Below, piece by piece: positions 1-64,000 of a stretch of DNA of 64,000 nt. Under the pieces are notes generated by a model. That model ran no database searches, had not been told where the DNA came from, and saw nothing but the letters and a program-made list of their open reading frames with translations. A program made the position numbers and the translations under genes. How positions within the stretch are numbered: position 1 is the first letter of the stretch; every line of letters begins with the position of its first letter. Source of the stretch: a bacterium (GTDB lineage Bacteria; Planctomycetota; Planctomycetia; Planctomycetales; Planctomycetaceae); the NCBI GenBank assembly GCA_016125225.1, contig WGME01000008.1, positions 62,001 through 126,000 on the forward strand. The letters are read 5' to 3'.

Positions 1-1321
1 AGACTTCGCGGGCATAAGCTCGGGCCGCTGCGATGTTCTTTTCTTTGTTCGAGGTTGGCGATTTCCAGTTGTAGGGCGGTTGCCATTCCATCATTGGGCT
101 GAGGCCGTCCATTTTGTTGAGGACGATCAGGATCTTCGGTGGACGCAACCGCGGTTGGGTGGCATACCACTCTGACAACGCCTTCAAGGTGGTGATGTCG
201 GCATCCCGCGCAGGTGAGCGGACATCGAGAACCAGCAGCACCAGGTCGGCCGTCTGTACGGCTTGCTGCGTCTCATGCAGTTGGGTCGCCGTGGCTCCAG
301 CATCGCTGTAACCGGGAGTATCAAGAATCACCAGTGATTCCGACCGCTCCGGCCAATTGAGCGTATAGCGCTGCACCATCTGCGTCGCGGGCAGCACATC
401 GGTCTCGGCCTTCTGTCCACCCAGCAGACAATTCACAAGGCTCGATTTTCCGGCTTTCACCTGACCGATGACCGCGAGCGTAATTGTCACGGGTGCCCGT
501 GAGTGGGTATCACCTGACTGCGGCGTGATGATTTCCGGCACAGCGGTCGCCGCCGGTTCGGGATGCAAGCGTTGCATCACTTCGCGATAACGCTTGGAAC
601 CCGCCCGTAATCGACCGCTGTTGAGTTCAATCAGATAGTACCCGGCCTGACGGACATAGTAGGCATAAAACGAGCCGAGCAGATTCTGCTGAAGCTGCTT
701 CGTAAAGGGTTCCAAAGCCACGCGGGAAGCAATAAATCGCCCCAGGTTCAATGGATTGAGGGCGATCGAAGCGACCCAGCCCGCATTGCTCGCGGTCTGC
801 CACCATTTTGGCGCCTGAGACAACAGCTTCCATTGTTTGACGGTAATCAGATGACTCGCCGGAACATATTTCAAAAACCACTCTTCGACATCTTCCGAGA
901 CGAGTTGAATCACCGCCAGGATTTCGACGACTGAGCGTTGTTCTAACGGGTCCTGAGCATGTGGGTGGTAGTGCCGGGCCAGTTTTAACGCGAGCTGTTG
1001 TGTGAGTTGGGCATAGAACTGTGGATCGGTCAGTTGTTCGGGAGAGAGCGAATCGATGCGGGCCTGCTCAGCCTGCACAATGGCGGTCGCGGCGTGATCC
1101 TGCATCGTCCAATGCTGATTCTCCAGCCGGGGAAGAGGCAATTGCAGATCGCGCGACCATTGGCGACCCAGCCACGCGCTGAGCCCCCAGCAGACGGGCA
1201 GCGTCCACCAGATCCAGAACCAGTTACCGGAGCGATACAGGGCCACCGCTCCGAAGCCGGCAAACAGCAGCAACGGCAGCAGCGACAGCACAGCCACCAC
1301 AACCAGCTTCCAGCGGGACAT
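1..1321 (-). CDS. Membrane-associated Era/dynamin-like GTPase, 3' end cut off by window edge
   Basis: The minus strand is open from an ATG at 1321 to the window edge (440 codons visible), so the C-terminus is missing. The N-terminus has a hydrophobic segment followed by a Trp-rich second one, suggesting membrane anchoring. A long helical stretch of about 200 residues precedes a P-loop GTPase domain: Walker A GQVKAGKSS (about positions 435-480), G3 motif DTPGY, and G4 motif NKMD near the edge. The order of motifs is that of Era/EngA-type small GTPases. It lies 87 bases downstream of lutC in the same direction, so it may be co-transcribed, but nothing links it to lactate use. Substrate and partner are unknown. 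The family call is secure; the cellular role is not. Confidence 0.8.
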   Translation of the reverse strand, partial: MSRWKLVVVAVLSLLPLLLFAGFGAVALYRSGNWFWIWWTLPVCWGLSAWLGRQWSRDLQLPLPRLENQHWTMQDHAATAIVQAEQARIDSLSPEQLTDPQFYAQLTQQLALKLARHYHPHAQDPLEQRSVVEILAVIQLVSEDVEEWFLKYVPASHLITVKQWKLLSQAPKWWQTASNAGWVASIALNPLNLGRFIASRVALEPFTKQLQQNLLGSFYAYYVRQAGYYLIELNSGRLRAGSKRYREVMQRLHPEPAATAVPEIITPQSGDTHSRAPVTITLAVIGQVKAGKSSLVNCLLGGQKAETDVLPATQMVQRYTLNWPERSESLVILDTPGYSDAGATATQLHETQQAVQTADLVLLVLDVRSPARDADITTLKALSEWYATQPRLRPPKILIVLNKMDGLSPMMEWQPPYNWKSPTSNKEKNIAAARAYAREV

Positions 1322-1408
1322 TTCAATCACTCTCGGAAGAATGTGGTGGAGACAAACATCGGTTTCACTGCCGATCTGCAATCCTAACGCAGCAATGCGA
1401 CCATAGGA

Positions 1409-1999
1409 TCAACCCACCAGGAAAACGGTCATCGATTTCGGGCCATGGGCTCCGATCACGAGCGACTGTTCAATATCGGCGGTCTTCGACGGTCCCGCAA
1501 TGAACCCGCCAAATCCGGGACGATCGAACCGAATCCGCTGGTAGGCCTCGGCCAGATTGTTTAACACCTGGTCGACCGGCACCATCAATGCCAGGTGCTG
1601 GCAGAGGAAATAGACCACCCGATGCTTCAGCGTTTTGTCGGTCACCCAAATGGCCGCATTCTCTGCTACGGCGAATTCCCCGGGCAGAAGAGCGAAGTCG
1701 ATATCTTCCAACTCGTGAGGATCAGGGACGGCATCCAGATCTAGACTCGACCGACCAGCTCCGGGTATCAAAGAAAGCGTTTTGTTCGCAGTGGTATAGA
1801 CGGGCAATCGCTCCAGTTCGGTATCAATCGCTGCAACATCCGGCACGCGAATCGCTTTGCCGCCAATCATCTCCAGCACCGAGCAGAACTGTGCCACAGG
1901 ATCGGGATAAGTGATCCAAGGCCCATCTAACACCGGCAAAGGGGCCGATTGCGGTAAATGCTGACGGACGGATTTCAGGATGGTATCACGCGAGGACAT
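1409..1999 (-). CDS. lutC: LutC/YkgG family lactate utilisation protein
   Basis: This 196-residue protein has the LutC/YkgG (DUF162) layout, including the GEFAVAENAAIW stretch and a C-terminal glycine-rich region ending IGAHGPKSMTVFLVG. In Bacillus, LutABC together oxidise L-lactate to pyruvate; LutC is the subunit without Fe-S motifs. The ATG at 1999 follows lutB by 43 bases, and lutB and lutA lie upstream on the same strand, which supports a lut operon. The length is usual for the family. The substrate could be another 2-hydroxy acid; the sequence does not decide this. Confidence 0.88.
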   Translation of the reverse strand: MSSRDTILKSVRQHLPQSAPLPVLDGPWITYPDPVAQFCSVLEMIGGKAIRVPDVAAIDTELERLPVYTTANKTLSLIPGAGRSSLDLDAVPDPHELEDIDFALLPGEFAVAENAAIWVTDKTLKHRVVYFLCQHLALMVPVDQVLNNLAEAYQRIRFDRPGFGGFIAGPSKTADIEQSLVIGAHGPKSMTVFLVG

Positions 2000-2042
2000 C
2001 TGGATTCCGATAGACGCTGAAAATGAGCTAATGCCTCGAACT

Positions 2043-3437
2043 TCAATCGTTCAAAGTCCGCTTTCGTTGCTTCGCATACAGTTCCCGGAAACTTTGGCGG
2101 GGCATCGGTGGCAGTTCGCGTTGTTTGCCCCACGGATTCAGGCCATTGTACACCAGAAATCGCGGCAGGATGGGCAACATTTTGCGGCCCAGCCAACCGG
2201 CGGTGCGATACAGCCAAGGCGTACCCAGCACGCGACCGGCCAGCGCCATGCCCATGCGCTTCGTCCACGGCAGCAATTTGCGAACCGCGATTTCCTTCCG
2301 CCAGGTGAGCAGTTGCGTGTGGAGATCGATCTTCACCGGGCAGACATCGCTGCATGAACCACACAGGCTGCAGGCAAATGGCAGCGTGCTGTAAGTGGCA
2401 GCATCGCGTGAGGGAGCGAGAATCGAACCAATCGGCCCCGGCACAGTCGTCTGATAACTGTGCCCGCCACTGCGGCGATAGACCGGGCAGGTATTCATGC
2501 ACGCGCCGCAACGGATGCAGTTGAGAGAGCGCCGAAATTCAGGGCTGCCGAGAATATCGCTGCGGCCGTTATCGACCAGCACAATGTGCATCTCGCCGCC
2601 GGCCATCGGTCCATGAAAGTGAGAGGAATACGTGGTGATCGGCTGCCCCGTCGCAGAACGCCCCAGTAATCTCAGGAAGATGCTGAGATCGGCAAGCCGC
2701 GGGATCAGCTTTTCGATCCCCATGCAGGCAATGTGCACCTTCGGCAGCGAGACTCCCAAGTCTGCGTTGCCTTCGTTGGTGCAGACGACGAAGCCACCGG
2801 TTTCGGCGATGGCAAAATTGACTCCGGTGATGCCGATGTCGGCTCCGAGAAACTGTTCCCGCAGTTTCTTGCGCGCCGCGGTCACCAGATAGGGTGGATC
2901 GGTCGCTCCCTTTTCCGTCCCCAGATGTTCATGAAAGAGTTCGCCGATCTCTTCTTTTTTGATATGGATCGCGGGCATGACGATATGGCTGGGCGGCTCA
3001 TCACGCAACTGCACGATCCATTCGCCCAGATCGGTATCGGTCACCGCGATGCCGTGCCGTTCGAGGTACGGATTGAGATGACATTCTTCCGTCAGCATCG
3101 ACTTGCTTTTGACGACCTTCTTCGCCTGATGCTGCTGAATGATGCCGAGCACGATTTCGTTGTGTTCGGCCGGGGTGCGTGCCCAGTAAACCTTGGCCCC
3201 GAGTTTGATCGCGTTGCGTTCAAATTCTTCAAGGTAGTCGCCGAGTCGCGACATGGTATGCAGCTTGATTTCCGAAGCCTTCTGCCGGAGTTGTTCCCAC
3301 TCGGGCAGGGTCGCGGCCATCTTGTCGCGTTTGGAACGGACAAACCACAACGACTGATCATGCCAGTGGGCACGGGCATCGTTGGCCACAAAATCGGCGG
3401 CATTATCCGGATGGTCTCGAACGATGGTGTCTGTCAT
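2043..3437 (-). CDS. lutB: LutB family iron-sulfur lactate utilisation protein
   Basis: This 464-residue protein combines an N-terminal LutC-like (DUF162) domain with a C-terminal pair of 4Fe-4S motifs, CIRCGACMNTCP and CSLCGSCSDVCP, as in LutB. It is expected to pass electrons in the cytoplasmic LutABC lactate dehydrogenase complex. The ATG at 3437 gives the normal family length. It follows a Uma2 gene by 73 bases and precedes lutC by 43 bases, all on the minus strand. The interposed Uma2 gene between lutA and lutB is unusual. The family call is firm; the specific 2-hydroxy-acid substrate is inferred from family membership. Confidence 0.9.
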   Translation of the reverse strand: MTDTIVRDHPDNAADFVANDARAHWHDQSLWFVRSKRDKMAATLPEWEQLRQKASEIKLHTMSRLGDYLEEFERNAIKLGAKVYWARTPAEHNEIVLGIIQQHQAKKVVKSKSMLTEECHLNPYLERHGIAVTDTDLGEWIVQLRDEPPSHIVMPAIHIKKEEIGELFHEHLGTEKGATDPPYLVTAARKKLREQFLGADIGITGVNFAIAETGGFVVCTNEGNADLGVSLPKVHIACMGIEKLIPRLADLSIFLRLLGRSATGQPITTYSSHFHGPMAGGEMHIVLVDNGRSDILGSPEFRRSLNCIRCGACMNTCPVYRRSGGHSYQTTVPGPIGSILAPSRDAATYSTLPFACSLCGSCSDVCPVKIDLHTQLLTWRKEIAVRKLLPWTKRMGMALAGRVLGTPWLYRTAGWLGRKMLPILPRFLVYNGLNPWGKQRELPPMPRQSFRELYAKQRKRTLND

Positions 3438-3510
3438 GGCCAGTAGGAACTTTGTGCTGATGATCTATGATGTCGCAGGTTCGTTACCGTCGTTGTATCG
3501 AGTACGGATT

Positions 3511-4107
3511 TCAAGCGGGAATCGCTTCCCCCGTCGTTTCATCGGCCCCTAACTGCAGCCACAGTTTCTTGGGTCTGCGTGGCTTCAGCCAGATGCCCGT
3601 TGCTTCACTCACGAACCAGCCTGCATCGTTAACGGGAATTTGCTCGTATTCTCCGCCCCGCAAACGATAGAGTTCCGATTTGCGGCTGTCGCGATGAATG
3701 ATCCATGCCTCGGGGACACCGATTGCCGCATAGAAATCCAGTTTCTCATACGATTCATCATCGGGGCTATGAATTTCAACGACGACCAAAGGTGGCCCTT
3801 CAAAATGGGTCCGCTGGTCGATCGCAAATTGAGCCGGAGACAGCAGCACGAGATCGGGAATCCGGAAATCTGTCGGCCAACCCCCGACCGCTGAAACATT
3901 GATCTGATGATAAACCCGATTCCCCAGAGGTCTCGCCCAGTGCTGTCGCAACCAGAACTCCAGACTGGCTTCGAGATCCTGATGATCGACGTTGGGTGCC
4001 GGTGTCATGTGCAGAACGCCTTCCCACATTTCGTCCCATTGGTCGGCTCCGGTGCGACGACGCTCGGCAAGCAAGCTTTCGGGCACGTCGGTCATCACGG
4101 CTTTCAT
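3511..4107 (-). CDS. Uma2 family (PD-(D/E)XK nuclease-fold) protein
   Basis: The 198-residue product matches the Uma2/DUF820 family: RIPDLVLLSP, then VVVEIHSPDDE, then EKLDFYAAIGVPEAWII, which place the Asp, Glu and Lys of the nuclease-like core in order. The ATG at 4107 is preferred over a GTG at 4122 because AGGGGA lies just upstream of it. Uma2 genes are multicopy in Planctomycetota and Cyanobacteria and their role is not established. It sits between lutA (34-base gap) and lutB (73-base gap), so it is probably transcribed with the lut genes. A second Uma2 gene lies at 40379-41035. Nuclease activity is only an inference from fold. Confidence 0.85.
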   Translation of the reverse strand: MKAVMTDVPESLLAERRRTGADQWDEMWEGVLHMTPAPNVDHQDLEASLEFWLRQHWARPLGNRVYHQINVSAVGGWPTDFRIPDLVLLSPAQFAIDQRTHFEGPPLVVVEIHSPDDESYEKLDFYAAIGVPEAWIIHRDSRKSELYRLRGGEYEQIPVNDAGWFVSEATGIWLKPRRPKKLWLQLGADETTGEAIPA

Positions 4108-4141
4108 GATTCCCCTCGCCACAACTGGAAGTTACTTTCCA

Positions 4142-4891
4142 TTACTTCGGCTGGCGGCCCGCCAGGATTTCGGCAATGTGCATGACCTTGATGGGCTTCT
4201 TCTGGCGTTCGATCAGGCCCCACATGTGCATCAGGCACGACATGTCTCCCGCGGTCAGCACCTGGGTGCCGGACTGTTCGTGATCATGCACGCGGTCCAG
4301 TCCCATCATGCACGAGACGGCCTCTTCCTGCACGGCAAAAGTTCCGCCGAAGCCACAGCATTCGTCGGGCCTTTGCAGGTCGACCAGTTCAATCCCCGGC
4401 AGCGATTTCAGCAATTGCCCGGCTTTGCTGAACCGGGGGCCCATCACTTCGCTGCAAGACCCCAATCGCAATTCTCGCAGGCCGTGGCAACTCTGATGCA
4501 GTCCGACCCGATACGGAAAATGTCCCTCGATTTTTTCGACCTTCAGCACATCGACCAGAAATTCACACAGTTCATAGGTCTTGTGAGTCACCGATTCAAA
4601 CTGCGGATGATCGTGCACCAGATCGTGATAATGCTGCCGGACCATGGCCGCACAGCTTCCCGAAGGGCAGACGACATAGTCGTAGGGAGCAAAGATTTCG
4701 AGAAACCGGCGGGCCAGCGGCCGGGCATCGTCGACACAGCCGGTGTTGGCCATGGGTTGACCGCAGCAGGTTTGAGCCGCAGGAAACTCGACATCGCAGC
4801 CGAATTTCTCCAGCAGTTCGAGCGTCGCCAGACCCACATCGGGGTACAATTGGTCGATATAACAGGGTATGAAGAGTCCGACACGAGGCAT
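4142..4891 (-). CDS. lutA: LutA family (Fe-S)-binding lactate utilisation protein
   Basis: This 249-residue protein carries the two cysteine-rich CCG motifs of LutA/GlpC-type proteins, CCGQPM and CCGFGG, which bind unusual Fe-S clusters. The ATG at 4891 gives the N-terminus MPRVGLFIPCYIDQLYP, typical for LutA; an in-frame TTG lies 21 bases upstream. It is the first gene of the minus-strand set lutA, Uma2, lutB, lutC, and faces the RNase gene at 5021 across a short divergent intergenic region that must hold its promoter. The protein should act in the cytoplasm as part of lactate oxidation. Confidence 0.88.
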   Translation of the reverse strand: MPRVGLFIPCYIDQLYPDVGLATLELLEKFGCDVEFPAAQTCCGQPMANTGCVDDARPLARRFLEIFAPYDYVVCPSGSCAAMVRQHYHDLVHDHPQFESVTHKTYELCEFLVDVLKVEKIEGHFPYRVGLHQSCHGLRELRLGSCSEVMGPRFSKAGQLLKSLPGIELVDLQRPDECCGFGGTFAVQEEAVSCMMGLDRVHDHEQSGTQVLTAGDMSCLMHMWGLIERQKKPIKVMHIAEILAGRQPK

Positions 4892-5020
4892 GGGAAGTCG
4901 ATCTTTCACCAAAAGTCTGCGAAGACTGGGATTATAGCCGACCCTGCGACCCGGGCGGGAGAGAGACGCTCCGGATACCGGCCTCTGCCTGCCAGATAAC
5001 GGCCAGATTTCGAGATTGTT

Positions 5021-5566
5021 ATGTCGTCACGCTCGCCGCAACCCGCCCAGTTCTCACTTCGGCATCTCGCCATTCTCGGGATTTTGATCCTGATCGGGAT
5101 CAGTACGGCTTCGCAGTATCTCACGGAACAAGGGGCCGGACTCGCGATCGACAGCCCTGTTGCTCACGATGTTGAACCTGCAACATCGTCCCCCTTACCT
5201 ACCGAACCCGAGACCGAACTTCCTGCGGTCGCCCCGGCAGAGACAACCGAATCCGGCCGGGTGATTGTCGCCAACCAGACCATTCGTGATCAATCAGGCC
5301 GTGTTCTCTTTCGGGGTGATATCGATCTGACTCCAACCTTGGAACGTATTGCCCGGGGCGAACGCCATGAACACCGCAACGACGGCGGCACGTTTCGCAA
5401 TCTGGAAGGCCGACTCCCCCGTCAACCCGGCGGTTACTACAAGGAATACGTGCATCCCACCGCGGGGGTCAATGGCCCGGGGCCCCAACGCGTGGTCCTC
5501 GGAAAATCGGGCGAAATCTATTACACTCCCGACCATTACGAGTCTTTTCAGAAGCTGTTGCGATGA
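5021..5566 (+). CDS. Membrane-anchored barnase/RNase N1-like ribonuclease
   Basis: This 181-residue protein has a hydrophobic N-terminal segment (about residues 15-29), a Pro/Glu-rich linker, and a C-terminal microbial ribonuclease domain (about residues 105-180). The domain shows the barnase-type order: FRNLEGRLP with the catalytic Glu, GYYKEY, RVVLG with the Arg, and YYTPDHYESF with the catalytic His. Microbial RNases of this family cut RNA and are often secreted toxins or nutrient nucleases. The stop overlaps the start of a barstar-like gene by four bases (ATGA), so the inhibitor is translationally coupled. It might be exported or displayed at the membrane; the sequence does not distinguish a signal peptide from an anchor. 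Confidence 0.86.
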   Translation: MSSRSPQPAQFSLRHLAILGILILIGISTASQYLTEQGAGLAIDSPVAHDVEPATSSPLPTEPETELPAVAPAETTESGRVIVANQTIRDQSGRVLFRGDIDLTPTLERIARGERHEHRNDGGTFRNLEGRLPRQPGGYYKEYVHPTAGVNGPGPQRVVLGKSGEIYYTPDHYESFQKLLR

Positions 5567-5955
5567 GTGCCGGGCGGGGATTGCTGTTGGTCGAAGACCC
5601 GTATGAGGTCGTCGTAGAGGACGGTCTTCGCGTCTGGATTTCCTCACGCATTCGCCAGAAACGGGAACTTTTTGCGGCCTACCAACGGCAGCTTCTGTTC
5701 CCGGACTATTTTGGCGGAAACTGGGATGCCCTGAACGATTGCCTGCATGATTTATCGTGGTTGCCTGCCGATACGGAAATCGTCGTCATCCACGATGGCC
5801 TCCCCTTCGGTCGAGGTGTCAGCCGCTCACAACAGATCTACCTGGAACTTCTGGCTGGTCTGCTCGAAGAAGAGACGGAGACGGCCAACCCGTGGACACT
5901 CGTTTTCCCGCAATCAGCCAGCCGACATCTCACCCGCCTGATGCTGCAGGGCTGA
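5563..5955 (+). CDS. Barstar family ribonuclease inhibitor
   Basis: The 130-residue acidic protein has the barstar signature: FPDYFGGNWDALNDCLHDLSWLP at about residues 45-67 and a C-terminal helix region. Barstars bind and block barnase-like RNases in the cytoplasm. The start ATG overlaps the stop of the RNase gene by four bases, so the two are a coupled toxin or nuclease and immunity pair. The Asp residues that plug the RNase active site in barstar fall in the conserved YFGGNWDALND helix here. No other genes of a secretion system lie nearby. Confidence 0.88.
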   Translation: MSAGRGLLLVEDPYEVVVEDGLRVWISSRIRQKRELFAAYQRQLLFPDYFGGNWDALNDCLHDLSWLPADTEIVVIHDGLPFGRGVSRSQQIYLELLAGLLEEETETANPWTLVFPQSASRHLTRLMLQG

Positions 5956-6084
5956 TCCGCCGAACCGTCGCAACTCCTGTTGCTGCGAATTGTTGCGACT
6001 GATATGATCTTGGCAATTCGTGAGGAACTGGTATTTTCGCTGGTCCAGGCAGACTTTGCTGCCTTCCACAAGGATGGTCACCCC

Positions 6085-7410
6085 ATGAGTCAGGCACGAC
6101 TCGCCGAGTTGATTCAGTCCAAGCAAGCCCAGATTGGCGTCATCGGCCTGGGTTATGTGGGCCTGCCCCTGATTCGGGCCTTCACCGCCGCAGGTTTCCG
6201 TTGCCTCGGCTTCGATGTCGATCAAACCAAAGTCGACAAACTCAAAGCAGGCAAAAGCTACATCAAGCACATCGACTCATCGGCCATCAAAACGCTGATC
6301 GAGCAGAAGAAATTTGAACCAACTTCAGACATGGGCCGGTTAGGCGAGGCCGACTGCATCATCATCTGCGTGCCGACTCCTCTGAACGAAAGTCGCGACC
6401 CAGACCTGAGTTACATTGAAGGCACCGCCAAGTCAATCGCGGAAACCTTGCGGCCGGGGCAACTGATTGTGCTAGAAAGCACAACGCATCCCACCACCAC
6501 GCGAGTCAATGTGTTGCCGGTGCTGGAAGCCACGGGGTTGAAGGTTGGCAAAGACTATTTCCTCGCCTTCAGTCCGGAACGCGAAGACCCAGGCAACCCG
6601 CACTTTCAGGCGGCGACCATTCCCAAAGTCGTCGGTGGTTACGACCAGGCGAGCGGAGAGCTCGCCTGTGCGATGTACGGCTTTGCCGTGGTGAAGGTGA
6701 TTCCGGTCTCCTCGATGGAAGTCGCGGAAGCCTGCAAGATTCTGGAGAACACCTACCGGGCGGTGAACATCGCGCTCGTGAACGAACTCAAGGTCCTCTA
6801 CGACAAGCTGAACATCGATGTCTGGGAAGTGATCGACGCCGCCAAGACCAAGCCGTTCGGTTATCAGGCGTTCTATCCGGGCCCGGGTCTGGGGGGGCAC
6901 TGTATCCCCATCGATCCATTCTACCTCACCTGGCTGGCTCGCAAGCATGGAGAGCAAACGCGGTTCATCGAACTGGCCGGGGAAATCAATACCCATATGC
7001 CCACCTATGTCATTCAGCGCTTGGGCGAATTCCTGAATGATGCGGCGAAGCCGGTGCGGGGCAGCAAGATTGCGTTGCTGGGTGCTGCCTACAAAAAGGA
7101 CGTGGACGATCCGCGTGAAAGCCCGTCCTTCGAACTGATGAAGCTGTTGCTCGCCCGCGGAGCCGATCTTACCTACAACGATCCGCATGTTCCCACATTG
7201 CCCAAGATGCGGCACTATCCCGATCTGCCGGCCATGTCCAGTCAGGAACTGACCCCCGGGTATCTCGCGGCTCAAGACTGCGTGCTGATTGCGACCGATC
7301 ATAGTGCGTATGACTATGACTTCATCGTGAAGCATTCGAGTTTCGTACTGGATACTCGCAATGCCACGAAGAATGTGACCTCGGGCCGCGAGAAGATCCG
7401 AAAGGCCTGA
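6085..7410 (+). CDS. Nucleotide-sugar dehydrogenase (UDP-glucose/GDP-mannose dehydrogenase family, WbpA-like)
   Basis: The 441-residue protein has an N-terminal NAD-binding motif GVIGLGYVGLPL, the FSPERED segment, and the active-site cysteine motif GGHCIPIDPFYL. It should oxidise a UDP-sugar, probably UDP-N-acetylhexosamine, to its uronic acid in the cytoplasm for capsule, O-antigen or other surface polysaccharide. The ATG at 6085 has AAGGA ten bases upstream and gives MSQARLAELIQS; an in-frame start at 5980 would overlap nothing but lacks a comparable site. It stands alone, with no glycosyltransferases beside it. The family is certain; the exact sugar is inferred. Confidence 0.9.
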   Translation: MSQARLAELIQSKQAQIGVIGLGYVGLPLIRAFTAAGFRCLGFDVDQTKVDKLKAGKSYIKHIDSSAIKTLIEQKKFEPTSDMGRLGEADCIIICVPTPLNESRDPDLSYIEGTAKSIAETLRPGQLIVLESTTHPTTTRVNVLPVLEATGLKVGKDYFLAFSPEREDPGNPHFQAATIPKVVGGYDQASGELACAMYGFAVVKVIPVSSMEVAEACKILENTYRAVNIALVNELKVLYDKLNIDVWEVIDAAKTKPFGYQAFYPGPGLGGHCIPIDPFYLTWLARKHGEQTRFIELAGEINTHMPTYVIQRLGEFLNDAAKPVRGSKIALLGAAYKKDVDDPRESPSFELMKLLLARGADLTYNDPHVPTLPKMRHYPDLPAMSSQELTPGYLAAQDCVLIATDHSAYDYDFIVKHSSFVLDTRNATKNVTSGREKIRKA

Positions 7411-7481
7411 TTCGGTCGCATCCCTGCTGCCCGTTCGCTAACATGGGCTGAGACAGATAAAGGATGTCAGCCAGTCGCTGT

Positions 7482-7513
7482 GACATCAGAGATCGCTATC
7501 GCCCTCTGATGTC
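7482..7513. repeat. 10-bp perfect inverted repeat upstream of treS
   Basis: GACATCAGAG at 7482-7491 and its exact reverse complement at 7504-7513 enclose 12 bases. No T-run follows, so it is a poor intrinsic terminator. It could be an operator or mRNA hairpin ahead of the trehalose genes. Confidence 0.45.
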
Positions 7514-7600
7514 GAATGCTCGGCCGAACGATTGCATATGCGGCGGCTTCCCCCGTGCGGGAACTGACGTCCCATCGTGATCACGGCATGAGGATCAAGC

Positions 7601-10600
7601 ATGGTGACCAGCAAGGACGCTTCGGAGAGCACTGCCACCGAGATTCCCAGTGCTGGCAATCCGCTTTGGTATAAAGATGCCGTCATTTACCAGATTCACG
7701 TACGTGCCTATCACGACGCGAACGGAGATGGCATCGGCGATTTTGCGGGTCTGACGCAGAAGCTCGACTACATCCAAAGTCTGGGCGTGAACACCATCTG
7801 GCTGTTGCCCTTTTTCCTTTCGCCCTTGCGCGACGATGGATACGACATCGCCGACTACACTCGCCTGAACCCGGCCTATGGCACGCTGAAGGACTTCGAG
7901 AAGTTCCTGGAAGAAGCCCATCGCCGCGATCTGCGGGTGATCACTGAAATGGTGATGAATCATACGTCTGATCAGCACGCCTGGTTTCAGCAATCACGCC
8001 GTGCTAAGCCGGGCAGCAAATGGCGGGACTTCTATGTCTGGAGTGATAACGAAGATCGCTACAGCGAAACCCGCATCATCTTTCAAGACTTCGAACGTTC
8101 GAACTGGACATGGGACCCCGTTGCCAATGCCTACTATTGGCACCGCTTTTACAGCCATCAACCCGACTTGAACTTCGACAATCCCGATGTTCACACGGCC
8201 ATGTTCGAAGCCATCGATTTCTGGTTCGATAAAGGGGTCGATGGCGTCCGGCTCGACGCGATTCCGTATCTGTATGAACGCGAAGGGACCAACTGCGAAA
8301 ACCTGCCGGAAACGCATGCCTTCATCAAGCAACTTCGGAAGCATATCGACGAGAAATACGTCGATAAAATGCTGCTTGCGGAAGCGAACCAATGGCCCGA
8401 AGATGCCGCCGCCTATTTCGGTGACGGTGACGAGAGCCATATGAATTTTCATTTCCCGTTGATGCCGCGGCTGTTCATGGCCGTGGAGCGGGAAGACCGG
8501 TTTCCCATCATCGATATTCTGGAACAGACGCCGAAGATTCCGGACAATTGCCAGTGGGGCGTCTTCCTGCGCAATCACGATGAACTCACATTGGAAATGG
8601 TCACCGACGAAGAGCGCGACTATATGTATCGCGCGTATGCGGAAGATCCCCGCGCCCGCATCAATCTTGGTATCCGTCGTCGTCTGGCGCCTCTGATGCG
8701 TGACGATCGCCGCAAGATCGAGTTGATGAATGGTCTGCTGCTATCGATGCCCGGTTCGCCGGTGATCTATTACGGTGATGAAATCGCGATGGGTGATAAC
8801 ATTTATCTCGGCGATCGCGATGCCGTGCGGACACCGATGCAGTGGAACGATGACCGGAATGCCGGGTTTTCCCGGGCCAATCCGCAGCGGTTATTCTTGC
8901 CGGTCATTATCGACACTCTGTACCACTATGCCTCGCGGAATGTGGAGGTCGAACAAAGCCGCCCGGCTTCAATGTTATGGTGGATGCGGCGGATCATCGG
9001 TCTGCGGAAGCAGCACCCGGCATTCGGACGCGGGACCATCGAATTCCTGACGCCGGACAACGGAAAAATTCTGGCTTATCTCCGAGAATCGAGCGAAGAA
9101 ACGGTCCTCGTCGTCGTGAATCTCTCGCGGTCGGTGCAGTGTGCTGAACTCGATTTGTCGCGGTTTCGTGGTCGTGTCCCGGTGGAACTGTTTGCCGAAT
9201 CGCGATTTCCCATGATTGGCGAGTTACCCTACTTCCTCACATTGGGGCCCTATGGGTTCTATTGGTTTCGCATCGAAGGCATCAGCAGCGACAGCAGCAC
9301 CATTTCCACTCCGTTGCCGGAATTCAAAGTGGTTTCCCGGTGGGACGAGATCTTTGAAGGCAAGCTGTTGCGACGCCTGGAATCTCTGTTGCCTGGCTAT
9401 CTGAAACAGCAGCGGTGGTTCGCTGGCAAAGCCCGGGTGATGCAACGGACCAATGTCATCGATGTTTTAACGATCGAGGATGTGCCCGCATTAACGGCGG
9501 CCGTCAAACGCTTCGGCAGCACCAACCCCGAGTCCCTCGCCGAAACACGGGTTCTGTTCGTACAGGTCGAGTACGCGGAAGGTGATCCCGATGTCTATCT
9601 GCTGCCCGTCGTCTTCGCGCAGGGACACCAGAGCGAGAACATCGTCGCAGACCGCCCGTCCGCGGGGCTACTGACAGTTCAGCGATCACGCGACGGCGGC
9701 TTGGCAACGTTATGTGACACCACCTATGAATGCGAATTCTGGTTACTGCTGTTCGATGCACTGGCCCGACAGCAAGCCATTACCGGACAGCGTGGCGTTC
9801 TGGAAGCGGTCCAAACCTCGGCCTGCCAGACTTTGTCTACCGATCTGAAACTGGAAGCGACCGTCCACGGTGGAGAGCAGAGCAATACGTCGGCGATCCT
9901 GGGTCGGCAACTGATTCTCAAGCTGATCCGCCGCTTAAACGAAGGCGAAAATCCCGACTTCGAAATTGGTCGCTTCTTGACCGAACGTACGGAACTGCGT
10001 TGCGTGCCGCGCGTCGCCGGGGCGCTTGAGTATCGATTCCGGGAAGGGAAGCGGTACACGATCGCGGTGGTGCACGAATTCGTCCCGAACCAGGGAGATG
10101 CCTGGGTTTATACCCTCGACGAACTGGGACGTTTTCTGGAACGTGTAGAAACGGAAATCACAGGCCCTCCCAGTACGACGGAATTGCCACTGAAAGCGTC
10201 ACCAGTAACCCTGTCGACTCTCGAAGTTCCCCCCAAAGTTCAGGAGTTGATCGGTCCTTATCTGCATGCGGCCCAGTTACTCGGGGAACGCACGGCGGAA
10301 ATGCATCTGGCTTTGGCAAGTGGCACCGAGACGGCATTTGCTCCCGAAGCCTTTTCCAAGCTGTACCAGCGCAGTCTCTACCAGGCAATGCGAGCCGAAG
10401 CCCGCAAAATGTTCACCTTGCTCCGGCGTCGTCAGAAAACTCTGCCGGGTGAAGCGATGACGTTGGCCGAACAGTTACTGTCTCGTGAAGCCGATCTGCT
10501 CGATCGTTATTCTCGCATTCTCAATGAGCGGATCACCGCCCTGCGAGCCCGGTGCCACGGCGACTACCATCTGGGCCAGGTGCTGTATACCGGCAAGGAT

Positions 10601-11008
10601 TTTGTGATTATCGACTTTGAAGGAGAACCCGCGCGGTCGATCAGCGAACGCCGCATCAAACGCTCGCCATTGCGGGATGTGGCGGGCATGCTGCGATCCT
10701 TCCACTATGCCACGCATGCCGTCTTCCGGAGTTCGCATGGTGAGGCGTTGCTGCAGTCGGCGAACAGCCCCTATGTGAAGGCGTGGGCTAGCGTCTGGTA
10801 CAACTGGTGCGCGGCGGCATTTCTAAAATCCTATTTGTCGTCTGCCGCCAGCGGACAGTTTTTGCCGCATGATCATGCCGAACTGCAGACATTGCTCGAT
10901 GCCTATCTGCTGGAAAAGGCGGTGTATGAGTTGGGCTACGAGTTGAACAACCGTCCCGACTGGGTTGCCATCCCGCTGGAGGGCATCTCGCAGCAATTGA
11001 AATCGTGA
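7601..11008 (+). CDS. treS: Trehalose synthase-maltokinase fusion (TreS-Mak)
   Basis: The 1135-residue protein joins two enzymes. Residues about 20-560 form a GH13 trehalose synthase (maltose alpha-D-glucosyltransferase) with DGVRLDAIPYL (nucleophile Asp), LLAEANQWPED (acid/base Glu) and FLRNHDELT. Residues about 590-1130 form a maltokinase (Pep2-like) with the kinase motifs RCHGDYHLGQ and DFEGEPAR. TreS interconverts trehalose and maltose; maltokinase makes maltose 1-phosphate, which GlgE uses to build alpha-glucan. GAGGA lies just upstream of the ATG. The downstream gene is treZ. No glgE is visible in the window. Confidence 0.93.
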   Translation: MVTSKDASESTATEIPSAGNPLWYKDAVIYQIHVRAYHDANGDGIGDFAGLTQKLDYIQSLGVNTIWLLPFFLSPLRDDGYDIADYTRLNPAYGTLKDFEKFLEEAHRRDLRVITEMVMNHTSDQHAWFQQSRRAKPGSKWRDFYVWSDNEDRYSETRIIFQDFERSNWTWDPVANAYYWHRFYSHQPDLNFDNPDVHTAMFEAIDFWFDKGVDGVRLDAIPYLYEREGTNCENLPETHAFIKQLRKHIDEKYVDKMLLAEANQWPEDAAAYFGDGDESHMNFHFPLMPRLFMAVEREDRFPIIDILEQTPKIPDNCQWGVFLRNHDELTLEMVTDEERDYMYRAYAEDPRARINLGIRRRLAPLMRDDRRKIELMNGLLLSMPGSPVIYYGDEIAMGDNIYLGDRDAVRTPMQWNDDRNAGFSRANPQRLFLPVIIDTLYHYASRNVEVEQSRPASMLWWMRRIIGLRKQHPAFGRGTIEFLTPDNGKILAYLRESSEETVLVVVNLSRSVQCAELDLSRFRGRVPVELFAESRFPMIGELPYFLTLGPYGFYWFRIEGISSDSSTISTPLPEFKVVSRWDEIFEGKLLRRLESLLPGYLKQQRWFAGKARVMQRTNVIDVLTIEDVPALTAAVKRFGSTNPESLAETRVLFVQVEYAEGDPDVYLLPVVFAQGHQSENIVADRPSAGLLTVQRSRDGGLATLCDTTYECEFWLLLFDALARQQAITGQRGVLEAVQTSACQTLSTDLKLEATVHGGEQSNTSAILGRQLILKLIRRLNEGENPDFEIGRFLTERTELRCVPRVAGALEYRFREGKRYTIAVVHEFVPNQGDAWVYTLDELGRFLERVETEITGPPSTTELPLKASPVTLSTLEVPPKVQELIGPYLHAAQLLGERTAEMHLALASGTETAFAPEAFSKLYQRSLYQAMRAEARKMFTLLRRRQKTLPGEAMTLAEQLLSREADLLDRYSRILNERITALRARCHGDYHLGQVLYTGKDFVIIDFEGEPARSISERRIKRSPLRDVAGMLRSFHYATHAVFRSSHGEALLQSANSPYVKAWASVWYNWCAAAFLKSYLSSAASGQFLPHDHAELQTLLDAYLLEKAVYELGYELNNRPDWVAIPLEGISQQLKS

Positions 11009-11059
11009 GGCCTGGTGGCTGGTGTCTCACCAGAATCCCTAACCCGGAAAAGGATCGTG

Positions 11060-12916
11060 ATGATCGTTCACCCAGACTATCCTCCCACCCTTGGTGCAAC
11101 GCTCATCGGCCCCGATCGCTGCCGGTTTCTGGTTTGGGCACCGCATGCCAAAAAACTCGAATTGAAAATCACCGGGCCGACTCCGCATGTCTTTCCTATG
11201 CAGCGACTCGACCGGGGTTATTACGAACTCACTTTGGATGGCGTGGGGCCTGGTACCGAGTATTTCTATCGCATCGATGGGCAACGTGATCGGCCCGATC
11301 CCGCCTCGCGACTCCAGCCACATGGCGTGCACCAAGCCTCTGCCGTCGTGGACCGGACATTCGCCTGGACAGACGAGGACTGGCATGGGATTCCGTTACG
11401 GCAATACATCATCTACGAACTGCATGTCGGGACTTTCACGACAGCAGGCACGTTTGACGCCGCCATTGAACAGTTGGATGATCTCTGCGAACTAGGGATC
11501 ACGGCGATTGAACTGATGCCCATCACGCAGTTTCCCGGCGGACGCAACTGGGGTTACGACGGGGTGCAGCCTTTCGCGGTTCAGAATACCTATGGCGGAC
11601 CCGATGGCTTGAAACGGTTGGTGAATGCGGCCCACAAGCGCGGTCTCGCTGTCATTCTCGATGTGGTTTACAACCACCTTGGTCCGGAAGGGAACTACCT
11701 GCCGGAGTTTGGCCAGTACTTCACGAATCGCTATGTGACTCCGTGGGGATCGGCGATGAACTTCGATGACCTCGATTGCGACGAGGTCCGTCGATACTTC
11801 ATCGAAAATGCCTTGTACTGGATTGACGAATGCCACATCGATGCCCTGCGGCTCGATGCGGTCCACGCCATTTACGATTTCTCCGCACGCCCCTTTTTGC
11901 AAGAACTGGCCGCCGCGATTCATCTGGAAGGCGAACGGCTGAACCGGCGGGTCTATACGATCGCGGAATCGGGCCAGAACGACCCGAAACTGTTAACCCC
12001 GTCGGAAGTGGGGGGCTGGGGACTCGATGCCCAATGGGCCGATGATCTGCATCATGCGTTGCGCAGCACGCTGGTCCACGAGCACTCGGGCTACTACATG
12101 GATTACGAGGGGTTCAGCGACATCGTCAAGGCTTACCGGGATGGCTTCGTGCTCGATGGCCGTCACTCGAAGTTCCTGAGACATCGACACGGGCGGTCGG
12201 TGCGGGATATTGAACCTTATCGGCTGGTGGTCTGTTCGCAGAATCACGATCAGGTCGGCAACCGTCTGATGGGCGAACGCTTGACCGCGTTGGCCAGCTT
12301 TGAGCAGCAGAAACTGGCGGCAGCGACCGTGCTCCTTTCACCCTGTTTACCAATGTTGTTTATGGGCGAAGAGTATGGCGAACCAGCGCCGTTCCAGTTT
12401 TTCATCAGCCACCTGGATGAGAATCTGGTCGCCGCCGTCCGCCGTGGTCGCAAACACGAGTTCGCCAGTTTCCGCTGGAAGCACGAACCGCCCGACCCGC
12501 AAGCTGAGGAAACATTCCAGCGCTGCCAATTGAACCACACGCTAAAGCAAGGCGGACACCATCGGGTCTTGCGCGAATTTTATCGTGCCTTGATTCAATT
12601 GCGGATGAGTGAAACGTCTCTGACATTTCCTGATCGCGATCGCATGACGATCACCAGTCATGACGACACGCAAACCATGATTGTTGAGCACTGCACCGCC
12701 GGGAGGAAGCTGCTATTGATTTTCCACTTCGGTGCGGCGGCTTGCGAACTGACTTTGACCGAGGCCCCCGGAACATGGACTTTGCTGCTGGATTCCGCCG
12801 ATCCGCGTTGGCAGGGACCGGGCAGCGAACTCCGTCCAGGTGAAGCCGCTCGTTCCACCAGCACTCTCCATCTGATGCCCTTTTCCATCATGGTGCATGT
12901 TCAACCTCAGGCGTGA
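11060..12916 (+). CDS. treZ: Malto-oligosyltrehalose trehalohydrolase
   Basis: This 618-residue GH13 enzyme starts with an early-set beta-sandwich (RFLVWAPHAKKLELK) followed by the catalytic barrel: ALRLDAVHAI (nucleophile), TIAESGQND (acid/base) and SQNHDQVGNR. TreZ releases trehalose from malto-oligosyl trehalose. The start at 11060 has GAAAAGGA six bases upstream, so it is preferred to an ATG at 11015. It follows treS-maltokinase by 51 bases on the same strand and is likely co-transcribed. Its usual partner TreY is absent from the window, which is odd. A branching-enzyme identity is less likely given the family signature. Confidence 0.9.
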   Translation: MIVHPDYPPTLGATLIGPDRCRFLVWAPHAKKLELKITGPTPHVFPMQRLDRGYYELTLDGVGPGTEYFYRIDGQRDRPDPASRLQPHGVHQASAVVDRTFAWTDEDWHGIPLRQYIIYELHVGTFTTAGTFDAAIEQLDDLCELGITAIELMPITQFPGGRNWGYDGVQPFAVQNTYGGPDGLKRLVNAAHKRGLAVILDVVYNHLGPEGNYLPEFGQYFTNRYVTPWGSAMNFDDLDCDEVRRYFIENALYWIDECHIDALRLDAVHAIYDFSARPFLQELAAAIHLEGERLNRRVYTIAESGQNDPKLLTPSEVGGWGLDAQWADDLHHALRSTLVHEHSGYYMDYEGFSDIVKAYRDGFVLDGRHSKFLRHRHGRSVRDIEPYRLVVCSQNHDQVGNRLMGERLTALASFEQQKLAAATVLLSPCLPMLFMGEEYGEPAPFQFFISHLDENLVAAVRRGRKHEFASFRWKHEPPDPQAEETFQRCQLNHTLKQGGHHRVLREFYRALIQLRMSETSLTFPDRDRMTITSHDDTQTMIVEHCTAGRKLLLIFHFGAAACELTLTEAPGTWTLLLDSADPRWQGPGSELRPGEAARSTSTLHLMPFSIMVHVQPQA

Positions 12917-13093
12917 GATGGGGGAATGGCTGGCTACGACTTCAAGTTCAGGTAGCGACCGTGAACCCCGATTGCCGGTCAGATGATTGGAAAGTCCAAC
13001 CTCGAAAGTGCTTTCCGAACTTTCCGGCGATTCAATTTAGAACCATACTGTCTTTTATCGATCTGATCTTCGAATTCTAAATCGGGCGAGCGC

Positions 13094-14284
13094 ATGTTTG
13101 TCAGCCAGACCCATTTGCCGCAACTGCTCGACACCTCGCACTATAGCGACGAGGGCGTGCATCAGCGGGAACGGGAAACGATGTTTCAATCCGGCTGGCA
13201 TTGTCTTGCCGCGTGGGATCAGTTTCCGAAAGAGGGCGACTACATCACCTCGAATCTGCTCGGCACTCCGTTGATTCTCTGGCGAAGGCAAGATCAGATT
13301 CGGGCGTTTCTGAATGTCTGCACGCATCGCTTCAGTATGCTGACCGATCGGCCTACCGGCTGCTTCCAGAAGAACATGAAGTGCCAGTATCACGGCTGGG
13401 AATACGATGAGACAGGGAATACCTGCCGGATTCCCGATGCCCAGAGCTTTCGCCCCTTGAAGAAAGGCGAACTGGGGCTGAAAGAATATCGCGTGGAGAT
13501 GGTGGGGCAACTGGTCTTTGTCACGCTGAATCCGCAAGCTCCACCCCTGCGCGAATATCTCGGCGAAGACTTGGCCTCGCTGTGTGAGGAACGGTTTTCG
13601 AAGCAGCACCACATCACGTACTGGTTTGATCGGGAGCAGCCCTGCAACTGGAAGATCGTTATCGAAAACCTGCTCGAATCGTATCACATTGAAAATGTAC
13701 ATCCGCGTACTTTCAAACGGTTCCCCGTTCCCGAGCACTGCACGCATACCTTTCACGACACTTACGACTACTACATTCACGACTTCAAGGACGAACCCGA
13801 CTCTGCCAACACCGAACGATTTGTCTGCCATCTGACGGGGCAACCGCTCGACCTGAAATGGCGTCACATTCTGCGATACCCCAATATCGCCGTGGGTGGA
13901 TCGGGGCCGTTCTATTACTTTCTGATCGTCTTTCCGCTGACGCCGACAACCTGCAGACTGCTGACCTACACGTTCCACTATTCGGGACCGCGCGGGCGTT
14001 TGTGGCCGTTTTTAGTCCACCGGGTTCTCAAGCGCTATGGCAAGTATCTCGGCCAACAGATCAATCAGGAAGACGCCGCGATTTACCCCGGCATTCAGAT
14101 TGGCAATACGACGCAAGAGCGGCCCCATGGGGGCGGTCTGATTTCGGCCCGCGAAGAACGCATCTTCGCCTTCCAGAAGTACATCTTGTCGCAGGTTGGC
14201 AGGCAGCCAGCTCAACAGACCGTTGCCGAACAGAATGGATGTCACTCTGAGACGGCCTGCGAGGAATCGGCATCAAACCTTTGA
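13094..14284 (+). CDS. Rieske-type ring-hydroxylating oxygenase, alpha subunit
   Basis: The 396-residue protein has a Rieske 2Fe-2S site at C76-x-H78 and C97-x2-H100, then a catalytic domain with the mononuclear iron ligands predicted at H198, H203 (ESYHIENVHP) and D327 (NQEDAA). These enzymes hydroxylate, desaturate or demethylate aromatic, sterol-like or other hydrophobic substrates using electrons from a ferredoxin or reductase. Its 3' end overlaps the radical SAM gene tail to tail by 12 bases. The proximity to terpenoid genes suggests it may oxidise a terpenoid, which is inference. The last 15 or so residues are low-complexity and look like translated intergenic repeat. Confidence 0.88.
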   Translation: MFVSQTHLPQLLDTSHYSDEGVHQRERETMFQSGWHCLAAWDQFPKEGDYITSNLLGTPLILWRRQDQIRAFLNVCTHRFSMLTDRPTGCFQKNMKCQYHGWEYDETGNTCRIPDAQSFRPLKKGELGLKEYRVEMVGQLVFVTLNPQAPPLREYLGEDLASLCEERFSKQHHITYWFDREQPCNWKIVIENLLESYHIENVHPRTFKRFPVPEHCTHTFHDTYDYYIHDFKDEPDSANTERFVCHLTGQPLDLKWRHILRYPNIAVGGSGPFYYFLIVFPLTPTTCRLLTYTFHYSGPRGRLWPFLVHRVLKRYGKYLGQQINQEDAAIYPGIQIGNTTQERPHGGGLISAREERIFAFQKYILSQVGRQPAQQTVAEQNGCHSETACEESASNL

Positions 14285-15499
14285 CAACTGTCGCTGCCGA
14301 TTCAGATCGCGATAGACGCCAAAGTCGTTGAAGAACATGCGTTTGGCCAGACGGTAGGCCCAACTGCGTTCGGGAATTTCATCGCCGGGGGCATCTTGTG
14401 ACGGGCGAGCGAGCATCGCCTGCAGTTCGGCCTGTGCCGTTTTCCGCACTGTCTGATCGCCTGCCTGATGCAGCACGACGAGTTCTTCCAACAAATCAGG
14501 TCGTTCCAGCACAATGCAGCCGCGCGTCGTTTGGGCTGCCAATTGACGGAAATCCCTTAGGAACTCTGATTGCGAAATCACCTGATCGATCGGCCGGGGA
14601 TCGTGAATCGATTCCTTCGCGAACTGCACGATCGGGCAGGGTTCAATGCCGCCCCAGGGGTTGATGTGGTGCGTCAATCCGGCAGCCGCCGGGCATAACG
14701 CCTGCCCCTCTCCATCGAAATACGCATCCACAATTCCAATCGGTTTGCGGGCTCGCATATCAACGACGAACTGCCGAATGCGGCGTTGCTGTTCGCGGGT
14801 GAGGCACAAGTCAGGATTCGGTTGCGGCCCCATCGGCCGGTAGACATGGAACCATGTGTAAAGCACCCCCATCTCGATCAGACGATCGACCCATTCCTCA
14901 CGAACGAGATCATCGATGTTGGTCTGACAGACACTGGTGCAGACGCCGGTGATCAGCTTGTGCTTCAGGCAGTTCTCGACCCCCTGCATGGTCTTCGACA
15001 AGACTGCGGGTCGCCCCCGTCGCTCATCGCTGACGATCTCGGTTCCTTCCACGCTGATCAAAGGCGTGACGTTGCCCAGCCGTCGTAATTCACGGGCCAC
15101 GTCATCGGTGATGAAATGGCCGTTGGTGAAGACCTGAAAATAACAACCGGGATGCTGGGCGAAAATCTCCAGCAGTTGCGGATGCATGAACGGCTCGCCC
15201 CCCACGATGCCAAAGAACGAGTTGCCCGCCGCTTGTGAATCGCGGATCAACCGATTCATCGCGGTGAGGTCGATGGTCTGCTGTTTCGCCGAGACATCGA
15301 CCCAACACCCCTGGCAGCGCAGATTGCAGCTGTTGATGACCGAGATGTAGAGAAACGGCGGGAAATAAACGCCCCGTTTCATCCGCCGTTTGAACCGCTG
15401 GACCGACAAGGCCCCCTTGAAACCGAAGTTATAGGCCAGCTTCCAGAGCAACCGTTTGTCGGTTTCCATCAGCAGCCGCTTGGCCATGCGCAAGTACAT
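14273..15499 (-). CDS. Radical SAM enzyme
   Basis: The 408-residue protein has the CxxxCxxC cluster motif (SCNLRCQGC, residues about 58-65), the GGEP motif, and a C-terminal region with scattered cysteines (EPCPIV, RGCIV) that may hold a further cluster as in SPASM-type enzymes. Radical SAM enzymes use a 5'-deoxyadenosyl radical for C-H activation. An ATG at 15499 is chosen; 15487 is an alternative, and further upstream the frame merely overlaps the CobW-type gene. It lies 47 bases downstream of that gene on the same strand, so the two are likely an operon divergent from the terpenoid genes. The substrate is unknown. Confidence 0.87.
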   Translation of the reverse strand: MYLRMAKRLLMETDKRLLWKLAYNFGFKGALSVQRFKRRMKRGVYFPPFLYISVINSCNLRCQGCWVDVSAKQQTIDLTAMNRLIRDSQAAGNSFFGIVGGEPFMHPQLLEIFAQHPGCYFQVFTNGHFITDDVARELRRLGNVTPLISVEGTEIVSDERRGRPAVLSKTMQGVENCLKHKLITGVCTSVCQTNIDDLVREEWVDRLIEMGVLYTWFHVYRPMGPQPNPDLCLTREQQRRIRQFVVDMRARKPIGIVDAYFDGEGQALCPAAAGLTHHINPWGGIEPCPIVQFAKESIHDPRPIDQVISQSEFLRDFRQLAAQTTRGCIVLERPDLLEELVVLHQAGDQTVRKTAQAELQAMLARPSQDAPGDEIPERSWAYRLAKRMFFNDFGVYRDLNRQRQLSKV

Positions 15500-15546
15500 T
15501 CTCGTCTCGATTGCAGGTAAACAGTGGAAAACGGGAGGCGAACCGA

Positions 15547-16659
15547 TCAGGCCGGCTGCAACCGATGTGTCGGCATCGGACGACCCGGGCGGAACTGCTG
15601 CGTCTGCTGTTCGGTGGCGGTAATTCCATGGTCCGCACAGACCCGCTGGATCGCGTTCTGCACCTGCTGGGCCAACACCAGTGGGTCGCAAGCCACACGG
15701 GCATTCACCACCAGTTCGCACTCTTTCACCTGGCTATGCGAGGGCAATGAAAGTTCCGGGGCCACAGCCGTGCTGATCAGATTCGCCACGCCGAAGAACC
15801 CTTCCCACAAACCAATGGTCTTCAGATGAGCGGCTTCAAAACCAGCGTCTGACAGGGACTGCTGCAGACTCTGCACGATCTCGAGCAGAACATCATCCAA
15901 GGTGAAGGACTGCTCCGAGTGCAAGCGCAGACTGCTGTTCAACCAGCCCAGTTCGGCTTCTCCATCGGCATAGATGTCGTAATCGATGTCGAGCACGCGG
16001 CGGCCAAAGTCGCCCTGTTGATCAAGGAATTCCAGCACGGCATCAAAGCCGTCTCCGGTTTTCGCGGAGACCGCCAGCCGTGCGGTTTGCGGGTGCTTTT
16101 CGTCCAGCAATGTATGCAGCTCATGAACTTCGGCCGGGCTCAGTTCATCGACGCGATTGATGAGAATGAGGTCGGCTTCTTCGAGTTGCTTTTCCAGAAT
16201 GTAGGCCGCTTTGGGGGAAAAGCCGCCACCGGGTTCGTTGCGGAGAATGCGGCCACCCTGGCTCGGCTTCAACAACACCGCATACGGGGCGACAGAGAAC
16301 TGGGCGTCGTACAACTGTTTGAGCGGCTGCAACACCGTCGCCACGAGATCGGTGCAACTCCCCACCGGTTCCGCGAGAATCACATCCGGGGCCTTGCTCT
16401 GATCGAGTTGCTGAATCGAGCCGATCAGATCGTTAAAGCGGCAACAGAAACAGGCCCCGGCGACTTCACCGACATCGAAGCCCTGGGATCGCAAGGAATT
16501 CGTATCGACGAGATCGCTGGCCTGATCGTTGGTGACGATGCCGACCGATAATCCCTGACTCGTATAATGCCGGGCCAGTCGCGCGAGAGTGGTGGTTTTC
16601 CCGGCTCCCAGAAAACCACCCACCATGATAAAGCGAATTGTTCGCGCAGGTTTCGTCAT
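15547..16659 (-). CDS. CobW/COG0523-type (G3E family) GTP-binding protein
   Basis: The 370-residue protein has Walker A GGFLGAGKTT (residues 14-23), a C-x-C-C metal motif (C70, C72, C73), and NRVD as the base-recognition motif. CobW-family GTPases are metallochaperones that load Zn, Co or Fe into client enzymes. It is transcribed divergently from the DegT gene across 102 bases, upstream of the radical SAM gene. A metal-loading role for a neighbour is a reasonable inference because the neighbours include a Rieske and two Fe-S proteins. The start ATG at 16659 gives MTKPARTIRFIMVGG; longer in-frame starts add sequence that overlaps the divergent promoter region. Confidence 0.88.
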   Translation of the reverse strand: MTKPARTIRFIMVGGFLGAGKTTTLARLARHYTSQGLSVGIVTNDQASDLVDTNSLRSQGFDVGEVAGACFCCRFNDLIGSIQQLDQSKAPDVILAEPVGSCTDLVATVLQPLKQLYDAQFSVAPYAVLLKPSQGGRILRNEPGGGFSPKAAYILEKQLEEADLILINRVDELSPAEVHELHTLLDEKHPQTARLAVSAKTGDGFDAVLEFLDQQGDFGRRVLDIDYDIYADGEAELGWLNSSLRLHSEQSFTLDDVLLEIVQSLQQSLSDAGFEAAHLKTIGLWEGFFGVANLISTAVAPELSLPSHSQVKECELVVNARVACDPLVLAQQVQNAIQRVCADHGITATEQQTQQFRPGRPMPTHRLQPA

Positions 16660-16761
16660 TGCGTGGCCTTGTTTCCCGATGGACTCTGGCAGCAAAATGG
16701 TCTCTGCATGGTAAACGCTTTCTGCGCACACGAGCAATCCCCCGAGAACGATTCCCGAAAA

Positions 16762-17964
16762 ATGTCCACGCTTGAGGAACGTCCCGCATGTCTCGGGGGC
16801 ACGCCGACCCGGCAAAGTGCCCCACCAACTTGGCCCATTGCCGATGCAGCCGTTCAAGAGAGTCTGCTCAAGTGTCTGCACGCGGGCGACTGGGGCCGTT
16901 ATGCTGGCCCCTTCTGCCAGCAACTTGTCCATGAATTAGCCACCCGGCATGCCGTCGAACATGTCTTCCTGTGCAGCAGTGGCACGGCCGCCATCGAATT
17001 GGCTTTGCGGGGGCTGAACATTTCGACCGGCGATGAGGTTCTGCTGGCCGGTTACGACTTCAAAGGCAACTTTCTGGATGTGCTCACCGTCGGAGCGCGG
17101 CCCATTCTTATCGATGTGAACCCGACCACCGGGCAACTGGATGTCACGCAGATTGCCGAAGCTTGTACGGACCGGACACGGGCCGTGATTGCCTCGCATC
17201 TGCACGGCGGTCAGGTCTGGCTGCCAAAACTTCGCCAGGCCATCGATGACCGGGGAATTGCCATCATCGAAGATGCCTGCCAGATGCCGTTGGCTCCGCT
17301 GTCGTCTCATCTTGCAGGCACGGCGGGCGATGTGGGCGTCATCAGCTTCGGCGGCAGCAAACTGCTCACGGCGGGTCGCGGTGGAGCCATAGTTACCCAT
17401 CGGGCGGATGTGGCCGCTCGAATTCGTCGTTATAACGAACGGGGCAATACGGCCTATCCCCTCTCGGAACTTCAGGCGGCGGTCCTGTTACCGCAATTGG
17501 CGCAGCTTGATGAACGCCGGATAGAACGTCGTCAGCGCGTGTCGGAATTGGCCGCCGCCCTGGCTGATGGCACGGCGGTGGAGTTGATGAATCCACCAGA
17601 TCAAGTTGCAGGAACGGACTACTACAAAGTCTTATTGCGTTATCATGCGGAAGCCTGTGACGGGTTATCACGTGACCAGTTTGCCCAGGCGTTACAGGCG
17701 GAGGGGATGGCGATTTATCCGGGGTTCCGTGGGCTGCATCTCATTCATGCCCGCAGCCGATTTCGCACGATCAACAGCTTGCTCCAGGCCACGCGTGCCG
17801 ATGCCGAGTGGTTGGTGCTGCATCATCCGGTGCTACTGGCCGGATCAGCCGCCGTTCAGGAGGTCGCACGGGCGATCACGAAAATTCAGCGGTTTGCAGC
17901 GGAGATTCGCGAGGCCAACTTGCCGGACCGATCGCCATTCCTGTTGGAAGACGACCTGCCATGA
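16762..17964 (+). CDS. DegT/DnrJ/EryC1/StrS-type PLP-dependent aminotransferase
   Basis: The 400-residue protein shows the fold-type I order of this family: SSGTAAIELALRG, then IIEDACQMPLA, then FGGSKLLTAGRGG with the PLP lysine predicted at K200. Relatives transfer amino groups to nucleotide sugars, or act on other carbonyls in natural-product pathways. The ATG at 16762 is chosen; ATG 16708 is possible. It is the first gene of the plus-strand chain and its stop overlaps the next start by four bases. There are no sugar-modifying genes beside it, so its substrate may be a terpenoid-pathway intermediate; that is inference. Confidence 0.85.
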   Translation: MSTLEERPACLGGTPTRQSAPPTWPIADAAVQESLLKCLHAGDWGRYAGPFCQQLVHELATRHAVEHVFLCSSGTAAIELALRGLNISTGDEVLLAGYDFKGNFLDVLTVGARPILIDVNPTTGQLDVTQIAEACTDRTRAVIASHLHGGQVWLPKLRQAIDDRGIAIIEDACQMPLAPLSSHLAGTAGDVGVISFGGSKLLTAGRGGAIVTHRADVAARIRRYNERGNTAYPLSELQAAVLLPQLAQLDERRIERRQRVSELAAALADGTAVELMNPPDQVAGTDYYKVLLRYHAEACDGLSRDQFAQALQAEGMAIYPGFRGLHLIHARSRFRTINSLLQATRADAEWLVLHHPVLLAGSAAVQEVARAITKIQRFAAEIREANLPDRSPFLLEDDLP

Positions 17965-18446
17965 TGGAAGACACATCGACTCCTGCGGCCCTCGTCCAGC
18001 GTTGTCAGGACATCTGGGCCCATGCCTGGATGGTGCGAACATTCGTCAAACACAGTTCCGAAGTCGAGGACTTCCCCGAACTGATGCAAATCGCCCGCAT
18101 GGTGTTCGATGCCAGCCGGTCGCTGGAATCCCGCATCGATGATCCCCCCGCCTACTTTCGGCAAATGAAGAAGAAGCTGCGAAAGCTGCGAGCCGCCGCC
18201 GAGCAATTCGCGCATGATGCCCCATTGGCGTCGGATCATACGAACTTTCGTCAGGCGGTAATTTCCATGAACGCCTGTGTCGGTGGACTGGAACGCCTGA
18301 CCCAGGAATTCGATTCCATTTCGGGGCAGGTTCTGCAGAACCCTCAGGAATCTGGCCACGAGCTTGACGAGCCTGCATCAGACCACCACGATCAAGCGGA
18401 TGAAACTCTTCCCAACTCGACTGACCCGCCCCTGAGCCCCGCGTGA
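17961..18446 (+). CDS. Conserved-looking small protein of unknown function in terpenoid-type cluster
   Basis: This 161-residue protein is not recognised. It is mostly alpha-helical in appearance with a basic stretch (MKKKLRKLRAA) in the middle and an acidic, probably disordered C-terminal tail. There is no signal peptide or membrane segment. The ATG at 17961 overlaps the stop of the DegT gene (ATGA), and its own stop overlaps the ATG of the GcvH-like gene (TGATG), so it is tightly coupled in translation to both. It could be an accessory or scaffold protein for the cluster; nothing in the sequence gives a function. Confidence 0.75.
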   Translation: MMEDTSTPAALVQRCQDIWAHAWMVRTFVKHSSEVEDFPELMQIARMVFDASRSLESRIDDPPAYFRQMKKKLRKLRAAAEQFAHDAPLASDHTNFRQAVISMNACVGGLERLTQEFDSISGQVLQNPQESGHELDEPASDHHDQADETLPNSTDPPLSPA

Positions 18447-18901
18447 TGCCAGCCGACGATCTTGTCTTCCCTATGGGAAAATATGAGGCCCGCATGCCGG
18501 TCGATCGGCAGTACACGCGGTCTCATTTCTGGCTATCGCCCCTGGCAACTGGGTATCGCGTCGGTTTCACGGCTTATGCCGTGCGGTTGCTGCAGGACGT
18601 ATACTTCCTCGATTGGACGATTGATGCCCAGACGGCGGTGAAGGAGAAAGAGCAGATTGGCGAGATCGAAAGTTCCAAAGCGGTCTCGGCGATGTATGCT
18701 CCGGCCGAGGGGCTGATCCGTGAGTTCAACCCGGCGCTATATAACGATCCGTCGCTCATCAATGCGGACAACTATGGCAGCGGTTGGTTGTACGAACTGG
18801 AAACGGAATCGCCGTTGCTTTCGGCTCAGGAATACTATGCCCACCTGGAAGCGACCTGGGAAACCACACAACGTTTGCTGAAGAGCCAATACAACGAGTA
18901 A
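18446..18901 (+). CDS. Glycine cleavage H-protein-like lipoyl carrier
   Basis: The 151-residue protein has the H-protein core: TGYRVGFTAYAVRLLQDVYF, then GEIESSKAVSAMYAP with the predicted lipoyl lysine K78, and NADNYGSGWLYELE. H-proteins carry lipoate for glycine decarboxylation, and some relatives act as lipoyl carriers in other pathways. No glycine cleavage P, T or L genes are in the window; instead it is embedded among terpenoid genes, so it may serve a different redox or carrier role. It starts at ATG 18446, overlapping the previous stop. A 60-base gap precedes the ferredoxin gene. The fold assignment is firm; use in this cluster is inference. Confidence 0.84.
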   Translation: MPADDLVFPMGKYEARMPVDRQYTRSHFWLSPLATGYRVGFTAYAVRLLQDVYFLDWTIDAQTAVKEKEQIGEIESSKAVSAMYAPAEGLIREFNPALYNDPSLINADNYGSGWLYELETESPLLSAQEYYAHLEATWETTQRLLKSQYNE

Positions 18902-18961
18902 CCCTGCCTGAGATAGCCGCACAGACCCGCCAGAGTTTTCTCCCCGACGGACACAGAGACG

Positions 18962-20020
18962 ATGTCGAAACCGCAAAAACTGACCGTCGTGATCTCGCAG
19001 GCACCGGGCAAAAATCCTCACAAGCGGCAATTGGAAGAAGATCTCGCGACCCAGTTGATGCTGGCGGGAACGGCTGAAGTCTCGTTGATTCCGCAAGTGT
19101 ACGACTTGCCGGAGGACCATCACGCCTGGCTGTGGCTCAAGTCGATTCCGGGAGACATGGTGGTGCTCGGATGGCAATATCCCCGAGCCTTGCGGTGGAC
19201 GTTGGACCGCAACGGCGTCCGGGGTCGTGAAGGTCTCACATTATTGCGCAGTGAAGAGGACGATGAATCGGCCGAGTTAACGGAAACACAAGCCACCGGC
19301 ATCGGCAGCGTGAATGTTCCGCCGCGCCGGATTTTCGTGCTCGATTTGAAGCTGCACACGCAGCCGCAGCCTTATCTTGAAGAGATCGAACGCATCGCAC
19401 GGGAAGCAACCGTGCCCCTGGTTTCGCTGGGTGGATTCTCGCTAGGACCCAGCACACCGAATACCGTGTCGCTCGGGAACAATTCGAGTCCCGCACCGAC
19501 ACTTAGGCCAGCAACGAGTCCACTCGATTTTCGGCTGACAGCCGGCAGTGATGCCCCGCCGGTCGCCGTCGAAGCTCGTCGCCGCTGGTACCCGGTGATC
19601 GACTACAGCCGCTGCACAAATTGCATGGAATGCCTCGATTTCTGCCTGTTCGGTGTCTACGGCGTCGATGGCATGGACCGCATTCTGGTGGAAGAGCAGG
19701 ACCAATGCAAAAAGGGTTGCCCGGCCTGCAGCCGTGTCTGTCCGGCCAATGCGATCATCTTCCCCGAGCACAAAACGCCTGCCATCGCGGGAGCACCGAC
19801 AGAAGACGCCGGGGATTTCAAAATCGATCTTTCGAAGTTGTTCGGTGCCCCCTCGGCCCTGGAAATTGCGGCCCAGGAACGAGACGTCGAACTGGTCGCC
19901 GATGGCCGCACCGCCGTGGGCATGACGGTGGGAATCCCGAAACGGCAAGCGGACAAACCGTCGGGTCAGCGCGATGATCTCGATGACCTGATGGATGGCC
20001 TTGATGCTCTGGACTTGTGA
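18962..20020 (+). CDS. 4Fe-4S ferredoxin-domain protein
   Basis: The 352-residue protein has an N-terminal domain of about 200 residues without a recognised motif, followed by a two-cluster ferredoxin segment: C218-x2-C221-x2-C224-x3-C228 and C249-x3-C253-x2-C256-x3-C260. A charged tail rich in Asp and Leu ends the protein. It could deliver electrons to a cluster enzyme such as the Rieske oxygenase or radical SAM enzyme. Its stop overlaps the next start (TGATG at 20020), so it is translationally coupled with the cyclase. The N-terminal domain may hold the partner specificity; its family is unknown to me. Confidence 0.82.
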
Positions 20021-21933
20021 TGAGCACCGTGAACAACACCATTGACGCTCGGGCCGTCACCGTGAGTGAGTTGACGGAAACTGAGATTCAGCAGGCCTAC
20101 GATCAGGTCGCGGAGCGGTTGTTGTTGGAGGCCACTCCGCAGGGTCATTGGGAAGGTGAGCTATCGACCTCGGCTCTGTCAACGGCCACCGCCGTGATGA
20201 CATTGTCCTTGCTCGCTCAGCAGGAGCCGACTCGAGCGCCAGCGCTGGAGTCCTCGATCGAAAAGGGCCTGCAGTGGCTGATCGATCATCAGAATGAGGA
20301 CGGCGGTTGGGGCGATACGGTCCTCAGCATCAGCAACATTTCCACCACCATGCTGGCCCACAGTGTGTTGTGGCTGCAGCGGGATGACCCTCGTTTTACC
20401 GCGGCGATCGAAGCCGCTGCCGCCGCCATCACTCAGGCTGGTGGAGTGGCGGCGGTTCATCGCCGGTATGGCAAAGACCGCACGTTCTCGGCACCGATTC
20501 TGACGCAATGTGCCTTGGCCGGGTTGGTCGACTGGCGGGAAGTGGCCGCGTTGCCCTTTGAACTGGCCTGGCTGCCGCACAGTTTCTACAAGTTCGTCCG
20601 GTTGCCGGTGGTGAGCTATGCCTTACCGGCCTTGATTGCGATTGGACAAATCCGCCACGTCCAGCGACCTTCATTCCATCCGTTGCTGCGTGGTTTGCGT
20701 CATCTCGCACGGAAACCGACCCTCCGCAAGCTCACAGAGATTCAACCCGGCAGTGGCGGATTTCTGGAAGCCACGCCGCTCACCAGTTTTGTCTGCATGA
20801 GCCTGATCGCCCTCGGGGAAAGTCAACATCCTGTGGTGCAGAAAGGGATCGAATTCCTGCTGAGCTCGATGCGGGACAATGGCGGCTGGCCGATTGATAC
20901 CAATCTGGCCACTTGGGTCACTACGCTCGCGGTGAATGGTTTAGACCGCGAGACACTCCCCGCGACACAACGTCAGGCCATTGCCCGGTGGTTGCTGGGC
21001 CAGCAATGGCGCGAGACACATCCGTATACGCAAGCGGCCCCGGGGGGCTGGGCCTGGACCGACCTGCCCGGCGGTGTGCCCGATGCCGATGATACCCCCG
21101 GCGCGATTCTGGCGGTGCTGAATTTGACCGCTGAGACCGATCTTGCAGCCGACGGACTTGCGGCTGCATCGTCGGGCATCGAATGGTTGCTCGATCTGCA
21201 AAACCGTGACGGCGGTTGGCCAACCTTCTGCCGGGGTTGGGGAGCATTGCCGTTCGATCGCAGTTCCGCCGATATCACGGCCCATGTGTTGCGGGCCATG
21301 CACATCTGGCAGAACCGCATGGCATCGGCGGGTCATTCCATCGCCGATAAGATGCCACGGATCAACCGGGCCATGCAGAAAGGCTTTGCCTACCTCGAGC
21401 GAATGCAGCGGACCGATGGCAGTTGGTTGCCCTTGTGGTTCGGCAATCAGCATGGTCGCGATGACGAAAACCCCGTTTACGGCACCACACGGGTGTTGAT
21501 GGCCTACCGCGAATGCCAACGGTTGACCGTTCCATCGGCTCAACGCGGTTTGCAGTGGCTGACCGATCAGCAGAATGCCGATGGTGGCTGGGGCGGCTCA
21601 CGCGGGCTGACATCCACCGTAGAAGAGACGGCCCTGGCGGTGGATGCTCTGGAAATGGGTGACGAAACTCTGCAACCGGCACAAAACGGCGGACTCCGCT
21701 GGCTGATCGCACAGGTGAACACCGGTTCGATTGCAGACCCCAGTCCAATTGGGTTCTACTTTGCCAAGCTGTGGTACTTTGAACGACTCTATCCGCTGGT
21801 GTTTACCGCCTCGGCGTTGCGACGCGCCCTGAAACGTGTTCGACAGACATCAACGGAACCCGCGTTCCCGGATATCACCGCCCGCTCACACGCATGGACT
21901 TCACAGAAAGTGACCTCGGATGCACTCGACTGA
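20020..21933 (+). CDS. Squalene-hopene cyclase-like terpene cyclase
   Basis: This 637-residue protein has the alpha/alpha-barrel repeats of the squalene-hopene cyclase family: several QW-type motifs (for example [24 protein letters not shown]) and a class II catalytic motif DADD at 355-358 (family DxDD, at 374-377 in the Alicyclobacillus enzyme). Class II cyclases protonate a terminal alkene or epoxide to start ring closure. No squalene synthase gene is in the window, and a polyprenyl synthase follows directly, so the substrate could be a linear polyprenyl compound and not squalene. The length fits squalene cyclases; a hopene synthase is the conservative alternative. Confidence 0.85.
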
Positions 21934-23806
21934 CGCCCAGCCCGCGCCGGCAGACACCGATACCCGGCACGAGGTCTCCGAACCCACGATGGCCGACACT
22001 CAACCCACGCCCACGGAAAAGCCGGGCCGTCGCAGCACCTCGCATCTCAAGCTCGTCCCGCCGACTCTGCCGGAACGCGAGCACCTCAAGCAGGCAGCGG
22101 AACAGTACGCCAAAATGCTGGATAAGAGCCGCCCCTTCACCCGCAACGAGTTGGAGAAGCACGGCCGCCAGTTGCTGCAACAGTTGCATCAGCCGGAAGG
22201 TTATCTCGGCTTTGCGATGGTGATGATCGGGAACTTCTTCTGGAAGCGGCAGTTCCTGGCGTTGCCGTTCAACCGTCGCATGCTGTTGCTGCCCCACTGC
22301 CTGAAGCATGCCGATGGTTGCCCCGCCGACTACGATGAATTCGGTCTCGATTGCGAACGCTGCGGGGCCTGCTCGATTGCCGACTACAAAGTGCGGGCCG
22401 AGCAACTCGGCTACAAAGTGCTGGTGGCGGAAGGTTCGCCGGTTGTATTGAAGATCATCGTCTCGGGTCATATTGATGGCATTCTCGGCGTGGCTTGTTT
22501 GAACGTGCTGGAAAAAGCGATCGATAAGGTGCTGCTGGCCGGCGTGCCTTCGTATGCCATCCCTCTGCATTCGGGCGACTGCAAGAACACCACGCTGGAT
22601 GAATCGTGGGTGTGGGAATGCCTCGATAAGTATGAACCGCTGGAATCCGCCGAGACGGCCGGGTATGTGCCGCTGATGCGGGCGGCGAACCGCATTTTCG
22701 ATCAACAGTTCGACGAGGTTGTACCACCACTGCGTGAGGGACGGACTGATGCCGACCCGTATTCCCCGCTGCAATTCACCGATACAGTGGCTCGGCAATG
22801 GTTATCGCACGGCGGCAAACGGCTGCGGCCTTTCGTCACACTCGCGGCCTATGAAGCCTTGACCCGTGATCCCGAACAACCTCCGAACCTGCTGAATGAT
22901 GACGTCGAATTCCCGCTCGCGGTGCGACGTGTGGCCGCTGCCATGGAAGCCTTCCACAAGGCTTCGCTAGTGCACGACGACATCCAGGACAATGACGCCT
23001 ATCGTTACGGTCAACCGACGATTCATCAACGCTACGATGTCGGCACGGCGATCAACATCGGCGACCATCTGATCGGCATGGGCTATCGTTTGGTCAGCCA
23101 GACGCGGAAAGAAATCGACCCGGCGATTGTCGCGGATATTTCCGATCGACTCGCATTGGCTCATCTTAAGTTGTGCGAGGGGCAAGGGGCCGAGATGCGG
23201 TGGAACGGCGACCATGTCACCCAGTTGACGCCGCTGGAAGCCATGAAGATTTATGCCTTGAAGACCTCGCCCGCCTTCGAAGCGGCGCTCTACTCGGGCC
23301 TGCGACTGGCCGGTCCGACCGATCAGTATGACACGATGATTTCGCAGTTCAGTCGGCATCTCGGCGTGGGCTTTCAGATTTTGAATGACCTGCAGGATTG
23401 GGAAGAAGGCGAAGCCAACAAGCAGATCGCCGGCCGCGATGCGGAAAGCTGCAAGCCGACATTGTTGCTCGCCTTGGCATTGGAAGCCGCTGCTCCGCAT
23501 CAGCGGACTGAGTTCGAAGCCATGCTCCATGATCAGAAGCTGGTCAACGGGTCGCGGATTTCGGCCTTGCGTCATTGGTACGTGGAACTCGGCGTCTTCG
23601 AGAAGGCGGAAGCACTCGCGGAGAAATGCCGCAGCCGCGCTGAAGCTCTCGCCGATGAAACCGAACCGATGGCTCTGCGGCAGTTCCTGTATTACATCAT
23701 CGATTCGGTATTATCGCGGGATGCCGCGACGCCTCCGGCCGTGGTCACCTTGCAGGGATTGGGATCGTCTCTGCTGCCGGTGATGGCCCATCCGGGTCGG
23801 GCGTAA
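21920..23806 (+). CDS. DUF116-polyprenyl diphosphate synthase fusion
   Basis: The 628-residue protein has a basic, Pro-rich N-terminus, then a DUF116-type region with cysteines C127, C134, C145, C148 and C151 and the run [19 protein letters not shown], then a trans-isoprenyl diphosphate synthase from about residue 250. The synthase has a first Asp-rich motif DDIQD (353-357) and a second, altered motif NDLQD (489-493). Such enzymes condense isopentenyl diphosphate into prenyl chains; the chain length cannot be read from the sequence. The gene overlaps the cyclase by 14 bases and its stop overlaps the next start (TAATG). The cysteine pattern suggests metal or Fe-S binding in the fused domain. 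Confidence 0.85.
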
Positions 23807-24783
23807 TGTCGTCCTCGTTGCTGGAACTCGGCGAGCGCATTCAACGGGGCCTGCAACAAAGCTCTGCAGAATTCCGCAGCCGGCATCGTGATTTTCTCTT
23901 ATCGCGACAACTCCCGACCGGGGGCTTTGCGGGTCGCGATGTGGATCTGCAGGGGAACCCGGTCTTTGATGACGGCGTGCAGGCCGATCTGTATTACACG
24001 GCCTTCGCTGTTCGCGGACTGGCGGCCTTGGAGGGCTTCGATACAGACACCGCCGAGTTAGTTGGCCTATGGCTGCAGCCCTTCGCCAGTCGGTTACTAT
24101 CGGTGATCGATGTCGTGAGCTGGCTGTACACCGCCGCGATGGTTCAGGCCGCATGTGGGAAAGATTTGCTGGCCGATGTCGCCGCCGACTGGCCAACAAT
24201 TCTGGCCGGGAAGCTGGAACAACTCCGCTGTGAAGACGGAGGCTATGCCAAATCGACGGCCAGTGTTTCCGGCAGCACCTATCATTCGTACCTGGTGGTG
24301 CTGTGCTATCAACTGATCGGCCAGACCTTGCCCGATGTGGATCGACTGGTGCAGTTCATCATCGAGCGGCAGCGGGAGGACGGGGGGTTTGTCGAGATGG
24401 CAGCCATGCGTCGCAGTGGCACCAACCCCACCGCCGCCGCCATCGGCATTCTCAACATCTACAACGCCATGACATCCCCGATCCGCACCCGAGCCGTGAA
24501 CTTTTTCGAACAGGTCCGGGGAGATGATGGCGGGTTCCAGGCCAATACCCGCATTCCCTTTTCCGATGCCTTGTCGACATTCACGGGTTACTTGACCTGC
24601 CTCGACATTGGTCATCCGGAATTGCTCCCCACGCGCAAGCTGGCCCGATATCTGAAAGAGCTGGAACTCCCGACCGGGGGGTTTCTTGCCGCAGGATGGG
24701 ATCGCACGCCCGATGTGGAATACACGTTCTATGCCTTGGGGACACAAGGGCTGCTTAACGCTCAGACATCTGCGAATTCGTGA
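23806..24783 (+). CDS. Prenyltransferase beta-subunit/squalene-cyclase-like repeat protein
   Basis: The 325-residue protein is built of alpha/alpha-barrel repeats with GG(F/Y) motifs (LPTGGFAG, CEDGGYAK, REDGGFVE, GDDGGFQA, LPTGGFLA), as in protein prenyltransferase beta subunits and terpene cyclases. I do not find the Asp/Cys/His zinc ligands of eukaryotic farnesyltransferase, the protein has no alpha partner nearby, and there is no DxDD motif, so it is probably neither a true protein prenyltransferase nor a class II cyclase. It begins at ATG 23806, overlapping the preceding stop, and completes the chain. It may process or bind a polyprenyl intermediate; this is inference. Confidence 0.8.
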   Translation: MSSSLLELGERIQRGLQQSSAEFRSRHRDFLLSRQLPTGGFAGRDVDLQGNPVFDDGVQADLYYTAFAVRGLAALEGFDTDTAELVGLWLQPFASRLLSVIDVVSWLYTAAMVQAACGKDLLADVAADWPTILAGKLEQLRCEDGGYAKSTASVSGSTYHSYLVVLCYQLIGQTLPDVDRLVQFIIERQREDGGFVEMAAMRRSGTNPTAAAIGILNIYNAMTSPIRTRAVNFFEQVRGDDGGFQANTRIPFSDALSTFTGYLTCLDIGHPELLPTRKLARYLKELELPTGGFLAAGWDRTPDVEYTFYALGTQGLLNAQTSANS

Positions 24784-24792
24784 TGTCTGTGG

Positions 24793-27759
24793 CTATTCGC
24801 CGCGCGGCGTCATCCGGGGCAGCCGTGGCCATTTCGAGAAGAGTCCCGATCCCGACGGGCTTTCCCCTTTGGTCTGCTGAATGACACCGGTAGAGGTCGC
24901 ATCTTCCCCGCCGTTGCGATGCGGATCGTGCGGGATCACCTGCAAGTCATCAAGCAACACTTCGCCCAGTCCGGTAAGCGAAAACGACACCGTGAATTCG
25001 CCACTCGCGGGAACAATCCGCAGCAATTCAAACCGCGTCCATTGTTCGGCATCATAAACCCGGAGTCCGGCCGAACGTCCCAGCAGACTGTCATAAATCA
25101 GGACGCCATCACGGCTCGACTTCACTGGTTCCGTCAGTTTTACCCAACCGCTGATGTGCAGGATCTGACCGGCCCGTACCGGCATGGGGGGCGTTGTCAC
25201 CGTGACCGGCGATTCCTCTAACAAGAGGACCGATGTCACACCGGGATGCGGACGGCATTCCAGCCGCAGGGCATAGCCTTTCTTGCGTCCTGTCGGGAAC
25301 AAGGCCGCCGAGGTCTGCAGAATCTCCGGAGCGCGATGCACGTTCTGCCACTTCTCGGCAGTCATCGTGGCGAAGTCTTCGAACTCACCAGAGGGGAGCA
25401 GGTTTCGCGAATTCAACTGTCGACTGGTACCGAACGTTGAGATTAACCGCCAATGATCGGGAAGTGTTTGATAGCACAAGGTGTAAGGCGAACTGACGGG
25501 GGAAGAAAGCGAATCGACGGCGGCATCCCAATGGCTGCGTTGCAGAATACGCAACTGCTGACAGGCCTGTCCGGCGAGGTCTTCCGCCGAGCGAAAGTCC
25601 CCTTGGCTGAGGGCCGATGTTGCCTGATCGACCCGCAATTTGGCTCCGCCGAGCAGTTGAGGGGCATCAGGCTGAGCCGGGGCTATTGGTTGCAATTGCT
25701 GATCGACCAAGCCCACGCGATCGAGCTTGAGATTCGCCAGTTGCACCATGTTCTTCGCCGCGATCGCTTGAATGCCCGTGATGCGGTCTCGCATTCGTTG
25801 AATTTTTGAGAGTTCCGAAGTCACCCAGATGAATCCGACCTCGTCCAGACGGGGCAGTTCGATCCGCTTCCCACCGGCTGCCGGTGAAGACTGCAGGCGA
25901 TGGAGATGCGTGGGAGTAAACTCGACCACTTCGGCGGTTTGCTCGCAACCCGGCACAATCAGGGTGACATCCGAGACCGCACATTGGGCGGGAACCCATT
26001 GCGACTCACCTTCTAGCCACAATGGCAAGACCAGCAAACCATGCTCGGTGCGCAGCACATAGGCTGACAATTCCTGATCGCGTCCGGCCAGTTGTCGAGA
26101 CTGTTGAGACCGGCTCCGGAGTTGAGCATCGCGTTCCACAACATTGGGCAGGTTCAAGCCGAACGGCAAATTCCGGGCAAAATTGGTGGACGTAGCCCCC
26201 TTAACCTGACACGTGATCGCTTCAAAGTTGCCCGCATGGGCCAGCCAGGGTTCGAGCAGTTGCAATTCCAGATTCACGCGTTTGATCGCCTGGCGACGTT
26301 CTTCCGCGAAGGGCGAATCTTCTGCCAGAGAGGTCGATGTCCAGAAACCCAGGCCCCGCATCCCCGCGACAATGGCCGCATAGGCCTGCAATCGGATCTG
26401 TTCCGGTTCCAGCAATGGGGTCGCACCGCTGGCTGTTAACGTCGATTGAACCTGTGGCGAGGGCTCGACCTGCAGCCAAGTCCAGCAGAAAGCCCCCGGC
26501 CGTGCCTGCGACTTCCGATCGAGCAACCAGCGGCGATAGTCATCGAGTGTCAGCGTGGTTTGTAAGGGATGGCGGCTGATGCCGAGCAGTTCGATATCGC
26601 GAGAAAAGAGACGTTCATCACTAGCCACATCTAACGCCAAAGGACGGACACGGCGGCGGTCCGCGAACTCCAGTTGTTCGATCCAATGCGTGTAGGCTTC
26701 CCGCTGGTCGCCATGCACGCGCGTGCCCAGCATCCAGAACAGCACCGGATCAACATCGGGAGTGAAGGGTACCAAACCCGCTGAACTCGACTCCAGGGGT
26801 TGTCCCTGATCATCGGCCGGACGCGGCGGCGTGGCCGTGACCCATAACCCTTTTGACCACAGCTTTTGAATGAGTGCCGTGTCATCGGCCTGATCGATGA
26901 AGACCGTATTGAATCCGAGGTCGCGGAGTAGTTCGGGAGGTTCGCCGTGGTACCGCACCATCCGCGGAAAAAACGGACGGCCATCGACCAGCAACCGATC
27001 CAGTCGAAATTCCACCTGTGGCACATTACTCAAAGCAGGAGTCTCAAGTGTCGCCGGTCGTTCAATTTCGATCGGCACAATCGGCTTCATTTCCAGATCA
27101 TCGATGGCGATCTGGGTACTCCCCGCCGGCGCTCGACAGGCGAGATAAAGTCGATCGACGTACAACTGCCCGAAGTTCGCGATGTCGGGATATTTCGCAC
27201 GCAATCGTACGAGATGCCCCCGAACTTCCCGGTCGCTGGTCCGGCATGTCAGTTCGCTCCAGCGGTCGGTCTCCTGTAAGACACTCCCCGAGATGATGAT
27301 TTCCACCGGTTGCTTGGTGTCGGGATCGATCACCCCCGGAACAATGATCCCAATCCCCAGAATCCATCCTGGACTGGGCGAGCGAACCCATACCGAGGCC
27401 GTCAATTCATCGAGAACACGACTGGCCGGAACGGAATAAACCAGGCGAGTTGGCAGTCCCGCCTGCGACGACTCCATGCGGATCACTTCGCCTCCGCCGT
27501 TCCGCCCGACCACATCCGAGCGCTCGCTGCGAATGGACTGCTGAGCGGGATCGGAGAGGTCCACCACCCAGGCGGGTTCAAACCGTTCGAAGTTGTCACG
27601 GAGTGGCTCGGCCGCTGGCATGGGGACAGCGAAAGCGAACAAGACCGCACAGAGCCCAGCGGACCGCGCAAAGAAAGAAACCAACGATCGAAACGACCGC
27701 GGTTGGCCCTGCACAGACGACGGTAATCGCGGCATCATCCTTGAAGCCGGTAATCCCAT
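24793..27759 (-). CDS. Large secreted protein, possible carbohydrate-active enzyme-like domains
   Basis: The product of about 988 residues starts with a signal-peptide-like segment ending near PMPAAEP. An N-terminal domain resembles a jelly-roll (LVYSVPASRVLDELTASVWVR region), the central 400 residues include a barrel-like part (RYHGEPPELLRDLGFNTVFID), and the C-terminus again looks like a carbohydrate-binding jelly-roll (LLEESPVTVTTPP region). I see no catalytic signature and assign no enzyme family. ATG 27759 is chosen because GGTGAG lies upstream; a GTG at 27789 and ATG at 27738 are alternatives. It converges with the terpenoid chain across nine bases. Planctomycetes encode many such giant secreted proteins. 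Confidence 0.7.
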   Translation of the reverse strand: MGLPASRMMPRLPSSVQGQPRSFRSLVSFFARSAGLCAVLFAFAVPMPAAEPLRDNFERFEPAWVVDLSDPAQQSIRSERSDVVGRNGGGEVIRMESSQAGLPTRLVYSVPASRVLDELTASVWVRSPSPGWILGIGIIVPGVIDPDTKQPVEIIISGSVLQETDRWSELTCRTSDREVRGHLVRLRAKYPDIANFGQLYVDRLYLACRAPAGSTQIAIDDLEMKPIVPIEIERPATLETPALSNVPQVEFRLDRLLVDGRPFFPRMVRYHGEPPELLRDLGFNTVFIDQADDTALIQKLWSKGLWVTATPPRPADDQGQPLESSSAGLVPFTPDVDPVLFWMLGTRVHGDQREAYTHWIEQLEFADRRRVRPLALDVASDERLFSRDIELLGISRHPLQTTLTLDDYRRWLLDRKSQARPGAFCWTWLQVEPSPQVQSTLTASGATPLLEPEQIRLQAYAAIVAGMRGLGFWTSTSLAEDSPFAEERRQAIKRVNLELQLLEPWLAHAGNFEAITCQVKGATSTNFARNLPFGLNLPNVVERDAQLRSRSQQSRQLAGRDQELSAYVLRTEHGLLVLPLWLEGESQWVPAQCAVSDVTLIVPGCEQTAEVVEFTPTHLHRLQSSPAAGGKRIELPRLDEVGFIWVTSELSKIQRMRDRITGIQAIAAKNMVQLANLKLDRVGLVDQQLQPIAPAQPDAPQLLGGAKLRVDQATSALSQGDFRSAEDLAGQACQQLRILQRSHWDAAVDSLSSPVSSPYTLCYQTLPDHWRLISTFGTSRQLNSRNLLPSGEFEDFATMTAEKWQNVHRAPEILQTSAALFPTGRKKGYALRLECRPHPGVTSVLLLEESPVTVTTPPMPVRAGQILHISGWVKLTEPVKSSRDGVLIYDSLLGRSAGLRVYDAEQWTRFELLRIVPASGEFTVSFSLTGLGEVLLDDLQVIPHDPHRNGGEDATSTGVIQQTKGESPSGSGLFSKWPRLPRMTPRGE

Positions 27760-28084
27760 CAAACTCACCGAAATCGATTCGGTGGACACGTTCTGCTAGA
27801 AAACCACGAGGCGATATCGATAAGGGTCAAGCCATCCCCCCACGATTTGTGTGGTGAAAGCTCAACGTCTCAGCGACTCCTACAATTTGCTGTAACTTCT
27901 CATTCATACAGGATTTGACGCATTTGAGCTAGACCGGTTGTGGAGTTTTTACCACAGTCACCCCGCAACGACTGGTCAAAAATTCACAGCGTAAGTAACT
28001 ACCCACAAAAGATTTAGGAACAATCCTTGCGAAGCGATGCGGTTCGGCACAGAATCTGATCTGCGAACGGCAGAGGAATGCCAT
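27760..28084. other. Divergent intergenic region, no gene seen
   Basis: This stretch separates the large secreted protein (minus) from the small coiled-coil protein (plus). It must carry both promoters. It is more AT-rich than its surroundings around 27890-28020. I see no strong palindrome or RNA gene. Confidence 0.4.
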
Positions 28085-28363
28085 ATGACACACCCGCGAT
28101 TGCCCGAGTCGGATACTGAAGAACTCCCCCAGGAACTCCTGGAACTGGGACGCCGCATATCAGCACTCACGGGCAGCCAGCAGCCAGACCTGCAGCTCGC
28201 TTTCGGCCGAGTGGTCGATTCGGTCCGCCGCCGCCGTCGCATTCTCTCGCTGGTGCAGGAAGCGTTGTCGCAACTGCGACTCGACATCAAGTATTTGATG
28301 TTCGATCTGGAAATGACCCGCAAGGAGCGTGACGAACTCAAACGTCAACTCGACGAACTCTGA
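28085..28363 (+). CDS. Small coiled-coil protein of unknown function
   Basis: The 92-residue product has an acidic N-terminus, an Arg-rich patch (VRRRRRILSL) and a C-terminal helix with heptad-like spacing (MTRKERDELKRQLDEL), which suggests a coiled coil. The ATG at 28085 is preceded by AGAGGA, which favours it over an in-frame start at 28037. There is no signal peptide, so it is probably cytoplasmic. It stands alone between minus-strand genes. No function can be assigned. Confidence 0.6.
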   Translation: MTHPRLPESDTEELPQELLELGRRISALTGSQQPDLQLAFGRVVDSVRRRRRILSLVQEALSQLRLDIKYLMFDLEMTRKERDELKRQLDEL

Positions 28364-28390
28364 GAAATTCGTCTCAGAGCCCGCAGCGAG

Positions 28391-28735
28391 CTACCGGTTC
28401 TGCTGTGACTGCAACATCTGTTGTGAACGGGCACTGGCAGATTCCCAATCATTGGCTTCTGCCGCCGCGACAATCTCGATAAGCCATTGCTGCTCGCGGT
28501 CGGTGATCGCTCCCGACTGATGTTCCGCAGCAATCTTTTCCCGTGCCAACGGCAATTGCTCGGCATTCTTCAAATTGCAGAGATTGTCGACCGCTTTGGC
28601 GAGTTCAAAGGCCGCGGGACTGAATTCCGGATACCGCTGGCAGCCGATCAGGCAAACGAGGCTTGAGAGCCAGATCGTGTGGAGCAGCGCCGTCCTCCAC
28701 TCCATTTTACGCTGCATTTGACGCTCAGAACTCAT
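28391..28735 (-). CDS. Small putative lipoprotein
   Basis: The 114-residue protein has a hydrophobic segment ending in the lipobox LIGC at about residues 29-32, so it is probably a lipoprotein. The remainder is helical and rich in Ala, Glu and Gln. Its start overlaps the end of the DUF1559 gene by 11 bases, so the two are translationally coupled. Later in-frame ATGs at 28717 and 28705 would still keep the lipobox. Planctomycete DUF1559 genes are often followed by a small secreted protein gene; its function is unknown. Confidence 0.68.
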   Translation of the reverse strand: MSSERQMQRKMEWRTALLHTIWLSSLVCLIGCQRYPEFSPAAFELAKAVDNLCNLKNAEQLPLAREKIAAEHQSGAITDREQQWLIEIVAAAEANDWESASARSQQMLQSQQNR

Positions 28736-29777
28736 TCAGCACCTCACCTTCGCGAATGCTCGACATAGCCGCGAATGTTGGACGATGAACGTTTTCCGAG
28801 ATAAATCTCACGGCACCATCGCCCAGCAGCACATGCGCGCCGCCGGTGTGTTCCGAATACATCTGGCCGACATGCAACGTGGGATAGTTCGGGGGATGGA
28901 TAATCGGATTGCCGAAGGCATCCATTTCGCCAATCGCCGGTCCACTATGGACCAGGGCGAGTGTGGCAGCGGTCTCGGTGCTGTTGTCGGGAGTCGAGAT
29001 TCTGGGAATGATCGCCGCTCCGGGAACCACGCCCACCCAGGTTTTGTCGCTCAGCTTCGCGGAATGTTCTCCGAGTAATACCGTGGAAGACAAACCATCA
29101 ATGACGTCACGAAACTTGACCTGCGAGTTGCGATAGAACGGACCATCGGCAAGTCGCGATGTCTCGCCATTTAAACCGCCGGCCGGTCCCGAGCATGTGG
29201 ACCAGCATTCTTCCTGGCCATGATTCCCCACGTAATGACTGCGGGCTAAACGCACCTGCTGGCCACGTTTGATGAGGGGGGCACTTGTGGCATCGACCAA
29301 ACCGAAAGCCTCGTCACCTCCGCTGCAGGACGGGCAGAGGAAGACCGTGAGTTTGGTCGTGACAGCGGCCCGATGGTTCGTATCCCAGATCGGCAGGCTG
29401 AAGTTCAACGACTGACTTAAGGGAGCCTGATCGAGATAGGGCAGCAGCAAGGTGCCCCAACTCCAGCCCGGTGCCGCATCCCAGGTGGTCGCATCGTAAT
29501 CCTCGGCATTGAGCGACCCGATCGCCGGATAGTTGCCGTAGGAGATGTAGCCCGACGGCAGACAACCGTGCGAACTCTCGTAGTTGTGAACAGCTAACCC
29601 CAGTTGTTTCAAGTTGTTACGGCATTGCGTCCGCCGGGCCGCTTCCCGCGCCTGCTGTACGGCTGGTAACAGCAAGGCGATCAGCATGGCGATGATGGCA
29701 ATGACTACCAGTAACTCAATGAGAGTAAACCCGTTACGACGAAATTGCGGCACGTTGGATCGAGGGTTAATACGCAT
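28725..29777 (-). CDS. DUF1559 family protein with prepilin-type N-terminus
   Basis: The 350-residue protein has a type IV pilin-like leader and helix, GFTLIELLVVIAII, followed by LPAVQQAREAARRTQC and, near the end, IDGLSSTVLLGEHS and the H-x-GG-AHVLLGDG motif. This is the DUF1559 family, hugely expanded in Planctomycetota, with extracytoplasmic pseudopilin-like proteins of unknown function. ATG 29777 gives the standard start; a TTG at 29792 is upstream. A prepilin peptidase would be needed for processing; none is in the window. It overlaps the lipoprotein gene by 11 bases. Confidence 0.92.
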   Translation of the reverse strand: MRINPRSNVPQFRRNGFTLIELLVVIAIIAMLIALLLPAVQQAREAARRTQCRNNLKQLGLAVHNYESSHGCLPSGYISYGNYPAIGSLNAEDYDATTWDAAPGWSWGTLLLPYLDQAPLSQSLNFSLPIWDTNHRAAVTTKLTVFLCPSCSGGDEAFGLVDATSAPLIKRGQQVRLARSHYVGNHGQEECWSTCSGPAGGLNGETSRLADGPFYRNSQVKFRDVIDGLSSTVLLGEHSAKLSDKTWVGVVPGAAIIPRISTPDNSTETAATLALVHSGPAIGEMDAFGNPIIHPPNYPTLHVGQMYSEHTGGAHVLLGDGAVRFISENVHRPTFAAMSSIREGEVLNEF

Positions 29778-30076
29778 GTAATCTCCCAGCAACGAAATAT
29801 TTTCGATTGATCAAAATCTTTGGTTAGGCTAATAACACCACTTCGAATTATCAATCAAAATCGGCGTCGATTTTCTCGCGGCGGCCGCGATTGGCAGAAA
29901 TTGCCGCTCCGCGACTGCCTCTTGCCGATTTGGCCGATCTCAGCTACAAGTCCCGACCCGTTATGAGTCTAGAGACCAGAGTCGAGAGCCCAGGGCCGAA
30001 AAACATCGGCCAACCTCCGTGTCACTTTGCCCTCAGCCTTTAACACTCAGCATTTTCTCAGGACGCGTGAGCCCCT
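29778..30076. other. Divergent promoter region between DUF1559 and mreB genes
   Basis: About 300 bases without a gene. The part next to the DUF1559 gene is AT-rich and holds a 9-base direct repeat ATCAAAATC at 29810-29818 and 29854-29862. The part next to mreB is GC-rich. No convincing sigma-70 promoter is seen. Confidence 0.4.
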
Positions 30077-31126
30077 ATGTTCCACCAGATTCGCCGCTGG
30101 GCCTGCCCGGATCTGGCCATTGATTTAGGAACGGCGAACACTCAGGTTGCCGTACCGGGGGCGGGCGTGGTTCTCGATGAACCAACGGTGGTTGCCCTGC
30201 AAAAGGGATCGCGGCGGGTGTTGGGGCAAGGGACCGCGGTAGGCAAACTTGCCCGGCAGATGTTGGGTCGCACGCCCGACTCCATCACCACGGCCCGCCC
30301 GGTGCAGGATGGCGTGATCACCGACTTCGAACTTTGCGAAGCCATGCTGCGCTACTTTCTACGGAAGATCGGCCGCAGAAAGCTGGGATTGCGGCATCGC
30401 GTGGTGATGCCGGTGCCGGGCAGCATCACGCCTGTGGAACGCCGGGCACTGCGCATGAGCGCCGAACGTGCCGGTGCCGGACATGTCTATCTGATGGCCG
30501 ATTGTAAAGCCGCGGCCATCGGTGCCGGCCTGCCGATCTCCGAACCGCTCGCCAGCCTGGTGTGCGATATCGGGGGTGGCACCACGGAAATCGCTGTGCT
30601 CAGTCTGGGAGAAATCGTCTCCAGTCGCTCCTTGAGAATCGCGGGTGATGAGATGGACGAAGCGATCGTTGAGTCGGTTCGTCGCAACTATTCTCTACGC
30701 ATCGGCACGCAGTCGGCCGAACAACTCAAGATGCGCATTGGCTGTGCGGCCCCGCGTGATCAGGAACTGACGGCCGAATTGCGCGGGCTCGATCTTGTCA
30801 GCGGTGTCCCACGCAAAGCGATCATCACCAGTGAAGAACTGCGGGAAGCCCTCGCCGAACCGCTCGAAATCATTTTGCGACACTTGCAAACCGTCATCGA
30901 ACATTGCGATCCGGAGTTGGTTTCCGATCTGGCGGATACCGGCATGGTGCTGTGTGGGGGCGGTGCGATGCTGCCAGGCATCGATGTTTTCTTTCAGGAA
31001 CGGCTGGGCATTCCGGTTCGTGTGCCGCATGAGCCGCAACGCATGACGGTGCGTGGCGCCGCGATTTGTGCCGAACATCTCGACCGCTGGCGTGATGCAC
31101 TCGAAGACGAATTCCGTGATGGTTAA
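30077..31126 (+). CDS. mreB: Rod shape-determining protein MreB-like actin homologue
   Basis: The 349-residue protein has the actin/Hsp70 ATPase motifs in MreB order: phosphate-1 DLGTANT, phosphate-2 VCDIGGGTTEIAVLS, and adenosine motif VLCGGGAMLPGID. MreB filaments guide elongation-mode wall growth under the inner membrane. It heads a plus-strand set mreB-mreC-mreD-mrdA. The gap to mreC is 12 bases. The standard order supports a working elongasome in a phylum long thought to lack a conventional wall. The protein is about the usual length. Confidence 0.9.
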   Translation: MFHQIRRWACPDLAIDLGTANTQVAVPGAGVVLDEPTVVALQKGSRRVLGQGTAVGKLARQMLGRTPDSITTARPVQDGVITDFELCEAMLRYFLRKIGRRKLGLRHRVVMPVPGSITPVERRALRMSAERAGAGHVYLMADCKAAAIGAGLPISEPLASLVCDIGGGTTEIAVLSLGEIVSSRSLRIAGDEMDEAIVESVRRNYSLRIGTQSAEQLKMRIGCAAPRDQELTAELRGLDLVSGVPRKAIITSEELREALAEPLEIILRHLQTVIEHCDPELVSDLADTGMVLCGGGAMLPGIDVFFQERLGIPVRVPHEPQRMTVRGAAICAEHLDRWRDALEDEFRDG

Positions 31127-31138
31127 GGAGTCGATTGC

Positions 31139-32086
31139 ATGCCCGCGACTGCTGAACCAACAACGTCACGACTTTGGCTGATGGGCCTGGGCATGGTCCT
31201 CATGGGAACGGCCGTCTGGTTTGCCCCGCCGCATATGGTGGCCAAGTGCCGTGGTGTCTTCCTCGATATTCTGCGACCCGGCTTGCAGGCGGCACAGTAC
31301 GTCGAACAGGAAATCCATGAACGACAATTGACTTGGCAATCGGAACAGGTGCAGCGATTGTCGAGAGAACTTGCCGCGGCCCAGTCGGCAGAGGCACAAT
31401 CCGAGGCACGTGTCCGTCGATTGTCGGTCCTGCTGGCGGACCAGTCAGAATCCCACGCCACCGAACAATCATCAGCCGATCAAGTGCCCCCGCTGTTCAC
31501 TCCCGCGTTGATCACCGGGCATGTGCTGGGGACTTCGTTGTCGGAAGCCTGGCGAAAAGGTGTGGTCTTCGATCGGGGCTGGCCCTCGGGAGTTCGTGAA
31601 GCCGCCCTGGTGATCCAAAGCCATGCTCCGCTCATCGATCTGGGAGAACCCGACCAGATTTCACCGGAAGACCCGTTGCTGATGGGTCGCGTTGTGCTGG
31701 GCAAAGTGGCCGTCGTGGGCCGCTGGACCAGTACGTATCTGCCAGTCACCGATCAAGAGTTTCGCGGGCCGGCTCAACTGTTACATGCCTCTTCGACCGG
31801 AGCCGTCTGGGGAGCCAAGGGAGTCCTTAAAGGGAACGGGCAAGGATGCGAACTCCAGGGTCTCTCCAGTGCCATGACGGTACGCATTGGCGATGACGTT
31901 TACACGGCTGATCGTGACGGCCTGCTCGATGCCCCATTGTACTACGGCAAAGTTACCACGGCTGAGTTAACGAACGATGGACGCGAATGGATCGTGATTG
32001 TGGAGCCGGCTTCGCGACCGTCATCGCTTACTCAAGTGCAGGTTCTGCGAGCCGCCCTCAATCCGCAACGCATCCTGACCAACTAG
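31139..32086 (+). CDS. mreC: Rod shape-determining protein MreC
   Basis: The 315-residue protein has one N-terminal membrane segment (about residues 11-31), a helical coiled-coil stretch (about residues 50-100) and a periplasmic beta domain, as in MreC. It scaffolds the elongation machinery and activates PBP2 and RodA. AAGGAG lies eight bases upstream of the ATG. Its place between mreB and an mreD-like gene fixes the assignment, because MreC sequences are poorly conserved. Confidence 0.85.
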   Translation: MPATAEPTTSRLWLMGLGMVLMGTAVWFAPPHMVAKCRGVFLDILRPGLQAAQYVEQEIHERQLTWQSEQVQRLSRELAAAQSAEAQSEARVRRLSVLLADQSESHATEQSSADQVPPLFTPALITGHVLGTSLSEAWRKGVVFDRGWPSGVREAALVIQSHAPLIDLGEPDQISPEDPLLMGRVVLGKVAVVGRWTSTYLPVTDQEFRGPAQLLHASSTGAVWGAKGVLKGNGQGCELQGLSSAMTVRIGDDVYTADRDGLLDAPLYYGKVTTAELTNDGREWIVIVEPASRPSSLTQVQVLRAALNPQRILTN

Positions 32087-32107
32087 CGATTGGCGAAGGA
32101 ACAAACC

Positions 32108-32650
32108 TTGAATTTGTGGTTGATCCGACTGGCACAAGCCGTTTCGCTGTATGTCGCATTGGTTCTGCATGTGGCCTACGGTGACGCACATGGTCCGCAT
32201 TGGGTGCTGGTTGTTCTCAGCGGCTGGCTGGTCCGGTTACCGAACTCCCAAGTCGTGTTGCTCGCCGCATTGTGTGGCCTGAGCTGTGATCTCGCCGGTC
32301 ATCAACAACTGGGACTGCACCTCGCGAGTTTGAGCGGCTGGACCGTTGTGCTGCTGGCCGGTTGGCCTGCCGCATGGAGGTACCGTGATTCTTCGGCCCC
32401 GTGCTTGGCATTCTGTCTGACGGGAGCTCACGCTGCGACAACGGCTCTCGTGGCCCACACATTGAACCCCACGCTGGATGCCACACCGACCCATCTGTTA
32501 GCAGAATCGTTCCGATCAGCCGTGGTGACCGCGAGCGTGGTCCTGTTTGCGGTCGTGGTTATCGGCATTCTGCGACGTCTGATTCAGACCACGAACTCGC
32601 CGCGAGGCATGGAAGTGCAGAATCAATGGCTACGGTTATCGGAAGGTTAA
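32108..32650 (+). CDS. mreD: MreD-like membrane protein, TTG start
   Basis: The 180-residue hydrophobic protein has four to five predicted membrane segments (for example VLVVLSGWLV, VVLLAALCGLSC, VVLFAVVVIGILR), as expected for MreD. The best start is TTG 32108, which has GAAGGA seven bases upstream; a TTG at 32090 is in frame but lies before that site. The assignment rests on context (after mreC, before mrdA) and hydrophobicity, since MreD has weak sequence signatures. Confidence 0.75.
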   Translation: MNLWLIRLAQAVSLYVALVLHVAYGDAHGPHWVLVVLSGWLVRLPNSQVVLLAALCGLSCDLAGHQQLGLHLASLSGWTVVLLAGWPAAWRYRDSSAPCLAFCLTGAHAATTALVAHTLNPTLDATPTHLLAESFRSAVVTASVVLFAVVVIGILRRLIQTTNSPRGMEVQNQWLRLSEG

Positions 32651-32680
32651 AGAGTCGACTTGGTCATTTGATGAACTGAC

Positions 32681-34900
32681 ATGCGGAATCAACTCCACAC
32701 CCACTGGACATCGTCGAACCGGCCTAGCGAAGCGGCCTGGGATCTGGACACCGCTCCGGACCGACGGTTGTGGTTGTTGTATGCCCTGTGGATGGTGCCG
32801 CTGGCTTTAATACTGGCCCGAACGGGCTGGTTACAACTGGAACGCCAGGCCGACTATGTGGCTCCCTTCCTGCAAACGCACGAACTGCTGGAACCTCTGC
32901 CCGCCCGTGATGGCCGCCTGCTCGCCGCCGATGGCAGCATCCTGGCCGATGATGCCGTCAGTTACGACCTGTTGGTCCATTACCGCTGGTTGGAAGACCC
33001 CGTCGATGTCCGCTGGTTAAAGCGCAAAGCCTGGGAACAGGTCTCGCGTTCTGAACGCCGTCAGCCGGCTGTTGTCCAACGGGCCGAAGCGAAGGTCCGT
33101 CAGCGTCGCGATGAACTCTGGCACGATTTGTCGCAGATTCTGCAGATTGATCCGGTGGAGTTGGAATCGACCAATCGGGAAATTCAGATTCGCGTTGAGC
33201 AGATCTGGCAAACGGTCGATCGACGACGGCGACAACGGTCTCAAACGACCCCGACTTCCCATGACTCGGACATCGCTAAAGAAGACGGTCACTGGACCGA
33301 CATCGTCCAGCACTTGTGGTGGCAAGCGGTCTCTGAACTCTCCTCCCCGCCGGAACGCCGGACCGATGAGCCTTTGGTTATTCAGGAACAGGAGTCTTAT
33401 CACCTCGTGGTGCGTGATGTGGCTGCGGAGGTCGCGGAAGAGATCACCGCCCATCCACACCGTTACCCCGGCGTGAAGATCGCGACCCGTTCTCATCGGA
33501 TCTATCCGCATGGCGATCTGGCGGCTCATTTGTTGGGGGCACGGACCGTATTGAAATCAGAGGACATCCCCCCGAACAGCCCCCCCACATCGCAAGGCCG
33601 GACCGGGCTCGAACGGCAGTATCATGACCGACTCACCGGTCACGCGGGGCAGCAACGCCAGGTACTCAATCGACACGGCGAAATCCTGCTGACGGAAGTG
33701 GTCGAGCCGCCGCAGCATGGTCGTGATGTGGTCCTCACGATTGATCTCGGGCTGCAACGTCATGCGGAGCAACTGCTCGATGCCGCTTTGGAAACAGTGT
33801 CGCGAACGGGGGACGATGTCGCCCCGGAGGCGGCTGCTCCGACGGAACTGCCGCAAGGGGGTGTGCTAGTCGCTGTGGATGTGCATACCGGAGCCGTGCT
33901 GACGGCGGCTGCGGCCCCACGGTTCGATGCTAACCTGCTGATCACCGCCGACCAAGAACGCTGGAACCGCCTGGCGGCCGATCCCCGCAAGCCGTTTTTC
34001 CCACGCGTCACCCACATGGCTTTGCCGCCGGGTTCGGTCTTCAAAGCGATCACCGCCGTCGCTTTGCAGGAGTCGGGAACCTTCACGCCGCACGACACGA
34101 TTCAGTGCCGGGGTTACCTCGACCAGCCCGACCAATATCGCTGCCTGATCTTCCGGCATTACAACCTCGGGCATGGTGAGACCGACCTGTCGCGGGCCTT
34201 GATGCAATCGTGCAATGTCTATTTCTTTACCGGTGCCCGCCGCAGTGGAGCGGAACCGCTGGTCCAATGGTCACAGCAGTTTGGCATCGGCCAACCAACG
34301 GGAATCGACTTGCCCTCGGAATCGAGTGGCACGTTACCATCCAAAGAACCGGGACGCCGCTGGTTTGCCGGGGAAACTTTGGGCCTCGCGATTGGTCAGG
34401 GTTCCCTAACAGTCACGCCCTTGCAGATGGCCCGAGCCATGGCGGCGATTGCGAATGGTGGATTCCTCGTTACCCCCCATCTGGCGACCAACGGCGGTGC
34501 CGTCAGTCTCGATGCCGAGGAAATGCTGACATCGCGACCCGTCTTTGCCCATCCCGATCCGGTGGCGATTCCCAGCTTGCATCCCGAAACCCTCGCCGCG
34601 ATCCGGGAAGGTCTGGTCCGGGTGGTGCATGATCCCCAGGGGACCGCCTACAAGACCGTGCGGCTGGACGAGGTGACGATCGCCGGGAAAACCGGGACCG
34701 CCGAAACTGGTTCCGGTCGCGGCGATCATGCCTGGTTTGCGGGATTTACCCCCGCCGAAAACCCCCGCGTGGCCTTTGTCGTGGTGATCGAACACGGCGG
34801 CAGCGGCAGCCGCACCGCAGGACCAATTGCCCGCGAATACGTCCGCCACCTGCTCGACAGCGGTTTGATTTCGCCGACAGCCGCCGTGGCTGAACGTTGA
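32681..34900 (+). CDS. mrdA: Penicillin-binding protein 2 (elongation transpeptidase)
   Basis: The 739-residue protein has a short cytoplasmic N-terminus, one membrane segment (about residues 31-50), a pedestal domain, and a class B transpeptidase domain with SVFK (S452 to K455), SCN (around 510) and KTGT (K670). PBP2 cross-links peptidoglycan during elongation. It is about 100 residues longer than E. coli PBP2, mostly due to an insert rich in charged residues (about 130-260). It follows mreD by 30 bases. It indicates that this organism makes cross-linked peptidoglycan. Confidence 0.92.
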   Translation: MRNQLHTHWTSSNRPSEAAWDLDTAPDRRLWLLYALWMVPLALILARTGWLQLERQADYVAPFLQTHELLEPLPARDGRLLAADGSILADDAVSYDLLVHYRWLEDPVDVRWLKRKAWEQVSRSERRQPAVVQRAEAKVRQRRDELWHDLSQILQIDPVELESTNREIQIRVEQIWQTVDRRRRQRSQTTPTSHDSDIAKEDGHWTDIVQHLWWQAVSELSSPPERRTDEPLVIQEQESYHLVVRDVAAEVAEEITAHPHRYPGVKIATRSHRIYPHGDLAAHLLGARTVLKSEDIPPNSPPTSQGRTGLERQYHDRLTGHAGQQRQVLNRHGEILLTEVVEPPQHGRDVVLTIDLGLQRHAEQLLDAALETVSRTGDDVAPEAAAPTELPQGGVLVAVDVHTGAVLTAAAAPRFDANLLITADQERWNRLAADPRKPFFPRVTHMALPPGSVFKAITAVALQESGTFTPHDTIQCRGYLDQPDQYRCLIFRHYNLGHGETDLSRALMQSCNVYFFTGARRSGAEPLVQWSQQFGIGQPTGIDLPSESSGTLPSKEPGRRWFAGETLGLAIGQGSLTVTPLQMARAMAAIANGGFLVTPHLATNGGAVSLDAEEMLTSRPVFAHPDPVAIPSLHPETLAAIREGLVRVVHDPQGTAYKTVRLDEVTIAGKTGTAETGSGRGDHAWFAGFTPAENPRVAFVVVIEHGGSGSRTAGPIAREYVRHLLDSGLISPTAAVAER

Positions 34901-34924
34901 GCCGCGATCCGCTATCATATCAGC

Positions 34925-37518
<2,594 letters not shown>

Positions 37519-37538
37519 CCATTTTTGATGCATCCGAC

Positions 37539-37605
37539 TTAGCCGCGAGACATCGTCGAGCGCTGTGTGATAGGAACGCAGCGCTCGACTTTGTCTCGCG
37601 GCTAA
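37539..37605. repeat. 67-base imperfect palindrome downstream of eno
   Basis: Two perfect stems, 14 bases (37539-37552 with 37592-37605) and 11 bases (37555-37565 with 37579-37589), are separated by a 2x2 mismatch and close on a 13-base loop. There is no T-run, so it is not a standard intrinsic terminator. It could be a REP-like or MITE-like element or an mRNA-stabilising hairpin. Confidence 0.75.
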
Positions 37606-37628
37606 GGTCTTCTTGATGAATTCACAAC

Positions 37629-39062
37629 ATGGCCCGTTACTTCAAATACAAATCGTCGGCCGATGTGATCGCCGATGCCCGCGAACTCGGGCAGTCGATC
37701 GAACTGCAGGACGATCTGTCGCCGTTGTTTCAACCGATCACCATCGGTGGGAAGACCGTGGGTAACCGTTTGTGCGTGCAGCCGATGGAAGGTTGCGATG
37801 GCACCCTCGATGGCCAGCCCGATGATCTGACATTCCGCCGGTATCGCCGTTTCGGAGCCGGTGGTGCGAAACTCATTTGGGCCGAAGCCACTGCGATTGC
37901 CGACGATGCCCGCATGAATCCCCGGCAGCTGTGGATACATGATCGCACGGTTTCTTCCATCGAGCGGATGCAGGTCGAATGCCGTCATGCCCATCGGTCT
38001 AACGGCATGGACGATGGGGACCTGCTCATCGGTTTGCAGCTCACGCATTCCGGGCGTTACAGCTACCGTGGCCCCAAGATTGCGACCCGCTGCCCGCTCC
38101 TTGACCCACTCACGAAAGACAAAACCACCGGCCAGCCGATCGCGGCGGATTACCCTGTTCTCACTGATGACGATCTGAAGCGCATCGAAGACCAATACGT
38201 GATCGCGGCCCGCCTGGCAGTCGCCGCCGGTTACGACTTCATCGATCTCAAGCAGTGTCATCGGTATCTGTTGTCAGAACTACTTGGAGCAAAGAATCGA
38301 ACCGGTGAATACGGCGGCTCACTGGAAAACCGCACGCGTTTGATTCGTAATGTCATCCAACGCATTCGCTTAGAGTTTCCCGACCTCATTCTCGCCACGC
38401 GGATGAACGTGTTTGATGGGGTGCCGTTCCGTGGCGAAGGAGAAGAGTTTGTCGGCCAGCCGGTGCCGTATCAGACGCCGATCACCACGGCGTTTGGTGT
38501 TGCGGCGAATGAGCACACGCAATCCGACATGACGGAACCTTTGCAGGTGGTGAAATGGTTGCGTGATTGGGGCGTGAGTCTCATCAACATTTCGTGCGGC
38601 AATCCGTACGCGAACCCGCATTATGTGCGACCCGCCGAATTCCCGCCGGTGGATGGCTACCATGCCCCGGAACATCCGCTTCTGGGGGTGCTGCGACATT
38701 TTCAGTTGACGGCGATGATCCAACAAGCCGTGCCCGACGTTGCGGTGGTGGGCAGCGGCTACACCTGGCTGCAGGAGTTTTTCCCGCAGGCCGGAGCGGC
38801 GAATGTGCAGGCCGGGCGATGTCAATTTGTTGGCTTGGGACGTGGCACGTTGTCGCAACCCGACTTTGCCAAGCATCTGAAGGAGCACGGCGAACTACAT
38901 CGCAAAACGATCTGTCGGACCTTTTCGTACTGCACCAACCTGATGCGGACGAAAGATCATCCCTTGGGCCAATATGCGACCGGTTGCCCGCCGTTCGACA
39001 AGGTTCCCTACGGCCCGTTGTGGAAAGAAGCCGAAGCCAAGCGGAATAAGCCGAAGCCCTGA
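37629..39062 (+). CDS. NADH:flavin oxidoreductase, old yellow enzyme family
   Basis: The 477-residue protein has the OYE-type flavin barrel: QPMEGCDG, IGLQLTHSGRYS, and GYDFIDLKQCHRYLLSELL followed by NRTGEYGGSLENR, where the His-Gly pair normally seen is HR here. Relatives reduce activated alkenes or demethylate and cleave dienoyl substrates. The C-terminal 80 residues have three spaced cysteines (CRTFSYCTNLM, TGCPP), unlike the simple family members. It stands alone after the eno palindrome. The physiological substrate is not predictable. Confidence 0.88.
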   Translation: MARYFKYKSSADVIADARELGQSIELQDDLSPLFQPITIGGKTVGNRLCVQPMEGCDGTLDGQPDDLTFRRYRRFGAGGAKLIWAEATAIADDARMNPRQLWIHDRTVSSIERMQVECRHAHRSNGMDDGDLLIGLQLTHSGRYSYRGPKIATRCPLLDPLTKDKTTGQPIAADYPVLTDDDLKRIEDQYVIAARLAVAAGYDFIDLKQCHRYLLSELLGAKNRTGEYGGSLENRTRLIRNVIQRIRLEFPDLILATRMNVFDGVPFRGEGEEFVGQPVPYQTPITTAFGVAANEHTQSDMTEPLQVVKWLRDWGVSLINISCGNPYANPHYVRPAEFPPVDGYHAPEHPLLGVLRHFQLTAMIQQAVPDVAVVGSGYTWLQEFFPQAGAANVQAGRCQFVGLGRGTLSQPDFAKHLKEHGELHRKTICRTFSYCTNLMRTKDHPLGQYATGCPPFDKVPYGPLWKEAEAKRNKPKP

Positions 39063-39085
39063 AACCCTTATCGCTAAAGCCCCAA

Positions 39086-39820
39086 GTGTTCAGCGAACTC
39101 CTCACCACTGAAAACCTGATTGCGTTCTTCACGCTCACCAGCCTGGAGATTGTGCTCGGCATCGACAATGTCATTTTCATCGCGATCCTGGCGGGTAAAC
39201 TTCCCGAGAAGCAACGCGACTTGGCCCGGCAACTTGGGTTGGGACTGGCAGTGCTGTCTCGCATCGGGCTGTTGTTTGCCATCGGCTGGGTGATGAAACT
39301 GAAAGAACCGTGGTTCACATTGATGCACCACGAGTTCTCCGGCAAAGATCTCGTCCTGATCGTCGGCGGGTCATTCCTGATCGGCAAAGCGACGTGGGAG
39401 ATGCATCACAAGGTCCGGGGCATTCAACATGGCGAATCTCACTCCACTGGTGCCAGCTCACTAGGAGGCATGCTCGCTCAAGTGCTGTTGATTGATGTCG
39501 TTTTCTCACTTGATTCGGTCATTACCGCGGTGGGCATGTCGAACAATATTCCCATCATGGTCGCAGCGATTCTGGCATCGGTTGCCATCATGCTTCTCTT
39601 CTCAGGCCCGGTCGTGCGATTTGTCGATGCGCATCCCGCGATCAAGCTACTGGCGTTGGCGTTTCTGTTACTCATTGGCGTGCTGCTGGTTGCTGAAGGC
39701 TTTCATCAGAAGATCGACAAAGGCTACATCTACTTCGCGATGGCCTTCTCACTGGGCATCGAGTTGCTGCAGATGCGGATGGAAAAGAATCAGCAGCGCG
39801 GATCGATTGAGGATGATTAA
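39086..39820 (+). CDS. TerC family integral membrane protein
   Basis: The 244-residue protein has about seven membrane segments and the TerC signature LEIVLGIDNVIFIAIL, with the acidic residues thought to bind metal. TerC/Alx-type proteins are linked to metal, for example Mn, export or tellurium resistance. The start is a GTG at 39086. It overlaps the GNAT gene by one base (TAATG), so the two are coupled. Function in this organism is inferred from the family. Confidence 0.88.
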   Translation: MFSELLTTENLIAFFTLTSLEIVLGIDNVIFIAILAGKLPEKQRDLARQLGLGLAVLSRIGLLFAIGWVMKLKEPWFTLMHHEFSGKDLVLIVGGSFLIGKATWEMHHKVRGIQHGESHSTGASSLGGMLAQVLLIDVVFSLDSVITAVGMSNNIPIMVAAILASVAIMLLFSGPVVRFVDAHPAIKLLALAFLLLIGVLLVAEGFHQKIDKGYIYFAMAFSLGIELLQMRMEKNQQRGSIEDD

Positions 39821-40293
39821 TGGCAGCGAACGTCACGATCCGTCGAGCAGACTTGAACGACTCTGCCGATGCTACGGCGTTAGTCACACTCCTCGATCGC
39901 TATTCACAAGGACCCACGGGACAAGGCCACCCCTTAGCCGACGATGTTCGTGAACGTCTGGCGAAAGATCTCGTTCACCACCCGACGGTTGTCGTCTATC
40001 TTGCCTGTATTGATCATCAACCTGTAGGCATAGCAGTCGGCTTTCTTGGTTACTCCACCTTCGCTGCACGCCCTCTGTTTAATCTGCATGATCTCGCGGT
40101 GTTGCCCGAACACCGTGACCAGGGCATCGGTTCCCGGTTGCTCGCCACGGTCGAAGATTTCGCCCGCCAGCAGGGATGCTGCAAAGTGACATTGGAAGTC
40201 CTCGACCGCAACGAATCGGCACGGCGGATCTATGCACAAGCCGGATATGGATCGTTCGATGATCCCACATGGTTTTTGTCGAAGCGGTTGTAG
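39820..40293 (+). CDS. GNAT family N-acetyltransferase
   Basis: The 157-residue protein has the GNAT core: LAVLPEHRDQGIGSRLL (acetyl-CoA site) and the C-terminal NESARRIYAQAGY. It transfers an acetyl group to an unknown amine. Its ATG overlaps the TerC stop, so the pair is translationally coupled. No substrate can be predicted from sequence. Confidence 0.9.
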   Translation: MAANVTIRRADLNDSADATALVTLLDRYSQGPTGQGHPLADDVRERLAKDLVHHPTVVVYLACIDHQPVGIAVGFLGYSTFAARPLFNLHDLAVLPEHRDQGIGSRLLATVEDFARQQGCCKVTLEVLDRNESARRIYAQAGYGSFDDPTWFLSKRL

Positions 40294-40378
40294 TGCCATG
40301 GTCGGCTTGTCGAACGATCTTGCGGCCTGATCTTGCCCGACTGATAATGAAGGGGCCGTATTTTTCGCCGGAGAACTC

Positions 40379-41035
40379 ATGTCGACCACCGCCCCAGACA
40401 CTGCCCTGTGGACCATTACCGATCTGGCGGAACGCTTCGGTCCCATGCCCGCGTGGCGGATTCTTTCCAATCCTTCGCCCGGTGAAGCCACCGAAGAGGA
40501 TGTAGAGCGATTGCTCGCTGAAGGTAAACAACTCTGTGAACTCGTCGATTCGATCCTGATCAGGAAGACTATGGGTGCCTACGAGTCAGCCGTTGGGATC
40601 ATTTTGGCAACCTACATCTTGCAGTTCGTGAAACCACGCAAATTGGGAATTGTTCTCGGCGAAGCAGGCATGCTGCAACTCTGGCCCGGCCGCGTGCGGA
40701 TTCCTGATGTCTGCTTTATCTCGAAAGACCAACTTCCCGATGGGACGTTGCCCCGTAAACCTTCCATCCCGGAACTCTATCCCGATCTCTCCGTAGAAGT
40801 GCTGAGCGAATCCAATACACCCGCTGAAATGTCAGAGAAGCTACGGGACTATTTTCAGGCGGGATCGCGATTGGTGTGGTATATCGACCCGGCAAGGAAA
40901 CTTGCAGAGATCTATACCAGTCCCGATCACCGAACCGTGATTGATAGCCAGGGAATGCTCGATGCCGCCCCCGTGTTGCCCGGGTTAACGATTCCACTGG
41001 CCGACGTATTCGATGTGGGCATCCAGCCCACTTGA
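40379..41035 (+). CDS. Second Uma2 family (PD-(D/E)XK nuclease-fold) protein
   Basis: The 218-residue protein is a Uma2 family member with RIPDVCFISKDQLP, DLSVEVLSESN and SEKLRDYFQAGSRLVWYIDP, giving the same core order as the Uma2 protein at 3511-4107. It has an N-terminal extension of about 50 residues that the first one lacks. Its neighbours are a GNAT gene and a sulfatase, so there is no contextual clue. Function is unknown. Confidence 0.85.
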   Translation: MSTTAPDTALWTITDLAERFGPMPAWRILSNPSPGEATEEDVERLLAEGKQLCELVDSILIRKTMGAYESAVGIILATYILQFVKPRKLGIVLGEAGMLQLWPGRVRIPDVCFISKDQLPDGTLPRKPSIPELYPDLSVEVLSESNTPAEMSEKLRDYFQAGSRLVWYIDPARKLAEIYTSPDHRTVIDSQGMLDAAPVLPGLTIPLADVFDVGIQPT

Positions 41036-41110
41036 CACTTCTCGTTACATTTTCGCCTCACGGCGTCTGCCGTAATCCCTCCGATTAGACGTACCTCAGA
41101 GGATCTCACC

Positions 41111-42520
41111 ATGCGGGTTGCTTCCGTGATTGTTCGAGGAATGATCGGCATCTGGGCTGTCCTCCTGTTTGGGCCTCTGTTCGCAGCGGAACGCCCCAAC
41201 ATCGTCTTTCTGCTGGCAGACGATCTGGGCTTTACCGATGTCGGTTTTCATGGCAGCGAGATTCAAACACCGAATATCGATCGCCTCGCGAATGCGGGTG
41301 TGAAGCTCGAAGCCTTTTACGTGCAACCGGTCTGCTCTCCCACGCGGGCGGCCCTCATGACCGGGCGGTATCCGTCGCACTATGGTCTGCAGGTGGGTGT
41401 GGTTCGTCCCTGGGCACAGTATGGTTTGCCGTTAGAAGAACAGACGCTACCGCAAGGCTTGAAGACCGCGGGCTATGAAACGGCGATCTGCGGCAAGTGG
41501 CATCTCGGCCATTTCCAACAACCCTATCTGCCAATGCAGCGTGGCTTCGATCATCAATATGGGCATTACAACGGGGCACTCGACTATTTCACGCACATTC
41601 GCGATGGCGGTTTCGACTGGCACCGCAATGATCGGGTTAATCGTGACGAAGGATATACCACGGTCTTGCTCGGCAATGAAGCGACGTCGTTGATCAACCA
41701 GCACAACTTTGCCACGCCGCTGTTTCTGTATGTCCCGTTCAATGCCCCGCATACGCCGCTGCAGGCGTTGCCGGAACATCTGGAAATCTATAAAGACATC
41801 AAGGACAAACAACGGCGAACCTATGCCGCGATGGTGCACTGTGTCGATGAGCAAGTTGGCCGGATTGCCGAGGCCATTGCCACGAAAGGACAAACGACAG
41901 AGACGCTGTTCATCTTCTCCAGCGACAACGGCGGACCCACAAAACTAGGGGCCACCAACGGCAAGCTGCGTGCCGGTAAAGGCACATTGTATGAAGGGGG
42001 TACTCGGGTCGCGGCCTTTGCCACCTGGTCTGGACATCTGCCTGCTGGGACAGAATGTCATGAGCCGCTGCATATGGTCGACTGGTACCCCACATTGATG
42101 AAGCTGACCGGGGCCACGGTCGATCAGAAACTGCCCCTCGACGGCAAAGATGCCTGGGCGACCATCGTTGGCAAAGCCCCTTCACCGCACGAAGAGATTC
42201 TGCTCAATACCACACCGACCAACGGTGCTATTCGCGTGGGCGGTTGGAAACTCGTCATCGCAGGTGGTCAAAGCACGGAAGATCAGGAAGCAAGTAATGC
42301 CAAGCAGAAAAAAGGCAAGAAATCTCTGAGTGAAAACGATGGTGTCGAACTCTTCGATCTCACTCAAGATTTGTCAGAAGAACACAACCTGGCAAAACAA
42401 CACCCCGATAAGGTGCGTGAATTGAAAGCCCGCTTGAATGTCTACGCTCAAGCGGCTGCGGCTCCTAAGTCTGCACCCAAGGCCAAGGACTTTCGCGTAC
42501 CAGCCATTTGGGGCGAATAA
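41111..42520 (+). CDS. Secreted sulfatase (formylglycine-dependent)
   Basis: The 469-residue protein has a signal peptide ending near FAAERPN, metal ligands in LLADDLGFTD, and the CSPTR motif with Cys75 to be converted to formylglycine. It hydrolyses sulfate esters outside the cytoplasm, probably from sulfated polysaccharides. The C-terminal tail is Lys-rich, then Ala-rich. Planctomycetes have many such genes. It does not sit in an obvious polysaccharide-use cluster. The maturase is not in the window. Confidence 0.92.
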   Translation: MRVASVIVRGMIGIWAVLLFGPLFAAERPNIVFLLADDLGFTDVGFHGSEIQTPNIDRLANAGVKLEAFYVQPVCSPTRAALMTGRYPSHYGLQVGVVRPWAQYGLPLEEQTLPQGLKTAGYETAICGKWHLGHFQQPYLPMQRGFDHQYGHYNGALDYFTHIRDGGFDWHRNDRVNRDEGYTTVLLGNEATSLINQHNFATPLFLYVPFNAPHTPLQALPEHLEIYKDIKDKQRRTYAAMVHCVDEQVGRIAEAIATKGQTTETLFIFSSDNGGPTKLGATNGKLRAGKGTLYEGGTRVAAFATWSGHLPAGTECHEPLHMVDWYPTLMKLTGATVDQKLPLDGKDAWATIVGKAPSPHEEILLNTTPTNGAIRVGGWKLVIAGGQSTEDQEASNAKQKKGKKSLSENDGVELFDLTQDLSEEHNLAKQHPDKVRELKARLNVYAQAAAAPKSAPKAKDFRVPAIWGE

Positions 42521-42541
42521 ACAATCCTGCCACGGTCTGTT

Positions 42542-43066
42542 CTACCACAGGCGAGAACGGGCCGGCTGGACGTCGAGTTGACGCCGGAGTTCGGGAAACT
42601 CTCCGCCGGGTTGCATGCCCCATTGCCGCATTTCCTGGGGTGTTGGCTGCTGGGCACGGTGCTGGTTGAACTGCGGGTCAGACTGAAACAGGTTGCGTTC
42701 GTTCGCCGCCTGCCAGTTCAGGCTTTGACCACTCTGCTGCTGCACCTCGACGATCGCCACAGAGACCAAAAGCAGGCAAGCGGCACTTGCCAAGACGGTG
42801 GGAATCCAGACATTGAACCGCAGAAACTGCGGCTTCACATCGAGTTCCGACAACCGCTGCGCGACACGCGGCCAAAGACGACGCGTCCCACGGACTTCAC
42901 GGCGGGCATCTGGCAGAACCGAAAGTGCCTGGCCGACGGATGCATGAAAACATCGACAATCGGCACAATGCTCAACATGCTGCCGCACAGCACCTGCCGT
43001 CTGCGAATCGGTCGGATCTTGCCCGGCGATCAATGCAATCCAGTGTTTCGCCTGTCGACAGTCCAT
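42542..43066 (-). CDS. Anti-sigma factor with N-terminal zinc finger
   Basis: The 174-residue protein has an H-x3-C-x2-C zinc-binding helix (HVEHCADC) near residues 30-40, one membrane segment (about residues 90-107) and a Gln/Pro-rich extracytoplasmic tail. This is the layout of ZAS-type anti-sigma factors that sequester ECF sigma factors. It lies 69 bases downstream of the ECF sigma gene on the same strand, so it is most likely its regulator. The start ATG 43066 is preferred over 43069. Confidence 0.86.
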   Translation of the reverse strand: MDCRQAKHWIALIAGQDPTDSQTAGAVRQHVEHCADCRCFHASVGQALSVLPDARREVRGTRRLWPRVAQRLSELDVKPQFLRFNVWIPTVLASAACLLLVSVAIVEVQQQSGQSLNWQAANERNLFQSDPQFNQHRAQQPTPQEMRQWGMQPGGEFPELRRQLDVQPARSRLW

Positions 43067-43135
43067 CACCAGATCATCCTCTACTTATGAACTTCGCTAC
43101 ATCCACCCCTCGGGCGGTCTGTCCATCGAACGGAT

Positions 43136-43798
43136 TTACTCATCAATCTTGTCGGTATCATCAGCTTCGGTGTCGGAAGTGGGTAATGACTCACCCCCTG
43201 TGCGTTTGATCCATAGCTGCTGGAAACGCGACCGCGCTTCGGCGAGTCGCCAGCGAACCGTGGCTTCTTTACGGTTCAGAATCGCAGCAATTTCCGAAGT
43301 CGAAAAATTCTCAAGGTCACGCATCACCAGCACGGTGCGATAGGTTTCCGGCAACTGTTCCAGTACCGCATGAACTTCCTGACTCAGGTCGAGTGCCTCA
43401 CGAGGATCACTCATCTCCGGGTCCGGTGGACGATCACTCGGGCTTTCGCTGAACAGCGACCACCAGCCCCGCCGCTTTTTGGCCCGCAGATGGTCCAACG
43501 TCAGATTCACACCAATTCGGAACAACCAAGGACCAAAGCGGCGGGAAGGATCAAATTGATCGAGGCGTTGGTACGCCCGGACAAAAGTCTCCTGCGCTAG
43601 GTCTTCCGCCGTGTCTTCATCGCGTATGAATTGCGCAATGAGGCGAAGCAGACGGCGTTCATAACGCTGAACCAGTTCGCCGAACGCCGCACGATTCCCA
43701 CGACGGACTTCATCCACCAGCCGAGCTTCGTTGCCGATGCTGCCGTGATCTTCCGTCGCGAATGTGTCCGCGTCAGCGGGATTCATAACGAGCGTCAT
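43136..43798 (-). CDS. ECF-type RNA polymerase sigma factor
   Basis: The 220-residue protein has sigma region 2 (DTAEDLAQETFVRAYQRLDQFDPSRRFGPWLF) and region 4 (LPETYRTVLVMRDLENFSTSEIAAILNRKEATVRWRLAEAR). It directs transcription of an extracytoplasmic-stress or cell-surface regulon. The anti-sigma gene follows. The acidic C-terminal tail (about 15 residues) is not usual. It may control nearby pilin-like or secreted genes; this is inference. Confidence 0.92.
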   Translation of the reverse strand: MTLVMNPADADTFATEDHGSIGNEARLVDEVRRGNRAAFGELVQRYERRLLRLIAQFIRDEDTAEDLAQETFVRAYQRLDQFDPSRRFGPWLFRIGVNLTLDHLRAKKRRGWWSLFSESPSDRPPDPEMSDPREALDLSQEVHAVLEQLPETYRTVLVMRDLENFSTSEIAAILNRKEATVRWRLAEARSRFQQLWIKRTGGESLPTSDTEADDTDKIDE

Positions 43799-44125
43799 TC
43801 ATGTCTCCGTACCGTTCTTACGCGGTCACGGAGTGCTGTGTTGGATCGAAGATCAGTTCTTTCGCCAGTTCCCCCGCCAGTGTAACGCGCGATCTGCCAG
43901 GGACCGAGAGTCGCGAATTCATCAGAACTAGGTTTGAACGGTCGAACCCCTTGAGATCACAGGGGATGCGAATTCGCCCACGCGACGCAATTTTCCCATA
44001 TTTACAAACCTAGCCACAGTCCCTACAATCGCTATAACCATTGCAATCGCTATATTCGTCACAATCGGAACGGAATCGATTGGTAGCCATTGCCCCCGAC
44101 ATTCTCCTGGCTGGAGTGAGTTAAA
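43799..44125. other. Divergent intergenic region upstream of ECF sigma gene
   Basis: A 327-base region between the ECF sigma gene (minus) and a pilin-like gene (plus). The 44000-44070 part is AT-richer and contains short direct repeats of AATCGCTAT near 44027-44051. GGCTGGAGTGAG precedes the plus gene. No ORF of note. Confidence 0.4.
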
Positions 44126-44569
44126 ATGAATCTATTCCATCAGTTATGGAAAGACGAGCAGGGTGCCATCCTGACTGCGGAGGCCGTCATGATTGGCAGC
44201 GTCGCCGTGTTGGGTGGGGTTGTGGGACTGAATGCGGCCGCCTCGGCCGTGAACGACGAAATGACCGAGATGGCATCGGCTATTCGCAGTCTCGACCAGA
44301 GTTACGTCATTCGTGGACACTCGCGATGTGGTGCCTGGACGGCGGGGTCGTACTACATACAGCCACGAGTGGAAGAGTCGCTGGCAGAATTGTGTGGTGA
44401 GCAGCCGACCGATGTGGTGAAGATCCGCGACGAAATCGATGCTCAGCGGGCCAAACTCTACCCGACGATTACTGAAGAACCCGCACCGGCGAACGAATTG
44501 CCGCCGAAGAAGAAAGACAAGAAAAAAGCGGAGGCGAAGAAGCCCGCGAAAGATTCCCAGGAAGATTAA
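44126..44569 (+). CDS. Flp-pilin-like small membrane protein with charged tail
   Basis: The 147-residue protein has an N-terminal DEQG followed by a long hydrophobic helix (about residues 15-35), similar to the class III (Flp) pilin region, then a soluble part with cysteines (SRCGAW, AELCGEQ), and a C-terminal Lys/Glu/Ala-rich tail that is probably disordered. It faces the two secreted paralogues. A bidirectional terminator separates it from the next gene. A pilin role is a guess based on the N-terminus; Flp assembly genes are not in the window. Confidence 0.65.
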   Translation: MNLFHQLWKDEQGAILTAEAVMIGSVAVLGGVVGLNAAASAVNDEMTEMASAIRSLDQSYVIRGHSRCGAWTAGSYYIQPRVEESLAELCGEQPTDVVKIRDEIDAQRAKLYPTITEEPAPANELPPKKKDKKKAEAKKPAKDSQED

Positions 44570-44591
44570 GTTCGAATCACATGGAAAACAA

Positions 44592-44627
44592 CAACGGTCA
44601 GACCATAACAATATGGCCTGACCGTTG
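44592..44627. terminator. Bidirectional intrinsic terminator
   Basis: A 10-bp stem (44592-44601 with 44618-44627) has an inner 5-bp extension across a one-base mismatch and a T-run on the plus side (44640s) and A-run on the left. It lies between convergent genes ending at 44569 and 44662. Confidence 0.8.
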
Positions 44628-44661
44628 TGTTGATTCGATTTTTGAGCATTCGCCCAATCGA

Positions 44662-45216
44662 CTAGTTCGGCGTGTTGCCGATGGTGTCGACCTTGTCGTC
44701 GATGTCATTGACGCGATCCAAGGTGATCGCGCTGATGATCAGCGAAGCAATCACAGCGGCCGCGATGATGACCGTACCACCGCCCATGGCACCGAACTGA
44801 CCACGGGTGCCATTTTCACCCAGAACCAGCAGGGCTTGTTCTTTTGCGGCGGGAGGAGCGACTTCGCTCTGCCAGACGCGGTAGGTGCCGACGGTCTTGC
44901 CGCTGGCAATTTCGTACACACCACCACGCAGACCCTTGACGGCGAACCGGCCATTGGCGTCGGTTGTGGTCTTGGCGACTTCATGGCTGCCCTGACGGAC
45001 GACCACTTCGGCGTTCTTGGCGGGGGTGCCGGTATGATCCACCACGCGGCCAGCGAACACGCCTTGCTCCAGACCGATGTCCAGAATCGAAGCGTTGGTC
45101 GACTGAACGGCAACCTTCTGCGAGCCTTGAGCGGCTTGCAGCGAGGGGGCGGGAATCATCAGGCCGAGTGTGGCAAGGGCCACGGCCGCCCCTTGAACCA
45201 GCGAGAAGTTCTTCAT
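44662..45216 (-). CDS. Secreted protein with carboxypeptidase-regulatory-like domain and C-terminal anchor (paralogue 1)
   Basis: The 184-residue protein has a signal peptide ending near LQAAQ, a beta-sandwich segment with GRVVDHTGTPAKNAEVVVRQG (as in carboxypeptidase regulatory-like domains), then a hydrophobic C-terminal helix VIIAAAVIASLIISAITLD followed by an Asp-rich end. It should be exported and C-terminally anchored. The gene at 45691-46251 is a paralogue with the same layout. ATG 45216 follows a gap of 474 bases after the paralogue. Function unknown. Confidence 0.78.
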   Translation of the reverse strand: MKNFSLVQGAAVALATLGLMIPAPSLQAAQGSQKVAVQSTNASILDIGLEQGVFAGRVVDHTGTPAKNAEVVVRQGSHEVAKTTTDANGRFAVKGLRGGVYEIASGKTVGTYRVWQSEVAPPAAKEQALLVLGENGTRGQFGAMGGGTVIIAAAVIASLIISAITLDRVNDIDDKVDTIGNTPN

Positions 45217-45690
45217 GTGCGTCGTTCTCCTTGTGACCCATCCTGGGAAGGCTCCCGCTGCCAGCTCACGGTCACAAAAGCAGCGAGGACGACTGGAGCG
45301 TCGCGGCATATGCCGACCATCCCGAGGTCATGAAAACAACACAGGTCTCTATGTAGCGACACACTACGCGAGCTTCCTGCGTGCCGACATCCTCCGCACC
45401 CAGTCCATTGCAATCTATCGGACTCACCCAAAAGATTGCTTCACTCGGATCGTCGTGATTTTCCGGCTTGTTCGCTCAAATCCGCGACAGGTCTCGCGAA
45501 TCCGCAAAGTTTCGCAAGAGTTCGGCAGAAATTGCTGAAGTTCATTGACCAGATGAGGTTTCTGCGCACGCTCAAAAAACGAAGAGGCCGGCCATTTCCG
45601 GGGGGCAGGAAATGGCCGGCCGTTCGATACGCAGCGTCGTGGGGGGAAACGAACAACCGCGATCGATTCTTCTGGTGGGAATGCTCAGCA
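45217..45690. other. Gap between paralogous secreted genes
   Basis: No coding gene is seen. The region must hold the promoter of the 44662-45216 gene near its left end and a strong terminator for the upstream paralogue at 45586-45621 (listed separately). Confidence 0.5.
45586..45621 (-). terminator. Intrinsic terminator of the paralogue 2 gene
   Basis: A perfect 14-bp stem (45586-45599 with 45608-45621) with an 8-base loop; on the minus strand it is followed by a short spacer and six T residues (45575-45580 as A on the plus strand). It lies downstream of the minus-strand gene ending at 45691. Confidence 0.85.
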
Positions 45691-46251
45691 CTAGTTCGCG
45701 GTATTACCAAGTTGATCCACTTTGTCATCCACGCTGTTCACCTTATCGAGGGTGATCGCGGAGATGATGACACTGGCAATGACTGCTGCTGTGAGAAGCA
45801 GCAGGGTCGGATCGACGGCACCAAACTGGCCACGGGCTCCGTTTTCGCCCATCACCAGGAGGGCGTGTCCCTTCGCAACCGGCGGAGCGGCCTTTTCATT
45901 CCAGACCCGGAAGGTTCCCTGGGTGTTGCCTGCAGAGGCGGTGTAGTTGCCAGGACGGACGTTTTCGACTGAGAAGACGCCCTTCTCGTTGGTGACCGTC
46001 TTGGCGACCACCTTATCGCCTTGCTTCACAACCACTTCCCGATTTTTGAGAGCGGTTCCGGTGTGATCGACGACGCGACCGGTGAACGCACCATTCAGCA
46101 GGACCACATCGGCTGCCAGCTTGGCATCGGACTTTGCGACAATTGTCGCTGTTGATTTACCGGGTTGAGCGAATACCGGCGCCTGGGGCACCAACATTCC
46201 CATGGCCGCCAGACTCAAAGCGGCGCCGCGAATCAAGGTCGTCGTCTTCAT
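45691..46251 (-). CDS. Secreted protein with carboxypeptidase-regulatory-like domain and C-terminal anchor (paralogue 2)
   Basis: The 186-residue protein has a signal peptide ending near VFAQPGK, a GRVVDHTGTALKNREVVVKQG segment, and a C-terminal hydrophobic helix LLTAAVIASVIISAITLD with an Asp-rich end. It is clearly a paralogue of 44662-45216. AAAGGA lies five bases before ATG 46251; ATG 46254 is next to it. The gene ends before a strong terminator. The pair may be surface components controlled by the nearby ECF system; that is inference. Confidence 0.78.
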   Translation of the reverse strand: MKTTTLIRGAALSLAAMGMLVPQAPVFAQPGKSTATIVAKSDAKLAADVVLLNGAFTGRVVDHTGTALKNREVVVKQGDKVVAKTVTNEKGVFSVENVRPGNYTASAGNTQGTFRVWNEKAAPPVAKGHALLVMGENGARGQFGAVDPTLLLLTAAVIASVIISAITLDKVNSVDDKVDQLGNTAN

Positions 46252-46733
46252 CATATTCCTTTCGTTAAGTCGTGTTTCGCAGGGTTCAATTCGTGCAAAG
46301 GCGGCCCGCCCGGCAAATTGGCGGCATGGCCGGCGCGGACCCCACGCCGACGACTCTTCCGTTCCGTGGATGATTCCACGGAAACAGCTCTCCACAGTTC
46401 ATGAATGACGATAGGCAGTTTTGATGGGATTCCTGGGCTCAATCCGTTACCTGCCAGGTTGTTGGACGCTGTCAGGTGTTTGGCTGACCCAAGTGTGGCG
46501 GGGAGTATAGTGATGTCACGAAGTGGGTCAATCGGAGAATGATCCTCTTCACCTCAAGATCGTTTTTTTTGGTAGAGTTGGCACAGTCAGCAGCTAACTT
46601 CGGCAGTTTCTGCAAGGTCTGTCAGGTCTTCCTCGCCAGCATGATGCATAATTGCCACATCATCCGGGAAATGTGCGCACAGACGTCAATCGAACGCGGC
46701 GCCCTGATCGGACTCATGTGGAGTGTTGACGGC
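46252..46733. other. Intergenic region upstream of PLA2-like gene
   Basis: A 482-base stretch between divergent genes. A TATAGT hexamer at 46506-46511 could be a -10 element with no good -35 partner. An oligo-T run lies near 46563. No gene is supported here; an open frame from 46539 just extends the downstream gene. Confidence 0.35.
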
Positions 46734-47096
46734 ATGCGCGGCTTATGGATTGCCTTGGGACTCATGTGCGTCGGTCTGACGCCAGAACTCGCTGTTGGCC
46801 AGGATTGGGGCGGCTGCCCACCGTGGAGGCCCTGTGGTGGCGGCAACACCTTTGGAGGCAATTTTCTGATGCCTCAAGGCTTCTATGGTGTCGACTTCCG
46901 CCCGGCCTGTGCCCAGCACGATGCCTGTCTGGCTAATCCGTACAATTCCCGCTTCGCCTGCGATCAACAGTTTCTGGCCGGCATGTACGATGCCTGTGCC
47001 TGCTCGCCCCACCCCTTGCTCTGCCGCCACAAAGCCCGCATGTACTATGTCGGAACCCGCATGTTCGGCACGCTGTATCGGCAGGGGGCTCCCTGA
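46734..47096 (+). CDS. Secreted phospholipase A2-like protein
   Basis: The 120-residue product has a signal peptide (LWIALGLMCVGLTPELAVGQ) and a Cys-rich core with ACAQHDACLANPYNSRFACDQQF, which contains the C-x2-HD-x-C arrangement of phospholipase A2 active sites. Prokaryotic relatives cleave the sn-2 ester of glycerophospholipids in the presence of calcium. The start at 46734 has GGAG upstream; 46716 is possible. At 120 residues it is about the size of group XIV bacterial enzymes. The calcium loop is not obvious, so activity is unproven. Confidence 0.62.
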   Translation: MRGLWIALGLMCVGLTPELAVGQDWGGCPPWRPCGGGNTFGGNFLMPQGFYGVDFRPACAQHDACLANPYNSRFACDQQFLAGMYDACACSPHPLLCRHKARMYYVGTRMFGTLYRQGAP

Positions 47097-47627
47097 CACC
47101 TAATTGATTGACGACACAAGACCGACAACGGTTCGTGCAGATTTTTTACCGTTCTGTGATCTTCCAATCGCTGCAGCACGTATGGACCATGTCGGTTGTG
47201 GAGCAGCCATCACCAGCCAGCCGCGTATTGGTGCTTTTCATAATGAACAACTTTGCGTTTTCACCTCACCACTGTTGGAATGACTCCGGAACTCTGGCGG
47301 ACTCACTCATTTTTTCCTGAAAATTCTGGCGACGATCGTGCGTTGAAAGGAACAGCGGGCCAAACATTTCCAGCCTTGTTGATCACCAGCAGACCAACTT
47401 GCTCACACATCGCCGGAACCTACCAGTCTTCGCGGGGATGACCTGGCCAGAAGCACTGGGACAACGATGAGCCGTCTTCAACCTTGGTGTTGTTGAACGT
47501 GCTGGTCAGAGCCAACAACGGGCGATTCGTCAGCCATCTTGTGCGGATCGGGGTGCGCATCGGGTGCAGAGTTGAGGTTGGGATCAGAACATCTGGGGCG
47601 AACACCATTACCGGGGGTCCACATATC
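47097..47627. other. Gene-free interval before haem peroxidase
   Basis: I see no supported gene, RNA or strong repeat in these 531 bases. An in-frame upstream start at 47484 for the peroxidase lacks a signal peptide and is not preferred. Confidence 0.4.
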
Positions 47628-49628
47628 ATGAGTTTCCACACCAGAACATGGCAGTTCACATTCACGTTGGCGGCGGTCGCCGTCATGGCACAGCCTTTAA
47701 CGGCGCAGGCTCAACGAATCACGGCCAAAAATCCGCCGGCACAATCGACCGCGAACAGTGCCAGCCTGATTGAAGTCAACAGGGTTCGCGCGATCGATGG
47801 CACGAACAGTTCCGGCATCGATGGAGCCGGAGCCACCAATGCGACTCTGCTGCGTATCAGTCCGGTCGACTATCCCGATGATGGAACGGGCACCACGATT
47901 CTGACGAGTCCGGGACGTGCCAATCCCCGCACGATCAGCAATCGCATCGCTGCTCAGGGAAATCAGTCGATTGTCAATAATCGGAATCTGACAGACTTCA
48001 TCTGGGCCTGGGGACAATTTGTTGATCACGATCTCGACCTGACCAGCACCAGCCCGAATGCAGGGTCTGCCCCCATCACTCTCGAAGATCCCAACGATAT
48101 TCTGGGACCGAACCCGATTCCGTTTGATCGTTCCCTGTTTGTCTCGGGCACTGGGGTATCCGGCTCACCACGGCAGCAGGCCAATGAACTGACCGCTTTC
48201 CTCGATGGTTCGAATGTGTATGGTTCCGACCTGATTCGCTCGCAAACCTTGCGAACCTTCCAGAACGGGCTACTGGAAACCAGTACTGGCGATCTGCTGC
48301 CGTTCAACACCGCGGGCTTACCGAACGCCGGAGGCACCGGAGCCAACCAGTTTCTGGCGGGCGATGTCCGTTCCAATGAAAATGTGATGCTCACTTCGCT
48401 CCACACGCTCTTTGTGCGTGAACACAATCGTGTGGCACAACTGCTCGCCTTGCAAGACCCGGACGCCACCGATGAAGTGATCTATCAACTCGCCCGGAAA
48501 ATCGTCGGAGCAGAAATCCAGGCGATTACCTATCGGGAATGGTTACCCGCGTTGATGGGGAAACGGGCGCCGGATATCCGCAAGATTTCGTTTGATCCCA
48601 ATGTCGATGCCGGAGTCACTACCGAGTTCTCCACGGCTTTATTCCGTGTCGGTCATACCCTGCTCTCTTCGAATCTGCCACTGGCTGAGAATGGGCAAGT
48701 CGTTTCCGGTGTGCCCTTGCTGACGGCGTTCTTCAACCCTGCATTTCTGGCGAACGATCCCCAAAATGTCGATCGCTTACTGGGAGGCTTCGGGTTCCAG
48801 AAGTCTCAGGAGATCGACAACAAAATTGTGGACGACGTCCGCAACTTCCTGTTTGGCCCACCCGGAGCCGGGGGGATGGATCTCGCAGCCCTCAATATCC
48901 AGCGCGGCCGCGATCATGGTTTGCCCGACTACAATACGGTTCGAGTGGCTTATGGTCTCAAGCGAGCCAACAGCTTCAAACAAATCACATCCCGAAAAGA
49001 TGTGCAGGAGGCCCTCGAAGAGCTATACACGACTGTTGATAACATCGATGTCTGGGTCGGGGCCCTCGCGGAAGATCACCTGCCGGGGAGCAGTTTGGGA
49101 CCGTTGCTGTCGGCTGGATTGGCGGACCAATTCACACGAGCCGTCGCCGGGGACAAGTTCTTCTTCATCCGCGATCACGATCTGCAGCAAGTTGCCGCGG
49201 TGGCGGCCATCAATCTCTCGCAACTGACCTTGGCCGATGTGATTCGTGCGAACACGATTGTGGCCAAGCTGCCGGACAATGTTTTCCTGCTCACGCCGGG
49301 TGTGACCAGCGATGTCACGGCTCAGTTTGATCAGGCCAGCAACCGGGTGTATGTCATTGGTAATCGCGGCGACAATTCGGTCATGGTGGTGCATACTCCC
49401 GCCGGCTTGATGTTGGTCGGCCAGCATGGAACGCGAATCAACGGGAAAGCCTCAACGCTCATCCTCAAAGCCAGCAAACCCAGCCTGACCGTCGACTTGG
49501 GAGAGGGAAGCGATTCGCTCATCCTTTTCGCGGGCAAGTTTGCCGACGGCCTGATCAACATGGGTGGGGGCACGAACTCCTTCCAATCGATTCTGACGAC
49601 ATTCGACGAAGTAATCACGAGTCCATAG
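47628..49628 (+). CDS. Secreted animal-type haem peroxidase
   Basis: The 666-residue protein has a signal peptide ending near PLTAQAQ and the peroxidase-cyclooxygenase family motifs: the distal-His region WAWGQFVDHDLDLT, REHNRVAQLL, the proximal-His region FRVGHTLLSSNL, and NIQRGRDHGLPDYN. These enzymes oxidise halides or phenols with hydrogen peroxide. The last 130 residues are a beta-rich, calx-like tail with a hydrophobic end. ATG 47628 is preferred because it gives the signal peptide. A terminator follows at 49668. The physiological substrate is unknown. Confidence 0.92.
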   Translation: MSFHTRTWQFTFTLAAVAVMAQPLTAQAQRITAKNPPAQSTANSASLIEVNRVRAIDGTNSSGIDGAGATNATLLRISPVDYPDDGTGTTILTSPGRANPRTISNRIAAQGNQSIVNNRNLTDFIWAWGQFVDHDLDLTSTSPNAGSAPITLEDPNDILGPNPIPFDRSLFVSGTGVSGSPRQQANELTAFLDGSNVYGSDLIRSQTLRTFQNGLLETSTGDLLPFNTAGLPNAGGTGANQFLAGDVRSNENVMLTSLHTLFVREHNRVAQLLALQDPDATDEVIYQLARKIVGAEIQAITYREWLPALMGKRAPDIRKISFDPNVDAGVTTEFSTALFRVGHTLLSSNLPLAENGQVVSGVPLLTAFFNPAFLANDPQNVDRLLGGFGFQKSQEIDNKIVDDVRNFLFGPPGAGGMDLAALNIQRGRDHGLPDYNTVRVAYGLKRANSFKQITSRKDVQEALEELYTTVDNIDVWVGALAEDHLPGSSLGPLLSAGLADQFTRAVAGDKFFFIRDHDLQQVAAVAAINLSQLTLADVIRANTIVAKLPDNVFLLTPGVTSDVTAQFDQASNRVYVIGNRGDNSVMVVHTPAGLMLVGQHGTRINGKASTLILKASKPSLTVDLGEGSDSLILFAGKFADGLINMGGGTNSFQSILTTFDEVITSP

Positions 49629-49667
49629 TAAGGTTGAGAGTCGATGGTTGAGGGTTGAGAGTTCAGG

Positions 49668-49705
49668 GCGGAAGGCAAAACCAATGTGTTTACCTTCCGC
49701 TTTTT
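49668..49705 (+). terminator. Intrinsic terminator after peroxidase gene
   Basis: An 8-bp stem (49668-49675 with 49693-49700) extends by three A-T pairs inside, and is followed at once by five T residues. Confidence 0.78.
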
Positions 49706-49769
49706 GCTTTCCGCATTCTGTTCTTGAATGCGACTCGCGAACGCATTTCGTCTCCGATAAAATGACCGC

Positions 49770-50906
49770 ATGGCTGGAAATACATTTGGGCAAGCGTTGC
49801 GGATCACCACGGCGGGCGAGAGTCACGGGCCGGGGAATGTCGTGATTATCGATGGTGTCCCCGCGGGGATTTCCTTGTCTGTCGAAGACCTGCTATTCGA
49901 CCTGAATCGCCGCCGCCCCGGACAAAGTCACATTGTGACACAGCGGCAGGAAGCCGATCTTCCCGAGATTCTCTCCGGCGTCTTCGAAGGAAAGACTACC
50001 GGTACCAGCCTGGCCATCCTGATCCGCAATGAAGATCAGCGAAGCAAAGATTACAGCAACATCCAGAACGTCTACCGCCCGGGCCATGCCGACTATTCGT
50101 TTGATGCCAAATATGGCTTCCGCGATTACCGGGGCGGCGGACGCAGCAGTGCCCGTGAAACGACTGTGCGGGTAGCTGCCGGGGTGGTCGCCAAGAAGAT
50201 TCTGCAAGCCGCGTTTGGGGGCGAAGTGATCGGCTATGTGGTTCAGGTGGGCCACATCCGGGCCAACATTGCCGATCCCGCAGCCGTGACGATGGAGCAG
50301 GTCGAGAAGCTCCCGAACGGTGAACCGAACATTGTTCGCTGCCCTGATGCCGCTGCGGCTGCTCAGATGGTCGAACTGATCGAAGCCGTCCGCAAACAGG
50401 GCGATTCCATCGGCGGCGCGGCAGAGATTGTGGCGACACATGTCCCCGCAGGTTTGGGCGAACCGGTCTTCGACAAATTGAAAGCCGATCTCGCCAAGGC
50501 CCTCTTCAGTTTGCCGGCCGTGCTTGGTGTCGAATACGGCATCGGTTTTGGTTGTGTGACCATGCGGGGCAGCGAACACAACGACCACTTTATTCCCGAT
50601 CCGCAACATCCCACCGACGGTCATCCCGGCATCACTACGGATACCAATCGGCATGGTGGCATGTTGGGGGGCATCACCACCGGGTTACCGATCGTGCTGC
50701 GGGCTGCCGTGAAACCGACGAGCAGCCTGCCGATCGCCCAGCCCACGGTGACACAACAAGGCGAAGCCACGACGATCCAAACCAAGGGACGTCATGACCC
50801 GTGCCTGTTGCCGCGTTTCATCCCGATGGCGGAAGCGATGGTCGCCATCGTGATTGCCGATCATTGGCTGCGTCACTGCGGGCAAAGCCGAGCCCTCTCT
50901 CATTGA
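49770..50906 (+). CDS. aroC: Chorismate synthase
   Basis: The 378-residue enzyme converts EPSP to chorismate with reduced FMN, at the end of the shikimate pathway. It has the signatures ITTAGESHGPG, RPGHADYSFDAKYGFRDYRGGGRSSARET and GGITTGLPIV. The length is usual. It stands alone with a terminator-like palindrome after its stop. Confidence 0.96.
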   Translation: MAGNTFGQALRITTAGESHGPGNVVIIDGVPAGISLSVEDLLFDLNRRRPGQSHIVTQRQEADLPEILSGVFEGKTTGTSLAILIRNEDQRSKDYSNIQNVYRPGHADYSFDAKYGFRDYRGGGRSSARETTVRVAAGVVAKKILQAAFGGEVIGYVVQVGHIRANIADPAAVTMEQVEKLPNGEPNIVRCPDAAAAAQMVELIEAVRKQGDSIGGAAEIVATHVPAGLGEPVFDKLKADLAKALFSLPAVLGVEYGIGFGCVTMRGSEHNDHFIPDPQHPTDGHPGITTDTNRHGGMLGGITTGLPIVLRAAVKPTSSLPIAQPTVTQQGEATTIQTKGRHDPCLLPRFIPMAEAMVAIVIADHWLRHCGQSRALSH

Positions 50907-50963
50907 TCCTGGCTCTATTGAGCTGTATTGCCCAGCGCGTGATTTGATCCGGGACAGAATGCA

Positions 50964-51004
50964 GAAAGGATGTAGCGCACGCTGGGGGCTCGCTACATCC
51001 TTTC
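50964..51004. terminator. Perfect 14-bp palindrome between convergent genes
   Basis: GAAAGGATGTAGCG at 50964-50977 is exactly complementary to 50991-51004 around a 13-base loop. It lies between convergent aroC and the EF-hand gene and probably terminates both, although no long T-run follows. Confidence 0.7.
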
Positions 51005-51029
51005 GATTCACGCAGATCGACTGCGGTGA

Positions 51030-52235
51030 TTACTCGGCTTCGGGACGCTTGGGACGCCCGTCGTTCTGACCTTCCGGTTGACCGGGTCGTGGTCCCCGGG
51101 CTCCTTCGAAACCGGCCCGCAATTCCGCTTCGGTAATGAAGCCGTCACTGTCCTTGTCCATGCGGGCAAAGTTTTCTTTCAGACGCTCGGGCGCTTCGTC
51201 CTTCGAGATCTTGCCATCGCCGTTGGCATCCATCCGGGCGAAGAAGGGATTGGCTCCAGCACCAGTGCGACCCGCCGGACGTTCTCCGTCTCCCGGCCGA
51301 CCTTCGGGTCGTGCCATTTCCGGACCACCGGGCATCGGACCGCGACCGCCGGGGAAGCCCATCAGTTCGGGCGGATCGATTTTGCCATCATTGTTAGTAT
51401 CGAGTTCGCTGAAGTGATCGACGGCCTTGGCCAGTTCTTCTTTCGAGATCGCTCCATCGTGATCGGTATCGAGGATAGCAAAGACGCGCGGGCCGCGCCC
51501 CATGCCACCCATGGGCGGACGACCTTCCATACCGGGCTGTCCCTCGGGGTTCGGGCGACCATCGGGACCGGGTCGGCCTTCGGCCATCATCTTCCGCATC
51601 GAGGCTTCAAAGTCTTCGCGGGTCAGTTCATCCTTACCCGCTTCATCAAACAAACGGCCCATGCGATCCCGCAAGAACTCGGGGAGTTCGCTCTTAGCGA
51701 GCTTGCCGTCTTTGTTCTGATCGAGCCGCTCGAACATCTGACCGCCGCCCGGGCCGGGGCCACCAGCGAACCGCCCAAAGTCTTCCATCGTCAAAGCGTC
51801 TTTGCCCAGGCGTTCAAACAGCGGACGAATCCGATCCCGAAACTCGGCAGGCACCTCTTCCAAAGTCACCTTGCCATCTTTGTCACGATCGAGCATTTCA
51901 AACCGTTGACGGGCATCGCCCATGCCACCGCGCGGACCTTCGCCACCCAACGGAGCTAAGGGCACACTCGGATTCTCCGTCGGTTTATTGGCCGCGATGA
52001 ATTCGTCCTTGGTCAAAGCGCCATCGCCATCTTTGTCGCCGGCGCGGACCGAGCGTTCAAAAAACCGCTTCTGCCCTTCGCCGACTTCGTCAGCCGTTAA
52101 TTTGCCATCGCCGTTTTTATCCAGCGATTGAAACAAGTCTTCGGGTTTGGGAACGCCATCCTGAGCGGCCGCAAACGAAGTCCAACCCATGGCGACGGCG
52201 ACGGTCGCCGTCAGTGAAATGCGTGTCAGCCACAT
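51030..52235 (-). CDS. Secreted EF-hand repeat protein
   Basis: The 401-residue protein has a signal peptide ending near SFAAAQDG and about eight EF-hand-like loops (DKNGDGKLTADE, DKDGDGALTKDE, DRDKDGKVTLEE, DQNKDGKLAKSE, DTDHDGAISKEE, DTNNDGKIDPPE, DANGDGKISKDE, DKDSDGFITEAE) linked by Gly/Pro/Arg-rich spacers. It should bind calcium outside the cytoplasm. ATG 52235 gives the signal peptide. Such proteins are common in Planctomycetota and their role is unknown. Confidence 0.88.
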   Translation of the reverse strand: MWLTRISLTATVAVAMGWTSFAAAQDGVPKPEDLFQSLDKNGDGKLTADEVGEGQKRFFERSVRAGDKDGDGALTKDEFIAANKPTENPSVPLAPLGGEGPRGGMGDARQRFEMLDRDKDGKVTLEEVPAEFRDRIRPLFERLGKDALTMEDFGRFAGGPGPGGGQMFERLDQNKDGKLAKSELPEFLRDRMGRLFDEAGKDELTREDFEASMRKMMAEGRPGPDGRPNPEGQPGMEGRPPMGGMGRGPRVFAILDTDHDGAISKEELAKAVDHFSELDTNNDGKIDPPELMGFPGGRGPMPGGPEMARPEGRPGDGERPAGRTGAGANPFFARMDANGDGKISKDEAPERLKENFARMDKDSDGFITEAELRAGFEGARGPRPGQPEGQNDGRPKRPEAE

Positions 52236-52355
52236 GATCGCACATCCTCGGAAAGTGTCATGAACGGCCACGGAGTTCAGAACGGACGTCTGATGGAGAT
52301 CGTCGGGCCATGGGGAGAATGAACCCGAAAGACTGGCAAAAGTTTCGTGCAAGGA

Positions 52356-53060
52356 TCACCGCCGACCAGCGGTCGTGCTCAAAAGCGGCCGCAACCGCTC
52401 ATCCCAGAGGGCATAACCCTCCATAGTCATGTGCAGTTGATCGGGCTTGAAGAGTTCAGGCCGGGGCAAACCATCGGCCCCGAGCATGGCGTCCCAGATA
52501 TCGATCGAGGCTTCCAGCGGCTGATCTTTCTGCGAAACGAGTACCAGCGCATTCGCCTGCTGTGCTACCTCTCGCAGAGCCCACCGCTTGCCACTCGGCT
52601 TGATCGGAACCCAGACGATTTTCGTCTCGGGCAGTTTCTTGTGCACCCGCGTGACGAATTCGCGGTAGTCGGCGGCGATCTGCTCGGCGGTACGCCCCCG
52701 CCCCATATCGTTGTCGCCGCAGTAAACCACTATCACGTCCGGAGTGTGCTTCGCCAGAATGCGGTCGGCATAATGCAGCACATCGGGCCAGGTCGAACCG
52801 CCGAAGCCACGATTCACGCAGGGCACACCGGGAAACGATTGCGGCAAGTCCCACATGCGTATGCTCGAACTGCCGATGAAAAGGTTTCCGCCCGGCTGCG
52901 GTGGCGATTTTTCATCGGCCGCTTCGAACTTAGCAATCTCCGCCGCAAAGCGTTCCGGTCCGGCGGCCGGCGGTTGAGCGGCGATGTCACTGGCCGACAG
53001 CAGCAGCCATAAACATCCCCCAGCCAGAATTTTCGACAACGGTCGGCAGAAGGCACGCAT
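52356..53060 (-). CDS. Secreted SGNH/GDSL-type hydrolase
   Basis: The 234-residue protein has a signal peptide (LLLSASDIAAQ), the SGNH block I variant IGSSSIRMW, block II with NRGFGGSTWPD, the GDND block III, and DQLHMTMEGY with the Asp-His pair of block V. Relatives remove acetyl or acyl groups from sugars and lipids outside the cell. The start at 53060 gives the signal peptide. It faces the tRNA gene and sits upstream of the EF-hand gene on the same strand. Confidence 0.87.
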   Translation of the reverse strand: MRAFCRPLSKILAGGCLWLLLSASDIAAQPPAAGPERFAAEIAKFEAADEKSPPQPGGNLFIGSSSIRMWDLPQSFPGVPCVNRGFGGSTWPDVLHYADRILAKHTPDVIVVYCGDNDMGRGRTAEQIAADYREFVTRVHKKLPETKIVWVPIKPSGKRWALREVAQQANALVLVSQKDQPLEASIDIWDAMLGADGLPRPELFKPDQLHMTMEGYALWDERLRPLLSTTAGRR

Positions 53061-53239
53061 CAGAGATTCCCATTTCGAAGTGGATGTGACGGTGCAATAT
53101 CTTACCAAATCGCCATTTAAGTCACGAGCGGAGTGCCCTTGGGTGCAGGAAATGAAAAACTTCGATTCCAGCACCCTTTCCTTCTCCGCCGCAGCCGATA
53201 TACTCTCCGTACCGGTCGGTCAGCCGATCAGGTTCTTGT

Positions 53240-53316
<77 letters not shown>

Positions 53317-53326
53317 AATTCGTGAG

Positions 53327-53351
53327 AACCCCTGTTTTTACAGGGGTTTTT
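53327..53351 (+). terminator. Intrinsic terminator after initiator tRNA
   Basis: A 9-bp stem (53327-53335 with 53340-53348) with a TTTT loop is followed by three more T residues. Confidence 0.85.
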
Positions 53352-53505
53352 GCGTTTCCGGTCTCAGTATGTGACCCATCCCCGTTAAATCTGACACCCC
53401 GAGTTTTGAAATCATTACCGCGATTGGGTGGCCCGGATCTCCACGCGATGCATTCCCAGCACTGGGCCGACAGTTACATCCCAGTCAGAATCGGTCTCGA
53501 AGTCA

Positions 53506-54321
53506 TCACTTCACTCGTCCCATGACAAATTCGAAGGCTTCAACCGCATCGGCGTAAGTCGTGGAATGGCCGCCTTCGGGACGGTCAATTAACAGAACGG
53601 GACGATCCAGTTTTTTGAGCACGGCCGCCAGACGCTGCACGCTTTGCGGCGGAACGACGGCGTCATTTCCTCCAACAGTCATCGCCACCGGCATGGTGAA
53701 CCGTTCCGGCCAATACTCAGCGCTGCGCTTCTTGTATTCTCCAGCAAGGTCGGCTTTCGCCCCGCCGAAGGAGGCCGAGATGGCATCCTGAAATCGCTCA
53801 TACTCCAGATGATTCGCTGTTCCGTTCATGGACACAACGCCATCGGTCAGCTCCGGGTGCAAGGCCGCAAATGTCAAAGCGGATGATCCACCCATGGAAG
53901 CGCCGGAAATAATGATCTTTCGCACTGGGTAGCGCCGCTTGAGATCTTGGATCACCTGGACCAGATCGGCCTCGGCGGCTGGCCCCATCCAGGATGTTTT
54001 CGCCCGGTAGTCGGGAGAAACGTACAGCATGCGATACTTCTTCGCGGTGTCCCGTGCCGCTTTCGCTTCCGCGAAATCGCCTTTGGCAAACTGCCAACGA
54101 TCGCTGCCATGCCCATGCAGAGCGATGAGGAGATCGACGTGATCGGCAGGCTGATCCTCGGGAAGCAGCAAGACGTATCGCTGCTCGGTTTGATCGATTT
54201 CTGCCGTGAAGGCGACGTCTTGCAGCTCGCCACCAATTGCCGCCACTGCGCGTGTAGCAATCATGCTGAGCGATGCAGCGATCACCAGAAACAATGCACG
54301 GCTTCGGTTCCACGATTTCAT
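53506..54321 (-). CDS. Secreted alpha/beta-hydrolase (esterase)
   Basis: The 271-residue protein has a signal peptide (FLVIAASLSMIATRAVAA), a nucleophile elbow SGASMGGS, an acid GGNDAVVP, and a base GGHSTTY, giving Ser-Asp-His in order. The fold is similar to phospholipase/carboxylesterase and PHB depolymerase-type proteins. It lies just after the initiator tRNA and before an area of mobile-element remains. The substrate is unknown. ATG 54321 is chosen; ATG 54333 is possible. Confidence 0.87.
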   Translation of the reverse strand: MKSWNRSRALFLVIAASLSMIATRAVAAIGGELQDVAFTAEIDQTEQRYVLLLPEDQPADHVDLLIALHGHGSDRWQFAKGDFAEAKAARDTAKKYRMLYVSPDYRAKTSWMGPAAEADLVQVIQDLKRRYPVRKIIISGASMGGSSALTFAALHPELTDGVVSMNGTANHLEYERFQDAISASFGGAKADLAGEYKKRSAEYWPERFTMPVAMTVGGNDAVVPPQSVQRLAAVLKKLDRPVLLIDRPEGGHSTTYADAVEAFEFVMGRVK

Positions 54322-54396
54322 AGACGATTCCATCTCCCGCAGGATGTAACGAATGTGCAACTCCAATCAGAATAAAGTAGTCACGACAATACCCCA

Positions 54397-54503
54397 ATGG
54401 CCAAGATTTTCCACCTTCTGCCGCGCTGATCGCTTCCGGAACCGATCGCTAACTGGCGAAGTATGTCCAGTTCCTGAAGGAAGAGAACAAGATCCTTCGC
54501 AGC
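54397..54503 (+). pseudogene. Remnant of transposase N-terminus with two frameshifts
   Basis: Read in order, three frames spell MAKIFHLLPR (from 54397), ADRFRNRS (from about 54425), and LAKYVQFLKEENKILRS (from 54453). Together this resembles the first 35 or so residues of the IS transposases with a C-terminal integrase core. Each step is a single frameshift and the ORF then ends at a short inverted-repeat element. It is a decayed copy; the rest of the transposase is absent. Confidence 0.7.
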
Positions 54504-54511
54504 CCGGCAGT

Positions 54512-54624
54512 GTGGCTGGGGTCGCAGCCCCCAGTAAATCTGACAAGATGCCCGGGGGCAGATAGTCTGTCACATGGAATTGACAGGCTGAAAACAATCC
54601 GTGAGACCATCTGACCCCGGCCAC
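54512..54624. repeat. 113-bp element with imperfect 12-bp terminal inverted repeats
   Basis: GTGGCTGGGGTC at 54512-54523 is matched by GACCCCGGCCAC at 54613-54624 (11 of 12 pair). An inner CTGGGG/CCCCAG palindrome lies near the left end. It abuts the transposase remnant, which it may have interrupted. A similar short motif (TTAAATCTGAC, 53385 region) lies after the tRNA and may be another remnant. Confidence 0.5.
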
Positions 54625-54760
54625 CCCGCCGCGCAAGAAATGTTCGGTCAATTCGCGCAGTAAAATTCGACGCATCCCGCTGAGCCTGTTGGGATTGACG
54701 GGCGAAATCCGCCGGGTATTCTCAACGCAGTTCGTTCTGATAATCACAAGTTAGGCGACT

Positions 54761-55102
54761 ATGAATGCGCACTCAGAAAATGAGAGTTGGGTTGTGAGGA
54801 GAGGCGGACAGGTCGTCGAGAAGAAGGCGCAGGTTGGTGTGGCTGGATTGAGCGACTGGGAGCGGTTGGTCTATTGTCTCTGGGTTGCCGATTACATGAT
54901 GCGCAACGCCGGTGACTTTGCTAACGCTGTGGACATGTATCCGACCTTTCAGAGCGACGCCCGACAGTTTGCGCAGCGTCTTGGCCTCACTGCGACGTCC
55001 GAGGCTTTTTCACTTTCGCAGCGGAAGCTCCAGAAGGAGTATTTCGACCGCTTCCAGCAGATTTGCGATGAGATCAAGAGTATTGACCCAGCAGTCGCCT
55101 AA
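54761..55102 (+). CDS. Integron-cassette gene, unknown function
   Basis: The 113-residue protein is not recognised. It looks soluble and helical (LSDWERLVYCLWVADYMMRNA; SQRKLQKEYFDRFQQICDEIK). It starts 11 bases after a GTTAGGC core site (54750-54756), and its stop codon lies inside the R'' core of a downstream attC. That is the arrangement of a mobile gene cassette. There is no promoter of its own visible, as usual for cassettes. The function is unknown. Confidence 0.72.
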   Translation: MNAHSENESWVVRRGGQVVEKKAQVGVAGLSDWERLVYCLWVADYMMRNAGDFANAVDMYPTFQSDARQFAQRLGLTATSEAFSLSQRKLQKEYFDRFQQICDEIKSIDPAVA

Positions 55103-55218
55103 CCATGCGCTCCAGCGAACGGCCTCTGCGCCGTCCGTTCGAGCGTCGCGGGAGTTCGCGAGCGCACCGTGCGCTCCACCCGCGCGCCGAGGCCGTCGCT
55201 GAGCTTAGGGCGTTAGGG
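55097..55218 (+). repeat. attC recombination site of an integron gene cassette
   Basis: R'' GCCTAAC (55097-55103) pairs with R' GTTAGGG (55212-55218) over six bases. L'' GCTCCAGCG (55109-55117) pairs with L' CGCTGAGC (55197-55204), with one extrahelical C; ACGGC (55119-55123) pairs with GCCGT (55192-55196), with an extra A. This R/L box order with extrahelical bases and a central variable part is the attC structure. The total of 122 bp is in the usual range. No integrase is in the window. Confidence 0.8.
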
Positions 55219-55236
55219 ACGTTCGCAGAACACCGC

Positions 55237-55628
55237 ATGTCAGCCATCCCAACAAAACATTATGGAGCGGCGGCGGTCGGAAGCACCTGTTGTTTCGATA
55301 TCGAGGTTGATGAGGCACTCGATGATCCCAACGACTTGCAGATGAGCATCGCCGCACGCAGTTGGTCATTCCGCTTCCGTTTGTCCGCACGGGCCGAAGT
55401 GTCACGGATGCTATTTTTCTTCGTGAGCACACCGGCTGTCTTGTGTTCTCCGAAATTGTCGTCGGCTCGCTTCATGGTGCATCCGTGTTGCTCGTGAAGG
55501 ACGGGGAGTTTGCCAACAGGTTTTGGCTTCGAGCGCGTGGAGAGGATTCCATGGTTGAGTTCGTGCTCGCAGCCGATGACCTCACCCAGTTTACTGATGC
55601 AGTTGCTCAGACCGTTCAGGCTCTATGA
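55237..55628 (+). pseudogene. Probable second cassette gene, frameshifted
   Basis: After the attC site an ATG at 55237 opens a frame that reads plausibly (TCCFDIEVDEALDDPNDLQMSIAARS), then becomes non-protein-like and stops at 55497. From about 55360 a different frame reads well to 55628 (FLREHTGCLVFSEIVVGSLH; VLAADDLTQFTDAVAQTVQAL). A one-base frameshift near 55345-55365 would join them into a protein of about 130 residues. Sequencing error is the alternative. No function is recognised. Confidence 0.45.
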
Positions 55629-55767
55629 CCACCCGGCGTCAACTGCTGAGCAGCGATCCATCGCTGACACGCGAATTCCCGCCGAGGGCTGGACAGCGGT
55701 GCGCTTATCGGGAATGATCAACGGTTCCTGATGCACCTCTGCTGCTGTTCCTCTCGTTGAGTCTGCC

Positions 55768-57843
55768 ATGAGACCGACCTTGGCGCTTTTGATCGGGTTC
55801 TGGCTGTTGCCGTCTTCTGTGTTCGCGGTGGATTACGAACACGACGTGCGGACCCTGCTTAAGGAGCGTTGTATCTCTTGTCATGGCGCGGTCAAGCAGG
55901 AGGCCGACCTGCGGCTCGATGCGGGGGCCCTGATCCTGAAAGGGGGCGGGCAACCGGTGGTGATGCCCGGCAACAGTGGCGACAGCCTGCTGATTCAACG
56001 TGTCCTCGCTGAAGATGAATCGGAGCGGATGCCTCCGGAAGGAGCACGGCTCTCGCCCGATCAAATCGCGGTACTGCGTGCCTGGATCGATCGCGGTGCC
56101 ATCTACCCGACCGACGAAATCATTCCACCACGTCCGGCCGATCATTGGTCATTCCAACCCATTCAGCGACCTGATGTGCCTGCGGCGATGCAGTCCAGTT
56201 GGGTACGTAACGAAATCGATGCCTTCGTGCTGGCCGATCTGGAACGGCGGAATCTCGCCCCGGAACCGGCGGCATCGCCGACGGCGTTACTGCGGCGGGT
56301 CACGCTCGATCTGATCGGCTTGCCTCCGACTTTGGCGGAACAACAGGCCTTCAGCGAACAGCCCGATTTGACGGCGGTCATCGAGTCTCTGCTACAGCGG
56401 CCGGAGTATGGCGAACGCTGGGGACGCCACTGGCTCGATGTGGTGCGTTATGCCGACAGCAATGGCTACGAACGCGATGCCGAGAAGCCGTTTGTCTGGC
56501 GGTATCGCGATTATGTGATCGAATCCTTGAACCAGGACAAGCCGTTTGACCGGTTCATCATGGAGCAGTTGGCGGGCGATGAGTTGCCCGATCGCACGTT
56601 GGAATCGCGGATTGCCACGGGGTTCCTGCGGTTGGGACATTGGGATGATGAACCCGCCGATCCGCAGGCCGATCGTTATGACCAGCTAGATGACATCGTC
56701 AGCACGACAGGGCAGGCGTTTCTTGGTCTCACGATTGGATGTGCCCGCTGTCACGATCACAAGTTTGAACCGCTATCGGCCCGTGACTATTACAGTCTGG
56801 TGGCGGTCTTCAATCCGCTGGAACGCCCACAGGCCGGCCGCACCGAGAAGACCGTGATGGTTGACGACGTGGAGATTTATGCGTGGCGAGAGCCAGACGC
56901 CATCGCACCGGAAACGTATCTGTTGAAACGTGGTTCGCCGACCAACCCGGGTGAACGTGTGACACCGGCGGTCCCGGCGATTCTGGTCGCACATCAACCC
57001 GCGTTTGCTGAACCCGACGAACAAACGTCTCAGCGTCGTTTGAGTTTGGCCCGCTGGATCGCCAGTGCGGAGAATCCGCTGACAGCACGGGTTCTGGTGA
57101 ATCGCGTCTGGCAGCAGCATTTCGGGCAGGGCTTAGTCACCACGGCCAATGATTTCGGCCTCATGGGTTCCGTCCCCAGTCATCCGGAGTTGCTCGATTG
57201 GCTGGCCCACTGGTTCATGCACGATGCGGGCTGGTCGCTGAAAAAACTTCATCGCCTGATCCTCACCAGTCAGACCTGGCAACAGGCGAAGACACCGAAT
57301 TCGCTGGTGCGTTATCGTCGGTTGGAAGTCGAAGCCATTCGCGATTCCATGCTCGCCGTCAGTGGCCAGTTGAACCCGCAGCGTTCGGGACCGGCCTTCA
57401 AACCACCAATTCCAGCCGCTGCCTTGGAAGCCAACAGCGACAAAGAGAAAGTCTGGCAGGCCTCGCCGGAACCCGAGGCGTCGCGTCGTAGTGTCTATGC
57501 TTTCATCAAGCGGGGATTGGTGGTCCCTCTTTTTGAATCGCTCGATCTCGCCGATACTGTCAGCAGTTGTCCGCAACGGCAGGTCACCACCGTGGCACCG
57601 CAAGCTCTCACGCTGTTCAACGGTGAGTTCTCTATCCAGCAGGCGACCCACTTTGCTGAGCGTTTGCGCCGGGAAGCAGGAGATGATCCTATCGCACAAA
57701 TCCAACGGGCCTGGCAACTGGCACTCTGCCGTGAACCCAGTTCCGCCGAGCAGGAACTGATGCAGCAGTTCTTGCGGGAAGAGTCGCTGGAGCAAATGTG
57801 TCGCGTGGTCTTGAATCTGAATGAGTTCGTCTACCCGGAGTGA
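55768..57843 (+). CDS. Planctomycete DUF1549/DUF1553 cytochrome c-domain protein
   Basis: The 691-residue protein has a signal peptide (FWLLPSSVFA), a cytochrome c-type domain with the haem motif CISCH, then DUF1549 (GRHWLDVVRYADSNGYERD) and DUF1553 (NPLTARVLVNRVWQQHFG) domains. These proteins are secreted and redox-active and are found almost only in Planctomycetota and Verrucomicrobiota, usually with a DUF1501 partner, which follows directly. The stop at 57843 precedes the partner start by two bases. A role in polysaccharide catabolism is suspected from family context. Confidence 0.93.
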   Translation: MRPTLALLIGFWLLPSSVFAVDYEHDVRTLLKERCISCHGAVKQEADLRLDAGALILKGGGQPVVMPGNSGDSLLIQRVLAEDESERMPPEGARLSPDQIAVLRAWIDRGAIYPTDEIIPPRPADHWSFQPIQRPDVPAAMQSSWVRNEIDAFVLADLERRNLAPEPAASPTALLRRVTLDLIGLPPTLAEQQAFSEQPDLTAVIESLLQRPEYGERWGRHWLDVVRYADSNGYERDAEKPFVWRYRDYVIESLNQDKPFDRFIMEQLAGDELPDRTLESRIATGFLRLGHWDDEPADPQADRYDQLDDIVSTTGQAFLGLTIGCARCHDHKFEPLSARDYYSLVAVFNPLERPQAGRTEKTVMVDDVEIYAWREPDAIAPETYLLKRGSPTNPGERVTPAVPAILVAHQPAFAEPDEQTSQRRLSLARWIASAENPLTARVLVNRVWQQHFGQGLVTTANDFGLMGSVPSHPELLDWLAHWFMHDAGWSLKKLHRLILTSQTWQQAKTPNSLVRYRRLEVEAIRDSMLAVSGQLNPQRSGPAFKPPIPAAALEANSDKEKVWQASPEPEASRRSVYAFIKRGLVVPLFESLDLADTVSSCPQRQVTTVAPQALTLFNGEFSIQQATHFAERLRREAGDDPIAQIQRAWQLALCREPSSAEQELMQQFLREESLEQMCRVVLNLNEFVYPE

Positions 57844-57845
57844 TC

Positions 57846-59279
57846 ATGTCGCGCTTCATTCCCAACCGTACGCCATGTGGATTGACCCGCCGCGAATCCC
57901 TCTGGCAGGTCGGCGGTGGCTTCGCCGGTCTGGCACTGACCGATCTGCTGGCATCGACGGGGCAGGCTCACTCTCCGACGGCCGAGCGACCCGCCCATTT
58001 TCCCGCTAAAGCAAAGCATTGCGTCTTCCTGTTCATGAATGGCGGCCCCAGTCAGGTTGATACGTTTGACCCCAAGCCCGCCTTGAAGAAGTATCACGGA
58101 CAACCTTACAGCGGCGATGCCAAAGTGGGCTCGAATGGCCGTCCTATCGGTCACCTGATGCAATCTCCGTTTGAATTTCGGCGGCATGGAGAAAGTGGTC
58201 TGGAAATCAGCAGTCTGTTTCCGCACCTCTCGCGGTTTTCCGATGAATTGTGCGTCATTCGCTCGATGCATGCCGATACCGCCGCCCATGCGTCGGGTTG
58301 CCTGCAAATGAATACCGGGAGCATTTTCATTGGCAAGCCGAGTCTCGGTTCATGGCTGAGTTATGGACTGGGGACGCAGAATCAGGATCTTCCCAGCTTC
58401 GTCGTGATGACTGATCCACGCGGCGGCCCCATCGGCAGTGCTTCCAACTGGTCGGCCGGTTATATGCCCGCCGCCTATCAAGGCACACTCTTTCGGAATG
58501 GGGGTTCGCCACTGCTTGATCTGGCCACACCGGCCGGAACCACAGACCGCACTCAACGGCGTAGTCTCGATCTACTGAATGCCTTGAACGAAGCACACCG
58601 GCAGCAGCATCCGGACGAATCAGAACTGCTCGCCCGCATCGAATCGTACGAACTCGCCTATCGCATGCAGACCGAAGCACTCGATGTGGTGGAGCTCGAT
58701 CGTGAAGACGCGGCGACTCAGGACTTGTATGGACTCAATAATCCCGTCACCGCCGATTTTGGCCGTAAGTGCCTGATCACGCGGCGGCTGATCGAAAAGG
58801 GCGTGCGGTTCATTCAACTCTACTCCGGCGGCGGGCATCTGGAAGAAACGTGGGACGGCCATTCCGACTGCATCACCAATCATAAAACCCATGCCGCGGA
58901 AACGGATCGCCCCATTGCGGCCCTCATCGCCGATTTGAAACGCTCTGGCTTATGGGACGAAACGCTTCTGGTGTGGGGGGGCGAATTTGGACGCACGCCA
59001 ACCAGTGAAGGTGTCGATAAGCTGGGACGTGACCATGATTGGCACGGCTTTTCAATGTGGCTGGCGGGTGCGGGGGTCAACGGGGGACAAGCCATCGGTG
59101 CGACCGATGAATTGGGCTTCACCGCCGTCGAAGACCGCTGCCATGTCAGCGACCTGCATGCCACGATTTTACATCTGATGGGCATCGATCATACCCGCCT
59201 CAGTTACCTGCATCAGGGATTAAACCAGCGCCTCACTGGCGTGGAGGAACGGCACATCATCACGAAGGCGCTGGCTTGA
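57846..59279 (+). CDS. Tat-exported DUF1501 family protein
   Basis: The 477-residue protein starts with a twin-arginine signal (LTRRESLWQVGGGFAGLAL) and has the sulfatase-like fold motifs of the DUF1501 family: FLFMNGGPSQVDTFDPKP near the start and GGEFGRTPTSEG near the end. ATG 57846 is chosen over a GTG at 57840. It is the usual partner of the DUF1549/DUF1553 protein upstream and is probably co-translated with it. The catalytic role is not established. Confidence 0.92.
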   Translation: MSRFIPNRTPCGLTRRESLWQVGGGFAGLALTDLLASTGQAHSPTAERPAHFPAKAKHCVFLFMNGGPSQVDTFDPKPALKKYHGQPYSGDAKVGSNGRPIGHLMQSPFEFRRHGESGLEISSLFPHLSRFSDELCVIRSMHADTAAHASGCLQMNTGSIFIGKPSLGSWLSYGLGTQNQDLPSFVVMTDPRGGPIGSASNWSAGYMPAAYQGTLFRNGGSPLLDLATPAGTTDRTQRRSLDLLNALNEAHRQQHPDESELLARIESYELAYRMQTEALDVVELDREDAATQDLYGLNNPVTADFGRKCLITRRLIEKGVRFIQLYSGGGHLEETWDGHSDCITNHKTHAAETDRPIAALIADLKRSGLWDETLLVWGGEFGRTPTSEGVDKLGRDHDWHGFSMWLAGAGVNGGQAIGATDELGFTAVEDRCHVSDLHATILHLMGIDHTRLSYLHQGLNQRLTGVEERHIITKALA

Positions 59280-59436
59280 GACTGCTGCTCAGCTTGGTGG
59301 GACTCGTGGCCTCGCCCCACCCTACTGGATCTGCCTTCAGTGCAAGCCCTTGTTCCCGGTCTTTATTCAGGAAACAATTCATCCTGACGGAATCTGCTAA
59401 CTGTTGATCCACAACTGTGTCGAAAGTTGCTCGCTC

Positions 59437-60690
59437 ATGATCAGAGTCTCTGCCAAGCTCGTGTTATTGTCTCTCGGCTTCAATATCCCCTGCACGGCGG
59501 TCAAAGCGGCTGAACCGCCAGCCGTTACGATCGAAAAATCGTCTGAAATTCTGCAGATGGAGCAGATTGCGGCGGCAGCCCTCGAAACGCCGCAACTCAA
59601 CCTGCATCCCTTGCCCCAGTATGGGTACGACCAGCTTGATTACGGCATGACGATAGGTATCGAACGGACTCCCGGCGGGCGGCTCTGGGCCTGCTGGGTC
59701 GCGGGGGGAGATAGTCCCCAAGCCTTTTTTGTGTTGGCCACCAGCGATGATGACGGCGAGCATTGGTCCGACCCGCGCATGGTCATCGATACTCATGATG
59801 ACAAGTTACCCCGCGCCCGCAGCACACTCGTCGGCAATCTCTGGAGTGACCCACAAGGCCGACTCTGGCTGATCTTTGATCAATCGATCGATATGTTCGA
59901 TGGTCGCGCGGGAGTTTGGGCCACGATCTGCGAAAACACCGATGCCGAGACACCGGCATGGTCCACTCCACGCCGCATCTGGCATGGCGTGACCCTCAAT
60001 AAACCCACGGTACTGTCCGATGGATCATGGATGTTGCCGATCTCGCTCGATCAACGGGGTGGCTTCGGTCCCTTCAAAGGTTGTTTCGCCGAACTCGATC
60101 CGTTTCGCGGCGCGAACGTGTTTGTCTCGACCGATGCCGGTGCCACCTGGGAACGCCGTGGCATGGCGACGTTCCCTAACCCCGACTGGCATGAGCACAT
60201 GATTGTTGAACGGCGGGACCATTCGCTATGGATGCTGGCCCGCACCGCCAAAGGCATCATGGAAACAACCTCAACCGATGGCGGCCGCACTTGGACTAAT
60301 CCCGTTGATTCGGACATCAAGCAGCCGAATGCCCGCTTCCATATTCGACGCCTGGCTTCTGGAAAGTTGTTACTGATTAAGCATGGCGACAAGGTCGATG
60401 CCAATCATGGCCGCGTGCAACTCAGTGCGTGGCTGTCGGACGATGATGGGAAAAGCTGGCAAGGTGGTCTGGTGCTCGATGATCGCAAAGGAGTCTCTTA
60501 CCCCGATGGCTTCCAGGCCCCCGATGGGCGGATCTATATCTCGTATGATCGGAACCGCTCCACCGATGGCGAAATTCTGCTGGCAAAGTTCACGGAAGAA
60601 GACATCCTCGCCGGCAAGCTCGTGGACGACCATTCGAAGCTGCAAGGTCTAATCAGCCGTCCGTTGGGCCTCAAGCGGGACGCCAAGTAA
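59437..60690 (+). CDS. Sialidase/neuraminidase-fold exo-hydrolase-like protein
   Basis: The 417-residue protein has a signal peptide ending near KAAEPP and a six-bladed propeller with several Asp-boxes (DDDGEHW, STDAGATW, STDGGRTW, SDDDGKSW). It belongs to the exo-alpha-sialidase-like family of planctomycetes. Typical sialidases use an Arg triad and Tyr; RTPGGRLWACW may hold one Arg. The substrate may be another sugar. It is followed across a 2-base gap by the convergent Gfo/Idh gene. The start ATG 59437 gives the signal peptide. Confidence 0.85.
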   Translation: MIRVSAKLVLLSLGFNIPCTAVKAAEPPAVTIEKSSEILQMEQIAAAALETPQLNLHPLPQYGYDQLDYGMTIGIERTPGGRLWACWVAGGDSPQAFFVLATSDDDGEHWSDPRMVIDTHDDKLPRARSTLVGNLWSDPQGRLWLIFDQSIDMFDGRAGVWATICENTDAETPAWSTPRRIWHGVTLNKPTVLSDGSWMLPISLDQRGGFGPFKGCFAELDPFRGANVFVSTDAGATWERRGMATFPNPDWHEHMIVERRDHSLWMLARTAKGIMETTSTDGGRTWTNPVDSDIKQPNARFHIRRLASGKLLLIKHGDKVDANHGRVQLSAWLSDDDGKSWQGGLVLDDRKGVSYPDGFQAPDGRIYISYDRNRSTDGEILLAKFTEEDILAGKLVDDHSKLQGLISRPLGLKRDAK

Positions 60691-60692
60691 CT

Positions 60693-61763
60693 TTACGACT
60701 TCGCAACCGCTGACCGGGCAAAGTCGCCGATGTTGATGATCTGCTGCGTGCGGACGGCTTCCGCCGCAGCCAGGCACAGCAGCACCGACCAGCGACCATC
60801 ACGTGCCGTGCAAGCCGGCGCGGCACCGGTCTTCAGGCAATCGACCAGCATCGCGATCTGATCTTCCAGCTCAAACAGTTCCCCCGTCGGCTTCTCGATC
60901 GGCAAGGTTTCCACCTGTTGCCCGTTGAAACCCCGCAGCGTGTAGGTGGCATGCCGCGTGCGATCCAGGGCACCGCTCCAGGATGCCCATAACGCCCCCT
61001 TGGTCCCGGTCACCTTCACGGTCTGGTGATGCTCGAAGGCACACAAAGTTTGCGTGACTACGGCGTAACTGCCATTCGTGAAGTTCACGATCGCACTGAA
61101 ATTGTCTTGCAGTTCCGGATGATCGGGCTGACGAGAATTCGCCGAGGCATACACGGTCTCGGGTTCACCGACGCCATTCAGATACCAGCGGGCCAGATCA
61201 AAAAAGTGAATCGGCTCTTCGAGAATCCAATTCCCGACGCGATCAATATCATACCGCCAGCCATCGGCCCCCAATCGATAAGGGTTCCGCGACAGCTCGA
61301 CCAGGACATACAGTGGCTCACCAATATACCCCGTATCGATCAACTGCTTGACCTGCCCCCAGAGTGATGACAGCCGCAATTCATGACCGATCGCGAAGAG
61401 GCATTGCTGCTCATCGGCGATCCGAATCAGATCGTCACATTCCGCCAGCGACACCGCCATCGGCTTTTCCAGCAGTAACGGAATCCCCGCAGACAGAACC
61501 GTGGCGGCCATTTCATGATGCCGGTTGCTGGGGACCACGATATCGACCAGATCAAGCCCGCCAGCCGTCAGCATTTCGCGATAATCGGTATAGACTCGGG
61601 CCTGCGGATAGGCCTGCTGCGCCGCTTGAGCGGATGCCTCACTGCGGGCCGCAATTGCGACCAGTTCCGCTCCGGGGGTTTTGTGAATCGCATCGGCATG
61701 ATGCTTCCCCCAGGCCCCAAATCCCATCAGCCCGCAGCGGGTTACAGTGTGTTCGATGGCCAT
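60693..61763 (-). CDS. Gfo/Idh/MocA family oxidoreductase
   Basis: The 356-residue protein has an NAD(P)-binding motif GLMGFGAWGKHHADAI and the catalytic EKP motif (LLEKPMAV). Relatives oxidise sugars or inositols in the cytoplasm. GAGGAAC lies upstream of ATG 61763. It is divergent from the ROK regulator with a palindrome in the shared intergenic region, so it is the likely target of that regulator. The substrate is unknown. Confidence 0.9.
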   Translation of the reverse strand: MAIEHTVTRCGLMGFGAWGKHHADAIHKTPGAELVAIAARSEASAQAAQQAYPQARVYTDYREMLTAGGLDLVDIVVPSNRHHEMAATVLSAGIPLLLEKPMAVSLAECDDLIRIADEQQCLFAIGHELRLSSLWGQVKQLIDTGYIGEPLYVLVELSRNPYRLGADGWRYDIDRVGNWILEEPIHFFDLARWYLNGVGEPETVYASANSRQPDHPELQDNFSAIVNFTNGSYAVVTQTLCAFEHHQTVKVTGTKGALWASWSGALDRTRHATYTLRGFNGQQVETLPIEKPTGELFELEDQIAMLVDCLKTGAAPACTARDGRWSVLLCLAAAEAVRTQQIINIGDFARSAVAKS

Positions 61764-61866
61764 AATGTTCCTCGGAAATGGCAGGCAATACATGGTCGAT
61801 CGCGAATCTGCCTGCCGCGACAGAGCACTATAATCGGAGTTCCAGCGAGATCAAATCGGTTGACTT

Positions 61867-61896
61867 GGCAATTATTTCGATTTAGAAATAATTGCC
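61867..61896. promoter_or_regulatory. Perfect 12-bp palindromic operator between divergent ROK and Gfo/Idh genes
   Basis: The arms GGCAATTATTTC (61867-61878) and GAAATAATTGCC (61885-61896) flank six bases. The core TTATTTC-N6-GAAATAA resembles the NagC/Mlc operator pattern of ROK repressors. It lies in the centre of the 181-base divergent region, so it could govern both genes. Confidence 0.82.
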
Positions 61897-61944
61897 GCTA
61901 CCCGGAATATCAGCGGTCTCAATCACTCTGCCGCGCGAACAGAC

Positions 61945-63096
61945 ATGGCCACACTCGACATCGACACCACCGTCGTACGGCATCTGCAACTGAGTCGACA
62001 GGCATCGCGTGTCGATCTGGCTCGCCGTTTGTCGGTTTCTCCATCCACGATGGGGCTGCATGTCGATCGCCTGCTTGATCGTGGATATCTGTGCGAGACT
62101 CCATCAGCCGTGACTCTGGCGGGACGGCCGCCCAAAGTTCTGGGCCTCAATCCCGATGCGGGAGAGTTTCTGGGTCTCGATCTCGATGCCCGCGAAATCT
62201 ATGGTGTGAGTCTCGATTTCGCACAGCGCCCCTTAAAGGAATGCACGGTCCCGATTGCCGCGCGGGATGATGCCCGTCAAATCCTGTTCCGCATGGAACA
62301 GGTTCTCAACCATTTGCATGACCGCCAGCGGCCATTGCTGGGAATTGGGATTGCGGCTCCCGGAGCCGTGGACATCCAGCAGGGCCTCGGCTTGCACTAT
62401 CAGTTCATTCGTGGTTGGAAGCAGCTGCCACTGGTTGCCCATTTTCAAGAGCAGTTTGAAATGCCTGTCTGCCTGGAAAACAACGTGCGGGCCATGGCAC
62501 TGGCTGAGCGGTGGTTCGGGCAGGCCAACGAAATTGATCACGCGCTGTGCCTCGGCATCCGCAGCGGCATCGGCTCGGGCGTGTTGATGCACGGGGAACT
62601 GTATAGCGGCTCGACGGGGTTGGCCGGTGAGATTGGGGGCTGGCCCATTCGCCGACGTTCCGCGACGACCCTGGAAGACTTTGCATCCCTGCGTGCGATA
62701 CTCAATCGACTGACGACGGCCGTCAGGCGCGGCAAACCCACGTCCCTGACCATGACACGTAATCGTGTCACCTCGGCTGCGCTCTTCCAGGCCATTACCG
62801 AGCGCGATGCCTTGACCTGGAAAGTTCTGCGGGAAGCCGCACGCGAAGTGGGTCGAGCCGTCGCACAGATGATCCTGCTGCTCAATCCACAGCGGGTGAT
62901 TTTGTGTGGGGCATTGGCCCCTGTAGAGGCCGCATTTGTCGAACCATTGCGGCAAGCCGTACGCGATCATCTGCCGTTGATCCATGCTCAACTGCCCGAC
63001 ATTGTGGCCTCCACATTGGGCGATCGAGTCGGTGCGCTAGGAGCGGCGGCCCTCGCCGCACGGCACTGGCAACCCATGACGAATCTTCGTTCTTAG
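61945..63096 (+). CDS. ROK family transcriptional repressor
   Basis: The 383-residue protein has an N-terminal winged helix-turn-helix (RVDLARRLSVSPSTMGLHVDRLLDRGYL) and a ROK sugar-binding domain with GIGIAAPGAVD, ENNVRAMALAE and STGLAGEIG. The Cys-rich zinc motif CxCGxxGC found in most ROK proteins is missing; the sequence reads EIGGWPIRRRSATTLE there. It is divergent from the Gfo/Idh gene and from a palindrome and is followed by an aldo/keto reductase. It probably senses a sugar or sugar phosphate. Confidence 0.9.
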   Translation: MATLDIDTTVVRHLQLSRQASRVDLARRLSVSPSTMGLHVDRLLDRGYLCETPSAVTLAGRPPKVLGLNPDAGEFLGLDLDAREIYGVSLDFAQRPLKECTVPIAARDDARQILFRMEQVLNHLHDRQRPLLGIGIAAPGAVDIQQGLGLHYQFIRGWKQLPLVAHFQEQFEMPVCLENNVRAMALAERWFGQANEIDHALCLGIRSGIGSGVLMHGELYSGSTGLAGEIGGWPIRRRSATTLEDFASLRAILNRLTTAVRRGKPTSLTMTRNRVTSAALFQAITERDALTWKVLREAAREVGRAVAQMILLLNPQRVILCGALAPVEAAFVEPLRQAVRDHLPLIHAQLPDIVASTLGDRVGALGAAALAARHWQPMTNLRS

Positions 63097-63107
63097 CAAG
63101 AAATTTT

Positions 63108-64000
63108 ATGGAATCATTCGTTCTGAAGAGTGGTGCACAACTCCCGGCGGTTGGTCTGGGATTGTGGAAAATCGATCGTTCGCACGCGGCCGATGTCGTG
63201 GTGTCGGCGGTGAAAACTGGCTATCGCCATTTCGACGCCGCGAGTGACTACGGCAACGAAGCTGAAGTCGGTGAGGGATTGTCGCACGCCTTGCAACAAG
63301 GTCTCGTGAAGCGTGAGGACTTGTGGATCACTTCCAAACTTTGGAATACCTATCATCGGGCCGAGCATGTTCGACCGGCGCTGTTGCGAACTTTGCTCGA
63401 TCTGCGGCTCGACTCGCTCGATTTGTATCTGATGCACTTTCCCATCGCATTGAAGTATGTCCCCTTTGAAGAACGCTATCCGGCCGGCTGGATTCATGAT
63501 CCGGCATCACCGTCGCCGCGCATGGAACCCGATCCCGTTCCCTTGCTGGAGACCTGGCAAGCCATGGAAGAGCTGGTCGCGGAAGGCTTAGTCCAGGACA
63601 TTGGCGTCTGCAATTTTGGTGTGGCCTTGCTCCGCGATCTGCTGGCCGCAGCGAAGATTGCCCCGGCGGTCTTGCAGATCGAAGCCCACCCGTATCTCAC
63701 ACAGGAAAAGCTGCTCCGCTTCTGCCGAGAAGCAGGGATCGTGGTGACGGCGTTCTCACCGCTGGGAGCCCAGTCCTATTTTTCCTTGAACATGGCCAAC
63801 GCGGCCGAAGCCGTTCTCGAGCACCCGTCAGTCAAAAAGATTGCGGCGACTCACGGCCGGACTCCCGCTCAAGTTGTCCTCCGGTGGGGAGTGCAACGCG
63901 GGACCGCCGTAGTGCCGAAAACCATGAATCCCGCACGGCTGAGCGAGAATCTGTCGCTCTTCGATTTTCAGCTCAACGAACAGGAAATGGTCGCCATCTC
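63108..64000 (+). CDS. Aldo/keto reductase, 3' end cut off
   Basis: The reading frame runs to the window edge (297 codons visible). It shows the AKR motifs GLGLWKID, RHFDAASDYGNEAEVG, LMHFPIA, GVCNFGV, IEAHPYL and PKTMNPARL, with the Tyr, Asp, Lys and His catalytic residues in the expected order. It would reduce carbonyls with NADPH. It follows the ROK gene by 11 bases and is probably co-transcribed, which suggests a sugar-alcohol role. Confidence 0.9.
   Translation, partial: MESFVLKSGAQLPAVGLGLWKIDRSHAADVVVSAVKTGYRHFDAASDYGNEAEVGEGLSHALQQGLVKREDLWITSKLWNTYHRAEHVRPALLRTLLDLRLDSLDLYLMHFPIALKYVPFEERYPAGWIHDPASPSPRMEPDPVPLLETWQAMEELVAEGLVQDIGVCNFGVALLRDLLAAAKIAPAVLQIEAHPYLTQEKLLRFCREAGIVVTAFSPLGAQSYFSLNMANAAEAVLEHPSVKKIAATHGRTPAQVVLRWGVQRGTAVVPKTMNPARLSENLSLFDFQLNEQEMVAI

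What the first reader, a model, noticed from the sequence alone, without database searches (positions are those of the whole stretch)
18446..18901. Lipoyl carrier protein without glycine cleavage partners
A GcvH-like protein with a lipoyl-lysine motif (ESSKAVS, K78) is embedded in the terpenoid chain with no P, T or L genes nearby. In sulfur-oxidising systems H-like proteins have been recruited as lipoyl carriers, so this may be another recruited carrier.
Basis: partly seen in the sequence, partly recalled or inferred. Interest (0 to 1): 0.62.

Follow-up and report, generated by a model that had tools for sequence, protein, structure and literature searches.

The report
Lipoyl carrier in a terpenoid operon
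A second H-protein-like lipoyl carrier in this planctomycete is not part of glycine cleavage but travels with a widespread set of iron-sulfur, radical-SAM and terpenoid-making genes, which points to a new job for the cofactor lipoate.

Summary
In detail: 18446-18901 (+) encodes a 151-aa H-protein-like protein with the lipoyl-lysine motif ESSKA, K78. The refuter fails: the genome has a canonical gcvH followed by gcvPA, gcvPB and a lipoate ligase. The window copy belongs to a separate family, split from canonical GcvH at 100/99 support, found in 44 of 59 genomes. Its lysine is kept in 28 of 28 group-A and 47 of 48 group-B proteins.

It is part of a conserved module: lipoyl carrier, CobW GTPase, small four-cysteine protein, dicluster ferredoxin, radical SAM enzyme, DUF116-polyprenyl synthase fusion, prenyltransferase-like toroid, squalene-hopene cyclase. 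All eight lie on one contig in 28 of 80 loci in three phyla. The parts co-occur across genomes even when scattered. A cysteine desulfurase adjoins in 26 of 80 loci. The four-cysteine protein shares its cysteine spacing with the HdrA N-terminal domain.

Best reading: a dedicated lipoyl carrier of sulfur or electrons for a terpenoid pathway, working like LbpA but not LbpA. Chemistry and product are inferred, not shown.

The parts
18446..18901 (+). GcvH-like lipoyl carrier (GcvH2, group A), 151 aa, lipoyl-lysine K78 in ESSKA
   Evidence: Pfam PF01597 1.5e-22; K78 and no Cys; tree
18962..20020 (+). 352-aa protein: N-terminal domain related to the small four-Cys protein of group B (Cys lost) plus a two-[4Fe-4S] ferredoxin domain
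   Evidence: Fer4 hits; Cys motifs [11 protein letters not shown] and [12 protein letters not shown]; hhalign N-terminus vs small protein, E 3.9e-5, probability 70
20017..21933 (+). Squalene-hopene-cyclase-like protein, DADD motif at 356
   Evidence: Pfam SQHop_cyclase_C 2.1e-39; motif
21920..23806 (+). DUF116 (Cys-rich, predicted Fe-S/flavodoxin-like) fused to a polyprenyl diphosphate synthase with HDDIQD motif
   Evidence: Pfam DUF116 3.1e-37, polyprenyl_synt 3.1e-43; motif; model
23806..24783 (+). Single alpha/alpha-toroid prenyltransferase/cyclase-like protein (PreT)
   Evidence: Pfam Prenyltrans 1.3e-14
14273..15721 (-). Radical SAM protein, CNLRCQGC motif; conserved part starts near residue 70, so the real start is probably near 15500
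   Evidence: Pfam 8.7e-14; closest NCBIfam models are mostly SPASM-type; motif; 60-86% identity in most carrier-bearing relatives
15547..16932 (-). CobW-type GTPase with CxCC motif; conserved part starts near residue 95
   Evidence: Pfam cobW 8.9e-21; motifs; profile
16567..17964 (+). DegT/DnrJ aminotransferase next to the carrier; shared with 3 of 27 group-A loci
   Evidence: Pfam 1.4e-52; synteny
17808..18446 (+). 212-aa ORF of unknown family, stop overlapping the carrier's start; shared with 4 of 27 group-A loci; real start probably near 17955
   Evidence: no Pfam or NCBIfam hit; synteny
13094..14284 (+). Rieske oxygenase, neighbour only; membership in the module not supported by synteny
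   Evidence: Pfam Rieske and Ring_hydroxyl_A; printed for none of the 32 loci nor the 80

Best explanation
GcvH2 is a dedicated lipoyl carrier of a conserved terpenoid-linked redox module. Steps: (1) general machinery (LipA and a lipoate ligase, both in the genome) lipoylates K78 [inferred from the conserved lysine]. (2) The lipoyl arm takes up sulfane sulfur from a cysteine desulfurase, or cycles as dithiol/disulfide [inferred; desulfurase adjacency shown in group B only]. (3) It passes sulfur or electrons to the neighbouring Fe-S proteins: the HdrA-N-like domain, the dicluster ferredoxin and DUF116 [inferred from linkage]. (4) These serve the radical SAM enzyme, which modifies an isoprenoid made by the DUF116-fused polyprenyl synthase and cyclised by the SHC-like and toroid proteins [inferred]. 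CobW would load or maintain a metal centre [inferred]. It works like LbpA in the sHdr system but for biosynthesis. Shown: the separate clade, the conserved lysine, the conserved gene set and co-occurrence. I put about 0.85 on 'dedicated carrier of this module, not glycine cleavage', and within that split the chemistry mainly between sulfur carrier (about 0.4) and dithiol electron relay (about 0.35).
For: Canonical gcvH elsewhere with gcvPA/gcvPB/ligase. Tree of 93 H proteins: canonical vs the rest 100/99, group A 96/92, group B 97/96. Lysine kept in 28 of 28 group A and 47 of 48 group B, the one miss truncated. Co-occurrence over 59 genomes (both / carrier only / partner only / neither): ferredoxin 43/1/1/14, DUF116 44/0/2/13, radical SAM 43/1/2/13, SHC 44/0/2/13, CobW 42/2/1/14. 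A genome of the window's own genus, 99% complete (G001), lacks all six yet keeps canonical GcvH. Group-B operon in 3 phyla, all eight families in 28 of 80 loci. Cysteine desulfurase in 26 of 80, lipoate ligase in 8 of 80. Four-Cys spacing C-x-C-31-C-23-C like HdrA C-x-C-32-C-24-C. LipA present.
Against: G045, 99% complete in one contig, has ferredoxin, DUF116, radical SAM, SHC and CobW versions but no second H protein was detected. 32 of the 80 group-B loci show no carrier within reach; many contigs are short, but the rest of those genomes was not searched. In the window lineage the small domain has lost its cysteines, and no stand-alone four-Cys protein was found in 56 of 59 genomes. No cysteine desulfurase was found in the window or in the 27 group-A loci. 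The HdrA similarity by profile is weak (E 0.0039 for one pair, probability 8.6; 1 of 200 column shuffles scored as high). No lipoylation, substrate or product is known.
Confidence: 0.55

Rival explanations
1. It is a spare GcvH paralogue that still serves glycine cleavage, placed by chance next to terpenoid genes.
For: It keeps the H-protein fold and lysine motif; best solved relatives are glycine-cleavage H proteins.
Against: Canonical GcvH is followed by GcvPA in 20 of 20 canonical loci examined; separate clade; lost together with SHC, DUF116, ferredoxin, rSAM and CobW; NCBIfam gcvH cut-offs not reached. GcvP was not searched for in the carrier loci themselves.
Confidence: 0.05
2. The carrier is a pure electron relay: its dithiol/disulfide couples the ferredoxin to an NAD(P)H-linked lipoamide dehydrogenase to power the radical SAM enzyme; no sulfur is transferred.
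For: Tight pairing with a dicluster ferredoxin (same stretch in 21 of 27 group-A loci; group-B loci were found through the ferredoxin, so there the pairing is by construction). Radical SAM enzymes need low-potential electrons (established knowledge).
Against: Does not explain the cysteine desulfurase in 26 of 80 loci, although Fe-S assembly could.
Confidence: 0.3
3. The gene set is an Fe-S/metal-centre assembly or repair unit: desulfurase, CobW and the carrier mature the radical SAM/DUF116 enzymes, and the carrier holds sulfur only for cluster building.
For: Cysteine desulfurase, CobW with CxCC, several Cys-rich proteins in one operon.
Against: General Fe-S assembly is not normally lipoyl-dependent (recalled); desulfurase absent from group-A neighbourhoods.
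Confidence: 0.12
4. The carrier holds an acyl or one-carbon (aminomethyl) group for terpenoid tailoring, e.g. with the DegT aminotransferase beside it.
For: DegT neighbour in the window and 3 of 27 group-A loci and two DegT-like ORFs beside the G045 terpenoid genes.
Against: DegT was not detected in the 80 group-B loci and no acyltransferase or GcvT/GcvP-like partner was noticed.
Confidence: 0.08

Closest known systems
LbpA lipoate-binding protein of the sHdr sulfur-oxidation system (PMC6067878, abstract and passages read)
   Same: GcvH-derived single-domain lipoyl protein with conserved Lys, encoded with Hdr-type Fe-S proteins and, in some loci, near an LplA-type ligase; canonical GcvH also present.
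   Different: No two conserved cysteines; no HdrB, HdrC or full HdrA seen in the cluster; partners are terpenoid synthases, DUF116, CobW and a SPASM-like radical SAM enzyme.
Canonical GcvH
   Same: Fold family and lipoyl-lysine site.
   Different: Below gcvH equivalog cut-offs, separate clade, own N-terminal (MGxxxA) and C-terminal (WxxTQ) signatures in group A, no seen GcvP/GcvT linkage.
DUF116 (COG1852) proteins (PMC5898192, section 13 read)
   Same: Fusion of DUF116 to polyprenyl synthetase already noted there for Pirellula staleyi Psta_0175, with an electron-transfer role proposed.
   Different: The link to a lipoyl carrier, radical SAM, CobW, SHC and HdrA-N-like protein is not mentioned in that section.
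Hopanoid gene clusters (SHC, HpnH radical SAM)
   Same: An SHC-like protein with DxDD motif beside a radical SAM enzyme.
   Different: The radical SAM protein scores 33.6 bits for HpnH against a cut-off of 225; polyprenyl synthase, DUF116 and carrier are not Hpn genes (recalled).

Membership tests
Glycine cleavage H protein (GcvH) | H-protein domain with lipoyl lysine | tested here: met
   Pfam 80.2 bits; K78
Glycine cleavage H protein (GcvH) | Scores above curated gcvH model cut-offs | tested here: not met
   89.8 vs 117 and 78.4 vs 115.85
Glycine cleavage H protein (GcvH) | Groups with gcvP-linked GcvH | tested here: not met
   Tree split 100/99; GcvPA beside 20 of 20 canonical copies
Glycine cleavage H protein (GcvH) | Accepts aminomethyl from GcvP | not testable with these tools
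   needs enzymes
LbpA (sHdr) | Strictly conserved lysine | tested here: met
   28/28 group A, 47/48 group B
LbpA (sHdr) | Two strictly conserved cysteines, N- and C-terminal (PMC6067878) | tested here: not met
   No Cys in the window protein; best Cys column in 21 of 47 group-B rows
LbpA (sHdr) | Encoded with hdrC1B1A/hdrC2B2 genes | tested here: not met
   No HdrB/HdrC-type family in the scanned window ORFs, nor noticed among gene families recurring in 5 or more of 80 loci (unlabelled ones judged by eye); only an HdrA-N-like small protein
LbpA (sHdr) | Lipoylated by its own linked ligase | tested here: inconclusive
   Ligase beside 8 of 80 group-B loci; own-genome ligase does not co-vary
HdrA N-terminal domain (small four-Cys protein) | C-x-C ... 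C ... ACxP cysteine pattern | tested here: met
   53 of 53 vs 15 of 15 with near-equal spacing; a tight form of the pattern in 38 of 1159 ORFs, all of this family or its ferredoxin fusions
HdrA N-terminal domain (small four-Cys protein) | Significant profile similarity | tested here: inconclusive
   hhalign score 23.1, above 6 of 7 panel families (the seventh, the ferredoxin set, scored 50.8 and may hold fused copies); 1 of 200 shuffles as high
HdrA N-terminal domain (small four-Cys protein) | Structural match to HdrA | tested here: inconclusive
   Confident model (pLDDT 89) is Rossmann/flavodoxin-like; HdrA not among the rows listed
Hopanoid HpnH | HpnH model score | tested here: not met
   33.6 bits vs 225.05
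Squalene-hopene cyclase | DxDD catalytic motif | tested here: met
   DADD at 356
Squalene-hopene cyclase | Curated equivalog score | tested here: not met
   TIGR01507 115.8 vs 431.1

The most novel reading that the evidence does not exclude
Lipoate has a further metabolic realm: in Planctomycetota, Verrucomicrobiota and Acidobacteriota a GcvH-derived lipoyl protein carries persulfide sulfur from a cysteine desulfurase through Hdr-type Fe-S proteins to a radical SAM enzyme that makes a sulfur-bearing or otherwise radical-modified cyclic terpenoid lipid.
Probability: 0.22. Interest if true: 0.92.

Novelty: new variant of a known kind. Interest (0 to 1): 0.72.

Why it matters
Known lipoate roles are 2-oxoacid dehydrogenases, glycine cleavage and sHdr sulfur oxidation (PMC10332631, passages read). 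A lipoyl carrier tied to a polyprenyl synthase, a squalene-hopene-type cyclase and a radical SAM enzyme in three phyla would open a new role and a probably unknown lipid. It gives DUF116, a domain of unknown function, a testable partner set, and the dispersed but co-retained genes make knock-outs directly interpretable.

Tried and rejected
Glycine-cleavage role: rejected. Membership in LbpA: rejected on the missing conserved cysteines and unseen hdr genes. Dedicated ligase in the window organism: the C2 ligase is present in carrier-less G001, G015 and G026 and undetected in many carrier-bearing genomes (31 of 59 have a match), so it does not track the carrier. Sequence searches of the small four-Cys protein in the PDB and Pfam gave only low-complexity or chance-level hits; an NCBIfam HdrA model touched 4 of 53 members at best E 0.024. 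Fold searches: the small protein and DUF116 both give only common Rossmann/flavodoxin-like matches; HdrA is not among the rows listed for the small protein, and for DUF116 one of 50 rows is a chain of an Elp-Hdr complex over residues 11-139 at Z 7.0 (rmsd 3.6, 105 aligned), tied with unrelated folds (that this chain is HdrA is my reading of its length). DUF116 vs HdrA by profile: nothing (E 0.19). Rieske oxygenase as a module member: not supported. The Antarctic metagenome paper (PMC8692599, passages read) reports terpene clusters but not this gene set in those passages. Several ORF clusters that looked conserved read as antisense or out-of-frame shadows of the real genes and were dropped by eye.

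Full report
Observation. The ORF at 18446-18901 (+) is real. It matches Pfam GCV_H at 80.2 bits but stays below the curated NCBIfam gcvH cut-offs. The closest solved structures are glycine-cleavage H proteins.

The stated refuter. The genome (6.35 Mb, completeness 100) has exactly two GCV_H matches. The other, on contig C4, is followed by gcvPA, gcvPB and a lipoate ligase. In 20 canonical loci examined from this and other genomes GcvPA adjoins GcvH in 20 of 20, GcvPB is seen in 18 and a gcv-type ligase in 14 (which also examined two loci of G045 chosen for other genes). So glycine cleavage has its own H protein. Lipoyl synthase is present, as are two lipoate-ligase-type genes and a biotin-ligase-like one.

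A separate protein family. A search of 59 genomes with the window protein found a dedicated copy in 44: 41 of group A (48-74% identity besides the window's own; G019 is a partial match and G041 has an in-frame stop) and 3 of group B (32-33%). The other matches, including one in each of the remaining 15 genomes, were read as canonical (group B and G055 also by gene context). In a tree of 93 H proteins (28 A, 45 B, 20 canonical; L094 truncated, L074 and L138 near-copies, and the unnamed group-B loci L056, L059 and L060 left out) each group is one side of a branch and the canonical group is cut off at 100/99 (the tool warns that the long branches to groups B and C could attract). The lysine is kept in 28 of 28 group-A proteins and 47 of 48 group-B proteins, the exception being truncated.

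The company it keeps. One search examined 32 loci: 27 group A, 3 group B, 2 canonical. In the 27 group-A loci the ferredoxin protein is on the same stretch in 21, the SHC-like protein in 13, DUF116-polyprenyl synthase in 12, radical SAM in 5, CobW in 3 and PreT in 3; some stretches end at contig ends. In group B the arrangement is compact: carrier, CobW, small four-Cys protein, ferredoxin, radical SAM, DUF116-polyprenyl synthase, PreT, SHC. Of these 80 the ferredoxin is in 80 (by construction), small protein 75, radical SAM 66, CobW 52, DUF116-synthase 51, carrier 48, PreT 43, SHC 34; all eight in 28: 15 Planctomycetota, 9 Acidobacteriota, 4 Verrucomicrobiota. Many contigs are truncated.

Co-occurrence. 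In the same 59 genomes, with carrier presence against partner presence (both / carrier only / partner only / neither): ferredoxin 43/1/1/14; DUF116 44/0/2/13; radical SAM 43/1/2/13; SHC 44/0/2/13; CobW 42/2/1/14. Fisher values of 1e-10 to 1e-11 are not corrected for relatedness, but absence is scattered: G001 in the window's own genus, three other genera of its family (G015, G026, G029), two genomes of family f4 whose relative G039 has the set, and all seven sampled genomes of family f2. The genes need not be neighbours: in G034 the carrier-ferredoxin pair, SHC, DUF116 and the rSAM-CobW pair lie at four distant places. Results against: G045 has divergent versions of the partners but no second H protein found; G029 has a weak DUF116 hit only; G014 has radical SAM and an SHC fragment only; G028 lacks a detected ferredoxin; G041 lacks a detected radical SAM; G012 and G016 (under 80% complete) lack a detected CobW.

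Sulfur and Hdr signs. A cysteine desulfurase (IscS/NifS/DndA type, three examples typed) lies in 26 of the 80 group-B loci, beside either the carrier or the SHC in nearly all, and an LplA-type lipoate ligase in 8, all Acidobacteriota (phyla). Neither occurs within the window; the 27 group-A loci have no desulfurase and one ligase hit about 10 kb away, in L037. The small four-Cys protein has four invariant cysteines whose spacing, C-x-C-31-C-23-C in 45 of 53, is nearly that of the HdrA N-terminal domain, C-x-C-32-C-24-C in 15 of 15 HdrA proteins taken from planctomycete genomes; those 15 were picked by a CxCG motif among 20 fetched loci, so their first two cysteines are by construction. Both share ACxP followed by an N-x-R motif. 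The profile match is weak (hhalign 23.1, E 0.0039 for one pair, probability 8.6; 1 of 200 shuffles as high). In group A, the window included, this domain appears fused to the ferredoxin (hhalign E 3.9e-5) and has lost its cysteines, and no stand-alone copy was found except in the three group-B genomes. DUF116 was previously proposed to act in electron transfer, found beside sulfite/nitrite reductase genes in methanogens, and its fusion to polyprenyl synthetase was noted in Pirellula staleyi (PMC5898192, section 13 read).

How it most likely works. Shown: a conserved, lysine-bearing, non-gcv H-protein family tied by synteny and co-occurrence to a terpenoid and Fe-S gene set. Inferred: lipoylation by general machinery; loading of the arm with sulfur from the desulfurase or cycling as a dithiol; exchange with the Fe-S proteins; use by the radical SAM enzyme on an isoprenoid made and cyclised by the synthase, toroid and SHC-like protein. 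The SHC-like protein keeps DxDD and the synthase keeps its first aspartate-rich motif, so both are probably active.

Comparison. It works like LbpA, the lipoyl carrier of sHdr sulfur oxidation (PMC6067878, abstract and passages), but is not LbpA: the two conserved cysteines are absent and no HdrB or HdrC was seen. In the library searched, no paper holds DUF116 with GcvH, GcvH with squalene, polyprenyl and radical SAM, glycine cleavage system H with squalene-hopene cyclase and operon, or lipoyl with heterodisulfide reductase, terpen and cysteine desulfurase. This does not cover subscription literature or preprints.

Verdict. Observation confirmed; interpretation supported and extended. A new variant of a known kind (recruited lipoyl carrier), with a pathway context that may be categorically new if the chemistry is borne out.

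Noticed in passing
window 17808-18446: 212-aa ORF without any Pfam or NCBIfam hit, translationally coupled to the carrier and shared with four group-A relatives.
   Followed up: partly
L161, L168, L169 (G045): A complete genome with divergent ferredoxin, DUF116-synthase, radical SAM, SHC and CobW and two DegT-like ORFs, but no second H protein detected.
   Followed up: partly
G010, G031, G033, G039, G053, G045: A second radical SAM subtype, about 37-40% identical, is the only match in these genomes instead of the usual 60-86% identical one.
   Followed up: no
window 24793-27789 (-): 998-aa protein next to the cluster with no Pfam family.
   Followed up: no
window 47484-50906: Animal-type haem peroxidase (E 5e-132) directly before chorismate synthase.
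   Followed up: no
window 2043-3437 (-): LUD domain plus 4Fe-4S dicluster protein, LutB-like (the name LutB is recalled).
   Followed up: no
window 21920-23806; L080, L102 and L092 desulfurases: The polyprenyl synthase and the adjacent desulfurases also match encapsulin-cargo models NF041169 and NF041166 far below cut-off; encapsulin genes were not searched for.
   Followed up: no

Follow-up and report, generated by a model that had tools for sequence, protein, structure and literature searches.

Probable relic of a chromosomal integron without its integrase in a planctomycete: a gene cassette behind a conserved attI-Pc leader

We describe here a gene cassette with a single attC site in a planctomycete genome, located in the 64-kb window that we analysed (the whole stretch of DNA, G000:C35:62001-126000). 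The cassette directly follows a leader that shares homology with the region between intI and attI in intact integrons, and no integrase gene lies beside it. In our judgement the locus probably derives from a chromosomal integron whose integrase gene has been lost and of which attI with its promoter Pc, one intact cassette and a decayed second cassette remain. The whole feature reaches from about 54627, where the leader starts, to about 55628, where the decayed cassette ends. Its neighbours are a hydrolase gene (53506-54330) to the left and a gene for a 691-aa product, starting at 55768, to the right. The preliminary description had seen an integron cassette lacking an integrase; this holds for the attC and for the missing adjacent intI, but the extent given was too small and the attI-Pc leader was overlooked. 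The parts of the locus are as follows.

54348-54504, plus strand: insertion-sequence fragment on the expected intI side, comprising the 5' end and roughly 30 initial codons (~30) of the rve-type transposase.
54613-54625, plus strand: terminal part of a REP-like repeat (GACCCCGGCCACC), immediately next to the leader; the same ending stands beside the leader in genomes G030 and G075.
54627-54756, plus strand: predicted attI-Pc leader, delimited with nhmmer and model R2; a conserved intI-attI intergenic region of ~131 nt that lacks its intI here.
54695-54722, plus strand: putative cassette promoter Pc, TTGACG-16-TATTCT, its -35 and -10 among the best conserved leader columns.
54736-54756, plus strand: putative attI core with crossover box GTTAGGC (54750-54756), placed by the drop in conservation across 57 leaders.
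54751-55212, plus strand: gene cassette 1 (TTAGGC...attC...G), whose gene recurs in G030 and in an array of a Verrucomicrobia metagenome-assembled genome (MAG).
54761-55102, plus strand: cassette open reading frame, 113 aa, with a weak DMP19-like Pfam match below threshold.
55097-55218, plus strand: attC, 122 nt (GCCTAAC, L'' CAGCGA-A-C, L' GTCGCTG, GTTAGGG), from fold and covariance models.
55237-55628, plus strand: decayed second cassette gene with one frameshift and no attC after it.

The attC site is real and stands well beyond chance. With a folding energy of -38.7 kcal/mol (z -2.9), its bottom strand pairs the R and L boxes and leaves one base extrahelical. An attC covariance model gives the site 62.2 bits (E 1.1e-11, genome-wide), and a second model, built from 11 other attC sites with the window site left out, scores it at 43.2 bits (E 9.3e-9 over 124 kb), these E-values being rough owing to a short Infernal calibration. 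Across an alignment of 15 attC sites of the order, six of the seven L-helix pairs are altered on both sides, and all slid controls of the alignment collapse. The Rfam search returned tRNA only, and the attC covariance model found no match at E<=1 in 2 of 20 whole genomes. Much of this agrees with the preliminary description, which had correctly drawn the GTTAGGC core, the short gene (113 codons) and the attC with its R and L boxes and extrahelical base, and which had also placed the stop codon inside the attC core: TAA at 55100-55102 indeed falls within the first attC box, GCCTAAC. The genome-wide covariance search that it had set as its own refutation test was likewise passed, with a high score here and further attC sites on contig C6. 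Reading the locus as a chance hairpin and a chance GTTAGGC beside an ordinary small gene draws on the frequency of that motif, which by itself is uninformative: the window holds four copies against 2.8 expected, and neither GTTAGGC counts nor TAAC...GTTA spacing patterns yielded information when tried as attC evidence. This reading is refuted by the attC model scores, by the presence of the gene in another genus (G030), where it occupies the same position but is followed by a different attC, and by the other attC sites of the genome, and its probability is negligible.

The gene at 54761-55102 is, judging from its relatives, a mobile cassette gene. This follows from the same gene being found with a different attC in G030 and from a relative in a Verrucomicrobia array. 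The protein is 92% identical in G030 (ACE_PLA28, another genus), at equal distance from the attI core and with a different attC hairpin. The 70% identical relative belongs to an array with two upstream attC sites, on a contig binned as Verrucomicrobia, for which a binning error is possible. A 52% identical relative in G013 is followed by an apparent broken start of an attC. The AlphaFold model of the protein, made from three sequences, has a pLDDT of 89. Its match to Pfam PF14300 (DMP19) reaches 17.4 bits against a gathering score of 25, PDB sequence and fold searches with the protein and its predicted model gave nothing credible, PADLOC reported no defence match, and a plasmid collection held no relatives. 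Behind this cassette, the region from 55213 is a second, dead cassette. The C-terminal part of its gene (55237-55628) shares 37-41% identity with a gene of G135:C266 that has an attC on either side and belongs to a large array.

The leader identifies the place that the cassette entered. It was first found by blastn with the 217 bases preceding the cassette (E 4e-33 to G030, with relatives in other genera), and profile refinement narrowed it to an element of ~131 nt. The window copy, which was in the training set, scores 100 bits (E 2.7e-28) with model R2/nhmmer. Its components are the conserved box GCCGCGCAAGAATTGCTCGGTCAATTCGCGC, a promoter of the sigma-70 type (TTGAC(A/G)-16/17-TATTCT) and then AATCACAAGTTAGGC, and across 57 copies sequence conservation falls abruptly just past AAGTT. 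The crossover of integron recombination is at G/TT, and the observed drop matches the one expected there. In G013:C11 and G084:C222 the leader sits between a divergent full-length intI and attC-bearing cassettes, and the IntI of G013 passes TIGR02249 with 396 bits; by this placement, the leader is the intI-attI region of one integron lineage. Other IntI lineages in the order also have intact integrons, among them those of G047 and G150 from the same genus, and these lack the leader next to their intI. On homology, then, the window leader is a predicted attI with a Pc facing the cassettes. The preliminary description had also proposed a lone cassette at a secondary site, which would have been put there by an IntI acting in trans. 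The real attC and the lack of an adjacent intI would suit such an event, but the entry point is the end of the conserved attI-Pc leader of intact integrons (54627-54756) and not a random GTT. Because the leader is homologous to an intI-attI region and its conservation ends at the GTT crossover, we favour the integron relic and regard secondary-site insertion as largely refuted and very improbable.

An intI formerly present at the window locus is suggested by the relatives of the leader. Of 170 genomes of the order, 38 carry it according to model R2, in up to eight copies per genome and mostly without an integrase; the single-contig genomes G015 (seven copies) and G024 (six copies) have no IntI at E<=1e-40. 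When the copies were read with their flanks by tblastn, intI or fragments of it stood beside 11 of 64, most of them truncated, deleted or interrupted, and a twelfth copy (L170) keeps the first 16 intI codons. A 17-base search located the first intI codons (ATGAAACTCCTCGAACA) beside 22 of 57 copies, at a near-constant distance of 9-15 bases (each at p<=0.01 against shuffles), with intI itself often truncated or internally deleted. The remaining copies, that of the window included, show no trace of intI. An attC occurs within 1.3 kb and on the expected strand in 32 of 58 copies, compared with 2 of 60 on the intI side. From their sequences, the leader copies with graded loss of intI form the series expected from integrons losing their integrase. 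A segment-by-segment comparison showed orphan leaders to be a little less conserved than those linked to intI over most segments, and there was no clear sign of selection on Pc only.

On the intI side of the window locus, the best match to an intI remnant next to the leader was no better than shuffles, and no orthologous locus with intI was found, the neighbouring genes being non-syntenic in the same-genus genomes G047 and G150. What stands there is the insertion-sequence fragment, 84% identical over ~157 nt to a copy in G047:C42 that has a 352-aa transposase open reading frame, and after it a REP-like element, GACCCC(A/G)GCCACC (together window 54348-54625). Since no trace of intI is left at the locus, an alternative has to be weighed in which the leader and first cassette arrived as one integrase-less unit, either a promoter- or attI-bearing cassette or a unit bounded by REP or insertion sequences, intI having been lost elsewhere beforehand. 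Such a unit would account for the REP-like ending joined to the leader, with no intI trace, in the window, in G030 and in both G075 copies, which occupy differing genomic places in three genera. It would also suit the three leaders found inside arrays, 77-107 bases past an attC (L161 2475-2603, L166 8110-8238 and the second leader of L157/L234), which give the order leader-cassette-attC-leader-cassette, and delta-attI cassettes are known from mobile integrons (PMC12901181). However, the REP-like ending is also seen without the leader (L082, L253), neither direct repeats nor a clean empty site supports a unit, and plain decay of intI fits many orphan leaders elsewhere. We therefore consider arrival as an integrase-less unit unlikely, if far from negligible. 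A broader proposition, that the leader is a semi-independent unit in the order, still carried after intI loss, with or without a cassette, as a ready promoter and landing site, seems doubtful to us; if it were true, genomes would contain several capture sites without an integrase, open to renewed use by an IntI acting in trans.

For a relic of a chromosomal integron, the following course of events may be proposed. An intI would formerly have lain on the minus strand, to the left of 54627, and its IntI would have joined circular cassettes to attI at GTT (54750), downstream of Pc, so that the newest cassette (54751-55212) is now first and an older one (from 55213) lies behind it. The intI would then have been deleted, probably with the help of the insertion sequence whose fragment occupies its place, and the second cassette would have decayed through one frameshift and the loss of its attC. 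Today the putative Pc probably drives constitutive transcription of the first cassette gene, and the cassette would be immobile unless IntI were supplied in trans.

A search of the rest of the genome for IntI and other cassettes, which had also been proposed at the outset, found no intact IntI over the cut-off, and the top partial integrase matches are Xer-like recombinases. A decayed intI with stops and frameshifts lies on C36 (G000:C36:385500-386116, L055 about 9500-10117) with its own divergent, diverged leader, and no attC was found behind it. An array of four attC sites stands on the minus strand at one end of contig C6 (G000:C6:488-2262, L151), with no leader found in the first 20 kb of that contig.

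CALINs, arrays of attC sites without an integrase, are common, and their proposed origins include integron decay and off-target insertion. Integrons have been reported from Planctomycetota and Verrucomicrobiota (PMC8618304), and CALINs are regarded as partly degraded integrons (PMC9024848, PMC8618304). An early survey classed roughly one intI gene in three as a pseudogene (PMC2426708), and an active integrase is costly (PMC3510236). The window locus resembles a chromosomal, sedentary integron in having a predicted attI, a Pc and an attC cassette in the order and orientation of the intact examples G013:C11 and G084:C222, and is unlike one in lacking an adjacent intI and in holding one intact and one decayed cassette. 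It resembles a CALIN as an attC-bearing cassette without a neighbouring integrase, the loss of intI being one proposed CALIN origin (PMC9024848, PMC8618304). However, its single attC falls under the IntegronFinder 2 default of two (PMC9024848), a threshold that the four-attC array of C6 reaches, and it retains a recognisable attI and Pc, which points to a former integron and not to off-target insertion. Integrons with intI pseudogenes, as in Xanthomonas (PMC2426708, PMC12444791), are similar in that the integrase is inactivated while cassettes remain, whereas the window locus is wholly without intI and the decayed relative lies elsewhere in the genome. Integron decay is already known, and the novelty lies in the leader, which can serve to mark it; a lineage-wide attI-Pc leader in this role was not found in the literature searched, the coverage of which is incomplete. 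As the leader is recognisable after intI loss, the origin of a CALIN becomes decidable case by case from sequence, and in this one order dozens of loci are indicated as products of decay, including single-attC loci under the IntegronFinder 2 default threshold.

Other integron loci of the order were noted in passing. G013:C11 has two tandem copies of one cassette gene (L063 323-817 and 896-1390) directly after its intact intI-attI. The planctomycete cassette array of G080:C28 (L120) is large and its attC sites are very uniform; at least 24 sites of that genome pass the E 1e-5 cut. Genome G109 by itself has eight matches to the integron integrase family, several of which are split.
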